Origin: Nymphaea colorata
Lineage: Eukaryota > Streptophyta > Magnoliopsida > Nymphaeales > Nymphaeaceae
Direction: 5' to 3'
Assembly: GCF_008831285.2 (NCBI RefSeq)
Contig: NC_045138.2
Span: 19,253,934-19,317,933, forward strand
DNA: 64,000 nt
A program made the translations under genes and the position numbers. Positions 1-64,000 of the stretch are shown here, in pieces; the stretch's first letter is position 1; each line of letters begins with the position of its first letter. The notes beneath the pieces are model-generated. The model was not told where the DNA came from and made no database searches. It worked only from the letters and a program-made list of their open reading frames with translations.

Positions 1-2490
1 CTTGTCTTTTCCCTTCGTCCATTTCGTTCTCCACGCAGGCTTCATTTCTCTCCGCTCCTCCGTTCTTTGAGGAGAGCGCCGGCGCGTGCACAGGTCTCCC
101 TTTTTTTTTTTTTTTTTTGATGTGCTTGGGGTTTTTTGGACGTCCTTCTGTTGTTTTTCGTTGGTTGGCGATGGCGTTGGTGATCATACGACGAGTTCTT
201 CGTGCCAGTGAGTGGCGAGTGTTCTCTTTTCTTTGTTCCCCTCGTTTTGAAGAAGACTTTGTCCTGGGGATTTTCTTCAATTGAGTTCCTTTAGGGTTCA
301 TTTGGCACCCATTGTAATTGTCCAGTGATTATGCCTCAAAAGTTTGAGGTACCACGAAAGTGCCCCAATCTTCACGGCAGTTTCTTCTAGCCTCTCTTTT
401 CTTTGTTTTGAGGTTATTATGATTTGGTGCTTCTTATATGTTGATCAGTGGAGATTCTTAGGCTTTGGATTCTTGGCTTCTTGTAGTGCAGAATTTTGTA
501 CAAAATTGTCTGCTTTCTTTTTTCTTTTATTTCTCTTCTTTTGAATTATATGTGTTGTTTTTTTCTTCTTACAGTTTAGGATTTTAATCTCAGTTGAGGT
601 TTTTTGACTAGTATATATCGATTGCGGTTCCCAGTTCATAGAGGTATCATTATTTCCTCTTCTGGGCTCTGAATAATGAAAGGTTCTTTCCGTTGTTTCG
701 GTATCAGTATCTGGTTGAACCTTTTGATGCGTTAGATGATTGGGCGTGTCTTCTTATGACTCAAGAAAATGTCATATTCTAATAATGGTGTACCCAGCAT
801 AGACTTCTTAGACAACACACGAGTTCTATGTTGCTTCCTTATAGAGGATTTTTATTAGAAGTTGCTAATTTGACTTGTGGTTTACGTTTAATCTCGCAAA
901 GTAGAGGTTTTGATGCTTCACTTCTTTTGCCATAGTTTTGTGGTTATTAGCAGGAAGGTCATTAATATGTCAAAAATGCTATGCCAAAAGAATTCTAGTC
1001 TTCAATCTATGCTAATCTTCATTTGTTTGGTGCTAACGATTCTTTCTGTTAATGAATTAGGATTTGTTTTCAGTTGCATATGTAGCTGAAAACACTTTTG
1101 ATAAAAAAAAACCTTCAAACTCTAGGTCGACCAAAGAGATCTTTGTTGGTGATATTTAGAACCTTCTAGCAGGGAATTAACAGTTACCTTGTAGGCTTTC
1201 TGTATTGTGAAATATCAAATTAGATAAACTTTAAATGAAGATGTTGAATGTCTTCTTCTGCACTGGATTTTATTCTTATAGCACAAAATCAGTGGATCTA
1301 CAACAAGGAATCTTTCGACTTAATATGACAGAGGTATTTTTATGTTTTACAACTAGAGTTACAGATGAGAATGGACAAAGAGTAGATGGAAAATCAAGGA
1401 AGCGTAAGCCATCTACAGTTGCTTAGGAGTCATGCAATTATTTTAAATCTGGATTGTTTGGATGTATTGTATCTCATATTCAAGTTATTAGCAGTGTGTC
1501 GTCTGTAACAGGTCTTGGATCTGAAATTCATTCTTAAATGTCTAATGTTTGTTATGATGGCTCTTTGGGGTTGGCTCACGACACACTTCTAACTGCATGT
1601 AAAATTCAGCAATTTTACCACCTGATTTTCTTGTTAGACGAAAGTGATATACTTTTTGATACAAGTTCTTGCTGACAAGGTCTTAATTGTTATTGCTATA
1701 ATGGAGTTCCTGTTGCTAGATTAATTGGACTATTTACCACCTATTTCAATTATTTGCGAAAGTTATTGCATCCAAGTGCTAACACGAAATTCCACTCTCC
1801 TCTGTCTCACTCAAGTGAATTGGTTTCATACGATAATCACATCAATAGTCTAGAATCTGAATGGCTAGTTTCATTTTGTTTGTATTTACTGATTTCCGAT
1901 GCTTATGCAGGCTTGGCTTAAGCATCTCTCTAGTGGCGCTTCCATTCTTGATTGGTTGGAACAGGAGGAAAATTTTCCAGTCCTGATATTCCATTATCAT
2001 GGCTCTTGCCCTAGGCTTATACATGGAGTGTACTGGTTATGTTATGGGCTGCCCAAGTAAGAGCAAGAAGAACCAGATGTTCATGAGCGTACTAATTTTG
2101 TGATCTACTATTGGAATGGTATTATGGATGATGGTTGTATTTGTTCCAACTGTAATTTAAGTGTCCTCAATGTTCAGCTGAAAGTGCTTTCTTCTGGCTT
2201 CATCAACAACTTTGTTTTTGTCATCCAAATTTTAAAAGTTAATACATGGTTTGGATATTGTGATCCAAACAGAAAAGCTGGTTTTTAAAACTGGGTTTAG
2301 AAAACCAGGTTTCTTCGTAACTAGGTTTTAAGGAGTGTCATCCATATGCCCCTTTTAAGTGCACGATGCAATACTCTTTTTTTTTTTTTCTTCCAAACGA
2401 AAACCACGTTTCAAAAATCTGAAAACTTGGTTTTTGGCAGTTGCATCCAAACACATGAAGCAGGCTTTCGTTAAAGAAATTGGTTTTCAC
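1..2490. other. Unresolved UTR/intron-like region
   Basis: No long ORF is present. The first 110 bases are pyrimidine-rich and end in a CAG/GT context before a T-run, as in a plant 5' leader followed by an intron. A short ORF at 1235-1426 (+) ends in a basic stretch (GKSRKRKPS) just after a pyrimidine-rich sequence and AG that could be a splice acceptor, so a last exon is possible. I do not recognise a product. The rest is AT-rich and looks intronic or intergenic. Confidence 0.3.
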
Positions 2491-2679
2491 ATAAACACAT
2501 AAACCAGCTCATGATCGAAGTTCCGTCCTCTCCCCTCTTTCGCCTCCTCCCCAGTCGGTGTGTCCTTTCGATTTTCGATGAAAATGGGCTGAGGGATTCT
2601 CCTTCCTTAATCAGAGAAAAAATCTACGAACAACAGTGTACAGACAACAAAATGGAGAAGCAGAACCCAGTTGGGCTGC

Positions 2680-2728
2680 CCTTGATCAGTGTTTCCAAGG
2701 AGGCACTCCTTGATCAGTGTTTCCAAGG
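2680..2728. repeat. Short direct duplication, 21-bp unit
   Basis: The same 21 bases, beginning CCTTGATCAG, occur at 2680-2700 and 2708-2728, a period of 28. They lie just upstream of the small membrane protein gene, in its probable leader. Confidence 0.75.
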
Positions 2729-2813
2729 TGGCAAGATCTAGCGTGTCTCTTTACCAGTGTTACCGAGCATCTTTTTGTCGCATAAGATAACTTCTAGTTA
2801 TTTGGCAGCAGCG

Positions 2814-3269
2814 ATGGCGGAGAAGACACTGGCAATGCTTCTGTTAATATTGTCCACGGCAGCCGGCATGTTCCTTCTAAACGACCTCCAAAACAGCGCT
2901 GCAGCAATGACAGATCCTCAATTTTTCCGGTACTTCACGCTGATCCTTCTTGGCGTCCAAGTTGCGTGGGTTGCCTCGGCGGTCGTGGTCTTTTTAGGGG
3001 ATCGGCTGACGGAAACGACAGTCAAGGCCTGCATTTCGATCTCAACCGTCTCTCTTGCCTCTGTGGTCCTGGCTTTGGCGATTTCTGGCTTGCAGGGCAA
3101 CCTTGTCCCCAATTTCATCAGCCAGCCGGGTCATCTTAATTTTGGTTGTCGTTCCGTGCCTTCTTCGTATGTGGTCATGCATTGTGGGGAGGAACCATGC
3201 TGCCATACTTCTGACTGCTATATGCGTCCAACGATGTCTAGATTGAACTCTAGCACCGTCTGCGTGTAA
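2814..3269 (+). CDS. Small three-helix membrane protein, family unknown
   Basis: A 151-residue ORF counted from the ATG at 2814. An in-frame ATG at 2757 exists, but I prefer 2814 because the paralogue on the minus strand aligns from near this point. Three hydrophobic segments are visible, at about residues 6-23, 39-62 and 70-93, so it should be an integral membrane protein. It shares with the protein at 11431-11844 the pattern FLxNDL, DPxFF, AWxAS, a VVxLxDxLTET block and an IST.SL third helix. The last 50 residues do not match the paralogue and are rich in Cys and Ser, so the original C-terminus may have been replaced or the true gene may splice near 3115. The helix layout loosely recalls PGG-type plant membrane domains, but I see no PGG motif. 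Function unknown. Confidence 0.6.
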   Translation: MAEKTLAMLLLILSTAAGMFLLNDLQNSAAAMTDPQFFRYFTLILLGVQVAWVASAVVVFLGDRLTETTVKACISISTVSLASVVLALAISGLQGNLVPNFISQPGHLNFGCRSVPSSYVVMHCGEEPCCHTSDCYMRPTMSRLNSSTVCV

Positions 3270-3338
3270 TCCAACCACTTCATTGGGTGTCTTAGTGGTC
3301 GTGTCTTGCGGACCTCCGTCTACGTCTATAGTTTCTGA

Positions 3339-4440
3339 GCATGCAAAACCAATTCCCACAACCAAGTGCAATCTCCGCGCTTGGTTTAAAGCAAAGCCGG
3401 TTAGTCTGCTTTGTAGGAAGGCCAGAGCTGCCATGGCTATGGACAATTATTTGGTTTTGATTTCCTTCCATTTTCTTTCGGCAAAGTTCCTTAAGAACTT
3501 GCTCCAGTTTGGTTGGGCTTATAAGCTCTGGACGGTAATATCATAAAAGTTTAGTCTTGTGTCTAATGTTGTGAAGAATCTTGAGAAACTTATGAAAATG
3601 GTTATTAAGTGATTAGTTGTGTTGATTCCTATAATTTTTAGGACTGAAACTTTTAGAAGTGAGTTGCTACCAAATCAAATCAAAACATTTGATATCAGAA
3701 TGCATTCCAAAATTTGCTGATTTCGCCCAGCGGTTTGTGTTTGGTAAAGCTAACCCATCTTTGCAAAGAAATTTTTGTATAGTCTGCTTTACTCTATCTA
3801 TCCTATTTTTTTTTATTAATATTATTGGGACAAAGAACCTCTAGCATGGTTGGGGTTGTTTCGGCCTTCCTCCTCCTTCTAATTGAAAGCATCCCACATT
3901 ATCTCCTTCTTCTTGATATCATGAATCAAAATTTCAAACTCTAGGCAAATTTCTGTCCATCCGTATGAAGGAATTAATTGAATTGTCAAGGTGCATGCAA
4001 AACTAATTTTCACACAACCAAGTAAAACCCTTACCACTTGGTGGCTTCTTTAAAGCCAAGCCGGTTAAACTTCTATATAGGAAAGCTAGAGCTGCCACGG
4101 CAGTGGACAATTATTTGGCTTTGAGTTCCATTCATCTTATTTCAGCTCAGTTTTCTTGGAATTGTCTAGTGTTTGATTGGGTTGTTAGGGCTGGACTAGG
4201 TTTGGACTGTATTGTGAAAATCTTGTGGGATTTATAAATAGGGTTTATTAAGTGATTGGTTGTCTTTGTTTGTAATATCTTTTATGATAAAATTACTGAG
4301 TGGGTTGAGATTTGTCAAATCAAGTCATAACATTTTGTATCAGATTAGGTTTAACACTTAAGCTTGAAGTCCCACACTCACATAAGTGCATGCTTTAAGG
4401 GGGTTAATTGTGAATAATTTTAAGAGACTTATAAAAATGG
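3339..4440. repeat. Repeated LTR-end-like fragments
   Basis: The block 3339-3705 is repeated at about 3993-4350, diverged but alignable throughout. A third partial copy of its middle part starts near 4399. Each of the first two ends in an AT-rich stretch finishing ACA, followed by a degenerate TATCAGA or GTATCAGA box. That resembles a copia LTR end followed by an initiator-Met tRNA primer site. No coding sequence is attached. An old tandem array of LTR remnants is the best reading; an unrelated tandem repeat is the alternative. Confidence 0.45.
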
Positions 4441-4550
4441 TTAACGCTTAATACTCATATCTGGGTCTGGATCCAACTCTCGGTGGAAGTTCTTGCCCCT
4501 TTTTCACAACGCTTCAAACATGCGCCATCAAGTTCATTGTTTAGTATTTA

Positions 4551-4694
4551 CATTCTGAATTATGTAGTTATATTCTAACTGGATATTTTCTTATTAGCAT
4601 CTAACAATACTTGCCAGAATCTCATTCTGAATTATGTAGTTATATTCTAATTGGCAATTTTCTTATTAGTATCTAACAATACTTGCCGGAGTCT
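4551..4694. repeat. 72-bp tandem duplication
   Basis: Two adjacent copies, 4551-4622 and 4623-4694, differ at only a few positions. AT-rich with no coding potential. Confidence 0.8.
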
Positions 4695-5080
4695 CATTTT
4701 TCATTATTGAAGTTAGTGGTCGTTAAGTTGCGTTTGATTTTTCATAGATCTCAGATCTGAAGGGATTTTAGATCGACCCGATAAAACTGTAGATTTCAGC
4801 AGTCACATCTAACATAGATTTTAAATCCGTGATGTAGTGTAAAACTATGTTATTAAAAAGCCAAACTTCACAACTGCAGATCTAAGATCCACGGCGGTCT
4901 CTCATATTCGAGCTAATCTAAAGGCAAACCAAAAATTGGTTCAAGTGAAATCGTTGCTCTGTTTTTTCAGGCCGCCAATGGACAGTCTCGTTACCTGTCG
5001 CAGTCGGTGCTTCCTCACCACCGTCACCAGCACAAGCTTGTGCGTTCACAATGTTCGGTTGATGAATTCGGAAAAGCTAG

Positions 5081-5429
5081 TGTTTGGTTGGAGGGAAAGG
5101 AATGGACGGAAAGGAAAGGAAAAATGATAGAATGAAAATAAAAGTAAAGAAGTGATTAAAAAACTTATTTGAAATGAAAGGAAAGACTAAAATCTTTTTC
5201 GTTTTTTCTTCTAGAAGTGGGTCTTAATGGGTATTATGGGCAAAAAGAACTTTTCATCTTCCTTTCCTTTTCCTTTCCTTTCAATTCGTCCGATTCCCTT
5301 TCAATTCGTTCGATTTGAGAGGGATTAAATTTACACTAATCTATCCTTTCATTTTCCACACTTCAACAGCGGTTACTCAATTTCTCTCTTTCCGTTCAAC
5401 CAAACAGGTTTCGTTCAACCAAACAGGCC
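5081..5429. mobile_element. MITE-like element, copy A
   Basis: The left end reads TGTTTGGTTGGAGGGAAAGG and the right end carries the complement twice (AACCAAACAGG), so terminal inverted repeats are visible. The interior is purine-rich on one side and pyrimidine-rich on the other. It contains a GAAGTGATTAAAAAACTT block that recurs in inverted orientation in the element at 8945-9394. No ORF of note. The TIR type is common in plant non-autonomous DNA transposons. I could not identify a clean target duplication. Confidence 0.6.
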
Positions 5430-8400
5430 GTTAAAGTGAACCGTCAAGATTATCAACAAAGAGGGAGAGAGACACGCCGGAGACCACCGTAGAACGGTTC
5501 AATTAAAAGGGAATGACAACAGACTAAATTCAAACAGGACTCGGTTTTGTCGTCTCTGCCATGGTACCAATGTCACCATGCTGGGCCGATTTAGCGACTC
5601 TGATTTCGTCATTTCTTTCCCATCTGAAATTGCCAAGTCCTGAATGGATTGTTCGGTGATGAAGGAAGGCATTGCGAAGCTTGTTAGTGTCGAGGGCTTC
5701 GAGTCCATCGTCACCTCTGTCTCCAACACCCGCTGAAACATGCTCGCTTCTTTAGGTATTTCCATCAATCGCATATTATTGTTTCCGATCTCGTTTTCTT
5801 GTTTGGGCATTAGGGTTTTCGGAAGTTGCCACTTTGTTCTTGAGGCTTGGTCTTCACGTAGTGGGCACTTTTTTTCTCATTTCAATGGCAAGTTTTGATA
5901 TGGCGTATGATGTGGCTAATTGAACATTCATGTAGCGGTCGTCCCATTTCGAGCCTCTGATTCGTAAGTCTTGGCTTCTCGCTCGATTTCTTTGATCCTT
6001 CCCTTCTAGATCTTATCTTTTCGGTTCTCAAATTAATGTTTAGGCGCAGTTTGGGAGGTTAGAAAATGGTTCTACATAATCAACCCTTTTGAGGGAAGAT
6101 CATCGTTTGTATCTTCTTCCAGTTATTTTTTTCTTGCAAAAAATTATGTTTTCTGTCCATAATAATTTTTTTTTAACTGGGGATGTGAGGAACAGTTTCA
6201 TGAGCCAAAAATTTCATGTTCAAGCTTCCAGTCCTTAGAAACTGACATTTAAAATTGAGGACTTTTGAATTGTTCTCCGTACTTTTTTTAATCACATTCA
6301 GGTTTTCATTTTGCAGGGTTATGTTTTCAGAAATGCAGGAAATAATTTTGGGATATATCTACAGATCTCATGATCAAGTTGTGTTAAACTAGAAGCTTCT
6401 GTCGTCCTTGGTTAAATGCCGGAAAAATATCAAAAAATTCAAATGCAAAAATCTATCCGATAATATAAAATATTGTTACAGTGTGTGTATAACACATCGC
6501 GAATGCGAAGTTCTTGTTAATGCTGCAAAAGATATCATGACTTCCATGGACTTTTCAAGTTCGGGGTTATGTTGAAAATCTTCCATAGTACATTATTCTT
6601 CTTCAAAATTTCATAATAAGTGCACGAGATTTTCAAAATGTAGATTATATTGGTGGTGACTTAAAGTTATAAGAATTAAGAAGGCTTCTATGTTGTGCAT
6701 GGACAACAACCAATGCAGCTCAAATATCATTCTTTTTTTCTAATTTTTAAATGGAAATTCCGTAAAACGGATGCTAATAAAACTTTTTTTAAAATTTTTC
6801 CCGAACTCTTTCTCTTTTTACGACAATATAAAACAAAGCGACAACTCCCATCTGTTGGAGAGTTTGAGAGTTCTCAATTAAAAGCACCGACTGCAAATCT
6901 ATAGATATAGTCAAATACTCACACTGGAAGTGAGCTGCTCTGACATTCCAAGTCTATTAAATCTTTAATCTCAGTTGAAGCTTGTAATTTGATAAGTAGA
7001 TCTGTGGTACTTCATCATACGATTTTTATAAGATTCTTATATGCAAATACATCTACATATAGAATAAAGCCGAATTTGATGCCTAATTTATGTAACATAC
7101 TTCATTAATTAGATGCCTAATTTGAGGGTCTTGAGCTGTAGAACTTCACTTTTGGTCTCCAGAGCCGAGAAGTTGAGCATCTAGCCACGTTCGTAACCAG
7201 ATAAGCCTGTTGTTTTCCACATTGTTGGCTTAGAAGTATGATCTCCGACAAAGGAACCATATTCAGATAGGCTTTTATTTATTAGGACAGTTGCAATGAT
7301 AGTCCTTTATGAAACTGTAATGGGCTCTTAGGAAGAAATACAACAAGAGAATGAGCAAGAACATGGCAAGAACATGGACCTGCATTCATGGGCATATGGA
7401 TATTGAATCAAAAGGAAGGAGAGATGCAATGGCGTGTTGGAAATGGCGAGAAGGCAAAGCTATGGGAGGATAAGTGACATGGTGGAATTATTTCAAACTA
7501 AGTTGTTTGAGATGAGTACTTCTTCGTTGCTGGGAGTGTCGAGAATACCATCGCGGAGGCAGCCCAAGGATATAACTGCAGATCAGAAATTCCAAGCGGT
7601 GCTGTCAGTTCAATATCATCTGCAGTATGAAGCACATCCCTGAAGAGGGAAGAAGTGAATTCCGTATCATTACAATGAAGAAAGGATTAAGCAGATGGGT
7701 GGCTGCGGTGTAGAGGAAGAAAGACCACAGCCGCCTCTGTGATGAAGTAGAAAGAGCTGTTACTGGTAGTGACGAGGCTGAAATGGAACTCTTGATCAAA
7801 TGAGCAGAAGCCACCAAGTTTCATAGACCATCGTCCACTCTGTTTTCAAACAAAGGCTGGAATCGCAGGCTCAAACCAGTCAACAGAACAAGTCACCGTG
7901 AAAAGAGAAAGTATGTGATCGAGAATAAAAGCAAATATCCGCTCATAGTCATAGCAAAAATTCTTTCGATGAGTTACGTCACTCAGGTGCATCTAGGCGA
8001 CTGGCTTCGAATCATTGTGTACGTTAAGCGCATCGGTGCAAATTCTCTGCTCCCTTGGTATGCTAAACATGCAGAGTCTAGAGTGCAAGAAAGGTGTTTG
8101 ACGAAATGCCTGATGGGTGGGGTGGGTTTTTGGGGATGAATTTGAGGCATTTTTGATTTTTTTTTTAAAGAATTGTATATTAGACTTTCTTTTTTCCTGT
8201 GCACAGGGGTTTTCCCATTAGTCTTTGTCTTTGCATAGCTTAGAGTTTTCAAGTAATAAAAAGAAGAAAAACACACACGCACAAACATATATATACTTGT
8301 AGACATGCTATTGCAGTGAAAAGTAGTTTTTTACAAAAATATAAAAAATAAAAAATAATATTTTTTTTATTTTTTGAACTTACTGTTTCTTCATGGGTTT

Positions 8401-8944
8401 AAACATCAGCTCAACTCTTTCTTGCATGAATGAGGTTTAGAAATTGATTTTCCTTTTTTATTCCTAAAAAAGAAGAAAGTAGTTCAGATTCTGCTTATAA
8501 AATTATTGTTTTTTTGTTCTTTATGTATTCAGGGTGCATATGATTTTGAAATATTTTAATTTAAAGGTTGCGATGGCAAAAAGTTGCAGGAATCTCGAGT
8601 AACATTGGCAGCACGCGAAATGAAGCTGCCACTACACACTTTGTAAAGGGCTAATTAGCTCACGATAGCCGCATAGAAGCCAGCTTCCTATATGCCTCTC
8701 CTAGGGTAAGACGAAATGAGAAATTCATTGAAAACAAAGGGCAAGTTGATCGTGCTGTCATCGATTTCGTCGTAGAGAAAGCAACTCCGGTTTCCTAACG
8801 GGGGTTTAGTCCGGTTTCCGGTTTTCCATCCTCCTTCTGCAAGATCCCGGTATTCAAAACCCGTCTTCCGCCATTGCCCTGTACTGTTGCTACCTCGGTG
8901 CGCCATTGTCTAGTACAAATCGTTCTTGTCTTGTAACTACTTAA
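5430..8944. other. Intergenic, AT-rich, no supported gene
   Basis: Only short ORFs occur. Those at 5499-5810 (-), 7434-7643 (+) and 7983-8306 (-) show no domain or motif that I recognise. The stretch 5540-5760 has fairly even base composition and might be a decayed exon, but no frame stays open. From 8150 to 8540 the sequence is A/T-run rich. Confidence 0.4.
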
Positions 8945-9394
8945 GGGCCTGTTTGGTTGAAGGGAAAGAGAAGGAAAGGGAGGGATTGAGCAATCCCTCC
9001 TTTGTTTGGTTGGCTAACTAAAGAGGAGGGAAATGGGCAAAGTGTGTTTGGTTGGGAGCGGAAGGAAAGAGAAAGGAGGGAAAGAAAAAGATTGTGTAGT
9101 GTAAATGCAATCACACCCAAATCGAACGGATTGGGAAGGAAAGGAAAGGGAGAGAGGAGCAAAAGTGTTGACTGCCCACAATACCCCTTCCTTCACGTTC
9201 TTAATTTTTTAAACATTTTGACTGTTAGGAGTATTATTGTAAAGTATTAACATTTTCTTTTCTTTCATTTGTATTCAAACAAGTTTTTTAATCACTTCTT
9301 TTCATTTCATTCATTTCCCTTTCCTTTCATTTTCCTTCCTTTCCATCCATTTCCCTCCTACCAAACAGACCCTTTCCCTCCTACCAAACAGACC
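8945..9394. mobile_element. MITE-like element, copy B (inverted relative to A)
   Basis: Starts GGGCCTGTTTGGTTG and ends in two successive copies of a CTACCAAACAGACC end. The interior holds the reverse complement of the GAAGTGATTAAAAAACTT block of copy A, so the two belong to one family in opposite orientation. The doubled right end mirrors the doubled right end of copy A. No transposase. The short ORFs inside, on both strands, are by-products of the purine/pyrimidine asymmetry. Confidence 0.65.
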
Positions 9395-9395
9395 A

Positions 9396-10040
9396 GCCCA
9401 ACCGACATTCTTGACAAATTGTAGATCTAACAACCTAGTGGGCTTGGTCCCCAATGAGATGATGGACTTGCTATTGAGATTCAACACGAAGTCATCTAAG
9501 CATCCAGTGTTGTCAATACCTCAAACTGAAGCCCAGCCGACATTCTTGACAAACTGTAGATCTAACGAGCTTCTCCGGGAATACCATGAGTCGGGTCCCA
9601 ATGAGATGATGGACTTGATATTAGATTCAACAGGAAGTCTTCCAACCATTTATGTGTTTTAAACACCTAAAGCTGAAGCCCAGCCGTCATTATTGACAAA
9701 TTGTAGATCTAACGACCTAGTGGGCTTGGTCCCCGATGTGATGGAGATATTCAACACGAAGTCATCTAAGCATCTGAAGTTGAGTTTCTTTCATGCGTGA
9801 GCAGTTGGGTTTCTTTCATGCGTGATAAAAATGCCTATAATTTTTAATTTTATGAAAAGAAAAACGAAAACTAAAGCCGGTACATGAACATGGGGTCCGC
9901 TATTGAGCCCAACCGACATTTATGACAAACTGTAGATCTGACGAGCTTCTCGGATAATACCTTGGGCGCTGGTTCCCGATGAGATGATGGACTTGATATT
10001 GAGATTCAACATGAAGTCATCTAACCATCTACGTGTTTTT
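9396..10040. repeat. Four-unit tandem array with alternating unit types
   Basis: Units begin GCCCA(A/G)CCG at 9396, 9531, 9678 and 9907. Each carries a TTGACAAA..TGTAGATCT core followed by GATGATGGACTTG or a shortened form of it. Units 1 and 3 share a CCTAGTGGGCTTGGTCCCC segment. Units 2 and 4 share a GAGCTTCTC..GG.ATACC segment instead, so the array looks like AB repeated. An extra stretch of about 130 bases separates units 3 and 4. No coding frame runs through it. Confidence 0.75.
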
Positions 10041-10506
10041 TCTTTCGTTTTTTTATATTTAATCTCTTCCAGGCGTTAACCTTTATTTTACACGAGGCAA
10101 ACCACGCGCGCAGCGTATTGTGCCTACGTAAGCACTACGTAAGAAGGAAAGGACTCTTTTGAAGGCTTCCAGCCGATCTGGTATTGAAACACTTTTTCTT
10201 GTGAATGCAATCCATTGACTCGAATTTTATATACACTTCCATATTAACAGTTCATAATAATATTCTTCAAGAATGTTGATTTGGACCCACGTAGACTTTT
10301 GAAAATAGAAATAAACAAAAAAAAAAAGCTTTGACGCCCATAATTTCTCACCTTACCGAACCTTCCATTCTTATAACGTACATGGCTTGTTTTCCACGCC
10401 TTTTTGGCGCCTTGGGTGTTATTTTCAACTTAATCATAGTGGCTTTCCTTCGACCCGACAATTTAAAACTATTTAAAACAGAAACTGAGCTTACACTCTT
10501 CAGTGG

Positions 10507-10547
<41 letters not shown>

Positions 10548-11430
10548 GAGAGTCTCTTACACTCTTCTCTCCCTTATGTAATCCGTGAAGAGCGAAGACT
10601 GATTTCTTTTAAAAGTCTGTGGCTGTCAACCAGCAGCTACCACAGGGTCTTTTTTATTTATCTTCTTGCCTTATTTCATCAAACATGTGTAAAGTGTGGG
10701 CTCGTGAAAGCAGAAGCAACAACCAACCATGCAGGCATGGACTGGCCGGTTAGTGACGGCCACATTTGTGGTCAACAGACCATGTAACCTGGGAAAGAGA
10801 CTTAACTTAAAGATGTAAGTGTCCACATGAAGCAGACAAGCGTCCTTATCAGGAAAACTTTTTCCTGCTTTCACACACGGACCCTACCATGATATAACCT
10901 CATAGAAAATAGGCAACTTGTACGGGATGACAGCAACACTTGCTCGTCTCAAAACAACGACAGCCCTATACGGCCCTACATGTAGGGCGGTGATGAGACG
11001 CAGACGAAGAATTTGGGGTATTCACCAGTGGAATACTGACACAACTTAAAAAATTGTGGAAACAGAGTATGTGCTCAAGAATACGGAGCAGAGCAAAAAT
11101 TGGATGAGAAAAGCTCATTCTCTCATTACTCGAATGGTGGCTATGTCAACAATTATGTTACAAATGAACACTAGAAACAAAAAAAATAGAGAAATACAGA
11201 TATACCTACAAGATTCACACTTTGGCACACTGTACATATTCCTTCTAACCATTTCTATTACTGCAATGACAATAACAGACTCTGAATCTGACCTGAAAAT
11301 GAGCTTTTTTTTCAGAATTGCTTCATCAATACATTGCCTCCTCGTCCCATATAAAATAACATGATGTTGTTCTATGCTGGACGAGCCCACAGGGAGAAGA
11401 CCGGCCGGAACCGCAAGTTAGATTGCACGA
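10041..11430. other. Intergenic, no supported gene
   Basis: Contains a TA microsatellite (10510-10544) and short unconvincing ORFs at 10331-10588 (+), 11056-11364 (+) and 11115-11390 (-). The last two overlap each other on opposite strands and show no recognisable domain. The region is downstream of the minus-strand membrane gene and may include its 3' UTR. Confidence 0.4.
10510..10544. repeat. (TA)n microsatellite
   Basis: About 17 uninterrupted TA dinucleotides. Confidence 0.95.
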
Positions 11431-11844
11431 CTATGACGTCCGACGCAGGATGGGCGTTGTTCCGGTCATCGAAATCGTCAATGTCACGAGAGCAGGGACA
11501 AGAGAAAGGGTGGAGATCAGGAGGAAGGTCTTGATCGACGTTTCCGTGAGCGCATCGGCTAGTATGACAACGAGCAGCGAGGCAATCCAGGCTATTAGGA
11601 TCCCAAGAAGGATCAGCAATACCTGGAGATCTTCCAGGAGGAAAAAGTGGGGATCCACCGGTGCAGCCGCCCAGCTTGCGAGGTCGTTTATGAGGAAGAT
11701 GCCGGCTATCATGGACATAAGCAGCAGCAGAATCGCCATCGCTGTCGCCGTCGCCGCAGCCATCGTCGCGGTCGCCGCCGCCGTCGTCGTCGCCGTCGCC
11801 GTCGTCGTCGCCGTCGCCGTCGCCAGTTCCTCGTTCTTCCCCAT
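11431..11844 (-). CDS. Small three-helix membrane protein, paralogue of 2814-3269
   Basis: A 137-residue ORF from the ATG at 11844 (MGKNEE). Upstream in-frame ATGs exist, but the sequence there is AT-rich and leader-like. Residues 8-35 are almost entirely Ala and Thr, encoded by a GCGACG-type trinucleotide run. Hydrophobic segments at about 36-53, 73-96 and 104-127 follow. The middle part aligns with the plus-strand protein at 2814: FLINDL, DPHFF, AWIAS, VVxLxDxLTET and IST.SL are shared, roughly 40 percent identity by eye. Unlike that copy, it ends soon after helix 3, which suggests the shorter end is ancestral. Function unknown; probably a plant-specific membrane protein. The A/T-rich N-terminus could shift or lose reading frame easily by repeat slippage. 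Confidence 0.6.
   Translation of the reverse strand: MGKNEELATATATTTATATTTAAATATMAAATATAMAILLLLMSMIAGIFLINDLASWAAAPVDPHFFLLEDLQVLLILLGILIAWIASLLVVILADALTETSIKTFLLISTLSLVPALVTLTISMTGTTPILRRTS
11730..11830. repeat. GTC/GCC trinucleotide repeat inside a coding region
   Basis: Imperfect runs of CGTCGCCGT-type units. On the minus strand they encode the Ala/Thr-rich N-terminal segment of the small membrane protein. All changes of length in multiples of three would keep the frame. Confidence 0.85.
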
Positions 11845-11934
11845 TTTCGCTGCAGAAGATATAAAGAAAACGTTTAAATTTTTTTGTTTTGAGAATCTGA
11901 AAATAATGGACAACACTCAGCCTCTCGCAGGAGG

Positions 11935-12025
11935 GTGAGCGACGGGAGGGCCGGCAAGAGGAGGGGCAGCCGCCGGCCATTTCTTTTCTGAAAATGAAAA
12001 GGGGGTTCAGGAATGGGATCCACTG
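11935..12025. repeat. GC-rich motif shared with the inverted arms
   Basis: About 85 bases with CCGCCGGCC, a TTCTTTTCTGA.AAATG core and GGGTTCAGG. They align with the GC-rich repeats inside the arms at 19.8-20.05 kb and 36.1-36.35 kb. It is immediately upstream of the minus-strand membrane gene. Confidence 0.6.
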
Positions 12026-13152
12026 GCTTGCGGAGGGAGTAAAATAGACGAACGGCTCACAAGTTTACCAATTAAGTAGCAGGATCGGTCAGCTTGCTTT
12101 CCGGTGCCTATACGCAGGCAAAAAGGGGACGAGAGGGAAGAGGAGAGACAGAGAGATTCTTCTGACACTGCCAGAAGGGAAAAGACAACGAGTGGGAAGA
12201 AGAGAGACTCCTCTGACACTCCAGAAGGGAGAAGACAACCAGTGAGAAGAAGAAGTTGTGGTGGGAAGAAAAGAAAAGGAGAAGAAGAAAAAGAAGAGGC
12301 TGCTGAACAATAAAGAGTTGCAGTCAAAGAAAGGGGGCTAGTGGGAGCGAGGTACGGTCGTTTGGTCCAGATAAATTTTTTGTTTTCTAAATGTATATTT
12401 AAATTTAAAAAAAAATTGACTTGTTTTATATAAAAATTTAAAGAAATGATATTTCGACATTAGTTAATTCAACATTCTCTATAAAAAAATTATTACCTTC
12501 AATAACAATCATTGATTTAATTTTAAATAATTATGACGGGGCTTCTGAGTACCAAGTACCTAAACGAGTAGGTTTGGCCGAGTGACAAGGCCTAGAAGAA
12601 GTCCTGCCCGATTACTGCCTTTTAAATTGAGGGAGCAATAACAGCGAAACATCACGGGTCCAGTCCATATCCAGTACCTTCCCAGCGATCGCACGTCCTG
12701 ATGAAGGCACAACGCCCAACCACGACAAGGTTTAGCGAAGACTCCCCCGACCCGTACCCGAACATCGGATTTGAATCCAGATCTGATTTTGGATCTTGTG
12801 GTGATCCCGAGCCTTTGACTCAGAAGCCACTTGTTCCCGCGGCAGAAGTCGTTCGTGCCAACAATCAGATGTCAATTTGTTTCAGTTTGTTTCCCTACCA
12901 GCCACCACAGAGATTTTCTTAGTGAGATCACAAAAAAGTAATGATTTTATTCTTCTCATCATAACAGGCAACGACTGAGGAGCATCCCAAAAGATAACTT
13001 TGAGTGTTCCAATTCATCAGTTGCCAACCATGTCCAAATCCCAAACAGATAAGAACATAGGTGAGGGACAAAGTGTCTCGCAGGCCGGTTAGATTCAGCA
13101 CGTTTTCCGACCGAGCCAAGCATCGGGCCCCGATGCTCAGGCCTAATCGCCG

Positions 13153-13204
<52 letters not shown>

Positions 13205-13545
13205 AGGACTGCTATCAATCGTATCCGCCTTGCCATCTTGTTAAAGATACGGAGCTTTGTTTTGTGATGCCGACAATGGTTGAGGTCGGATGAGGGGTTG
13301 ATGTAACATAATCATGGGCAACCACAAGAATTGGGAGCTCATAAGTATCTTTAGAGATAGTGATACTCAACTCTTGCTAACACGCATAATATTGCACTTC
13401 AATCATGTCCAACAGCAACTTGGAAAGCAATAATATTGTTCAAGGGGAACATTTTAGTGGACAAAAGAGAGATACTAATCAAAGGCTCAATCATGCATTT
13501 GCATCTATCTAGAGATCTAGTTGCCTGTGTCTTTAGTGCAGAAAC
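12026..13545. other. Non-coding: purine-rich block, AT-rich block, poly(A) run
   Basis: 12110-12300 is strongly purine-rich on the plus strand and opens false ORFs on both strands. 12370-12530 is AT-rich and resembles 49.11-49.2 kb, where the same TTGTTxTATATAAAAATTT and ATGATATTTCG words occur. 13157-13203 is a run of 47 A residues. No supported gene. Confidence 0.5.
13157..13203. repeat. Poly(A) run, 47 bases
   Basis: An unbroken A tract. It could be the tail of a retroposed sequence on the plus strand, but I see no coding or SINE/LINE body directly upstream. Confidence 0.95.
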
Positions 13546-13661
13546 CAGGGGCGAAGCTAGCATTTTCTTCAAGCCAGGCCCACGGTCCCCTCCCTCCGCC
13601 TCCCCTCCACCCCAGGTCGAAACCATGATTTGAAAGCAAGAACTGTGTGGGGAGTTAGGTC
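13546..13661 (+). mobile_element. Outer end of left inverted arm, hAT-like terminus
   Basis: Begins CAGGGGCGAAGCTAGC, close to the CAGGGGCGGAGC terminus I associate with hAT elements of the Tip100 type. The 116 bases up to 13661 match, in reverse complement, the outer end of the right arm (about 37123-37231). The flanking 8 bases on the two outer sides do not match, so a hAT-type target duplication is not supported. Confidence 0.55.
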
Positions 13662-14185
13662 TGTTGGCGTTCTCCCGCGATTCACACTCAATCTCCTCTC
13701 TTTTGGTAATGGCAAAATGAAGAGAGGGGACCGTAGACTGCACACACCAACGAGGGAAAGGAGAGGGAGCAGCAGTACTCGGGCAGAGAGAGAAGCAAGC
13801 TGCGTCTAGGGCAGCGTGAGAGAGAGTCAAGGACGGCAGGAGAGAGAGAATAAAGAACGAGAGAGGGAGGGAGAGAAAGAAGGAAACTTTCTTCTCCTCT
13901 TTTGGCGTTAACTTCTCAATAACTCATTTCAGTAAAAAGAAAGCTAACATTTAAAGAAAATAATAAAAAAAACTGATAAACTTAACGAGTAAGTTTAGCA
14001 ACTAGTAGATCGTGCTTTCTCACGATCCCTCCGCTTCAACTTTTTCAGCTTCCGCCATTTTCTCCACTCCTTATTAACTGCCCACTATTTGAAACCGCAC
14101 ACACTTTCTCTTGTTTCCACTTTTCACTCCTTCACGCACTCACGCTTTTCCCACGAGCTCCTCCACTTCAGGAGTTAGAGCAACA
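13662..14185 (-). repeat. 3' LTR of copia 1
   Basis: 524 bp, TGTTG...CAACA ends. Against the 5' LTR I see roughly 15-20 substitutions, a 7-base length difference near GCAAAATGAA and a rearranged stretch near 14,015-14,035. So the copies have diverged by a few percent since insertion. Confidence 0.93.
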
Positions 14186-14205
14186 ATCTCCCCCCTAATC
14201 CTGAT
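14186..14205 (-). other. Polypurine tract of copia 1
   Basis: On the minus strand the sequence just before the 3' LTR reads GGATTAGGGGGGAGAT, the expected primer for plus-strand DNA synthesis. Confidence 0.8.
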
Positions 14206-17200
14206 GTGGCCCGAGCTCTCGAACACCAAGTACGTGTCGCATTGTTGCCAACTTTGCCGTTGGTAATGCTTTTGTCATAAGATCCGCTCGTTGTTCATCT
14301 GTGCGTACAAAATCCACAATAATATGTCCTCTTTCGACACATTCCCGAATGAAATGGAACTTTGTATCAATGTGTTTACTACGTCCATGAAAAACTGGGT
14401 TCTTCATCAGTGCGATTGCGGACTTGTTGTCCACATACAACTTTACCACTTGCGGCTCTCTCCCAATCAGTTCGTCCAAGAGTCCTCTAAGCCAAAGTGC
14501 TTGACATGCCGCCGCAGTTGCTGCCATGAACTCAGCCTCGCATGAAGACAGAGCAACGGTCTTCTGCTTTTGCGAGTTCCATGAGACTAGGCTTTCATTT
14601 ACATAGAATGCCATGCCTCCGATGCTTTTTCGATCATCGACGTCGCCCGCCAGGTCACTATCCGTGAACCCGACAATCACTTCTTCTCCTTTTCCTCTGG
14701 TGTATACAAGACCGAAGTTGATTGTGCCTTTTAAATAACGCAAAATCTGCTTCACTGCTTTGTGGTGCATCACTGTCGGTCTCTCCATGAATCTACTAGC
14801 TACACCGACAGCATACAAAAGATCTGGCCTTGTGTGGACAAGATACCTTAGACATCCGATGAATCGTCGATACTCAGTTGCATCCACCGGTTGTCCTTCG
14901 GGATCCTTGTTCAACTGTGACCTTGGTTCCATAGGAATTTTAGTAGGATTGCAATCAAACATGCCAAATTGAATTAGTACCTTTTTGGCATAGGTTGCTT
15001 GTTTGATCCAGATACCGTCTTCACCTTGTTCCACCTCAATCCCAAGGTAATAGGTGAGCAGGCCGAGGTCGCTCATCTCGAACTCAGCCATCATCTGCTG
15101 CTTGAATGATGCGATTGCCTCCGAATCCTCCCCTGTTACAATTAGATCATCAACATAAACTTCGACGATGATACCAGTGCGGTCTTTTCCCCTCGTATAC
15201 ATGGCTTGTTCAAGCGCGCACTTTGAGAACCCAAGGTGCTTCAGGCTTCTATCCAGCTGCGTGTTCCAAACACGAGGTGCTTGTCGGAGGCCGTACAATG
15301 CCTTGCTTAGTTTGAGCACCATATGCTCCTTGTTCTTCACCGTGAAACCTTCTGGCTGAGTTACATAGACCTCCTCCTCAAGTTCGCCATTGAGGAATGC
15401 TGATTTGACGTCGAGGTGATGAACTTGCCACCCACGGTTGGCTGCGACGGCAAGGATGACTCGCACTGTGTCGAGCCTGTCGACTGGCGCAAACACCTCA
15501 TCGAAGTCGATCCCTTGTCGTTGAACATAGCCTTTTGCGACTAATCTGGCCTTGTGCTTGATCACCTCTCCGTCTGAGTTTTTCTTTAATTTGAACACTC
15601 ATTTGAGTCTGATTGCTTTGGTTCCAACCGGTAGGGTTGTCAGCGTCCAGGTCGAATTTTTTTCAATGGACTCAATCTCCTTGGCCATCGCATCCACCCA
15701 TGCCGGTTGGCCCATTGCCTCTTGGTAACACGATGGCTCCTCTATTGCCGCAAGCATGGCCTCTTCTTCGACGTCTTCAACATCGAGCTCGACATGCCGA
15801 GCGTCTCGCATGATATCATCTATATGTCTATACCGAACGGGTCCGTCATTACTGTCCTTCATCTCCGAGGTTGCGGCAGTTTCATCCGCCAGCAATCTCC
15901 GAGCCGGCGTCACCACCGGCGTTGCTTCGCCACCCATCGATGTCGATGAAGAAGTAGGGTAGCCTAGATCCATGGATAGCGACCTTCCTGCTTGTTCGCT
16001 TGCAACTGAGTTGTCCACTTTTGATTCATCCTCAATAGTGAAATTCGACGAATCACTGCCTCCTGCATCCATGTTCCAACTCCACTTTAATTTTTCTTCA
16101 AATTTAATCACGACTTACATGGATTCTCCCACGCCGCAGAACGAATAATCTGTGTGCCTTGCAGCCATCCTCGACGCCGAGATACACCATTGGCTGGCTG
16201 CGATCATCAAGCTTCTTGAGGTGTGGTGTTGTCACCATGGCATGCGCTGTGCAGCCGAACAATCGAAGATGTGCAAGATCCGGCTTCCTATGACTCCAAG
16301 CTTCATACGGGGTGCGCTCGCCCATGGCCTTCGTAGGCAAGCGGTTCAGCAAGTAAACTGCGTGTCGTACCGCCTCCCCCCAAAATCTTCTCAGCATGCT
16401 CATGCTCTTGAGGAGAGATCTTGCCATCGCCATCACCGTCCTGTTCCTCATCTCCACCACACCGTTTTGTTGTGGTGAGTATGACGCAGTGAGGTGTCGC
16501 ACAATGCCCGCCTGTTCACACACATTGGCGAACTCAAGAGAGAGGAACTCGCCTCCACGATCGGTCCGAAGCGTCTTGACGCGATGCCCGCACGCGTTCT
16601 CAGCCAACGGCTTGATCTTCATAAACGCCGAGCATGCCTGGTCTTTTGTTCTGATCACGCACAACCACATCCAACGAGTGAAGTCATCAACTATTAGTAA
16701 GAAATAGCTATTACCGGCAGGGGTGGGTGGCGTGATCGGGCCGCAAAGATTAGCGTGCAAGAGTTCGAGTGGCTCCTTCGCTCGATAGATGGCTGCCGAC
16801 GGGAACGACTGTCTCGTCTGCTTCGCCACCAAACACTCCCGGCATAACTGAGCGGGATGAGAGATAGGCGGTACCCCGGTTGCCATCTTCTTGTTTACAA
16901 GCATCTTCAATGCTTGAAAGTTGACGTGGCCGAGACGAGCATGCCACAACCATGCCGGATCCTCGAAGTTTGCCAAGAGACACACTGGCCTTGCAATCTG
17001 CAGCTCGATGCGATAGAGACGATTTGGCGTGCGTCTCACCTTCATGATCAACTGCCCTGGATTTTTGACAAATACCTCTAGTTTGTCTTCATCCATAACC
17101 ACCTTGTGGCCCACCTCAGTGAGTTGCCCGAGACTCACGATGTTGCTGCGAAGCTTTGGAATATAATATACTTTCTGGAGCAGCCATTGATCATCATTTT

Positions 17201-18470
17201 TGCATTTAAAAAGAATTGAACTCTTACCCATGATCTGCACCGATGAGCCGTCGCCGAACTTCACATTGCCGGTGATTGCCTCGTTCAACTCCCGAAACTT
17301 GACCTTGTCTCCGGTCATGTGGTTGTTGGCACCGTTATCCAGGTACCAGGTGTCGGTAGTTTCCTTACCGTGCTCGGTCCCGTGCAGTTCAGGCCATACT
17401 TGCTCTTCATTCAGCAGGACGGCTTCCTGTCGTTCCTGCCATTCTTGTTTCTCAGGTGCAGCGGGCATTGCTTCTTCCAACTCTGCAAGCAACAGAGTTG
17501 GTTCGGTGTCGTCAGTTTGTGTGAGATGCGCCTCTTCCTTCTTTTTGGGAGCCTTGCACCGGTCCGCATAATGCCCCAATTCGTTGCAATTGAAGCAACG
17601 GATGTGACTCCTGTCACGACCATCGCCTCCAGAGCCACTTGCTCTGTCCTTCAGTGGGAAGTCGCCTCGTCCACCTCTCCCGCGCCCTCTATCGCGCCCG
17701 CGACCACCCCGGCTGCGAACTCCTCCTTCCCTGTGACCCGTCTCCCTTCGGGTCGACGACGGGTCGCTGCCGCTTCTCTTCTGCCGTGCCTCCCACTCAG
17801 CCTGAGTGAGAAGCAGTTGTGCGTCGCCGTTGCCACCGGTACCGAATGCTCGGGGACAAGAGCGTTCTTCATACGTCTTGAGTCGTCCCACAGCCTCTTC
17901 AAACAACATTGTGTCGAGGTCGCAAAACTGCTCTATGCCCGCGATTACGCTAAGAAACCGATTTGGAACGGTGTCAAATAGCTTCTTGACTAAGGCAGCA
18001 TCACTCAGGGTTCCCCCTAAGTTGGCATACCTGACGGACATTCCAGTGAGCCTGCCCGCATATTGATCCAAGGACTCTCCTTCCTGCATCCTCATGGCGT
18101 CAAAGTCACTCTTCAACGTCTGCAGGCGTGCATTCCTCACGCGATCTGCCCCGACAAACCTCGTCTTGAGGCAATCCCAAACCTCCTTCGCTGTCGCCTT
18201 CTTCGCCACTTGCATTAGGAGATCTTCTGGGAGGGCTTGGAGAAGATGCGACCTCGCCTTCTTGTCCTTCCTCGTGTCGACAGCCACACCGGCCGTCGGC
18301 TCGACTGCCTCCCAAACACCTTGATCTTCCATCATGGCCTGGACCCTAATCACCCAACCGGTGTAGTTGGTCGCCGTGAGCAGCGGATATTGGAACGTCC
18401 CGCTGGCAATCTCCCGCGCTGCCTCGTTTGTGATGATCGACATCGGCTTGAATCGAGGGAGCTTTGGCAT
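14195..18470 (-). pseudogene. copia 1 gag-pol polyprotein, broken
   Basis: Start at the ATG 18470, just inside the primer site; the open frame extends upstream into the LTR but that part is not coding. Order by residue: gag 1-290, zinc knuckle CX2CX4HX4C at 292-305, protease DNGA at 378-381, GAG-pre-integrase near 505-560, integrase core 565-680, then RT (YVDD) and RNase H. Three defects are visible. A frameshift at about 16104-16115, right after the integrase C-terminal IHVSRD motif. An in-frame TGA at 15599-15601 where the family has Trp, at the start of RT. And residue 574 (codon 16749-16751) is Asn where the first catalytic Asp of the integrase DDE triad belongs. The RT and RNase H parts (14195-15598) remain open. 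Autonomous transposition is not expected. Confidence 0.93.
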
Positions 18471-18474
18471 ACAA

Positions 18475-18492
18475 CCTTGGCTTTGATACCAA
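18475..18492 (-). other. Primer binding site of copia 1
   Basis: On the minus strand, two bases after the 5' LTR, the sequence reads TGGTATCAAAGCC. It matches the 3' end of plant initiator-Met tRNA except for one position (A for G). Confidence 0.85.
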
Positions 18493-18493
18493 A

Positions 18494-19020
18494 TGTTGGC
18501 GTTGTCCCGCGATTCACACTCAATCTCCTCTCTTTTGGTAATGGCAAAATGAAAAATGAAGAGAGGGGACCGTAGACTGCAACACACCAACGAGGGAAAG
18601 TGCAGAGAGAGGGAGCAGCAGTACTCCGGCAGAGAGAGAAGCAAGCTGCGTCTAGGGCAGCGTGAGAGAGAGTCAAGGACCGCAGGAGAGAGAATAAAGA
18701 GCGAGAGAGGGAGGGAGAGAAAGAAGGAAACTTTCTTCTCCTCTTTTGGCGTTAACTTCTCAACAACTCATTTGAGTAAAAAGAAAGCTAACATTTAAAG
18801 AAAATAATAAAAAAAATTGATAAACTTAACGAGTAAGTTTAGCAACTCGTAGATCGACGATTCCTCAGCTTCAACTCTTTCAGCTTCCGCCATTTTCTCC
18901 ACTCCTTATTAACTGCCCACGATTTAAAACCACACACACTTTCTCTTGTTTTCACTTTTCACTCCTTCACCCACTCACGCTTTTCCCACGAGCTCCTCCA
19001 CTTCAGGAGTTAGAGCAACA
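18494..19020 (-). repeat. 5' LTR of copia 1
   Basis: 527 bp with TGTTG...CAACA ends, abutting the AGGTC target duplication at 19021. Being on the minus strand, this right-hand LTR is the promoter-bearing one. Confidence 0.93.
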
Positions 19021-21132
19021 AGGTCGTTTTCCATTTCGCACCCAGTTTGGTAGCTTATCGATTCATCTCATCAATTCTATCATCCACCACTTAATTTGTT
19101 TCTCAATGTTACATGTGAAAACCAAGTTCAGTTTTGACTCACACCATGATCAGTATCGATTATCAAAATGGTTGTCTGGTTGATCACAAGATCACGCGGT
19201 CTCTGTCTCTCTGGAGCAGTACCAATCGCGATCGATCAACTCATCAGACTTTCATGCCGCATCAACTTGGTGACATTTCGAAAACACCCACAGCCAAAGT
19301 GAACTGAGACTATCAGAATGATACTTGTGAGATTGTTAACTTTCATCTTGGGTATCTTTCGCTCAGGCTTCTTCATTTAGAACATCATCGTCTCTGGCTT
19401 CTCCGTCCAGAAGCTGCCCAAGTCCACCGTTTTGGGGCATATGATATGAATGTTTAGGTATCATTGTATGGTAGGCCAGAATTCTGAAGGAACAGAGGTT
19501 GAATTTCGCCGAGTCCTGAAAGTTTGTACTAGATAATTTTTGTACTTCACTTGGTTACGCCTAACTTCATACACATGGCTTCGTTTCATCTCATTTGACA
19601 GCATTGCTTCCTACCAACTTAATTACAATCCAATATTTTCTTCCACAATTAGTGGTCTCGGTAGGCTTAAAAGTTTGATCTGATCAAGTCTTCCTGGAAT
19701 CAGAGCCGAGCCTTTACTCGGCTACCCTGAGCCGTCCACGTGGATGGCCATTTTTTTTTAATAGTTCAAGAAACAAAGCGTCCGGAGGAGGAGGAGGGCT
19801 CCTCCCTCGGCGGTCTCCCCGCTAGCTGCGGAGCGACAGCCCCGCCGGCGAGAGGAGGCGCCGCCGCCGGCCCTTCCTTTTCTGAGAAATGGGAAGGGAG
19901 TTCAGGGGTGGGCCACCGGCGGCCTCCCCCGATCTCGCCGGAGGGCCGGCGGTGAGGGACCGCCCGCCGGCGAGATGAGGGCCTCCGCCGGCCCGTCCTT
20001 TTGTGAGAAATGGGAAGGGGGTTCAGAGGTGGGCCTCCTTCGGCTTTCCTGTCTCCAACCCGTTCGCCGCTGGGGCGGAATCCGGTGGTGGAGATAGTAT
20101 TTGTTAGATTACTGAATTATAATACTATATATATATCCTATTGCTAAAAGTGGTTCCCAACAAGAAATCTTGCAACAAAGAAAAAATCTAATTTACTCAA
20201 TGACAAACAATTATAATTGATCAACTTTAACTTTAATAGTTAATTTAAAAAGGCAAAAAAAAAAAACTCGCCCTTTGGGGTGAAGGAACATCCTACAAAG
20301 AGGCCCTAACCTCATACTCCATGGCTCAATATATCATATATTAGTGTAATGTTTCTTCATCATTGGCATAGACCAGTTTGCACTGTAGTGTTGTCATATC
20401 ATTAAATGGTATTCTCGATGTCAGTATATTTAATTTGGATAGGATGTTTAATTAAAAGATTCAAATTTGAATATATATAAATATCTAATTTGATTTAGTT
20501 TTTAAAAGATATTTTATATCAAATGATTTTACATTTTAAAAATCGGTCAGATTCTCAGTGATTCCGACACAGTGATTCGCACCTTGTTTTTCAAATGAAC
20601 CAAAGGGTTTCCACTTTTCTCTGTTTGAACCATCCCCGGTGGTCATTCGGGCGTAACGAGTGGCTGTTAAGTCAGGGATTTCACGAGTGGAGCCATAACC
20701 GTCCGATCGATAACGATCGATCGGCTTAGATTTTAAAATAGAAAACGGAAAGAGAAGGAGAGGGGGTCTCCATCTCGTCGCTCATTTCCCCTACTTCACT
20801 CTCTCTCCTCCCTCACGCTCTTCACCCCTTTTCCCAATTCTCAGCACTCTCTTCTGATGCACTCTCTATTGATGGAGGCCACAGCTGTCAGCAACCATTT
20901 CCGACCAAGAAAACGGTGATCGCGACGAATTTACAGGTATGCCTCTTCCCTTCTCTCTCTCTCTCTCTAGTTTTGCTTGCACCATTTGATGTGTCATGAC
21001 TGATTCCCTTTATTTTCTTGTTTATTCGAATCTCTCTCTATCTCGTAAATGGTGCTATTGATTCACTGGCATTGAAAATTTAGTAGTGAGGCCTCCAAAT
21101 TGAGGTTTATCAGAGTGGTCTCTAGTTAATTA
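19021..21132 (+). repeat. Left inverted arm, inner part
   Basis: Reverse complement of about 35022-37127, clearly over 90 percent identical by eye across its length. The inner edge is sharp: both arms agree up to GTCTCTAGTTAATTA and then diverge. Contents: a GC-rich block with two copies of a GAGAAATGGGAAGGG unit (19770-20060), an AT-rich stretch (20095-20560), a GGGCGTAACGAGTGG box, and a pyrimidine-rich leader-like segment ending in CAG/GTATGC, a good splice donor, at about 20937. No long ORF, so I read it as non-coding or as a captured gene 5' end. Confidence 0.85.
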
Positions 21133-24100
21133 GGCTTGCATATTGGATACAAGGTAGACATCTTCCTCCTTTTGTGAGCGAGAACAAGAGAATTTGCCTC
21201 AGACCATCTCTCTAGGTAGAGAGAGATGGCTTCGGATTACTGTTGTTTTAGATGCTTCACTTCTAGAAGATGGTCTTGTAAGGATGAGCTCTTTATCTCA
21301 CCCACACAGAAAAACAATTGAAGGGAAGGTTTTAATGTTGCTTCCGAATGGGTTCGTAGAGAAGCACAATAGCTCATTGAGTTTCGCCCTCAAGAAAACG
21401 TGGAGTTCTTGAGTTCGTGGGAGTTCTTTAGCTGCTTCCTACCTTATGATAAAGTAAGCCAAGAAAACTGTAATAGTCTTCTTCTGAAGGAGTGACGTGC
21501 AATTATCAATACAGTTATTAGTTGTTTAGTGCAAGTTGCTTGATTCTACGGTGCTTCGTGTTGCATCTTTGCTAGAATTTAGCTTTATTTTGTCCTTCAA
21601 AATAAGGTGATTGATACGAGTTAGCACCACAAACCGAGCACTTAGGCAAGTCCAATATACACATGGGAACTGGCAAAATGACTCATTAAATATATGGTGC
21701 ATGTAAGAACTTAAAAATTAAAAAAAAAAATCTTATGTAAATTAATTTTATAGAAAGTGAAATGCTATTTCTAAGGAACAAATCCATCTTTATCAAGAAA
21801 CATGAATTGATAACCTTAGGTCTGGTTTGATCTGATGAAATTCCTGCCTCAGCGGATTCAACCTAAGAGGCATGAAGGATAAGTTAAGAAAGTGTAAACT
21901 TGAAATCTAACCGATATCCTCGAATTACAAGGTCGCCGCATAGATGGAATAATGAAAAACACGATGCTTCAGAAGGAATTAGCAGATAGGAACTTTTGCT
22001 GTAACGCAAGTTTAGATACCATAGGATAAAAATTTCGTATCTCATATGCAAGGAAATAAATGCGTAGCTAACATTAAGGACTGAAATTTCACTTTTAATA
22101 TGAATATCATAATGCCACGAGTGAATACAATCATAATTTTGTACTTCTGAAGTATCTAGTAACACGAAATAACATCATGTTTACAATGGTTCAGTGGTAA
22201 AAAAAACAAAAAGGCAAAAAGCCGATGTAAACATTGTAAAGGTGGGCTTTCTCAGCATCTTGCTTTCAATTCAACATAATCATAGCCTTGAGACAGTTGA
22301 ACCTGTCATAGAAGAAATGGGACAAGTTATGGTCTCTGCTATTACTGCTAAATCAGAATATTTACAATAGGCAACAAAAATGTGGAACCACTAGTTACCA
22401 TGATTTGTTTGCCAAGATGAATTCCCTAACTTTATGCGCCAAGATGGTGCTTCATCTGAAGTGATGCACCATGGTCACCATTTTAGGACGGATTTGAATA
22501 GATGATAGCATCATGCAAAATACACAATCAAATACTCATCTCACATGTAAACTTTACCATTCCCACCCTTGGCGAGGTAGATATTTCTAAGCCACTGGAG
22601 AGCAAGCTTGTTTAAGAAATGAATATTGTGTGCATTATCTGATCTGCTTGAATGTAGAATAACACTTTTGAAGAAAAGAAAAATCTTCTAGATACTTCAT
22701 TTTGCTCGCAAGTGCTTGATAGGTGATCTGCCTAGCTAGCAAACACGTGAAGGATCATAGAGATGAATTCCAAGGCAAACTCTTTCATTTATTGGTATGC
22801 GTCCTATATGCATAGGACATTTCTTCGAGATACATGAGCTTGTAGTATCAATATGATTTGTGGAAATTCTCTTTGGTGGTAATATGATTGGGACCATTTT
22901 AGCTAAAGGACCATGAATTTTTCTTGGTAGGGTCAACCTGGATTGAGGCAAGGAATCCTTGGGCCTTTCTAGTACACCTCTATCATCTCATAATGAAATT
23001 TCTAGCATTTTCAGTTATTAAATAAATGAAATGTTAGTTTCTCAAGGTAGGGATAGTAACTCGATCAGTGGTTGTCCTCTTGAGACTGGTCAACTGTTTC
23101 AGTCCAAATGACCCAAGTGTCTGACCAGACAGATAAAGGGAAAAAATGAAAAATAGAAAATACCTGAAAACAAAAAAAGCAAACCAACTGCACATTAGAA
23201 TTGCACCAATACCCTTACATATATACCTATGGTGCACTATACAGTATGTACATACTATTTTGTGTGTGTGTGTGTGTGGCACTGTGTGCATATTAATGAA
23301 ATATATATACACATATATAAAGAGGACACATGTGTTTAAATATAAAAATCTAACACAGCAGATCTAGACATTGTGCTTAGCTCACAATCTTATAGAGAAT
23401 GGGTTACATGGAAATATGAAATCCCAATCGAACATTGAGGAGAAAACCCCACCCAGCTTCTTGGTAAAGGTATCTCCAGGTTTTTTCTTCCACATGTAGG
23501 CCATTCCATATCTTTTTATCAGTTCTGTCATTGCAATTTTTATGCCTTTGACCTCATCATGGTTGATATATGCGGAAGGAAATGGTTTTTTTTTTTTTTT
23601 TTTTTCATTTATTTGATGCTTATCTCAAACTGATTGAGGACAGATTTTGATGGATATGATCCGTCCATTTTCAGTCAGGTTCACATCTCGAAAAGGTTCA
23701 CAAACCAAGGCACAAGGTAGTATAAAATTCAGGTATATGTCATTCAACTTTCCTAAAGTTATAGATTCATGATTAATCTCAAACCACGTCGATACTCAAC
23801 ACTTAATATGTCATCACTAGCTCCCTTGAGGAACAGGAGTCCGGCTTGTTATGACTCACAAGTTGTCATTTCTTGCCCTTATACTATATTAAGGTCATAG
23901 TAACAAATAACGTTTCAGAGTTTTAAACGACGAGGTTTTTCTCGGGTATATATGGCGAGATTCAAAAAACCAGGAAAAATATGGTAAATTTTTAAGAACT
24001 TAAAAAACTAAAACTGGGAGAAAAATAAAATAAGTGAAAGATTACTAAAACAAAAATGAAAAAATAAGTCGACTTGCAGCAAATAAAAAATAGAAAGTAA

Positions 24101-25069
24101 ATAAATTGTTTGGCATTAAGGAACATGAAAAAAATGAACAAGCGAAAAAAAACCTTTTTGTTTTTTGTGACACTGATTAAGGTGAAGTAAGTGAATGCAG
24201 TAGCTAATATATTGCTTAGTATAAGTTGTTATTGGTTCTTGTGTTATACAAGAAACTAAACCAGGATATCTGTCTTAGGCAAGCAAGTGTTTTGGTATAT
24301 TTAGATAAAGTAAATGAATGTGTTAGATTGCACATCCCAGCTTGTAACTTCCTGGAGTCCTCGAGGAAGTAAAACCAAAACCAATGTTGTGAAAGGTGTA
24401 TCGTCGGGCCGACCTATACACACATTGTAAGCAAATCGCAAATATATTTTATATTTAATTTTTAATTCATAAAAATGAGAAAAATAGACAAAATTAAGAA
24501 AAATGTGTTCTATATAAAAAACTCATTACATACATAATGGACATTCATGATTTATCTTTCATAAGTAATGGCACATTAACAAAAAAAAAGTTTAACTGAA
24601 CTTTAGGGTATTTTACGTCACATCAAAACGTATAACCCATGTTCGTTCACTGCAAATGAGAATTGAAATAATGTTTATGAATAAATAACAATCATGATTA
24701 TTATCAATCGATACAATAATCATTATCTTCTTCATCTTCATCCTCGTCCCTTCAAGCTTGTGATTTCTTCCTTAAGACAATGATTTCTTTATGAGGGACA
24801 TCGGACCTCTTTTTGAAAAACAGAACCTTAACATAAGATATGGCCTGTATGGCCGGATACACGGGGACGATGCACTTGCATTTTTGTGTATCGTGCTTGT
24901 ATCATATAGGTTTTTCGGACGTATAGGATACAGATTGTAAGATATGGTTGCATGTCATAAGATACAAATAACACCGAGTAAAGCTGTATCTGTCCTTTGA
25001 CATGGACTTTTTCTTTTCTTCTTTGGGTCACGGCATTATACTAGTAAGTTGGCGAAAAAAATAATTGAG
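21133..25069. other. Inter-arm region, no supported gene
   Basis: AT-rich with scattered short ORFs. The one at 21194-21412 (+, 72 residues) follows directly on the arm edge and might be an exon, but shows no known motif. There is a TG microsatellite at 23261-23278 and a T-run at 23587-23605. 24.4-24.6 and 24.83-25.0 kb contain repeated GTATCGT/GATACA words like those in many plant transposons, without identifiable ends. Confidence 0.4.
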
Positions 25070-25627
25070 CATTACATGTGGTAGTCATTGGCAAATAAGA
25101 TTTAAAAGGTCCAAGGCAGTCAACGAAAATCTTGGGTCTAGATTCTTCATCCTTATTACTAGATTACATCAACCTCGGTCCCATGATGCGAAGGGGCAGA
25201 TCCGCATTCTTTCAGCCATATGAAGAGGCCAAGAGGCTTAAAGGCCAGGTCTATGATCGTGGGAAGTTATTGGGCACAATAACAATGGGTGAATGCTCAA
25301 TGTTTCGAGGCCAAAAAGGTCACTACTAGTCTACTAGGACTGCTGCGGAGAGACTATGGACCGCATCCATGGCAGGTGTATCCTGAGTATGGAGTGACTA
25401 ACGTAAAGTCCCAAATTCCAGCACAATTCGCAATTTATGTTGGGTGAACGCATAGCGGAAGCATGGGGTACTATGGATGTCAACAAGGACCACAAGATGT
25501 CCCTTGTTGAGGAATTTGAAGATAAAACAGAAAGCCGATTATGGCAAGCCCAAGACCGTGGACGTAGAGGTGGTAAACTCGTAGTAGGTGACTATGGAGG
25601 GAGCCAAGGACTGCCTATACAGCAAAG

Positions 25628-25733
25628 GTCCTTGTTGAGATCCCTGCCAATAGACAATGGACCTACTCTAAACCAAGAGTGTCCTTGTTGAGATCCCTGC
25701 CAATAGACAATGGACCTACTCTAAACCAAGAGT
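25628..25733. repeat. Perfect 53-bp tandem duplication
   Basis: Units 25628-25680 and 25681-25733 are identical base for base and begin GTCCTTGTTGAGATCC. The lack of differences implies a very recent event. Confidence 0.9.
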
Positions 25734-26967
25734 GCATGGTGGGTGCGTCAGATGACCGGTTGTGTGGCATAGATCGGAATGGGTTGAAACCATGGACCCT
25801 TGGAAAGAGCCAAGAAAGAGCTTGGGGACAAGCTCATTTTGAGGAGGGTGGATCTGTTACAGGCCAACCTTCGAGACTGCCGAGAGACGTCGAGATGCAT
25901 GGCCTAGCGCATTGCGAGGCTAAGGCATTGCAAGGCTTTAGTGCTCAGTTGGTCGGGAGAGTAGCATATAGCAGCCGAACGTCTAGGGAGGCTAAGGAGG
26001 GAGATGACCAGCTGCATGTCACAGTAGGACGCTTGGGGGATTGTGAGGTTATCACACAAACTATCAACATCCTAGGCGCAATTGAAACCCGAGGACATGC
26101 ATGATGTGAGTTTATTTCGAGCGAGGCAGCCACACCCATTGTGGGCCAGACCGTCAAGGTATTTTGTTGTGAAGCTAACGGTTTTCTTAGCCCATGTGTA
26201 GTAGGCGTTCAGGAGCCAAGGGAGGCTAACCGCGGCAAGCACCAAGAATCCGAGGGAGATGCGGGCGACGACGTCCACGTGAATAGTGAGGTTAAATCCT
26301 TCACTATAGCCACAACCACCAAAGAGACGAATGCTACAGTGCTCGGGCGAAGTGAGGCTACCTTCCTCACCCAACTCTAGCCACTCGTACTCGAGCGGAG
26401 TCTAGAGGGCCCATCACACCAGGCCTAGCATGAGGAAGTGTTCAGTCGTCCAGAACGGAGACAGACTGTCCTCAGACCGGAATGCTTTGGACAGGACAGT
26501 ACTGACCATTCAGGAACAGGAGGACTAGGACAGACTGCACCAGGACGGACAGTCAGCCCAGGAACAGACTGTTCCAGGTCAGAGAGACAGCACCGGGATG
26601 AACTGAACAATACAGGGACAGGAGGGCCAGGCTGCACCTGGACAGACAATCAGCGTAGGAACAGACTGTTTCGGGACAGAGGGACATTACACTGGCAGAC
26701 TCGACAGCACAATGACATGCAGGAGGAGTTGAGGCGAGGACACCAAGACAGTCCCGTTTGAAGGCCACCTAGACCGAGTTTAGGTGAAGTGGGTTTCGCC
26801 CAACTAGAGCATCACAGCAGGGAGTTATCACAGGCGTGAGTTCGGAGTGAACTCAGTAGAGGTTTACCGACTCGGTTTGATATTTTGTACAGCTTATTTC
26901 AATACTGGTTCTTTTATTTCTGTAGCGTCTCGGTACGAGACAGGGCACGTCCCGGTCGCGCCTAAGC

Positions 26968-26974
26968 TATATAA
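26968..26974 (+). promoter_or_regulatory. Candidate TATA box in LTR-like sequence
   Basis: TATATAA within an AAGCTATATAAGCTT palindrome, in the putative LTR. A GGTAAGTG donor-like site lies about 190 bases downstream (near 27160). Only sequence context supports it. Confidence 0.35.
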
Positions 26975-28960
26975 GCTTAGGGATGAGTGTAATAACTTAA
27001 GTTTTTATCAACGTAGTCTTCTTGGAAGGAGTGTTGGTTTGAAAGTCTGAAGCTTCTTCTCCCGCGAAGAGTTTCAGCCATGGTGTTCCTGTAGCACCAT
27101 GACCAAAAACCTCAACAGAGGTCTGCTTCCGGCGACCTGCGGCTAGGTGCATTGATCGGTAAGTGTGGATGGCGATCGAGCAGTGATTCCATTCCCTATT
27201 TTCATTCGAGAGAGATTGAACTACCGTTCGGGTTCTTCAACCATAGAGGAACCGAGAGGCGATGTTCGATCATAGGGAGGCAGAAAGGGATCATCGACCA
27301 TTTCTGAAGCCTCAACGGTGGCTCTCTTCCGGCTAGGCGCTCAGCCTCAACGGCAGATCACCAATGGATAGGTTACCTTGACTGAAACCAGCCAAGAAGA
27401 AGGTGTCGATTGACATTTTTGTCATTCACATCCGAGAGTCTCCAGTCTTGAAGGTAAATATCGATACTCCAGCGATTCTACCTTTGGGGATTCTTGTTCC
27501 GATCAATGTCTTCAACGGGAGGAGTTCCTGTGCGCATCCCAGCTAGTTCTGGCCTAAAGCACCGGCTATTCCAACCGGTATTTCATTGATTGAAGGACTG
27601 ATCAAACGTGAAGAGCGTCTCGATCAGCACATTCAGTTCTCCTTCGGGCGAACGGTCTAACACTGATTCCAGACAATCCCACGCGAGTTCAGCCAAGGAG
27701 ACTTCGTCCATTCAGTTTTCCGGATTATTATCTACCTTCTGGGCGAGTTTCGTGGCAATTGGAGGAGGAATCGAAGGAAAAAAGAACGGGAGAACCAGCG
27801 CTGCTGTCTTCCCCTGTTCTGCCTCCCAGACACCTCTGATCAGGCGGAAATCTGTAGATATTGGGAGGGTCTGTGCACAAACGGACTTCATGGTCATCTC
27901 CCAAACTTCTCAACGGAGATTCTGAGCCAAGAATGAGCGAAATCCGTGAAGGCTTGAGAGAGTTATGGCTTTTGGACGGAATCCGGCAATAGCTGGCAGA
28001 GCTGAAGAACAACTCGCCATTGGTTTGGCGGATCCTTGATTTCTGGCCTCTGAAGCGATTTCCATTCGAACCGGTGTGTTAATCTTGCTCCTTCTATTCT
28101 TAATTAGGGCTCTGAACTGTTAATTTGCATTGTTGAGCTCGATTTGGGGTAAATCCCCAATTTCTGTGAAGAATCGACTAGAGGAGCTGCGGTCTACTCT
28201 ATTCAACACCTGTTCTGAAGTGCGACAACCTGGAGGATTGAATCTCAACGAGTGACCAGTAGAGAGCTCGAATTGAGGTAAAACTTGGGGCGTCTACTCC
28301 CTGGGATGTCCCCAACCTTCAGACAAAATTTCAGCTTAATCGGAGTAGAGGTCGAATTTCTGTGATTTTTTGAAGTGCGACAGGTTCTGTGATCAGCAGT
28401 CTGCTACCCTGTCTTCTGCATTTGCTCAGAACAGAACCGAACTGTGTAACAGTTCGGCACCTTCATCGATCAACGAGTGACACTTAGGGTGCTCAGATTG
28501 CTGCCATTTTTGGAGCGTTTGTTCCTAATCATAAGAGGAAGCTACAGTCCAAATTTCAGCTCATTCTGAGCTGTGGGTGATTTTATATAGATTTTGAAGT
28601 TCGAGGCACCCGGTGAGTCATCTGAACCTGCTTGAAAGCTGCAAGATTTTCGCCTGGATGCCCAACGAGTGGGCTATGGAGGATTCGGTTGGAGTCCATC
28701 TTCTGGGCATCCCTTCATAACCATTTGGAGGAGCTGCTCACCAATTTTCAAATCAATCGGAGGCCCGGATGATTTTATACGAATTTTAGAGTTCCGCCCC
28801 CTCCTGTGAACAGAGACAGGTGCCTCCTGCTCTTGCTTGGTCTAGTCGGACTTGTCCTGGCTTAATTATTTGGGCATCGATGTTTCAGGACTTCGATTAG
28901 CCCCCTCCAATTGATTCTGGGAGTGTTAGAGTCGGCCTTCGGCACCGTTTTTTGGCCGCA

Positions 28961-30040
28961 GCTGGGACCGGCCCTAGATGGTGGTAACTGTTAGCTTTTC
29001 TAGGTGCAAGTCTATTCTCAACTTCTTCCTACCTATGTGTACAGGAGTCACCAAACAGGCCACTGCACCTAAGTTAACTTGGTTATGGCATGGTCTCTAG
29101 TTCAATTTTATAGTTGTCTTTTAGATATATATATATATATATATATAAGATTATTTTGTTTACATGACCCTTGCTGAACCGACGTCCAAGTTCTTTTGTG
29201 ATAGCCATGCTTGCACCAAACCTGCATTACGCCCATGCTTATTATTTGCCTTCTTAATGAACGAGGGTGGTTGCATGTGGAAACCCTAAGTTCATGAGTT
29301 GAAGGTGACTTTGTTATCAATGTTAACGACCGACAGACACTATCTCAAATGTAAGATCAGACTTCTGATTTGACTGATCCTTACCTGCTCACATCCTATT
29401 TTAGTCTGACAAGGCAGACTATAAACCAGGTGACTGGGGTGGTAAGATTTACCTATATATGCTCCTGAAGAGTGAATGCAGCACATCTTTTGTTGCCTTC
29501 ATATATGAGATGTTAGACATTCCATCTCGCTATCTGTACAATATACGGAGATATGTTGTATGAGGCTGGTCATCCATGTTCAAACGGATTTTGCTATTCT
29601 GTACCAGTTGTCTAGTAGTTTAAAGATATATTGAGGATGAAGTTGAATGTTTAATTGTAATATGTTACTATACCATGTTTTAAGTGTGTACTTTCTTCTG
29701 AATGTCTTCGGTGCATGGGTACTTGGTACTTACTGTTTACACAAAAACCTGAACATCATCTCTTGCTGTTGTTAGAAACAGCAGCTTCGGTGTGCTGTAT
29801 GGGAAACTGAAACACTTTAAACTGACACTTACGCTTTAGCCACCTACGCTCAAAAGATCAACCCGCATGCCCAGACCTTCTATTATCTTAAAGGAGTATT
29901 GTTGTGGATTGGCCACTCAAGATGGACCCAACCTTTCATCTACTGGAAAGAAGTCCTCGTCGAGGTATCCTCTTTCACAAGTCGTCCCTTTTTCTGCTTC
30001 TCATCAGCTCACACAGCATACTTGTTAAACATTTCACATC
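28961..30040. other. Intergenic, no supported gene
   Basis: Mixed composition, a TA microsatellite at 29124-29148, and no ORF with a recognisable product. Confidence 0.4.
29124..29148. repeat. (TA)n microsatellite
   Basis: About 12 TA units. Confidence 0.9.
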
Positions 30041-30322
30041 TTCTAGTAGTCAAGCTGAGTTTGATCCAAATTAGAGAATGGCTATGCAAACTAAAATTAA
30101 AGCATTAAAAGCTAATAAAACTTGGGATCTAGTTGAACCTCCAAATGATATTAAACCCATAAGTTGTAAGTGGGTTTACCACATCTAATACAAAGCAAAT
30201 GGCCAGGTTGAAAGATTCAAGGCAAGATTAGTTGAGGGTATGCACAAGTTGAAGGTATTGATTACAATGGAACATATGCACCAATAGCAAAGTTTGTTAC
30301 GGTTGATGTCTTCTACCAATTC
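30041..30322 (+). pseudogene. Copia reverse transcriptase fragment
   Basis: Translating the plus strand from about 30041 gives the N-terminal RT region of a plant copia polyprotein: an AMQTKIKALKANKTWDLV segment, then CKWVY, then ERFKARLV, then in another frame YAQVEGIDYNGTYAPIAKF. Two in-frame stops (at the DPNW-type Trp near 30072 and after VYHI near 30186) and a frameshift near 30238 show it is dead. No LTRs or further pol sequence are attached, so it is a truncated remnant lying between the inverted arms. Confidence 0.85.
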
Positions 30323-30328
30323 AGTCGG

Positions 30329-30399
30329 CAATTCTTGATCTAGTGGCTGGAGTTACCGATTCAAGAAATCAGCCAATTCTTGATCTAGTGGCTGGAGTT
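30329..30399. repeat. Short tandem duplication, period 45
   Basis: A 26-base segment beginning CAATTCTTGATCTAGTGG occurs at 30329-30354 and 30374-30399. It follows directly on the copia fragment. Confidence 0.8.
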
Positions 30400-32860
30400 T
30401 TGGTGCTGACTAGCTTTGGGTCATGACTCATGGCCCAGTAAAAATTCACTCATAAGCCAATCGGGCGATTCCCAAATCTATTCCCCCGGCCAACAATAGA
30501 TAAAAAGTACAGAACTGATTAGGATGAGTTTGCTTCGTCTTCGCCTGAATCTAAGTATCGACATGACTCACGAACAGGCTTCTTTATAAAAAACAATACT
30601 AAAATAAATAGATAAAAAGTACAGAACTTATTTGTCGTACAAAAAAAAAAAACCCAGCTGGACCTTTTGGATGGGACCCCGGCCTTAGTTTTGGGCTACC
30701 AAAATAAGGGTAGCTTTTGTACTTTTATCTATCATTTAAATATTTTTTTAAAAAATAAAAAACGACTCTCATCTTTTATATTTTATTATTAAAAATATTT
30801 TATGTTTAAAATTTTATTTTATATTAAAAATTATTTTTTATTATAATCGAGTTAAGCTCGATCTCTGTTGGGTTTTCAAGCATGGAATCCGAGCTTCCAT
30901 GCTCGGGTTTCAAATATTGAGCCAGCCCGAATCGGCTTTTGTGGGGGCAAGCACAATGCCCACGTGTAGTTGAAACCCAATAAGCTTTTGATAGTTATCA
31001 AGTCTGCAGCACAACAACGTCGTATAGTACTCAGCACAAACGAAGGAAATTTTCCTCTGAAAGCTTTTGAGAGATCAATAAATGTTGGCAAACCTCAAAA
31101 CTATCATACTGCTGTGTAGGCAACAGCAATACTTATCAAAATTCATCTGAATTGGAAGAAATTGAAAGACAAATAGTATTTATAGGTTACAAATAACATA
31201 ACACCCTTACACTAACTGGCGGGTTGACGCATTTCCCATTCTTGGACAAGTTCTAATTTACATCATAGCAGTTTAAGAAGCACATTTTATTCCATCGGGA
31301 GTGTAACCTCATGTGGTTCTATTTTCATCCTCATCTAGCTTGACAACCGCAAACCATCTTTTTTATCGCTCCTCAAAAACGAAAACTGAAAGATGATCAT
31401 ATAGAAACAAAATAAAGACAAATTTCAAATTTGAAACTAAGCTTCAAACTTCACAATCAGAATTTGGACATGAAATGTACAAATTCAAAACTTAAAAGAC
31501 TTCAATGATGAATTAGTAAAATGACTTAAAATTTGAAACACATAAATTTTGACTGGATTAAATTCAAACATGAAATCAATAAGTGAAGCTTAGAAATCAC
31601 AAAAATAAGGTTAGTAAGCAAATCTAATTTCATGCATAATGTCAAAATCTCAGGACTGAAATGTGAAACTGATCTTCGAGTAAAAACAAAATAAGCACTT
31701 CAATTTTAACAAGCCTTTTGATATCAAGTACATCAACGAACCCAAAATTTTGGAAGATCAAACCTATAAATATGATTGAAGAATCCAAAATTATGGTTAA
31801 AACATAAATTAACACAAAATGTGAAAAATTAAAACTTAACTTTGAAATATGCCCATGGAATTGAACCAAAAAGGTGAAATCCAATTAAAATTTAAAATGT
31901 GCAATTCATAAATTAGAAGTATGAAATTTTGATTGTTTTTAAGACTGATAATTGGATTCAAATCACAATTTCAAGTTCACAAAAAACTTTCTATTTTAGT
32001 CCAATTTCAATGTTGAATTTTAAGACGTAAGCAGAAACTTAAATCCAGCATCCAGCTAAGAGCATTGATGCTCAAGTTGGATACTACTTGGATGCAAAAG
32101 CTGGAAATCGGTTATCAGGTTTCTCGTTATCATTGAAAGTTCTTTTATCAAAATTTTCGAATTTGATTCAAAAGTTTTTCTTGAAATTCTAATTTGAAAA
32201 CCCAATGAAATTTTTGGAGATGAATAAACAACTTTGAAATTTGAAATTGTGGAAATTTAGTGTTTCACACAAGATTTTAACAAAAGCATGGGCCATCTGA
32301 CCCGTTTTACGCAAAGGAAGCATATTCATAGTGGTTTGTCAATGCTTCCCATGCACGTGAATTTACGAGTTCATAGATGAATTGGATCCTAGTAAAATAT
32401 ATAATTAGACGAGCATATGCACGTCATGTTGGCTATAAAATAACATAGTGATGTAAGGTCCTACTGACTACTTTCATTATTTCAAGTACAAGCTTTCAGA
32501 TATATGCAACACACCATACAAGAACAAGTATTTAAACAACACAAGATCAAGAAGTCTGAAGCAAATCATGGAACTTGTTTCATAATGGTTCCTTATATAG
32601 AGGGATAACACAAGAGTTATATTGCAAAACATGCTGGAGAGGGAATCTTCAGCAAGAAAGAGCTAAGGAAATTAATTTAACAATTGCTAGACAAGCTCCC
32701 TGTAATAATAAACTAAGCACAAAAATATGGCTCCAGAAGACGACGAGAAAAAAGGAAACCGCAATTACACTCTCCGCAAATACCTTGAATAGTTTAGGGG
32801 AAAAGAATACCAAGAAGAAGAAAATTGAATAGAACACAAAATAGAACATTACAAACGTGA
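30400..32860. other. AT-rich DNA, no supported gene
   Basis: 31.38-32.28 kb is dominated by AAATTTGAAA, AAACTTAAA and similar words, without an open frame. Composition and vocabulary resemble the complement of 54.3-55.1 kb. 32.45-32.85 kb looks transcribed-like but has only an 85-codon ORF with no motif. Confidence 0.4.
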
Positions 32861-33519
32861 GACGCTAATCTAGATGGAAGAGGATCAGCAAAAGCAAAAT
32901 CAGAGAAATGGGAGGAGAAATTGGGTTCCGACGACGAATTTTTGCGCAAGGGTGCTTGAGGTTCAGGTTCAAGGAATTAAGTAGAACGTATATAATAAAT
33001 ACAAGTGCCAAAAAAAGGGACCCGTATACATCGATCCACTATCTATTATTGATAGCTGCATGAAAAAACAAAGGGGAAAATAACATAAAGAGAATGGCCA
33101 ATGTTGAGTGGGACTTGTTTCTTTCCCCTGATTTTCACACAAGTAAACGTAGAAACACAGGTGACTCCAACAGTGAAATAAGAATAACAAAGAAAGAAAT
33201 TGAAGATCCCTACTGTCGAATTTCACGGACTGCCGCAGACAAAGAAGAAAGCGAAATAGGCCGGCATTAATTGAGCAAGAACATGAGAAAAGGAAAAGAC
33301 CGAATCCCATTAACAAAACCGCCAACGTTATAGGAAGCTCTCAGAACCCTAATTCTCAGATAGGTAACTGGGAAAAAGCACGAAAAGCAAGTCTCTTCGA
33401 CAGATCGTCAATAAATCAAGAGAATAAACGATAAGAGGTGAAACTTGGCCAATCTCACTGACTAGCTGAGCAAGAGATAAAACAGAAATCTGAGATTAAG
33501 AAAACAATGCTTGAAAAGG

Positions 33520-34403
33520 CAAAATCTCAACAAGAAAACGGTTAATGTTGCTGGAAATTTGTCGTGAAAAACTACGCGATAAGCGATTGGAAGAAAGGCA
33601 GTTATTGCAAGTCTTCTTCATGATCCACAGAATTTTTCGCTACAATAAATACGATCACCATAAGCCAGCAAAAATGGAAAAAGAACAGCCAAAAAGGAAA
33701 GACGATACCTCACTGAACCGCCCAAAATCACCACCATAGGAAGAACGAAAAGTTGGGGATCAAACCTGATGCATCAGCCATCGCTGCATTGCGATCAAGA
33801 AGGAAAGGTTGCCTCGCTTCATACTGTCTAGATGAGGAGAAAGAATGTCTTGTGGTTGTGGATAGGGATTATTATTTCTTGATGATAAAGTCTATTGGTA
33901 GGCCGACACAATCTGGAAGAAATAAGAACAACCATTAGTGAATAAACGCATATTTCTCTCCAAAATGAAAGAGAAATATGCGATCTAGAAAAGAAAGAAT
34001 CCGAAAATCCAAAATGTCAACAAGATAACGATTAACGTTGCTTGAAATTTGATCTGGAAACCTTAATTCTTCGACATGCAGCAGGAAAAAACCACAGGTA
34101 TCACATGTTTCCTTCATATATCCACAAAGACTTCTCCCAATTACAAACGTTAATGCAAACAAACAAATAGAAGAAGAGAACATAAAAGAAATCGACAAGG
34201 GATGAAACTACACCTACAAGACATCGACAACTGTTCAAGAAAAGAGAAAAATGATTACCAAAGGCCACCAAGATCGTCAACAAAGAATCTCCAGAAATGG
34301 GTCGATCGGCAAGAATGTCAAGCAAGACTATGATTCTTTCAATCTATTTAGTTGGTGAAGAGAAGATTACGAAAGGCCACCAAGATCGTTAGCAAAGAAT
34401 CTC

Positions 34404-34410
<7 letters not shown>
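33520..34410. repeat. Degenerate direct repeats
   Basis: A segment reading CAACAAGAAAACGGTTAATG at about 33530 recurs, diverged, at about 34017, with further matches downstream (period near 487). Separately, AAGGCCACCAAGATCGT occurs at 34261 and 34373 (period 112). The minus strand carries TTAGGGTTCTGAGAG near 33340, the style of a plant 5' leader, so an unresolved minus-strand gene is possible. Confidence 0.5.

Positions 34411-34437
<27 letters not shown>
34408..34437. repeat. (CT)n microsatellite
   Basis: About 15 CT units at the downstream edge of one of the direct repeats. Confidence 0.9.
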
Positions 34438-34440
<3 letters not shown>

Positions 34441-34749
34441 CTCCCTCTTTTCCTCCAGAAGGCGGCTGGAGTGGATTTAAAGGTGGGCAAGGCGGAAATA
34501 AATGGTTCAGACCCAGTGTCCAACATTTATTGATCCAATTAAAACGTTTCAGTTCAGAGCGGGACTGAACTGAATCAGCAAACAAAGATTATTCCGGATC
34601 CAAACTCTCTCTCGAGACGCAGTGGCAGGATCCAAACTCTCTCTCGGACGGCAAGCACGTCATCGTTGCCCCTTCGAGGCCCTGCGGAGAGGTAGTCTGT
34701 TTTAATCAGGTTCAGCCAACGTCAACTCTGTTTCTCTCCTTCTCTGTCT

Positions 34750-35021
34750 TACTAAAAAGTCGGGCGTAACCAGTCGATGTAAGCCAGGGATCTCACGGGT
34801 GGGGCCATAACCGTCCGATGCAGGTGGGTGGGCGATGATGGAGGGAATGAACGCTGCTTCTCTTGATTTTTCTATTCCTCACCGTTTTTTGAAGAACTTC
34901 GGACCCAAACGATGTTTTTCGTTTTGTTTTCTTTGTGACATTCAAATCTCTCTCTCGCTTTCTGTGTGTCAGCCCCCATCTGCAAATTCTTTCACATTCT
35001 GTCATTGTTTGGTTCTTTCTG
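34750..35021 (+). repeat. Diverged third copy of an arm segment, plus orientation
   Basis: 34750-34820 carries CGGGCGTAACCAG, CAGGGATCTCACGGGTGG and GCCATAACCGTCCGATG. It matches the left arm at about 20645-20712 in the same orientation and the right arm in the opposite one. Further on, CAAATCTCTCTCTCGCTTTCTG resembles the left arm near 21030 only loosely. The stretch directly abuts the inner edge of the right arm. Confidence 0.6.
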
Positions 35022-37231
35022 TAATTAACTAGAGACCACTCTGATAAACCACAATGTGGAGGCCTCACTACTAAATTTTCAATGCCAGTGAATCAATAGC
35101 ACCATTTACGAGATAGAGAGAGATTCGAATAAACAAGAAAATAAAGGGAATCAGTCATGACACATCAAATGGTGGAAGTAAAACTAGAGAGAGAGAGAGA
35201 GAGAGAAGGGAAGAGGCATACCTGTAAGTTCGTCCCGATCACTGTTTTCTTGGTCGGAAATGGTTGCTGACAGCTGTGGCCTCCATCAATAGAGAGTGCA
35301 TCAGAAGAGAGTGCTGAGAATTGGGAAAAGGGGTGAAGAGCGTGAGGGAGGAGAGAGAGTGAAGTAGGGGAAATGAGCGACGAGATGGAGACCCCCTCTC
35401 CTTCTCTTTCCGTTTTCTATTTTAAAATCTAAGCCGTCCGATCGTTATCGATCGGACGGTTATGGCTCCACTCGTGAGATCCCTGACTTAACAGCCACTC
35501 GTTACGCCCGAATGACCACCGGGGATGGTTCAAACAGAGAAAAGTGGAAACCCTTTGGTTCATTTGAAAAACAAGGTGCGAATCACTGAGTCGGAATCAC
35601 TGAGAATCTGACCGATTTTTAAAATGTAAAATCATTTGATATAAAATATCTTTTAAAAACTAAATCAAATTAGATATTTATATATATTGAAATTTGAATC
35701 TTTTAGTTAAACATCCTATCCAAATTAAATATACTGACATCGAGAATACCATTTAATGATACGACAACACTACAGTGCAACTGGTCTATGCCAATGATGA
35801 AGAAACATTACACTAATATATGATATATTGAGCCATGGAGTATGAGGTTAGGGCCTCTTTGTAGGATGTTCCTTCACCCCAAAGGGCAAGTTTTTTTTTT
35901 TTTTTGCCTTTTTAAATTAACTATTAAAGTTAAAGTTGATCAATTATAATTGTTTGTTATTGAGTAAATTAGATTCGTTCTTTGTTGCAAGATTTCCTGT
36001 TGAGAGCCACTTTTAGCAATAGGATATATATATAGTATTATAATTCAGTAATCTAACAAATACTATCTCCACCACCGGATTCCGCCCCAGCGGCGAGCGG
36101 GTTGGAGGCAGGAAAGCCGCAGGAGGCCCACCTCTGAACCCCCTTCCCATTTCTCACAAAAGGACGGGCCGGCGGAGGCCCTCATCTCGCCGGCGGGCGG
36201 TCCCTCACCGCCGGCCCTCCGGCGAGATTGGGGGAGGCCGCCGGTGGCCCACCCCTGAACCCCCTTCCCATTTCTCAGAAAAGGAAGGGCCGGCGGCGGC
36301 GCCTCCTCTCACCGGCGGGGCTGTCGCTCCGCAGCTAGCGGGGAGACCGCCGAGGGAGGAGCCCTCCTCCTCCTCCGGACGCTTTGTTTCTTAAACTATT
36401 AAAAAAAAAAATGGCCATCCGCGTGGACGGCTCAGGGTAGCCGAGTAAAGGCTCGGCTGAGTTTATGTTCTGATTCCAGGAAGACGTGATCAGATCAAAC
36501 TTTACTACCGAGACCACTAATTGTGGAAGAAAATATTGGATTGTAATTAAGTTGGTAGGAAGCAATGCTGTCAAATGAGATGAAACGAAGCCATGTGTAT
36601 GAAGCTAGGCGTAACCAAGTGAAGTACAAAAATTATTTAGTACAAACTTTCAGGACTCGGCGAAATTCAACCTCCGTTCCTTCAGAATTCTGGCCTACCA
36701 TACACTGATACCTAAAGATTCATATCATATGCCCCACAACGGTGGAGTTGGGCAGCTTCTGGACGGAGAAGCCAGAGACGATGATGTACTAGATGAAGAA
36801 GCCTGAGCGAAAGATACCCAAGATGAAAGCTAACAATCTCACAAGTATCATTTTGATCGTCTCAGTTCACTTTGGCTGTGGGTGTTTTCGAAATGTCACC
36901 AAGTTGATGCGGCATGAAAGATGAGTCGATCGATCGCGATTGGTACTGCTCCAGAGAGACAGAGACCGCGTGATCTTACAACCATTTTGACAATCGATAC
37001 TGATCATGTGAGACAAAACTGAACTTGGTTTTCACATGTAACATTGAGAAACAAATTAAGTGGTGGATGATAGAATTGATGAGACGAATCGATAAGCTAC
37101 CAAACTGGGTGCGAAATGGAAAACGACCTAACTCCCCACACAGTTCTTGCTTTCAATCGACCCGAGGCGGAGGGGAGGCAGAGGGAGGGGACTGTGGGCC
37201 CGCCCTTAAAGAAAATCCTAGCTTCCCCATG
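35022..37231 (-). repeat. Right inverted arm with empty copia site
   Basis: Reverse complement of the left arm (13546-13661 plus 19021-21132), with the inner edge at 35022 and the outer end near 37231. The outer end, read inward on the minus strand, is CATGGGGAAGCTAGGATTTTC, a slightly damaged version of the left CAGGGGCGAAGCTAGC terminus. GACCT at 37123-37127 is the single, unduplicated copia 1 target. The GC-rich block is at 36080-36390 and the splice-donor-like CAG/GTATGC (minus) at about 35221. The RLP gene starts only 160 bases beyond the arm. Confidence 0.85.
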
Positions 37232-37390
37232 ATTTCAATTATCACAATTTTTTAGTGACTCTATGATCGCCTCTAGAATCACTTTGTGCACACAACTATC
37301 TGTTTTTTCGTGTTTTTTTTTCTTGCTGGTGCAGCACTTGAAGTCATGAGTTCTAACTGATCTCCAATTTCTTTGCACAGGACGTCGGCG

Positions 37391-39015
37391 ATGGTGCTTA
37401 ATAGTAGAAAAAGCCGCAAACCCTCTATGTTGGTTCTCTCGCTCGCAGGAACAATGGATTTACTACTTTTACTTTTTTTATTGAGCACAATAGATGGAGG
37501 TGCAACGAGTGCTTCTTCATGCCTCGGCAGTGAAGCCTCCATCCTGCTGCGTGTCAAGGAAGGTCTCCACTTGTCCAATGGAAGGCTAAGTTCATGGGGC
37601 GGAAATGAATCTAACTGCTGCTTGTGTGAGGGAGTTGAATGCAATCCCCAAACTGGACGCATCATCGGCCTTCAACTTCAGGGTAGAACTACCAGTGAAA
37701 GTACTCGTGTTTTCTTGGATATTGATCCTAAATTGGAATTCCATGAGTACAATGAGCTTAAGGTCAATGGTCATGCCGACGCTTGTGATATTTCAGGATC
37801 AAGAGTACCTCCGGCTCTTTTTGAGCTCCACCATCTCCAGCGCCTTGACCTCTGTGACTTCAACGGGTCTGCCATACCTTCACAGCTTGCCCAGCTCACC
37901 CACTTAACCCATCTTAATCTCTCCCGTGCTTGGTTTTCTGGTCAGGTTCCTTGGGAGATTTCAAAATTGTCTAACTTGGTTTCCTTAGACCTCTCCTACA
38001 TTTAACGCTTATATTTTGATGTCCAAGAAACTATGTTTCATGATTTTCCACTAGATAACTTAGCATTAGAGGATCTAGAAGGTTTCGTGAAGAACTTCAA
38101 GCATTTAAAGTACCTGCACTTGGATTATGTCTGTATCGAACTGCGTAACTCACAAACGTGGAGCATCAGCTTGTCAGCGGCATTGCCCAATCTACTGTTC
38201 CTTAGTTTAGCTTGTTGTGATCTTCATGGCAGTCTTTCTCCTCATATTTTCAGGCTCCCGAATCTTCAAGCTCTTGATCTATCGTACAATGATCCAAATG
38301 GAACATTAATGCCATCGTTTTTTCCCCCAGAGAGCAATCTCCAATTTCTACGTCATGTAGTGACCAGCCTGTCTGGCCACCTACCATCTGAACTGTTTGA
38401 TCTTCCACTCTTGAAGGTTCTTGATTTGACTTATAGATATCGTTTGAGTGGTCTACTACCTACCAAATTACCAAAGAGTAAGCTCCAAATTCTTAAGCTC
38501 CCTAACATTATGCTGTCAGGAAGCCTTCCAAATTGGATTGGTAACCTTACATCCTTAGTTGAGCTAGATCTTTCTGGTACTCATCTCTCTGGTAGCTTAC
38601 CTGGCACAATTGGTAACCTTAGATGCCTAAGGTCATTGGATCGTTTTAATACAAATTTGTCTGGCAACCTCCCTACCACAATAGGAGAGCATTGACACAC
38701 TTGGATCTTCATAATACTGGTCTATCCGGCAACCTTCCTATCACAATGGCAAATCTTACGGCTTTAACGCACTTGGATATTTCTGGTACTATTTTCTCTG
38801 GTAATCTTCCTATCGCAATGGCAAATCTTACAGCTTTAACACACTTGAATCTTTCTGGCACTCGTTTCTCAGGTAGTCTTCCTATTATGCTAGGAAGACT
38901 TATAACCTTAAGTCACTTGGATTTGAGGGGCTGCAAGTTTACAAGCATAGACTCCTCACTCTGCCAACCTCACCCACCTAATTTACTTTGATCTTTCTAG
39001 AAACATGTTCAGTGG
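37391..39015 (+). pseudogene. LRR receptor-like protein copy 1, 5' part
   Basis: From the ATG at 37391 the product has a hydrophobic signal-like segment (about residues 11-32), an N-terminal LRR cap with paired Cys (SNCC..EGVEC) and then plant extracellular LRRs of the LxxLxxLxLxxNxxSGxLP type. This is the architecture of RLPs, cell-surface immune or developmental receptors that lack a kinase. It is broken: an in-frame TAA at 38003-38005, a frameshift near 38686 that removes part of one repeat, and another near 38955. The LRR frame then runs into the copia 2 insertion at 39015. The upstream region is missing: homology to copy 2 starts at about 37242, next to the inverted arm. The AG at 37379-37380 may be the acceptor of a leader intron whose donor is lost. 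Confidence 0.88.
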
Positions 39016-39703
39016 TGTTGGGTCGGGTCCAGCCTCAAAAGAGGACCCGACCCGGCCCGTCACTTAAGTGACGGGCGGGTGAAGGAGAAGGCACCCGATG
39101 GTGCCCCTCCCTCTTATGACGCCTCACACATCTCTCTCTCTCGTTTTTCATTTGGGGAAAAAGAAGAGGGTTTTCTCTTGTGGCTGCTCACATCAAGAGG
39201 AGAGGAAGAAGAGAAAGGCAAGGAGGAGAAGAAGGAGAAATCGCAGCAAGGTGCGTGGGTCGATTGGCACGCCAAGAAGAAAGAGGAAAGACAAAGAAGA
39301 AAGAGAAAATGAAGGGAGTCTTCATTGGGTGATTTCTTTCTTGAATCTTTGGGGCTCTTTCTTTCATTCGTATAAGAGATTGTTATTGCTCTCTTGAGTT
39401 CACTGTTTTTCTTAAAACAGTAGGGATATTGTTGCTCGTGTATTTGGCTCCCTTTCTTGATATATAGAAAGTCTCTCTTGCCCGTGGTTTTTTACCCTAT
39501 TATTGGGGGTTTTTTCACGTAAATTGGTGTCTCCTTTTTCTTGCATCTCTAGCATATATTTTGATATATATTGCTGCAACATTGGTGTTGGAATCTCGAT
39601 CTTATGCACGCTGCCCTGTAATTCCGTTTTTCAGTAGTTTTGTGGTGGTTTGCCCTATTTTATTGTTGTTGAAGCATTCTTGTTGGGGGACACGACTATA
39701 ACA
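39016..39703 (+). repeat. 5' LTR of copia 2
   Basis: 688 bp, TGTTGGG...TATAACA. It contains a near-palindromic GGGTCGGGTCC...GGACCCGACCC motif and a CGTCACTTAAGTGACG hairpin in its first 60 bases, and a purine-rich interior that opens spurious ORFs. Confidence 0.97.
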
Positions 39704-39706
39704 AAG

Positions 39707-39720
39707 TGGTATCAGAGACA
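39707..39720 (+). other. Primer binding site of copia 2
   Basis: TGGTATCAGAGACA starts three bases after the 5' LTR. The first ten or so bases are the standard initiator-Met tRNA complement. It is followed by four short GGTTAGC(A/G)CC units. Confidence 0.9.
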
Positions 39721-39792
39721 GGTTAGCACCAGGTTAGCACCAAGTTAGCGCCAGGTTAGCGCCAGCGTGGTTGTGAACATTCTTATTAAAGG

Positions 39793-42700
39793 ATGGAGTC
39801 GACCCCTACTAGAATGGTCTCTTTAAATGGAAACAATTGGACTATATGGAAAGCGAAAATGGAAGATTTGCTGTATTGTAAAGACCTGTATGCACCAATT
39901 GAGAACCAAAAGCCAGCGAATATGACAGATGAAAAATGGAAGTTATTGGACAGGAAAACCATTGGCACCATCAGACAATGGTTAGATGACTGTGTTTTTC
40001 ATTTGGTATCCGCAGAGACGAGCGCGAAGTCGTTATGGCAGAAGTTGCATGATCTTTACGAGAGGAAAACAGCTGGGAACAAGACTTTCTTGATTAGGCA
40101 ATTGGTAAATCTAAAACTTAGAGAGGGAAAACCAGTGTCAGAGCATTTGAATGAAGTACAAAGCATAATTAATCAGTTGTTAGCCATGAAAATGATATTA
40201 GATGATGAGTTACAGGCACTCTTGTTGCTCAGTTCTCTTCCCGACAGTTGGGAGACTTTAGTTGTTTCTTTGAGCAACTCCGCTCCAGATGGTGTGCTTA
40301 CGATGAAGCATGTAACCAGCAGCATTTTAAATGAAGAAACAAGGAGAAAGTCTCTTGGTACTGGTAGCTCGCAAGTGTTAGTGATGGGAGACAGGGGCAG
40401 ACAGAAGAACCGTAACAAATGGCAAGACAGATCAAAATCCAGGTCCAAATCAAGACCAAAGATGACAGGTAAATGCTTTCACTGTGGTATTCCAGGGCAC
40501 AAGAAGATTGATTGCAGAAAATGGAAAGAAGAAAAAGAGCAGAAAAAGAAGATTCAAGAGAATGTGAAGCCAAAAGAGTACACTGCAGTTGCTTCAGATG
40601 ATGATGTAGTGTTATTTTTATCTGAGGAAAATGATTGTCTTACAGTTCAGAATGGTGATTCTACATGGATTTTAGATACAGGGGCATCATATCATGCCAC
40701 ACCATGTAGGGAGTTATTCTTATCCTACAGAGCAGGTGATTTTGGAGTAGTTCACATGGGCAACAGTGACACTTCGAAGATTGTTGGGATAGGAGATGTT
40801 TGCATTCAGACGAGCACATGATGCAAGTTGACTTTGAGAGATGTGAGACATGTTCCAGACTTGAGAATGAATTTGATTTCTGCAGGAAGACTAAGTGAAG
40901 ATGGATATTGTAATTCGTTTAGTCAGACAGGTTGGAAACTTACCAAGGGGGCACTAGTGTTGGCTAGAGGTGACAGATTTGGCTCTTTGTATAGGATGAA
41001 GTCTCGAATCAGTAGTGTGGATGTCAATGCAGTTACTGGTGGTACTTCGTCAGATTTGTGGCATAAGAGGTTAGGTCACATGAGTCAAAGAGGAATCGAC
41101 TTGCTCACCAAGAAGAATTTGTTACCAAAGGCAGATGGTGCACAGATATCTCCATGTGATCATTGTTTGGTTGGTAAGTTGCATCGAGTTTCTTTTCAAA
41201 AAAAGCGCTCTTCAAAAACTAAACATGTTTTAGATTTAGTTTATTCAGATGTATGTGGACCTATAAATGTGACATCTAAAGGTGGAGCATCCTATTTTGT
41301 TACATTTATTGATGATGCATCTAGGAAGGTGTGGGCCTTTACAATGAAAAGCAAAAGTGAAGTAAGTAGCATCTTCATGACTTTTCATGCAGCAGTTGAG
41401 CGCGAGACTGGTAAGAAGATGAAGAGACTGCGTACAGACAATGGTGGTGAGTATATAGCATCTTCTTTACGAGATTATTGTTTAAAGCATGGTATTAGAC
41501 ATGAATAGACAGTTCCTTATACTCCACAGCATAATGGAGTTGCAGAAAGGATGAATAGAACAATAATCGAGAGAGTTAGAAGTTTGTTATCTAGCTCTAA
41601 GTTGTCTAAGTATTTTTGGGCAGAGGCAATGCGTACTGCAGTTTATTTAATAAACAGGTCTCCTTCAGTGCCTCTAGATGGAGACATTCCACAGAGAGTT
41701 TGGTCAGATGAAGAGGTTAAGTATGATCACCTCAGAGTTTTTGGTTGCAAAGCTTTTATGCATGTACCTAAAGAACATAGGACCAAACTAGATGATAAAG
41801 CTATTCCTCTGATATTTCTTGGTTATGCAGATGATGAATTTGGTTACAGGTTATGGGATCCAAAGAATGACAAAATCTACAGGAGTCGTGATGTTGTCTT
41901 CAGAGAGGATCAGACTATTGAAGATGTCATGGGAGACACGAAGTCAGGTGTGAATGCTAGTGGTGTTCATGAGCCAACCTATGCAGAACCTGAAGAACTT
42001 TCATCTGAGCATGGTGAAACTGATGAAGATGTAGAGGAAGAAGAAAGAGAGACAGATGAGCAGTATACAGATGGCAGCCCTATAGAGACTCAAACTGATT
42101 ATGAGCATGAGTTGGAGGGGGAGCTTCCTTCGCATTCAGAGCCAATTGAGGAGCAATTGGGTAGAGGTAAAAGAACACGTATACCATCTACTAGATATTC
42201 TACTGATGAATATATTATGTTTACAGATAGTGGAGAGCCAGAATGCTATGCAGAAGTGCTAGATGATGTGCATAAAGATGAATGGATTAAAGCTATGAAG
42301 GATGAGATGAATTCTTTATACAAGAATCACACTTTTGATTTGGTAGAGCTACCAAAAGGTAAGAAAGTGTTGCAGAACAAGTGGGTCTACAAGCTTAAAA
42401 ATGAAGGTCAAGGCAAGTTGAGATACAAAGCTCGGTTAGTGGTGAAAGGTTTCAAGCAGGAAAGAGGTATTGATTTTGATGAAATTTTTTCTCCTGTTGT
42501 TAAAATGTCATCTATCAGGGTAATACTTGGTTTGGTGGCTTGTCTAGACTTGGAGTTGGAGCAGTTAGATGTAAAAACTGCTTTTCTTCATGGAGATCTA
42601 GAGGAAGAAATCTACATGACACAACCAGAAGGTTTTGTGGTTGCCAGGAAGAAACACATGGTTTGTAAGTTGAAGAAAAGCTTGTATGGACTTAAACAAG

Positions 42701-43801
42701 CACCTAGACAGTGGTACAAGAAATTTGATGCATTTATGATAAATCAAAAGTATCGCAGGTCAGCTGTAGATCATTGTGTCTACATCAGAGAGTTCTCATC
42801 AGGTAGCTTCATTATCTTATTGTTATATGTAGATGACATGCTTATTGTTGGACAGGATTGTCAATTGATTAGCCAATTGAAGATCGATATGAGCAAGTTC
42901 TTTGATATGAAAGACTTGGGGCCATTACAACAATTGTTAGGCATGAGGATTGCTCGTGATAGGAAGACCAAGAGGTTGTGGTTATCACAAGAGAAATACA
43001 TTGAGAAGGTGCTTAGCAAGTTCAACATGAAAGATGCCAAAACTGTAAGTACACCTTTAGCAGCACACTTTAAATTGGGAAATGAACAATGTCCTTTTTC
43101 AGCAGATGAGAAAGAAAGAATGGAGAATGTTCCATATGCCTCCGCAGTAGGGAGTCTCATGTATGCTATGGTTTGCACACGCCCAGACTTGGCTTATGCA
43201 GTTGGTGTAGTTAGCAGGTTCTTGTCAAATCCAGGCAAGGAGCATTGGACAGCAGTGAAGTGGATCCTAAGGTATCTGAAAAGTACTTGTACTTACTGTT
43301 TATGTTTTGGTGAATCTAATCCAGAGATACAAGGATTTGTTGATGCAGACATGGCAAGTGACTTGAACTCTAGGAAGTCTCTTTCTGGTTATGTTTTTAC
43401 TTTTGCAGGGGGAGCTGTATCATGGCAGTCCAGGTTGCAAAAGTGTGTTGCTCTTTCTACTACAGAGGCAGAATATATTGCAGCAACTGAAGCTTGTAAA
43501 GAGTTGTTGTGGATGAAGAGTTTTCTTCATGACAGGCCTTAGTCAGAAGACCTATGTGTTGCATTGTGATAGTCAAAGCGCTATACATTTGGCGAAGAAT
43601 TCAGCGTTCCACTCAAGGACCAAGCACATTGATGTTAGATATCATTGGATTCGTGATGTGCTTGAGCAGAAATTGATTCAGTTAGAGAAGATACAGACAG
43701 AGAAGAATCCTACAGATATGATGACGAAGTCTCTACCTAGAGAGAAGCATGACATGTGTAGAGACTTAGTTGGGATGACTGCCTTTAAGGCAGTGTATTA
43801 A
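39793..43801 (+). pseudogene. copia 2 gag-pol polyprotein, broken
   Basis: Starts at the ATG 39793. Gag covers residues 1-225, the zinc knuckle CX2CX4HX4C 228-241 and protease DTGA 295-298. Then come GAG-pre-integrase (LWHKRLGHMS), an integrase with all three acidic residues recognisable (YSDVCGP, RTDNGGE, NGVAERMNR), RT with YVDD, and RNase H. Four breaks are not needed to see it is dead: an in-frame TGA at 40819-40821, a TAG at 41506-41508 inside the integrase core, and a frameshift at about 43535 near the end of RNase H. The rest of the frame (41551-43542, 663 codons) is open. Since the LTRs are almost identical, the stops may have been present in the copied RNA or have arisen soon after insertion. 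Confidence 0.95.
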
Positions 43802-43837
43802 TTTTTGTTCATTTTGCAGGTATGATCCCTCTCTTGA

Positions 43838-43853
43838 GGCTGGAGGGGGAGTT
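43838..43853 (+). other. Polypurine tract of copia 2
   Basis: GAGGCTGGAGGGGGAGTT directly before the 3' LTR. Confidence 0.88.
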
Positions 43854-44541
43854 TGTTGGGTCGGGTCCAGCCTCAAAAGAAGACCCGACCCGGCCCGTCA
43901 CTTAAGTGACGGGCGGGTGAAGGAGAAGGCACCCGATGGTGCCCCTCCCTCTTATGACGCCTCACACATCTCTCTCTCTCGTTTTTCATTTGGGGAAAAA
44001 GAAGAGGGTTTCCTCTTGTGGCTGCTCACATCAAGAGGAGAGGAAGAAGAGAAAGGCAAGGAGGAGAAGAAGGAGAAATCACAGCAAGGTGCGTGGGTCG
44101 ATTGGCACGCCAAGAAGAAAGAAGAAAGACAAAGAAGAAAGAGAAAATGAAGGGAGTCTTCATTGGGTGATTTCTTTCTTGAATCTTTGGGGCTCTTTCT
44201 TTCATTCGTATAAGAGATTGTTATTGCTCTCTTGAGTTCACTGTTTTTCTTAAAACAGTAGGGATATTGTTGCTCGTGTATTTGGCTCCCTTTCTTGATA
44301 TATAGAAAGTCTCTCTTGCCCGTGGTTTTTTACCCTATTATTGGGGGTTTTTCCACGTAAATTGGTGTCTCCTTTTTCTTGCATCTCTAGCATATATTTT
44401 GATATATATTGCTGCAACATTGGTGTTGGAATCTCGATCTTATGCACGCTGCCCTGTAATTCCGTTTTTCAGTAGTTTTGTGGTGGTTTGCCCTATTTTA
44501 TTGTTGTTGAAGCATTCTTGTTGGGGGACACGACTATAACA
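43854..44541 (+). repeat. 3' LTR of copia 2
   Basis: Same length as the 5' copy and about five substitutions apart (for example near 43873, 44012 and 44082). It ends directly against the resumed RLP coding sequence in the same orientation. Confidence 0.97.
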
Positions 44542-46431
44542 AGTGGCTCATTACCATCCTTACCATACCATCTCCATGCTGCCTATCTCAATGACAATAA
44601 TTTTAGTGGCCCATTCCCAAATTCATACAACCTCCTTAACATAGAACTATTAGACCTTTCTAGCAACTCATTGACGGGAATTCTTCCTTCTAATTTAACA
44701 CATGGTCCATCTTTCATGTGATCCCCAATTCAATACCTTGACCTTTCTAGCAACTCATTGACGGGATATCTTCCTTCTAATTTAACACATGATCCATATT
44801 TCATTCATTCCGCAATTCAATACCTTGACCTTTCTAACAACAGGTTTCATGGCTACCTCAACCTCAGATTTTTTGCAAACTTGAAGAACCTTTACTTCTT
44901 ATCACTTTCTAGGAATAATTGGACTGTAGATGTTCACGACCCAACCCTCAAGTTTCCAAGTTTACAGGAGCTGAGGTTGGCCTCATGCGACATCAGCCAG
45001 CTTCTCCAATTCCTACATCACCATAAACCCATTCAGACTTTGGACCTCTCAAAGAACATGATCACTAGGGAAATTCCAAAATGGTTAAGACTTTCTAATT
45101 CTTTGATCGTATCCCACAACATGATAACAAGCATTGAAGAAGAAACTTTTCTCAACATTGAGAAAGTTGACTTGAGCTACAACATGTTGAACAGACTTCC
45201 AAAATTTCTTTCCCCTAGCACAAGTTCCTTTGAAAACATGGTGTATTTTTCAGTCAAGAATAATAGTGTCATGGGAGAACTACCAGCTTCCTTGTGCAAC
45301 TTCACTATGCTTTTATCACTTGACTTGTCGAACAACAAGTTCAGTGGCCAAATACCTGATTGCCTCCTTCATATGAGTTTGGTTGAAGTCATGCTCCAGA
45401 ACAATCAATTGCGGGGTCAAATCCCAGAATTTGGTGGTCACACAGGAACTGCATTGACAACACTTGATCTAAGTGATAATAGGTTTGTGGGTTACATCCC
45501 TACATCCCTTGGGAGCTGCAGAAATCTGGAATTCATAAATTTGGGGCACAACAAATTGAGTGGTGAATTCCCTTGGTGGCTTGCAAAACTTCCACAACTG
45601 AAAATTCTTGTGCTGAGGTCCAACTCGTTGAATGGTTCTATCAACTTCACCTTTGACATGAACGTGTTCCAAGAATTGCTCGTGCTTGACATCTCGGCCA
45701 ACCAATTTGCTGGAAAACTTCTACTTGGCTTGTTGCTAAGTCTCAATGCAATGAAGTCTTTCAACCCCGAATCTTCTATCCCTTTGCAATTTTGGACTTC
45801 TTTTTTGAAAGGTTTTTATAAAGACTGGGAAGTGACATTGAACACCAAAGGAATAAACTTGACCTATGAAAGGGGAATGCATTCAATCATGAAGACAATT
45901 AAGGTCTCCAACAACTACTTTGAGGGTGGGATTTCAGAAGAAGTTGGAGATCTTAAGGGGCTCCAAGCTCTAAGGATTTCAAAGAACAAGCTCAAAGGCC
46001 CAATTCCAAAGAGCATTGGTGCCCTGACACATCTAGAATCATTGGATCTATCTCATAACTACCTTTCAGGTGAAATACTAGAAAAACTTACTAAACTCAA
46101 TTCTCTTGGGTATTTAAATCTGTCATACAATAGTCTTTCTAGAAGAATCCCTCAGTCGCCACATTTTTCCACATTTGATGCTCTAAGCTTTGAAGGGAAT
46201 CCTAGTCTTTGTGGACCGCCACTTTTGCTGCCTTGTAAAGCCAATAACGGAGCCACATTGTTTCCTTTTGTTGGATTGAGAGAAACAGATGAAGAGAAAA
46301 TGTGGAAGTACGTATCAATGGGATTAGGTTTTGGAGCAGGCTTTGGCACCGCAATCAGCTTTTCATATTTCTTGAATAATGGAAGGGGGTTCAACAACTT
46401 TTGGAGAAGATGCTACTGGTCATGTGCTTAA
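44542..46431 (+). pseudogene. LRR receptor-like protein copy 1, 3' part
   Basis: Continues the LRR frame after copia 2. An in-frame TGA at 44719-44721 follows the first three repeats; from the ATG at 44758 a 557-residue frame is intact to the TAA at 46429-46431. It holds more than ten extracellular LRRs, a non-LRR island around NFTFDMN..LNTKGINLTYERG, the conserved last repeats (GPIPKSIG, LESLDLSHNYLSGEI), the C-terminal cap (GNPSLCGPPL..PC), an acidic stretch and one transmembrane helix with GxxxG spacing (GLGFGAGFGTA), then a short tail ending CYWSCA. RLPs of this layout partner with SOBIR1-type kinases through such a helix. A stretch near 44725-44800 duplicates the preceding LRR unit (YLDLSSNSLTG twice). 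Confidence 0.88.
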
Positions 46432-47364
46432 TCTAGATACATAAATAAGTTTGAAGGCTTGTTTACATAATCAAGAGGGCGACACAACTTTTCATGAGAC
46501 GGTCAATCCTCTTTCTTATTGTTGCAAGGCGTGTGGCTCAGGAAGTTCCAAAAAATATAGCCGTCCACTTTATTCATTGCAAAGATCAACTTTGTGCAGT
46601 GTAGTCATCTTAGTTAAGAATAAGAACCACGTCATGTTCTCATGTCTTTCATATTGTTATGCAATGTGACCTTTTTCTTGTAGAAAATTTCCCTTCTTTC
46701 ACATATTGACATGTCCATAAAATTATTATTAGTAATTATATAATAAATTAATTTAATATTTTAGTTAAAAGTTAAGCTTTCAGGTCGCTCCTTCACGCTT
46801 TTTTTATAACCCTTTATCTTTCACTGCTTGCTCTTCAATGCAACATAAATGGGATGTTTGGATGACTCTGTGAAACCAAGTTTATATTATTATATAGTAT
46901 TCGGATGCCATCAAGACTGTTCTAAGGGAATCTCTGCCTGGACAAAACAAAGGAAGTGAAAAATCTAAATCCCACCAGGTTATCCATAAAAACTGTCATA
47001 TATGTGTATAAAAGAAAAGAAACCATAATCTCATTAGCTCATCGAAACTTTGTTTTTATAAAATCAAGTTTTCGTAAAACTATATTAGATGAGGATGTCA
47101 TCCAAAAGCTCTCTAAGAAATCTGCTTATTGACTATTTAGTCTCGTATTGAGTAAGAGCAGTAGTGGAATGGGCCATGTCATGTCACACGCCCCTACCCA
47201 CCACGACCTTTCCGAAGGGAAATAATTCAAGGGTGCTAGGTTCTATTAGTGCGCTTCGGATCTCAAATCTGAATCCCATTTGAAATCCCTTTTAGTTGGG
47301 TTCACAAAATAAAATAAGTAAATAACACTGGATCTCAGATCTATGAAAAAAATGAAGATTTGTG
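46432..47364. other. 3' flank of RLP copy 1, shared with copy 2
   Basis: 46432-47035 aligns with the sequence downstream of the second RLP copy (61507-61790 and about 62830-63175). The duplication therefore covered more than the gene. The rest is AT-rich with no gene. Confidence 0.7.
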
Positions 47365-47500
47365 ATCCTTAGACTATGTTTGGTAGCCTCGGTTTGATCT
47401 CAAATCTTCCAATCTGATATCCTTAGACTATGTTTGATAGCCTCGGTTTGATCTCAAATCTTCCAATCTGAGATCCTTAGACTATGTTTGATAGCCTCGG
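47365..47500. repeat. 54-bp tandem repeat, about 2.5 copies
   Basis: ATCCTTAGACTATGTTTG begins units at 47365, 47419 and 47473; the third is cut short. TTTG(G/A)TAGCCTCGGTTT recurs once more at about 47530. Confidence 0.85.
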
Positions 47501-47539
47501 TTTTTAAATCGGTGGCTACCATAGATTGTTTGATAGCCT

Positions 47540-47852
47540 CGGTTTTCACAAGGTAACACATATTTGAGATTCCCAATTAAGAAATCTATTGTTTGTTTAA
47601 GCTGTGGATTTAAACTAACGTGAATTTAAGATCAGCCTTAGATCTCATAAAGATGACCTTGTGGTCTCAGATCATCTCATAAGCCAGATCCATAGTGCAC
47701 AAATGCCTTGATTGGGGCATTTTCTAGACTTCAAAATAAATTATTAGAGCTTTTCAATTTCAAAATTATAATATTTTTTAAAACAAAATAAGAGGTCGGG
47801 TTTTTATCTCTTACTTAAGTGGCGTGGTGGCGTGGTGGTATTTACCAATTGT
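47540..47852. repeat. Dispersed repeat, copy 1
   Basis: Matches 57029-57305 closely from AGGTAACACA to TATTTACCAATTGTTCTC, with a 15-20 base insertion in this copy near 47665. Both copies end in a CT microsatellite. No ORF. Confidence 0.8.

Positions 47853-47911
<59 letters not shown>
47853..47911. repeat. (CT)n(TA)n compound microsatellite
   Basis: CT units to about 47874, then TA units to 47911, directly after the dispersed repeat. Confidence 0.95.
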
Positions 47912-47914
<3 letters not shown>

Positions 47915-50359
47915 CCCGTGAGGGCTTGTGTCTCTCTCTCCAACTCTTTTCTTCCTTAGTCCACTACCGAACCACTCTCTCCCAGTTGTACTGTATCACA
48001 CAATCAAAATATCAATCGATTTCTACAAAAAAAAACGTACTGAACGGAAAAAGGATCTCCCCACGAGAAGCAGAAAAACAGCATATATATATATTTTTTA
48101 AAAAAGGAGACTGTATCTGAAAGGAATTTTTGTTGCTTCCTTCTTCAACTTCTCCATCATCACATTGAGATTCACACCGAGCACCGATGCCTTCATAGAG
48201 ACCTAGGGACAAGGGAGAGGGCTTCTCCTTCACAGGCATTCATAGAACTAGGGACAAGGGGGAGGGGCTTTCGACTCCTTTTGAGTCGTAGTAACATCGC
48301 TAACTCGAAAGCAGGGGAAAGGTTGGTGTGGACTACCAGCGGGGCAATTGCCCACACTAATCTCAAGTAAAGTTCCTAGTTTCATATTGATATTTGTGAG
48401 CAATTCTTTTCATTTACACATTGACATCCCTTTTAAAATGGTGAATTTCTTAATTTTGTTCAGCCCTTTCCTGTTTTAGGTTTTGACTTTGTGCGCCAAT
48501 TTTAAAAACAATTTGATAATTCGCTCTGAATTTTTTTTTTGGAGTAATTTAATAGGAACATTGTATTCGAAACAATTACATTATCCCTTCAACCAAAGAG
48601 CAAAATAACCTACAAATGACACACTAACTATGGAGACAAATATGATGTCGCTAGGAAAAGGAAAACGATGAAATGAGACGATGAAACAAGCAGGACAAAA
48701 AAAGAAAACCAAAGAGAAAAATTAGTTTTACACATTATAGAAAATAAATTAAAAATTTATTAATCGCTTTAATAACAAGAAAATGGTAAATGTTTTGTTC
48801 CAGGCAGTCGCCCTCAGGCACTGATGGAGGAGAAGGGGAGAAACGGAAAGGGCTACGGCAGCTCCGGGGACGAAGGAGAAGGAGAGAAACAGGAAGAGCT
48901 AGGGCAGCTTGGGGGCAGAGACAGAGGAGAGAAAACAATGGGGTCGGAACGGAATAGAACAAAAAGATAATTTATACTATTGTTTAAGTCCGAGGTGTCC
49001 AGCCTGTCCTATAATCAAAAGACCTCTAAGGGAACCTACAAACTAAAGGAGGAGGAGCCAAGGTAGGACCCGCATGGGCTCTATCCCCACCTCAAAAAAA
49101 AAAAATACTTCACTTGTTCTATATAAAAATTTTGAAAAATGATATTTCGGCCCTATTTAAAATTTTGAAACATTTATTCAGCCTTTTTCATGAAAAATTT
49201 CTGCCTTCACTCCAATTCTGTTACGAACATATTTTTGCAATTTTCTAAATATTAAGTGAAATATCTGCAAATATGTCAAAATCGTGCAGCTATTGGTTTA
49301 TTTCGCAAGGAAAAAAGTCACATTGATGAGAGAAAACTTGAAGTTATCCATTGAAATGGTTGCACCAAACCATGTGCAAGTGGGGACTGTTCGGTTAGAC
49401 TTGGGTGAACCTTTTCTTGACTTTGAAAGTGGAAGGCGCAGGTTCCTTTCTGTCTCTGCAAGGCCAACATCATCGGGTGTTCTTTGGTTTTCTATTCTAG
49501 GGGCGGCAGGGGAGAAGGGTGTTTTCTAGCCCATAGTTTAAGAACCCCAACTTGATCAATTCCAAAATGTTCATACTTAATCAAATTCTCCCTTCGACTG
49601 AAATCCTATTATCTGGGATTCATAAAAACGAACAAAAAAAGGAAATGCATAGATGATAAAAAATTATATGTAGTTTTGGATTTGCATCTACGTTTCACTA
49701 AAACCCTGATCGCGTTTCAGGCTTTAAACTTAAAAGTTGGGGGAGATATTAGGCAGATCAGGGTCTAGTTCTTGCTGGTTCCATATGCTCTAGGTATCAG
49801 TTTGCAGTTGTTTAAGCAAAATCCCAATAGCTTGGATTTGTTAAACCCGAGATGGAAACAGAATCCGACGAGTTTACAGCAGTTGGGTTGACTACCACGC
49901 CAGTGGCCAACCAGTTCGCTGCAGACTGCATTATGTGTTTGTCTCTCATACTCACGCATATATATATATATAGGAAGAGAGAGAGATTGGTAAAAACCAA
50001 GATACTTAGGTGAGAAATAAAAACCAAACCTGCTAAAAAAATTATTTAAAAAAAAATATAAACAGCTTAATATATTTGTAAAAACTACTTTGATATAAAC
50101 CATGCTTTGAATCAAGTCGTTTTAATGAAAAATGTTGATTTCTCTATTATCAAAATGTTCATGCTATGAGAGTCATTCATTTTTGCCTATTATAAAAAAC
50201 ATTTATGAAAACCCAAAGAATGATCAACGTAATATATATATATATATAGCATCAACTTGTCCTTAAGATTATATTGGTAAGGTTAGATTTCAGAAAAAAA
50301 AAACACTTTCAATATCATATTTAAAGGGTTTGATTTTTGTCCTTGACTTATGGTTCTGG

Positions 50360-50360
<1 letters not shown>
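47912..50360. other. Intergenic, no supported gene
   Basis: 48.79-48.96 kb is purine-rich and opens a 75-codon minus-strand frame of low complexity. 49.03-49.2 kb has GGAGGAGGAGCCAAGG followed by TTGTTCTATATAAAAATTTT and ATGATATTTCGG. This is the style of a degenerate transposon end and similar to 12.4-12.45 kb. The ORF at 49284-49529 (+) has no recognisable motif. Confidence 0.4.

Positions 50361-50433
<73 letters not shown>
50361..50433. repeat. (TA)n microsatellite, long
   Basis: About 36 uninterrupted TA units, able to form a hairpin. Confidence 0.95.
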
Positions 50434-50439
<6 letters not shown>

Positions 50440-51529
50440 TTATGAAAATTTGCTTAATTTATTAACTATTCACAGCCACATATGAAGTCTAAGAATTGTT
50501 GTGATTGACATAGCATAACTGATCAAGGTAGTGGATCCGCGAGAGTTTGGTCACTAGTTAGATTTACATAAGCAATATTGAACTGCAAAAAGTGAGAGAT
50601 GCTATTTTAGAGGTGAAAGGAAATAACCATAAGTTCATCCAAATCCGCCTCTGCACACCCAGGAAAAAAGAAAGGGAATCGACTATTTCCTTGTAATTAT
50701 GTCATGTTCCTACATTATAGTTACGGTAAATCCTACTTCTATGAATGTCGTTACTGTTGATTTGCATTAAGAAAACAACAAAACAATGTTGTTTAAGAGC
50801 ATTGGGATATGTATTCAAAAGTGAGTACGTCAGTTGAATGTAAAATTTAAGAATTTAGCCAGGTTTTTTTTTTATCAATAACCGATTAGTTCAACAGCTT
50901 CTACAGTTTATTACATAGTGAAGATTATTTATTTGGTTGGAAAATATAAAATTAAATAAAATAAAATAAAAAGATGGCCTGTGGCAAGCTTAACAATTCA
51001 CGATAATCATTAACTCATTATTTTAGTAGAAATTATTTGCATGCTTCAAGTACTATCCGACAAGTCTCTTAACTCATTTGGTCACAACCAACAAAAGAAG
51101 AGAGCTACGACTCCTAATAGCACTCGAATCATATGGTTTAGGTTATAAGGTACGAAATCTAATAAGGAAGTGACCATATTATATCTAGGCAAAAGATGCA
51201 ACAAATTTTGACTTGGCATTAAAAACTCAAAGTGAGTAGCAGAGTCACATATCGGTTGGCCATCCCCATAAATTTTCTTTTATTTTTACATGGGTGCCTT
51301 TAATTATTTTTTTATTTATACATGTTGGTGCTTCTTAAGTTATGCAATATTTTTGAACTAGTGCCTCCCTGCCCAAAATTTCTGTCTCCAACATTCCAAG
51401 GATACCAATCAATAGCAAAACCTGAATACAGGCCAGATTTTTACAAATATTTGAATTTTGGAAAACTCATTTTTTTATCCTATCATCTAAATGGTGCCTT
51501 AGCTTTTCTCAGTGGTCAGTTAAATTCTT
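50434..51529. other. Upstream region of the DUF247 gene
   Basis: AT-rich, with no ORF of note apart from an unconvincing 70-codon frame at 51322-51534. Presumably holds the promoter of the gene at 51704. Confidence 0.4.
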
Positions 51530-51537
51530 TATAAATA
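51530..51537 (+). promoter_or_regulatory. Candidate TATA box of the DUF247 gene
   Basis: TATAAATA 174 bases before the start codon, leaving a plausible leader of about 140 bases. It is the best match in the 200 bases upstream. Confidence 0.5.
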
Positions 51538-51703
51538 GCGTACTGTTGCATGCGTTTTCATCATAGGAAGCAGGCTGAGTTTTTGTCATTGCTCTAACAA
51601 TTTCTCCGACAATTCTCTACTGTGGCTTGGCCCACAGAAGATGTTGCTTACAAGTTTTCATTATTTGCTTTAGGTATTCTGCCTCTGCTGTGGCTCTTTC
51701 TAT

Positions 51704-53158
51704 ATGGCGACCATGGGACACACAAATACAACAAGAATGGCAGAAGAGAAGAAGAACAAGGAGATTTGGCCAATTTGGGTCACTGACATAGAAGAGGAAT
51801 ATGAATCTTATGATCCTTCTGAATATGTGTTGAAGTTGGAAAGAAAGTGCATCTACAGATGGCCTAATGACCTTGTCATTACATCAAGCTTGTCCAAGCA
51901 CCGCACTCCTCACATGGCATCCCTTGGTCCCTACCACCATAGGAAGGAGCACCTGCAGCCCATGGAGCATCACAAAAAGCGAGCTCTCTATAGGATCCTC
52001 AAGAGGAGCGGGGTTTCACTCTATTGCTTCCTTGACTCCTTGAAAGGCATAGAGCAAGAACTTAGGGATAGCTACGACAATCTTGAACCAAAATTGCCAA
52101 CGGATTCATTTTTAAGAATGATGTTGCTTGATGGGTGCTTCATACTTGAAATTCTACGTAGCAGTTGCATCTCAAATGAAAATTGGTTTGACGCCTTCGA
52201 ACCCATCTTCAGCAGATTCGGGAAGCTTACCATGACTCTGGCTTTTCGAGACATGCTGTTGCTAGAAAACCAAATCCCACTCCGTGTCCTAAGAAAGTTG
52301 CTCGAGGTAGAGGAAAGGAGAGAGACCAGCGATGATGCATATCTCAATAACTTGATCTGCGATTTTTATTGCTTTGAATCCCTCTCGATTCATGGGCCTG
52401 CTTTACATATTTTAGATATTTACAGGAAGTGCTTGATAATGGACAGTACAATGGAAGAACAAACAACCGCTTCTGTAGAAGGTTTTATTAAGTCTGTTTG
52501 CATGCGATATGAACCATGGTTGCATGTGATCGGCAAAGGAATTAAGCGTATGCTCCTCGGCATCCCCATCTTCGTCTTTAGGCTTTTAAGCAAACAAATT
52601 AACAAACCAGGAAACATGCGATCAGCAATGAGGTTTCATGAAGCAGGCGTTGAGTTCAAGAAAGCGAAACCCTGTAGCGGGTTAAAAATTACTTTTGACG
52701 AAGAACACGGAGTGCTTACTCTTCCTTTCATTGTAGTAGATGTCAACACAGCAGCAATATACATGAACCTGATGGCCTTCGAACGGATGCACCCAAAACT
52801 TCGGAATCCTGAAGTGACATCATATGTGTCCTTTATGATCGACTTGATAGACACTGCTGAAGACGTGAGCCTGCTGTGCTCTCGAGGGATCGTGATGAAC
52901 CTTCTTGGCAGTGACGAGCGTGCTGCCAATGTCTTCAACAAGATGGGCGATGGCATTACATACTCCCTAGATGATGAACTCTATGAGCAATTGCAGTCTT
53001 ATGTTGCCTCAGATTGGAATGCGGCGAGAGCAAATTTGAACCGAAACTACTTCCAAAACCCGTGGTCTATTCTGTCTCTACTCGCTGCCATTGTCTTGCT
53101 GGTTTTAACATCTATTCAGACCCTATTTTCTGTGTTAGCCGTGAAAAATGGCAAGTGA
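51704..53158 (+). CDS. DUF247 (UPF0481-type) plant membrane protein
   Basis: A single-exon frame of 484 residues, a normal length for the family, with no internal break. Family landmarks: LGPYHH at 74-79, the LLDGCFILEIL block at 141-151, LLLENQIPLRVL at 185-196, the LPFIVVDVNTAAIYMNL region in the C-terminal third, and one hydrophobic transmembrane helix near the C-terminus (about 455-480) followed by a short tail. Two ATGs (codons 1 and 4) and a third at 12 are possible starts; I kept the first because nothing excludes it. DUF247 proteins are plant-specific and abundant; in grasses, members act in the S and Z self-incompatibility loci, but most have no known role. No partner gene is visible nearby. 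This is the most clearly functional gene in the window. Confidence 0.93.
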   Translation: MATMGHTNTTRMAEEKKNKEIWPIWVTDIEEEYESYDPSEYVLKLERKCIYRWPNDLVITSSLSKHRTPHMASLGPYHHRKEHLQPMEHHKKRALYRILKRSGVSLYCFLDSLKGIEQELRDSYDNLEPKLPTDSFLRMMLLDGCFILEILRSSCISNENWFDAFEPIFSRFGKLTMTLAFRDMLLLENQIPLRVLRKLLEVEERRETSDDAYLNNLICDFYCFESLSIHGPALHILDIYRKCLIMDSTMEEQTTASVEGFIKSVCMRYEPWLHVIGKGIKRMLLGIPIFVFRLLSKQINKPGNMRSAMRFHEAGVEFKKAKPCSGLKITFDEEHGVLTLPFIVVDVNTAAIYMNLMAFERMHPKLRNPEVTSYVSFMIDLIDTAEDVSLLCSRGIVMNLLGSDERAANVFNKMGDGITYSLDDELYEQLQSYVASDWNAARANLNRNYFQNPWSILSLLAAIVLLVLTSIQTLFSVLAVKNGK

Positions 53159-53308
53159 TATTATCTATTCTTAGGATCCGGAGCCTTTTGGTGTATTCTT
53201 GTTTCCAAAATTGTAGCCTTATGCGGGAATTGCTAAAAGGAAAAGTGAAAATGTACAACTTCATGTATGTTGTGTATCGTGGTTTGTTTGGTGAACCTCA
53301 GTGATTTA

Positions 53309-53314
53309 AATAAA
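53309..53314 (+). terminator. Candidate poly(A) signal of the DUF247 gene
   Basis: AATAAA about 150 bases after the stop codon, in an AT-rich context. Position is right; nothing else tests it. Confidence 0.45.
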
Positions 53315-56154
53315 TAATTAATGTTTGATCATTAATTAATTATTTGATCCTAATTAATTATGTTCTGTAGTTGCCGAAATACCACCCTAGGATCCTGCTG
53401 CCACACGAAATCTCCCATCCTGCTTGAAATTAGAAATCATGACCGTAAGGTTGTCTCTCCACACGATCCTCAAACTTTTACTTTGACGTCCAACTCCTTG
53501 GACCGTTTAATCCCCATGAAGGCTTCCTTGCGTGAACTCCAAATATTCATTTCCCTTTCGATTATGTAGTTTCACATCTCACGGTTTCTTCTTAGCATGA
53601 ACAGAACATCAAAGCAGGTGGCTGTTAGTGGGGAGTTTCGCCGGCCACGTCGGCTTCAGTGTTGCCGGTAGCATATGTTTTCTTTTTCTGTTTTTCATTT
53701 GACTCTGTTTTGGTGATTTTTTTTTTCCATTGTTTCTCCTTTTTTGTTTTGCATATGCTATTTTTCCTTTACTTTTTCTCATTTAATTCTGTTTTTGATA
53801 TGTTCTTTCCCTTTTTTTTTTTTGTTTCCTTTGTTATTACTATTGTAGTTCCTTCACGATTTAGGTTTCTCACGGCCGTATTTTTCCTAGTTTTGTTTTA
53901 TCTGTAGTTGACAAGTATTTGATCATTCTGGGGTTTATTTTCTGTGGCTCTGCCTTATTTGTATTTAAATGTGCCAGTTTAACCTCTTATAGGCATGTGG
54001 TTTGTATATAAATTTTATATGATGTTGTTTTGTTTTAAACTTTTAACCAAAATAGAATGAATTTTGTTTCAATTTTATTTTTTTGTAGAATTTCAGACAT
54101 TTTTTTCGCCATACCACCATACCAAGATGTTCAAAAATCCCCCTACCCGCATCCACTTTACCGTACTTGTATCCGGACCCGGACCCGTATCCGTAGCTAT
54201 GTATATTAGCATCTCATTTTATAATCTACTTTTTATTCTTCAGCAATTGCTTTTCAATCTTTTCTTTCAATTAAAATCAAGCTTCTAGCGTGGGTGTAAA
54301 CCTTTAGGGTTTCAAGTCACCATACTTTAAATAGCAATTTCATATTTTATTCTATGGGTTCATAATTTTCACCTAACTTTAAATAGCAATTTTATATTTT
54401 ATTCTATGAGTTCATAATTTTAATTTTTTTTATTCAGCTAAAATTGTTAAAATTTTCACCTTTCCATTTGTTAAAGAGTTTGTACCACTAATATTCATCT
54501 TTAGAACTTGAATGTTGGAACTTTGCTTTTAAGTTTGAAATTCATATTTCAAGTTTTTTTTCTTTAACTGATATTTTTCATATTTTGTTAAAATTTGATG
54601 GTTTGTTTCTGATTTTGTACACCTTCCAATGAAAAGTTAATATTAGTAAATTCTATTTTTGTCCTACAAGTTTTAATTTCTCGTTTTCTTGCTTCTTTAT
54701 GCTTCCAATTGAATTTTCTTGTTAAATACTTTCATAAATTGTGGGTTTTAACTGAATTTTAGATTTCAAGACTTTCTTGTTAGGTAAATATATATTTTTT
54801 AAAATTATGGTTCTTAGTTTAAGTTTAGATTTGAAGGCTTTGAATTATGTGTACCTGGCTTATGTGTCTTTGATCAATTTCAAATTTGTATTATAATTTT
54901 TGAACTTGAAGCTTTTTATGTTGTTATTCTCATCAATGTTACATACAAATTTTGAATTTTTTCAATTTCATTTTTCTTATTTTCAAATGACAAATTTCAT
55001 TTTTCTGAGTTCACTTTTCTAAAATTTTGAAATTTTCAGGTTTTCGTGTTTCTGATTTTTATATTTTCAGTTTAAAGCATTTTTTATCTGCGCCATCTGA
55101 TCTTTTTTTCAATGTGAATTTGTATCTCCTAGGAATGATGCATTTGAATATCTAAGAGGTAGTTTTGGAGCTGGACATGCCCTGACACTTTTCCGCAATG
55201 AGATACTTTCCTACTACATAACTTCTTTCCGCCCCATTTTCTTAAACCATTTGATCCTTCTCCAACGTTCATCGTTTTGATCCCTAAAATCTGTACCATC
55301 AATCCAAAAAGTAGAAAACAAATGTGAAGAGACTATTGGAAGCACTGACATGTAGAGTTTTACTTTTAAGAGAAACTTTGTGTTATTGGAATGCATCCAG
55401 TTAGAGCATTTTGGTCTCATGAACGTGGTGAAATATGAATGTTCTTCTTAACTTCAATTATAAAATGCTGGCATGAGCACTATAGGTTCCCTGTGAAGTA
55501 ACTTTACTGATGCAGAAAAGCCCAACAAAATTATATGGTTCACTTCTAAAATGAGGTCTATGTCAGTGGAAGGGAGTGACAAAGTATTCTATGGTGTGCA
55601 AGACTTGTCATCAAACCTTTATTGTTTTCCTCCTGTCACTCTCATATCTTTGATTTCTTCGGCATGATTGGTGCTGGTGATTTGCATCTTCTTACTGCTA
55701 CCAATGTGAACTTTATCATGAAAGCACGATGAGTATATCACCAGTATTTTTAAAAAAACTAGAACAAGAACATGGTGTTCCGTAACTTATTTAATGCCCC
55801 CATAGAATCATCTCACGACTGAAATGGTTGTCGTAGTTAATTATTAACGAAGCACAAATCAGTGCATATAAAACTATTATGAAAGGCAGAGGAAAGTTTC
55901 AATGTTGAAACAACTACATGTTCGGCTATTAGGTCTCTTTGTCTTATTGGCAGTACCAAACCCTTCCATAAAGGAGAAAATTCTTTCCGAGTCTTGAAGT
56001 TCCGAAGACTGGTTGCCCAGATGTCTAGATCTACAACTAGTGGCGTCAGATTTTTGCTGGTCAAAGCTACACAGGCAAGATAAGCCAAATAAGGCACATC
56101 CTTCTCATCAAAATTTTCTGAAGCCAAGTCGACCTTCCTTAACAGGAGAGGATA
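53315..56154. other. AT-rich intergenic DNA
   Basis: T-run rich (53.6-53.85 kb) and then 54.3-55.1 kb of AATTTT, TTTGAAATT and TTTCAAG words, the complement in style of 31.4-32.3 kb. An open minus-strand frame of 96 codons at 55837-56127 lies directly downstream of the LINE fragment on that strand and may belong to it, though I do not recognise it as LINE protein. Confidence 0.4.
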
Positions 56155-56480
56155 AAAATTTTCATGATTTCACATGACGTGAGATTTTCAGTCACCATCA
56201 ATGTCTTCCCATAAAAGTTTTATGAAGAGACTCCCCAAATTCTTGACAATAATAGGAAGACGTCTTAGGTCCAAGAACCAATATGCAGGCAGACCATAAT
56301 GAACAGTCTTGATTAAACACATTCTACTAGCAAAAGATACAGGCTTTCCAAGTGTTCAGTCTTTTCTATACTTCAGGTAAAATTTCATCCCAAACTGAAA
56401 TTGGCAAAGGTGCGGGGAAGAGTACACTGTAGGAAAAACTCCCCTGCTGCAACCAAGGAGTCTCTTTACATTGGGACTGT
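56155..56480 (-). mobile_element. LINE (L1-type) reverse transcriptase remnant
   Basis: The minus strand encodes the C-terminal part of a plant L1-type RT: a short upstream block, then RLNTWK and, in a shifted frame, KPVSFASRMCLIKTVHYGLP, then AYWFLDLRRLP and FIKLLWEDIDG. A stop and a frameshift near 56350 break it. No endonuclease, poly(A) tail or target duplication was found, so it is a truncated internal piece. Confidence 0.75.
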
Positions 56481-57028
56481 CCCAGTCACTTATATTACAG
56501 TTTCACAGATTTTGCAGCATTAATTTTCATACCAGCATGCGTAAGAAAAAGGCTTCATCGGCATATTTGAGAGTTGAAGAGCCAGCCAAATTTATCCTAA
56601 TTTTGCTGTTCAAATGAACAACATTAATGCGATTTTGAACCGTATAGTGGAACCAGTTAAAAAAAGAATTCTAGATTGGAGAACAAGTCATCTTTGAATT
56701 TGATATACCACAAATCTGAAATCCGAGTAAAGAACCAATCCCAATACACACAGACGAGTGGGCTCTTATGCTGAATTTCATTTTTAGGAAATAAAATTCA
56801 GATTTGAGACCGAATTTGCGCCTGACTACATAAAGTCCAGCAAAGTCACATTTGGCAAAGCGTAGGTCCAAATCTATATCTGAAACCCTTTACATCTTTA
56901 AATAAAGCTAAAGCCCGGTTCGTTCAATCTTGTGAACGCTCCATTTCGAGTCACAATTCATCTGAAGTTCCCTGAACATAGGAACTTATTGAAAATAATA
57001 AAATAATATTCAAACAGTTTTTTCATAA
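56481..57028. other. Intergenic, no supported gene
   Basis: Possibly more of the LINE on its upstream side, but no frame is readable. Confidence 0.35.
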
Positions 57029-57304
57029 GGTAACACAGATTTGAGATTCCCAATTAAGAAATCTATTGTTTGTTTAAGCTGTGGATTTAAACTAACGTGA
57101 ATTTAGAATCAGCCTTACATCTCATAAACATGACCTTGTGGTTTAAGTCAGATCCATAGTGCACCAATGCCTTGATTGAGGCATTTTCTGGACTTCAAAA
57201 ATAATTATTAGACCTTTTCAATATCAAAATTATAGTATTTTTTAAAACAAAATTAAGAGGTCCCGTTTTTATCTCCTACTTAAATGCTATGGTATTTACC
57301 AATT

Positions 57305-57338
<34 letters not shown>

Positions 57339-57339
57339 G
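57029..57339. repeat. Dispersed repeat, copy 2, with (TC)n end
   Basis: Second copy of the element at 47540-47852, same orientation. It ends in a TC microsatellite (57306-57339) at the equivalent position, without the TA tract. Confidence 0.8.
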
Positions 57340-57844
57340 TTAAATGGGTTAAGAAGGATTCATAACGATATTCATACAATGATCCAAATGTCCTCAATCA
57401 AAGACATACAATTGCTTAATTAAATAAAGTTAACAAAGAATGCTTGCTTAGCTCGACCAAATTAAATCCATTATGGGCATTTCATAAAAACATTGCTTTG
57501 ATGTCTATCGCTTCTCGGTTCTCATCCTAAGGTAATATTCATGTTTGAAAAGTCAAAGTCGTTTCTAATTTCCTATTTGTTTGTTTAGTTTATGTGTGTA
57601 CGTGTTGCCGTGCGCTGAACTTCTTATTAAAATTATGCTTCGCAATCTTTGAAGGTTAGTTTAATCTTCTGAACTGTATGTTGGAATATTTCGAGAAGAA
57701 TGTATATGGACACTTGTGACTTGTGAGGATCCCACCTGATGTCAACGGAAGAAGGTATTTAACGTGATTTTGACGTGTTTTTTTATTCCCCATAAAATTT
57801 GACTTTCTTTTTCTTTAGATATCGGCTTTTTTTTTCAGAGGGAA

Positions 57845-58260
57845 AATGCACCTAGATGGTGGTATGCGGAAGATACATATATAGTGCAAGAGCAAGTCAT
57901 GGTCTTCGTATTCGTATTGATGATTTAACACCTCCACATTTAATTTGCTGTACATGTTGATATGCATAAAACACGGTACTTTTTATTTTTTTTTTTAAGA
58001 TTATTTTTTTACGGCTGAAAATGCACCTAGATGGTATCTCGACAAAGATGCATAATACGAGGGCAAGTCATGGTCTTTACGTGCACATTGATGAATTAAG
58101 CATCCACTCTAATTATATACGCATAATACGTACTTTTTTATTTTTTATTTTTTTTGTTAAGGATTAGCATGACAATGCACATAGATGGTGCTATATTCCA
58201 GATGCATAATACAAGAGAAAGTCGTCATGGTCTCCACGTCCATGTTCTACGTATATATTT
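57845..58260. repeat. Three imperfect tandem units of about 155-175 bp
   Basis: AATGCACCTAGATGGT or a variant begins units at 57845, 58020 and 58174. Each continues with AGATGCATAATAC.AG..CAAGTCATGGTCT and a T-rich linker. Non-coding. Confidence 0.8.
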
Positions 58261-59016
58261 GCATATGTAAATGTTTCCTAGTTTGTGAGTTCATGTCCCC
58301 AAAGAAAATGTGAAGAAGACACACTAGTTGTAAGTTGTAACTGCATAAGAACAAATTCACTTAGTGCAGTTCTGAATCCTTTCTGTAATCCGATCTCCAT
58401 CATCATAGGAAGCGACATGAGAATCCCAAGCTGGACGAAGGACGGAGATGCAAGTGCAACTTGAAGAGGTTTATCATTCTCAATGTCTGCTTGTGCATAA
58501 GTTTCCTTCATTTATTTTTGTATGACTCTGCTGCTGCCCTCCACCTTCATCGACCAAATTTCTCATTCTCATTTCTCCAAGGTACAAAAGGAGTGCAGTG
58601 ATTTACACCTTCCTCGATAACCAGAAGTTGTCTATATAGATTATATATAATTCACAATTTTTCTTTATTTTTCTCTAAACCATTGATTTGAAAAAAAAAA
58701 AATTAAGTGGTTAGCATCTACCAGTTTTCACAAATGATACTTGCATCGCACGTGCATTCACACTTACTGTTGACTTTAATCAATATCTGCTCAGTTTTTT
58801 CTCCCCCTTTTTGAACATCTTGATTGAAAAATTTCTAAAAAAATCAGCTTCATTTTAAAACTACAGACAAGCACACTCGTAGATATATGCATGGCTGCTA
58901 CAAGTGTGACAAAGAGAACAAGGCAACTTTAGAACAAAAGTATAAATATAATTATTCTTCTCGCTGTTGTTTTTTTCCTTTTTCTTACAATTATTTCGAA
59001 AAACAAAATTTAGAAG

Positions 59017-59053
<37 letters not shown>

Positions 59054-60170
59054 CATGCAGAAACACAAAAAAAAACTTGAAAGTGAAGGTACACGTGACA
59101 CAGAAAGGCAGCGGGAGACAAACAAAGAGCGTGTGAATCGTCCAAAATTTTGTTCCCTTTCGCTAGAAAAGTATGGGATTTCTACGGCCTTCAATTTCTC
59201 ACATAAGATGCCGTGTCCGCCACTTCAAACCCATCACTTTTTTTTCATGGAACAAAAGATTTTTTTTTTCACCACCGAATTTGCTATGCCAATTGCCCTA
59301 AATGACAGCCCATTATTTGTCCTATAATGATAAAGTTTCAAAGACAAGTCTCCCAATAAACCAAAATATTACAAAGGAGCAAGAAAATTCGGATGGTAAT
59401 TCATTGGAGACGGCCTTTGTTGGCTTTTTATTGATTTCCTTAATATGTTTTTTATTTGTTCTAGTTTTGTGCTCTTTAAAATATAAATTTAATTTGAACA
59501 TAGTTCACAAGTAATTCTGGTTTCGAATCTTTTTTGGGGACTGATTCAATCGATTCTGAAACACATTTTAGACCTTTAGTTCGGATCCGGAGGGATTGGT
59601 AGCAACGGGAAGAACGCATTTACATATGAACAAGTTTGGGTTAGAATTATGAGAGCGTGGTCAAATAATAAGCAGCCCGTGTCCTAACGTGTCCACATTT
59701 ATTTAAACACTGGACGCTGTAACTCTTTCTTTTAATGCAATAATTTTAACGCTTTTAGGAGCACCCATATATTCAAATATATCAAATTATTAAACTTTAT
59801 GACATTGGTGTAGACAACAACTCCGCCATTGGACTTCAAGCGGGGAGGACTGCCTAAAATTCTAAATGGGTCCGATCCATTTTAAGTCTGAACCTACCTT
59901 GCGCCTTTTATGGAAGAACATTTAGATATTTTAACTATTTTCCAGCTCTGGGTCGACGACGACAAAAGAAAAGGCAAGACTGGTACATTTTTGCTGCTGC
60001 CGCTTTGCTTTCCTTCAAATCGGTCGGTGCAGCCAGCTCGGGTCAAAGGGCGCCTCTTCCTTCCACACTGAAGTTTCCCCATGCATTGACTTTACCACTT
60101 GGAGACTTCAAAGATGACTTCTCGATCCGTCATGTTTAAAAGCAATGTGCCTCGTTGATAAACCAGAAAG
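58261..60170. other. Intergenic, no supported gene
   Basis: AT-rich with a TA microsatellite. Small frames at 58278-58511 (-), 59055-59327 (+) and 59302-59514 (+) have no known motif. The last 200 bases (59.95-60.17 kb) have a more even composition and are the likely leader or first exon of RLP copy 2. Confidence 0.4.
59020..59051. repeat. (TA)n microsatellite
   Basis: About 16 TA units. Confidence 0.92.
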
Positions 60171-60177
60171 CGCAAAG

Positions 60178-60334
60178 GTATGCCTCTTTTGGTCACCACA
60201 GTTTTTTGGCGACTCTATGATCACCTATAGAATCTCTTTGTGCACACAACTATCTGTTTTTTGGTGTTTTCTTTTTTCTTGCTGGCGCAGCACTTGGAAT
60301 CATGAATTCGATCTGATCTCCAATTTCTTTGCAG
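60178..60334 (+). other. Candidate leader intron of RLP copy 2
   Basis: AAAG/GTATGC at 60177-60183 and TTCTTTGCAG at 60325-60334 would give a 157-base intron just before the start codon. The acceptor side is shared with copy 1; the donor side is absent there because the inverted arm has replaced it. Splicing is inferred only from these sites. Confidence 0.4.
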
Positions 60335-60346
60335 AGGACGTCAGCC

Positions 60347-61506
60347 ATGGTGCTTGATAGTAGGAAAAGCCGCAAACCCTTGATGTTGGTTCTCTCGCTC
60401 GCAGGAACATTGGATTTACTGCTGTTACTTCTCTTAGTGAGCACAATAGATGGAGGTGCAACGAGTGCTTCTTCATGCCTCAGCAGTGAAGCTTCCATCC
60501 TGCTGCGTATCCACTTGTCCAATGGAAGGCTAAGTTCATGGGGCGGAAATGAGTGTAACTGCTGCTTATGGGAGGGAGTTGAATGCGATCCCCCAAACTG
60601 GATGCATCATCGGACTTCAACTTCATGGAAGAACTACCAGTGAGAGTACTCCTCGTGTTTTCTTGGATATTGATCCTGAATTGGAAGATTATGAGTACAA
60701 TGAGCTTAAGGTCAATGGTCATGCCGACCCTCGTGATATTTCAAGATCAAGAATACCTTCGGCTCTTTTTGAGCTCCACCAACTCCAACACCTTGACCAC
60801 AGTGGTTGTGACTTCAATGGGTCTGCCATACCTTCACAGCTTGCCCAGCTCACCCACTTGACCCATCTTAATCTCTCCCGTGCTTGGTTTTCAGGTCAGG
60901 TTCCTTGGGAGATTTCAAAATTGTCTAACTTGGTTTCCTTAGACCTCTCCTACGCTTTCAATCATGAAGACAATTGAGGTCTCCAACAACCACTCTGAGG
61001 GTGGGATTTCAGACGAAATTGGAGATCTTAAGCGGCTCCAACAACTGAGGATTTCAAATAACAAGCTCAAAGGCCCAATTCCCAAGAGCATTGGTGCCCT
61101 CAGCCATTTGGAATCGTTGGATCTATCTCATAGCTACATCTCAGGTGAAATACCAGAAGAACTTACTACACTCAACTCTCTTGGGTATCTAAATCTGTCA
61201 CACAATAATCTTTCTGGAAGAATCCTTCAGTCGCCACATTTTTCCACATTTGATGCTCTATGCTTTGAAGGGAATCCTAGTCTTTGTGGAGCACCACTTT
61301 CACTGGCTTGTGAAGCCAATAACGGAGCCAAATTGCTTCCTTTTGTTGGATTGAGAGAAACAGATGAAGAGAAAATGCGGAAGTACGTATCAGTGGGATT
61401 AGGTTTTGGAGTAGGCTTTGGCACCGCAATCAGCTTTTCATATTTCTTGAATAATGGGAGGGGCTTCAACAGCTTTGGGAGAAGATGCTACTGGTCATGC
61501 GCTTAA
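60347..61506 (+). pseudogene. LRR receptor-like protein copy 2, internally deleted
   Basis: Paralogue of copy 1. ATG at 60347, signal-like segment, N-terminal cap (ECNCC..EGVEC) and the first LRRs. An extra C in a C-run (60590-60594) shifts the frame. After LDLSYA (about 60953) the sequence jumps to the equivalent of copy 1 position 45885. So nearly all LRRs and the island are missing, and a further frame change occurs at the junction. The last 180 residues (60964-61506, open) hold the final repeats, the C-terminal cap (GNPSLCGAPL), the transmembrane helix with GxxxG spacing and the same CYWSCA tail. The 12-base in-frame deletion near residue 50 is harmless. Without the two shifts it would resemble a very short RLP; as read, it makes no full product. 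Confidence 0.85.
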
Positions 61507-63175
61507 TCTAGATACATAATCAGCTTGAAGGCTTGTTACAAAATCAAGAGGGCGACAAAGGTTTTCATGGGACGGCTAATCCTCTTTCTTGTTGTTGCAA
61601 GGCGTCTGGCTCAGGAAGTTCTCAAAAATATAACCGTCCACTTTGTTCATTGCAAAGATCAACTCTGTGCTTCGTAGTCAGTCATCTTTAGTTAAAAATA
61701 AGCATGTTCTCATGTATTTCATATTGTTATGCAATGTGACTTTTTCTTGCGGAAATTTTCTCTTCTTCTTTCACATATTGACTTGTTTATGGAAACTGCA
61801 GTAGGACCTGTTTGGTTAGCCCAAATATCAAAGAATCGAATATTTAAAATAGAAAAGCTAACTTTTTAATATTATAGTGTTTGGGTAAAGAACCAGAAAA
61901 GTAAAAAAAAAGGATGTTTTTTGAAAAACGAGTGGTGGATTTTTAGTGAAATAAGTAAAATGAAATTAGCCGGATTTCGTCATTTGAAGGTCCATAAGAC
62001 CTCTGTTTGCATTGGTTTGTCACTTATTTACAGTTTAAAATAAAACTAAATTTTCTAAGGGATCTAATATAATTTGTTTGCACTTAATATTTTAACTATT
62101 TGCGCATATATATATGAACTTGATCCACTATGACATCGCAACCTATTTCGCATTTCTACATTGTTTTGCATTTACATCACACATGAATTGTTTCATTTCT
62201 ATGCGCATAATCTAATTTACATTGACTTAGTTCATATCTCAGCGTCAATAACTTGTTTTTAGGTTCACATTATGACGTTTCACGCCCACCTCACAGATTC
62301 ATTTTACATTTACACCATATTTTTCACATTGGACAAGTACTTTGTTGTGCATTTAATTCATGCATGTGGTGTCTTCGGCACTTGAAATTCACCATTTGTA
62401 ATGGGGTTTTCTATACGACCGTATCCGATTTGTTTGGTTAGTTAGCCCAAATATCAAAGAATGTAATGTTAAAATAGAAAAGCTAATTTTTTAATATTAT
62501 GTTTTTTGGGTAAAGAACTAGAAAAGTGGAAAAAAAAAAACGATGTTCTTTGAAATTAGGTGGTTAATTTCTTGAAAAATTGAAGAAGTTTTTGTTTTAG
62601 AAAACCTAAAAACAAGGGCACACCTTTCTTCCATGTTACTTCCACTGTCCTCCTTTTTCTTTGGTAATTCTTAGCTACCGTGCCACCAACCATCTTATGG
62701 TGTGTGAACCACATAAGGGACCCAGATCAAGGCCCGGACCTTTGAATCTCTGCTTCGCCAGTAAATGCTCGGAATTAAATGGGCGCCTTCTGCTCAGTAT
62801 CTGCTTTGTATATATTATCATCAATAAATTTAATTATTAGTAATTATATAATAAATTAATTTAATATTTTTTGTAATAACGCTGACAATATATCAGATAT
62901 CAAATTAAAAGTTAATGCTTTCAGGTCACTCCTTCACGTTTTTTTACAACTCTTTATCTTTCAATGCTTGCTCTTCAATGCAACATAAATGGGATGTTTG
63001 GATGACCCCGTGAAACCAAGTTTACATTTTTATATAGTATTTGGATGCCATCAAGACTGTGCTAAGGGAAACTCTGCTGGACAAAACCAAGGAAGTGAAA
63101 AATCTGAATCCCACCAGGTTATCCATAAAAACTGTGTCATATAAAAAAAATGAAAAAATAAACCATGATCTCATT
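61507..63175. repeat. 3' flank of RLP copy 2 with a 1-kb insertion
   Basis: Flanks match 46432-47035. A stretch of about 1.03 kb (near 61793-62822) is absent from copy 1. Inside it, two direct repeats of about 120 bases (61809-61930 and 62431-62558, GTTTGGTTAGCCCAAATATC...) lie about 620 bases apart. No ORF of note in the insertion; no TIR or clear target duplication seen. Confidence 0.65.
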
Positions 63176-63467
63176 AATGTTTGCATCAAGCTGTATGCTT
63201 AACCATTTCCACTTGATGTATTGCATTGAACAACGTATGATTATGATCTTATGCATGCATCAAACCTGATTTTTCCTTTCATCTCCTTTTTGGTAGCTTG
63301 GCTTACAGATAGATCAGATCTGGTTTATAGGACCAAATTCATTTTTTATTCGATTTTTCATAAGAACAACATTATGTTCTTAGAACACATTTTCTTACAA
63401 ACACTTGTGCCAACAATACTATATCATGATTTCATAAAACATGTCATGAATATGCTATTTAAAAAAA

Positions 63468-63470
<3 letters not shown>

Positions 63471-63506
<36 letters not shown>

Positions 63507-63517
63507 TATATATATAT
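63471..63517. repeat. (TA)n microsatellite
   Basis: TA tract broken once near 63500. It creates false frames on both strands. Confidence 0.92.
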
Positions 63518-64000
63518 TAAAATTTCGAATCTTTCTTTCATTAGTGTAGTGTGTGCAAACACGTAGACACTCGAAAGGCTTGAGCAAATATATTTGAAGA
63601 ACAGGTCTAAATGCTCAAAGACAGGCAGAAGCAGGGAAAAAAACAGACAGACGCAAACACGCACACAACACAGACTCTCTCGTTTCTTTGTCAAGTCAGG
63701 CACGGCAGGGCTGCCATTATATATATATACATTGTAGTCAGCAATCCAATCAACTAAACGATGAAAGAATATTTTGATGCCAAATAAGCACATTTTACGA
63801 CGTAATGCATTTAACAATTGTTAAGAGCTAATACATGTCTCGATTCTCATCAATTAAGTTGGCAGCTGATTGAGCGCATCTTGATGATGACAAATACACG
63901 TAAAAGCCTAGTTTTGGATATCATCTAAAATGTCAAGTGATTCCTTCTTTCCCCCTTTGGGATGACCAAATGAACTCTGTCAACCATTTTGTTTAATTTT
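63518..64000. other. Window end, no supported gene
   Basis: AT-rich; a minus-strand frame at 63455-63817 is mostly TA-tract translation. Confidence 0.4.

Follow-up and report, generated by a model that had tools for sequence, protein, structure and literature searches.

How did a stretch of about 2.2 kb come to stand twice, in opposite orientations, beside an LRR gene, with a Copia element in one copy and an empty site for that element in the other? We considered this question in a window of 64 kb, the whole stretch of DNA analysed (C1:19253934-19317933), where Pfam matches mark LRR genes, a DUF247 gene and Copia-type elements, a combination that suggests a flowering plant. All coordinates are those of the window, with negative positions lying upstream of its start, and the genome searched comprised 407.8 Mb in 783 contigs. 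It is clear that the 2.2-kb stretch was copied in inverted orientation beside the LRR gene along with a 12-kb upstream piece, and that Copia is present in the original copy only. The locus is thus a real mosaic segmental duplication near an LRR gene, with a Copia nested in it, and is an ordinary kind of plant rearrangement. The reading that we favour, with a probability of roughly 0.5, is that a composite insertion of at least 14.8 kb (22458-37231) arose beside the LRR gene and would have been patched from several templates by replicative repair.

Inverted arms with a filled and an empty Copia site

The inverted arms of about 2.2 kb, reported in the earlier note as lying some 14 kb apart, are borne out by self-BLAST of the window and by pairwise alignment with exact ends. 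The features of the two arms are as follows.

13546-13661, + strand: left arm, outer part up to the Copia insertion point (inverted match to 37231-37125)
13546-13618, + strand: hAT-like MITE remnant, about 73 bp, forming the outer tip of the left arm (missing from C6 in the alignment)
13657-13661, + strand: target-site duplication AGGTC, copy 1 (direct reading)
13662-19020, - strand (coding): Copia LTR retrotransposon (LTR pair and Pfam), reading frame interrupted
19021-19025, + strand: target-site duplication AGGTC, copy 2 (direct reading)
19026-21132, + strand: left arm, inner part, judged the older copy (flank and outer 330 bp continuous in C6)
20676-21022, + strand: promoter- or first-exon-like stretch, inward-pointing (BLAST-conserved at C1:10.7 Mb)
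35022-37124, - strand: right arm, inner part, judged the derived copy
37125-37129, - strand: empty Copia site, single GACCT (AGGTC on the - strand; direct reading)
37157-37231, - strand: MITE remnant forming the outer tip of the right arm (two of the three other genomic copies have the family end start at 37231/37232)
37232-39015, + strand: 5' region and first part of the LRR gene adjoining the copied material (paralogue similarity; LRRNT_2 and LRR Pfam matches)

Self-BLAST matched 19021-21132 to 37129-35022 in inverted orientation (95.7% over 2132 columns, E=0) and 13541-13661 to 37236-37125, also inverted, at 82%. When aligned, the inner arms (19026-21132 and 35022-37124) showed 2036 matches, 47 mismatches in about 2083 sites and 9 gaps, which corresponds to a K2P distance of 0.023 (s.e. 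0.003), and the outer arms (13546-13661 and 37125-37231) showed 95 matches, 11 mismatches and 3 gaps. The arms are spaced 13.9 kb apart. Among the 42 genome matches listed (the best 40 of 118 candidates scored), no full-length arm was found elsewhere, the two arms were the only matches longer than 400 bp, and the longest others measured 323 bp (C6) and 297 bp (C1). We consider an assembly artefact that misjoined two haplotypes very unlikely, as the 214 kb joined from adjacent genome pieces around the site hold no N and hence no scaffold gap at the junctions, the arms differ by the 47 mismatches and 9 gaps given above, and on each side the derived pieces adjoin different sequence.

The element at 13662-19020 begins with TGTTGG and ends with AGCAACA. 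Its LTRs (13662-14185 and 18494-19020) align with 497 matches, 16 mismatches in about 514 sites and 5 gaps, and its Pfam domains fall in separate ORFs, with gag, rve in the ORF at 16107-18767 (-) and RVT_2 in the ORF at 14198-15598 (-). With TG...CA LTRs, a 5-bp target duplication and the integrase core ahead of RVT_2, the element shares the LTR pair and the gag, integrase and reverse transcriptase order of Ty1/Copia elements, and apart from its interrupted reading frame there is nothing unusual about it. Direct reading supports the claim that Copia sits between AGGTC repeats in the left arm with a single GACCT at the equivalent position of the right arm, which reads GAGTTAGGTCGTTTTCC and carries only one AGGTC. 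The pairing of a filled with an empty site holds up outside this locus as well, since the C6 homologue provides an independent second empty site, with AAGTC in place of the AGGTC of the arms. Related empty sites, that is, paralogues without an insertion, serve to define the exact borders of transposons, and the insertion-free paralogue here likewise shows the Copia borders exactly; it differs from the usual case in being inverted and 18 kb away on the same molecule.

The earlier note also held that the two sites fix the order of events, and this part was too strong. Duplication followed by Copia insertion is the most parsimonious order and the likely one, but it is not fixed, since a right arm copied from a Copia-free template allele would look identical. 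If Copia inserted after the duplication, the LTRs should not be a more diverged pair than the arms. The LTRs are not significantly more diverged (16/~514 compared to 47/~2083, Fisher p=0.26), yet the divergence gives no support to the Copia-second order, since the K2P distance between the LTRs (0.032, s.e. 0.008) is no lower than that between the arms. It is this last point that speaks for a Copia already present in the left locus, with the right arm copied from a Copia-free allele or the arms homogenised later. We regard such a history as unlikely, though hardly far-fetched, given that the difference is not significant and that more assumptions are needed than for insertion after duplication. 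A filled and an empty paralogue alone cannot date a duplication.

Older and derived sequence at the outer ends

A homologous locus on C6 (16.19 Mb) is collinear in one run with 13307-13542, 13616-13656 and 19023-19335, and a three-way alignment shows that it lacks both Copia and the MITE-like insert of about 70 bp at 13546-13618. Since the C6 locus is collinear with the left flank as well as the arm, the left context is older. On sequence comparison, then, the outer end of the left arm is established as ancestral context, and we judge the left arm to be the older locus and the right arm a partial, derived copy. Measured against this single 300-bp outgroup, four arm changes are specific to the left and two to the right. 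At the inner end of the left arm, 20676-21022 and 21258-22182 are both about 66-70% similar to sequence at C1:10.7 Mb, in opposite relative orientation, which faintly suggests that this end may be old context too. The subpart 20927-21055 is also conserved at C7:6.3 Mb by BLAST, and 20676-21022 and its mirror in the right arm look like a promoter, first exon and splice donor.

On the other side of the right arm, the LRR gene resembles two paralogues, at 89.6% for 37243-37999 compared to 60197-60953 (self-BLAST of the window) and 88.8% for 37243-39015 compared to 70811-72593. Both paralogues continue upstream with unrelated sequence, of which no further copy was found in the window. A second LTR element (39016-44541) splits the LRR gene, with LRR coding sequence before 38.7 kb and after 44.5 kb. 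It is flanked by AGTGG on both sides and has LTRs (39016-39709 and 43854-44546) that are 99.1% alike, so it is younger than the Copia at 13662-19020.

The similarity between the arms ends at, or within about 5-8 bp of, the MITE tip, which is also where the 5' region of the LRR gene starts. A genome query returned three MITE copies outside the locus, on C8, C4 and C7, which have an end of about 44 bp in common. The C8 and C4 copies match the query from position 14 (window 37232) and the C7 copy from position 23; the latter is an element of about 200 bp with inverted ends, which the C8 and C4 ends match. The family is short and dispersed and has inverted ends, as a MITE should, and the hAT-like label rests on its CAGGGGCG terminus, which we take to be typical. 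Compared to the 8-bp target duplication of hAT-like elements, the flanks of the left MITE (GCAGAAAC and GTCGAAAC) are alike at 6 of 8 positions, and the C7 copy has a 6-bp flank repeat, CTCAAG.

The tips (13546-13618 and 37157-37231) are far more diverged than the remaining arm sequence, with 11 mismatches in 72 sites of the MITE parts, and comparing the whole outer arm (11/106) to the inner arms (47/~2083) gave p=7e-5 for a region that was chosen after being seen. Within the 44-bp end, 9 mismatches separate left from right, and 6-9 separate each of them from the three other copies, with the placement of the right tip uncertain. On the other hand, both MITE parts are shortened in the same way, a form of which the genome query gave no further example, share one base that is absent in the three other copies, and have GTCGA on their inner side. 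The anomalous divergence suggests two separate MITE copies, the shared features a single inherited insertion. Gene conversion may possibly have kept the arms alike and spared the MITE tips.

The interval between the arms

Three pieces fill the interval between the arms.

21133-22457, + strand: joining segment between left arm and copied spacer (21258-22182 has about 70% similarity to sequence at C1:10.7 Mb, in opposite orientation)
22458-34594, - strand: inverted copy of C1:19218238-19232074, 44-70 kb upstream (five aligned blocks)
34595-35021, + strand: filler of 427 bp containing a 60-bp arm-like piece (20647-20707)

The joining segment has no second copy in the 214-kb region. A genome query with the filler returned three matches only, to itself and to the 60-bp piece in the two arms, and so gave no source. 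This 60-bp stretch forms an inverted repeat (34760-34819 and 35451-35511, 88.5%) near the inner end of the right arm and also occurs at 20647-20707.

When 28100-35021 was used as the query, a near-identical inverted match was found at C1:19218238-19225384. Several indels interrupt the copy of the upstream source at 22458-34594, and substitutions are spread unevenly over its five blocks (35/3826, 9/422, 20/375, 125/4129 and 34/2614; 223/11366 in total). The middle block (25084-29513), with 125/4129, is about three times as diverged as the flanking blocks, with 69/6440 (p=9e-13), which could possibly reflect conversion, faster change or a replaced block. At 22458 the upstream source runs on into sequence that recurs in a third copy at about -68 kb, so that at this end it is the window copy that is derived. 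At the other end, 31408-34591 is homologous to C13:7215203-7218255 (68-80%) and stops within 3 bp of the right border of the spacer at 34594. Since this older block ends at 34591, the direction of copying at 34594 is not clear, and the block may be an undescribed mobile element. The upstream source itself lies in an older direct duplication (about 75-92%) at about -72 to -58 kb and -30 to -10 kb.

We also considered the spacer as a coding gene and rejected this, as neither a coding gene nor a transposase was found in the five of six frames of 21133-34594 that were scanned (Pfam, with X at stops); these frames gave a single weak RVT_2 match (E=4.8e-5; 23.5 bits, below the cut-off of 31.6).

Proposed template-switching repair and its rivals

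Since all of the traced pieces were copied in one direction, we think that the arrangement suggests template-switching repair. Read leftwards from 37231, the right arm corresponds to left-locus positions that rise from 13546 to 21132 (+ direction), and beyond the filler the copy corresponds to positions of the upstream source that rise from -35695 to -21859 (again + direction). The pieces are thus joined from several nearby templates, namely the left arm and C1:19218238-19232074. Under the composite-insertion reading, a break would have occurred in the 5' region of the LRR gene and would have been extended by copying the left arm first, then the filler and then the upstream segment, with Copia entering the left arm once the duplication had occurred, or else in an allele other than the template. 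Examined for microhomology, the right outer junction, the sole one with both partners known, has CAGAAA in the left flank and in one of the two LRR paralogues, but not in the other. Against this account, the divergence of the MITE tips exceeds what a simple shared copy would show (p=7e-5), and the window did not yield the more upstream LRR 5' sequence that should lie beyond the insertion. The uneven divergence of the blocks argues for more than one event or for later conversion, and the C13 block ending near 34594 hints at the end of an element and not at a random switch.

A serious rival, and one that we hold to be a real if tentative possibility, is that at least two events took place, with an older inverted duplication of the left arm by the LRR gene and a later insertion of 12 kb between the arms. 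The flanking blocks of the spacer are about half as diverged as the arms (69/6440 compared to 47/~2083, Fisher p=1.2e-4), which favours this rival, but divergence in the mid-spacer block (125/4129) matches or exceeds that of the arms, the pooled divergence of the spacer equals that of the arms (223/11366, p=0.39), and the single copying direction of both pieces would be a coincidence. A further rival, possible but on the doubtful side, is recombination between two MITE copies, one of which already lay in the LRR 5' region, so that repair switched to the left locus within the MITE. This would account for MITE parts that are so much more diverged than the inner arms, for left and right ends that are as far apart as either is from the three other copies, and for LRR paralogue homology that reaches near the MITE edge; the shared shortened form, shared base and inner GTCGA point instead to one insertion inherited by both.

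We give almost no credence to a giant TIR transposon with the arms as 2.2-kb terminal inverted repeats. Both outer ends do coincide with a hAT-like CAGGGG / CATGGGG terminus, but there is no direct target duplication (the 8 bp outside the tips read GCAGAAAC on the left and ATTTCAAT on the right), C6 carries the left flank and arm as one continuous stretch that lacks the MITE, and the genome matches listed (the best 40 of 118 candidates) include no full-length arm other than these two. No transposase was found in the five of six frames of 21133-34594 that were scanned, and we reject this candidate on the flanks, the C6 continuity and the number of arms. A simple inversion, or one inverted block of arm plus spacer, was likewise rejected, as the order of pieces in the window, with the upstream segment first and the arm second, is unlike that of an inverted block with a deletion. 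The observed order could in principle come from a circular intermediate.

For composite insertion by repair there is a described counterpart. PMC8277862, on animal TIR elements, describes gap-filling, or fork stalling and template switching, with nearby fillers as typical of the process. What it describes for Pack-TIR elements shares with our locus the copying of nearby DNA beside a TIR element end, a single-copy product and sources on the same chromosome, whereas our locus is longer, draws on several templates and is not enclosed by two MITE ends. In its narrowest form, the composite-insertion reading would have one multi-template repair event, at or beside the MITE tip in the LRR 5' region, build the 14.8-kb mosaic from at least two sources (the left arm, then the 13.8-kb upstream segment) in one direction while preserving the empty Copia site, and this we put forward tentatively, as rather unlikely. 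If it were true, the gap-filling of animal TIR elements would also work, at larger scale, in plant LRR gene clusters, and a common origin of all junctions would make the locus a plant example of multi-template repair next to a TIR element. At present the locus illustrates known processes, and it offers a compact example of an LRR cluster gaining upstream DNA, with the source, copy, direction and empty site on one chromosome.

The earlier note further proposed that transcription across both arms would yield a hairpin of about 2 kb, a possible siRNA source; a functional source of this kind we find highly improbable. Inverted duplication has been proposed as the origin of plant small-RNA genes, and the arms are long, 95.7% identical and, as in such genes, inverted and of similar sequence. 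However, unlike in such genes, the arms are 13.9 kb apart and no protein-coding target was identified as their source. The exon-like stretch from about 20.7 kb points inwards in both arms, so a transcript from it would probably pair over at most about 0.4 kb and would need to cross 14 kb. The observed/expected CpG ratio reaches 0.84 and 0.85 in the two arms, whereas the spacer has 0.66, the second LTR element 0.39 and the LRR gene 0.29-0.48; the arms are thus not CpG-depleted, and nothing in them hints at long-standing heavy methylation. Rfam gave no matches anywhere in the window.

Elsewhere in the window, an ORF of 175 codons at 2742-3266 has no Pfam match and has similar-looking ORFs at about -56, -41 and -5 kb, and an ORF of 494 codons at 51674-53155 looks intact, with a full-length DUF247 match (E=5.7e-100).
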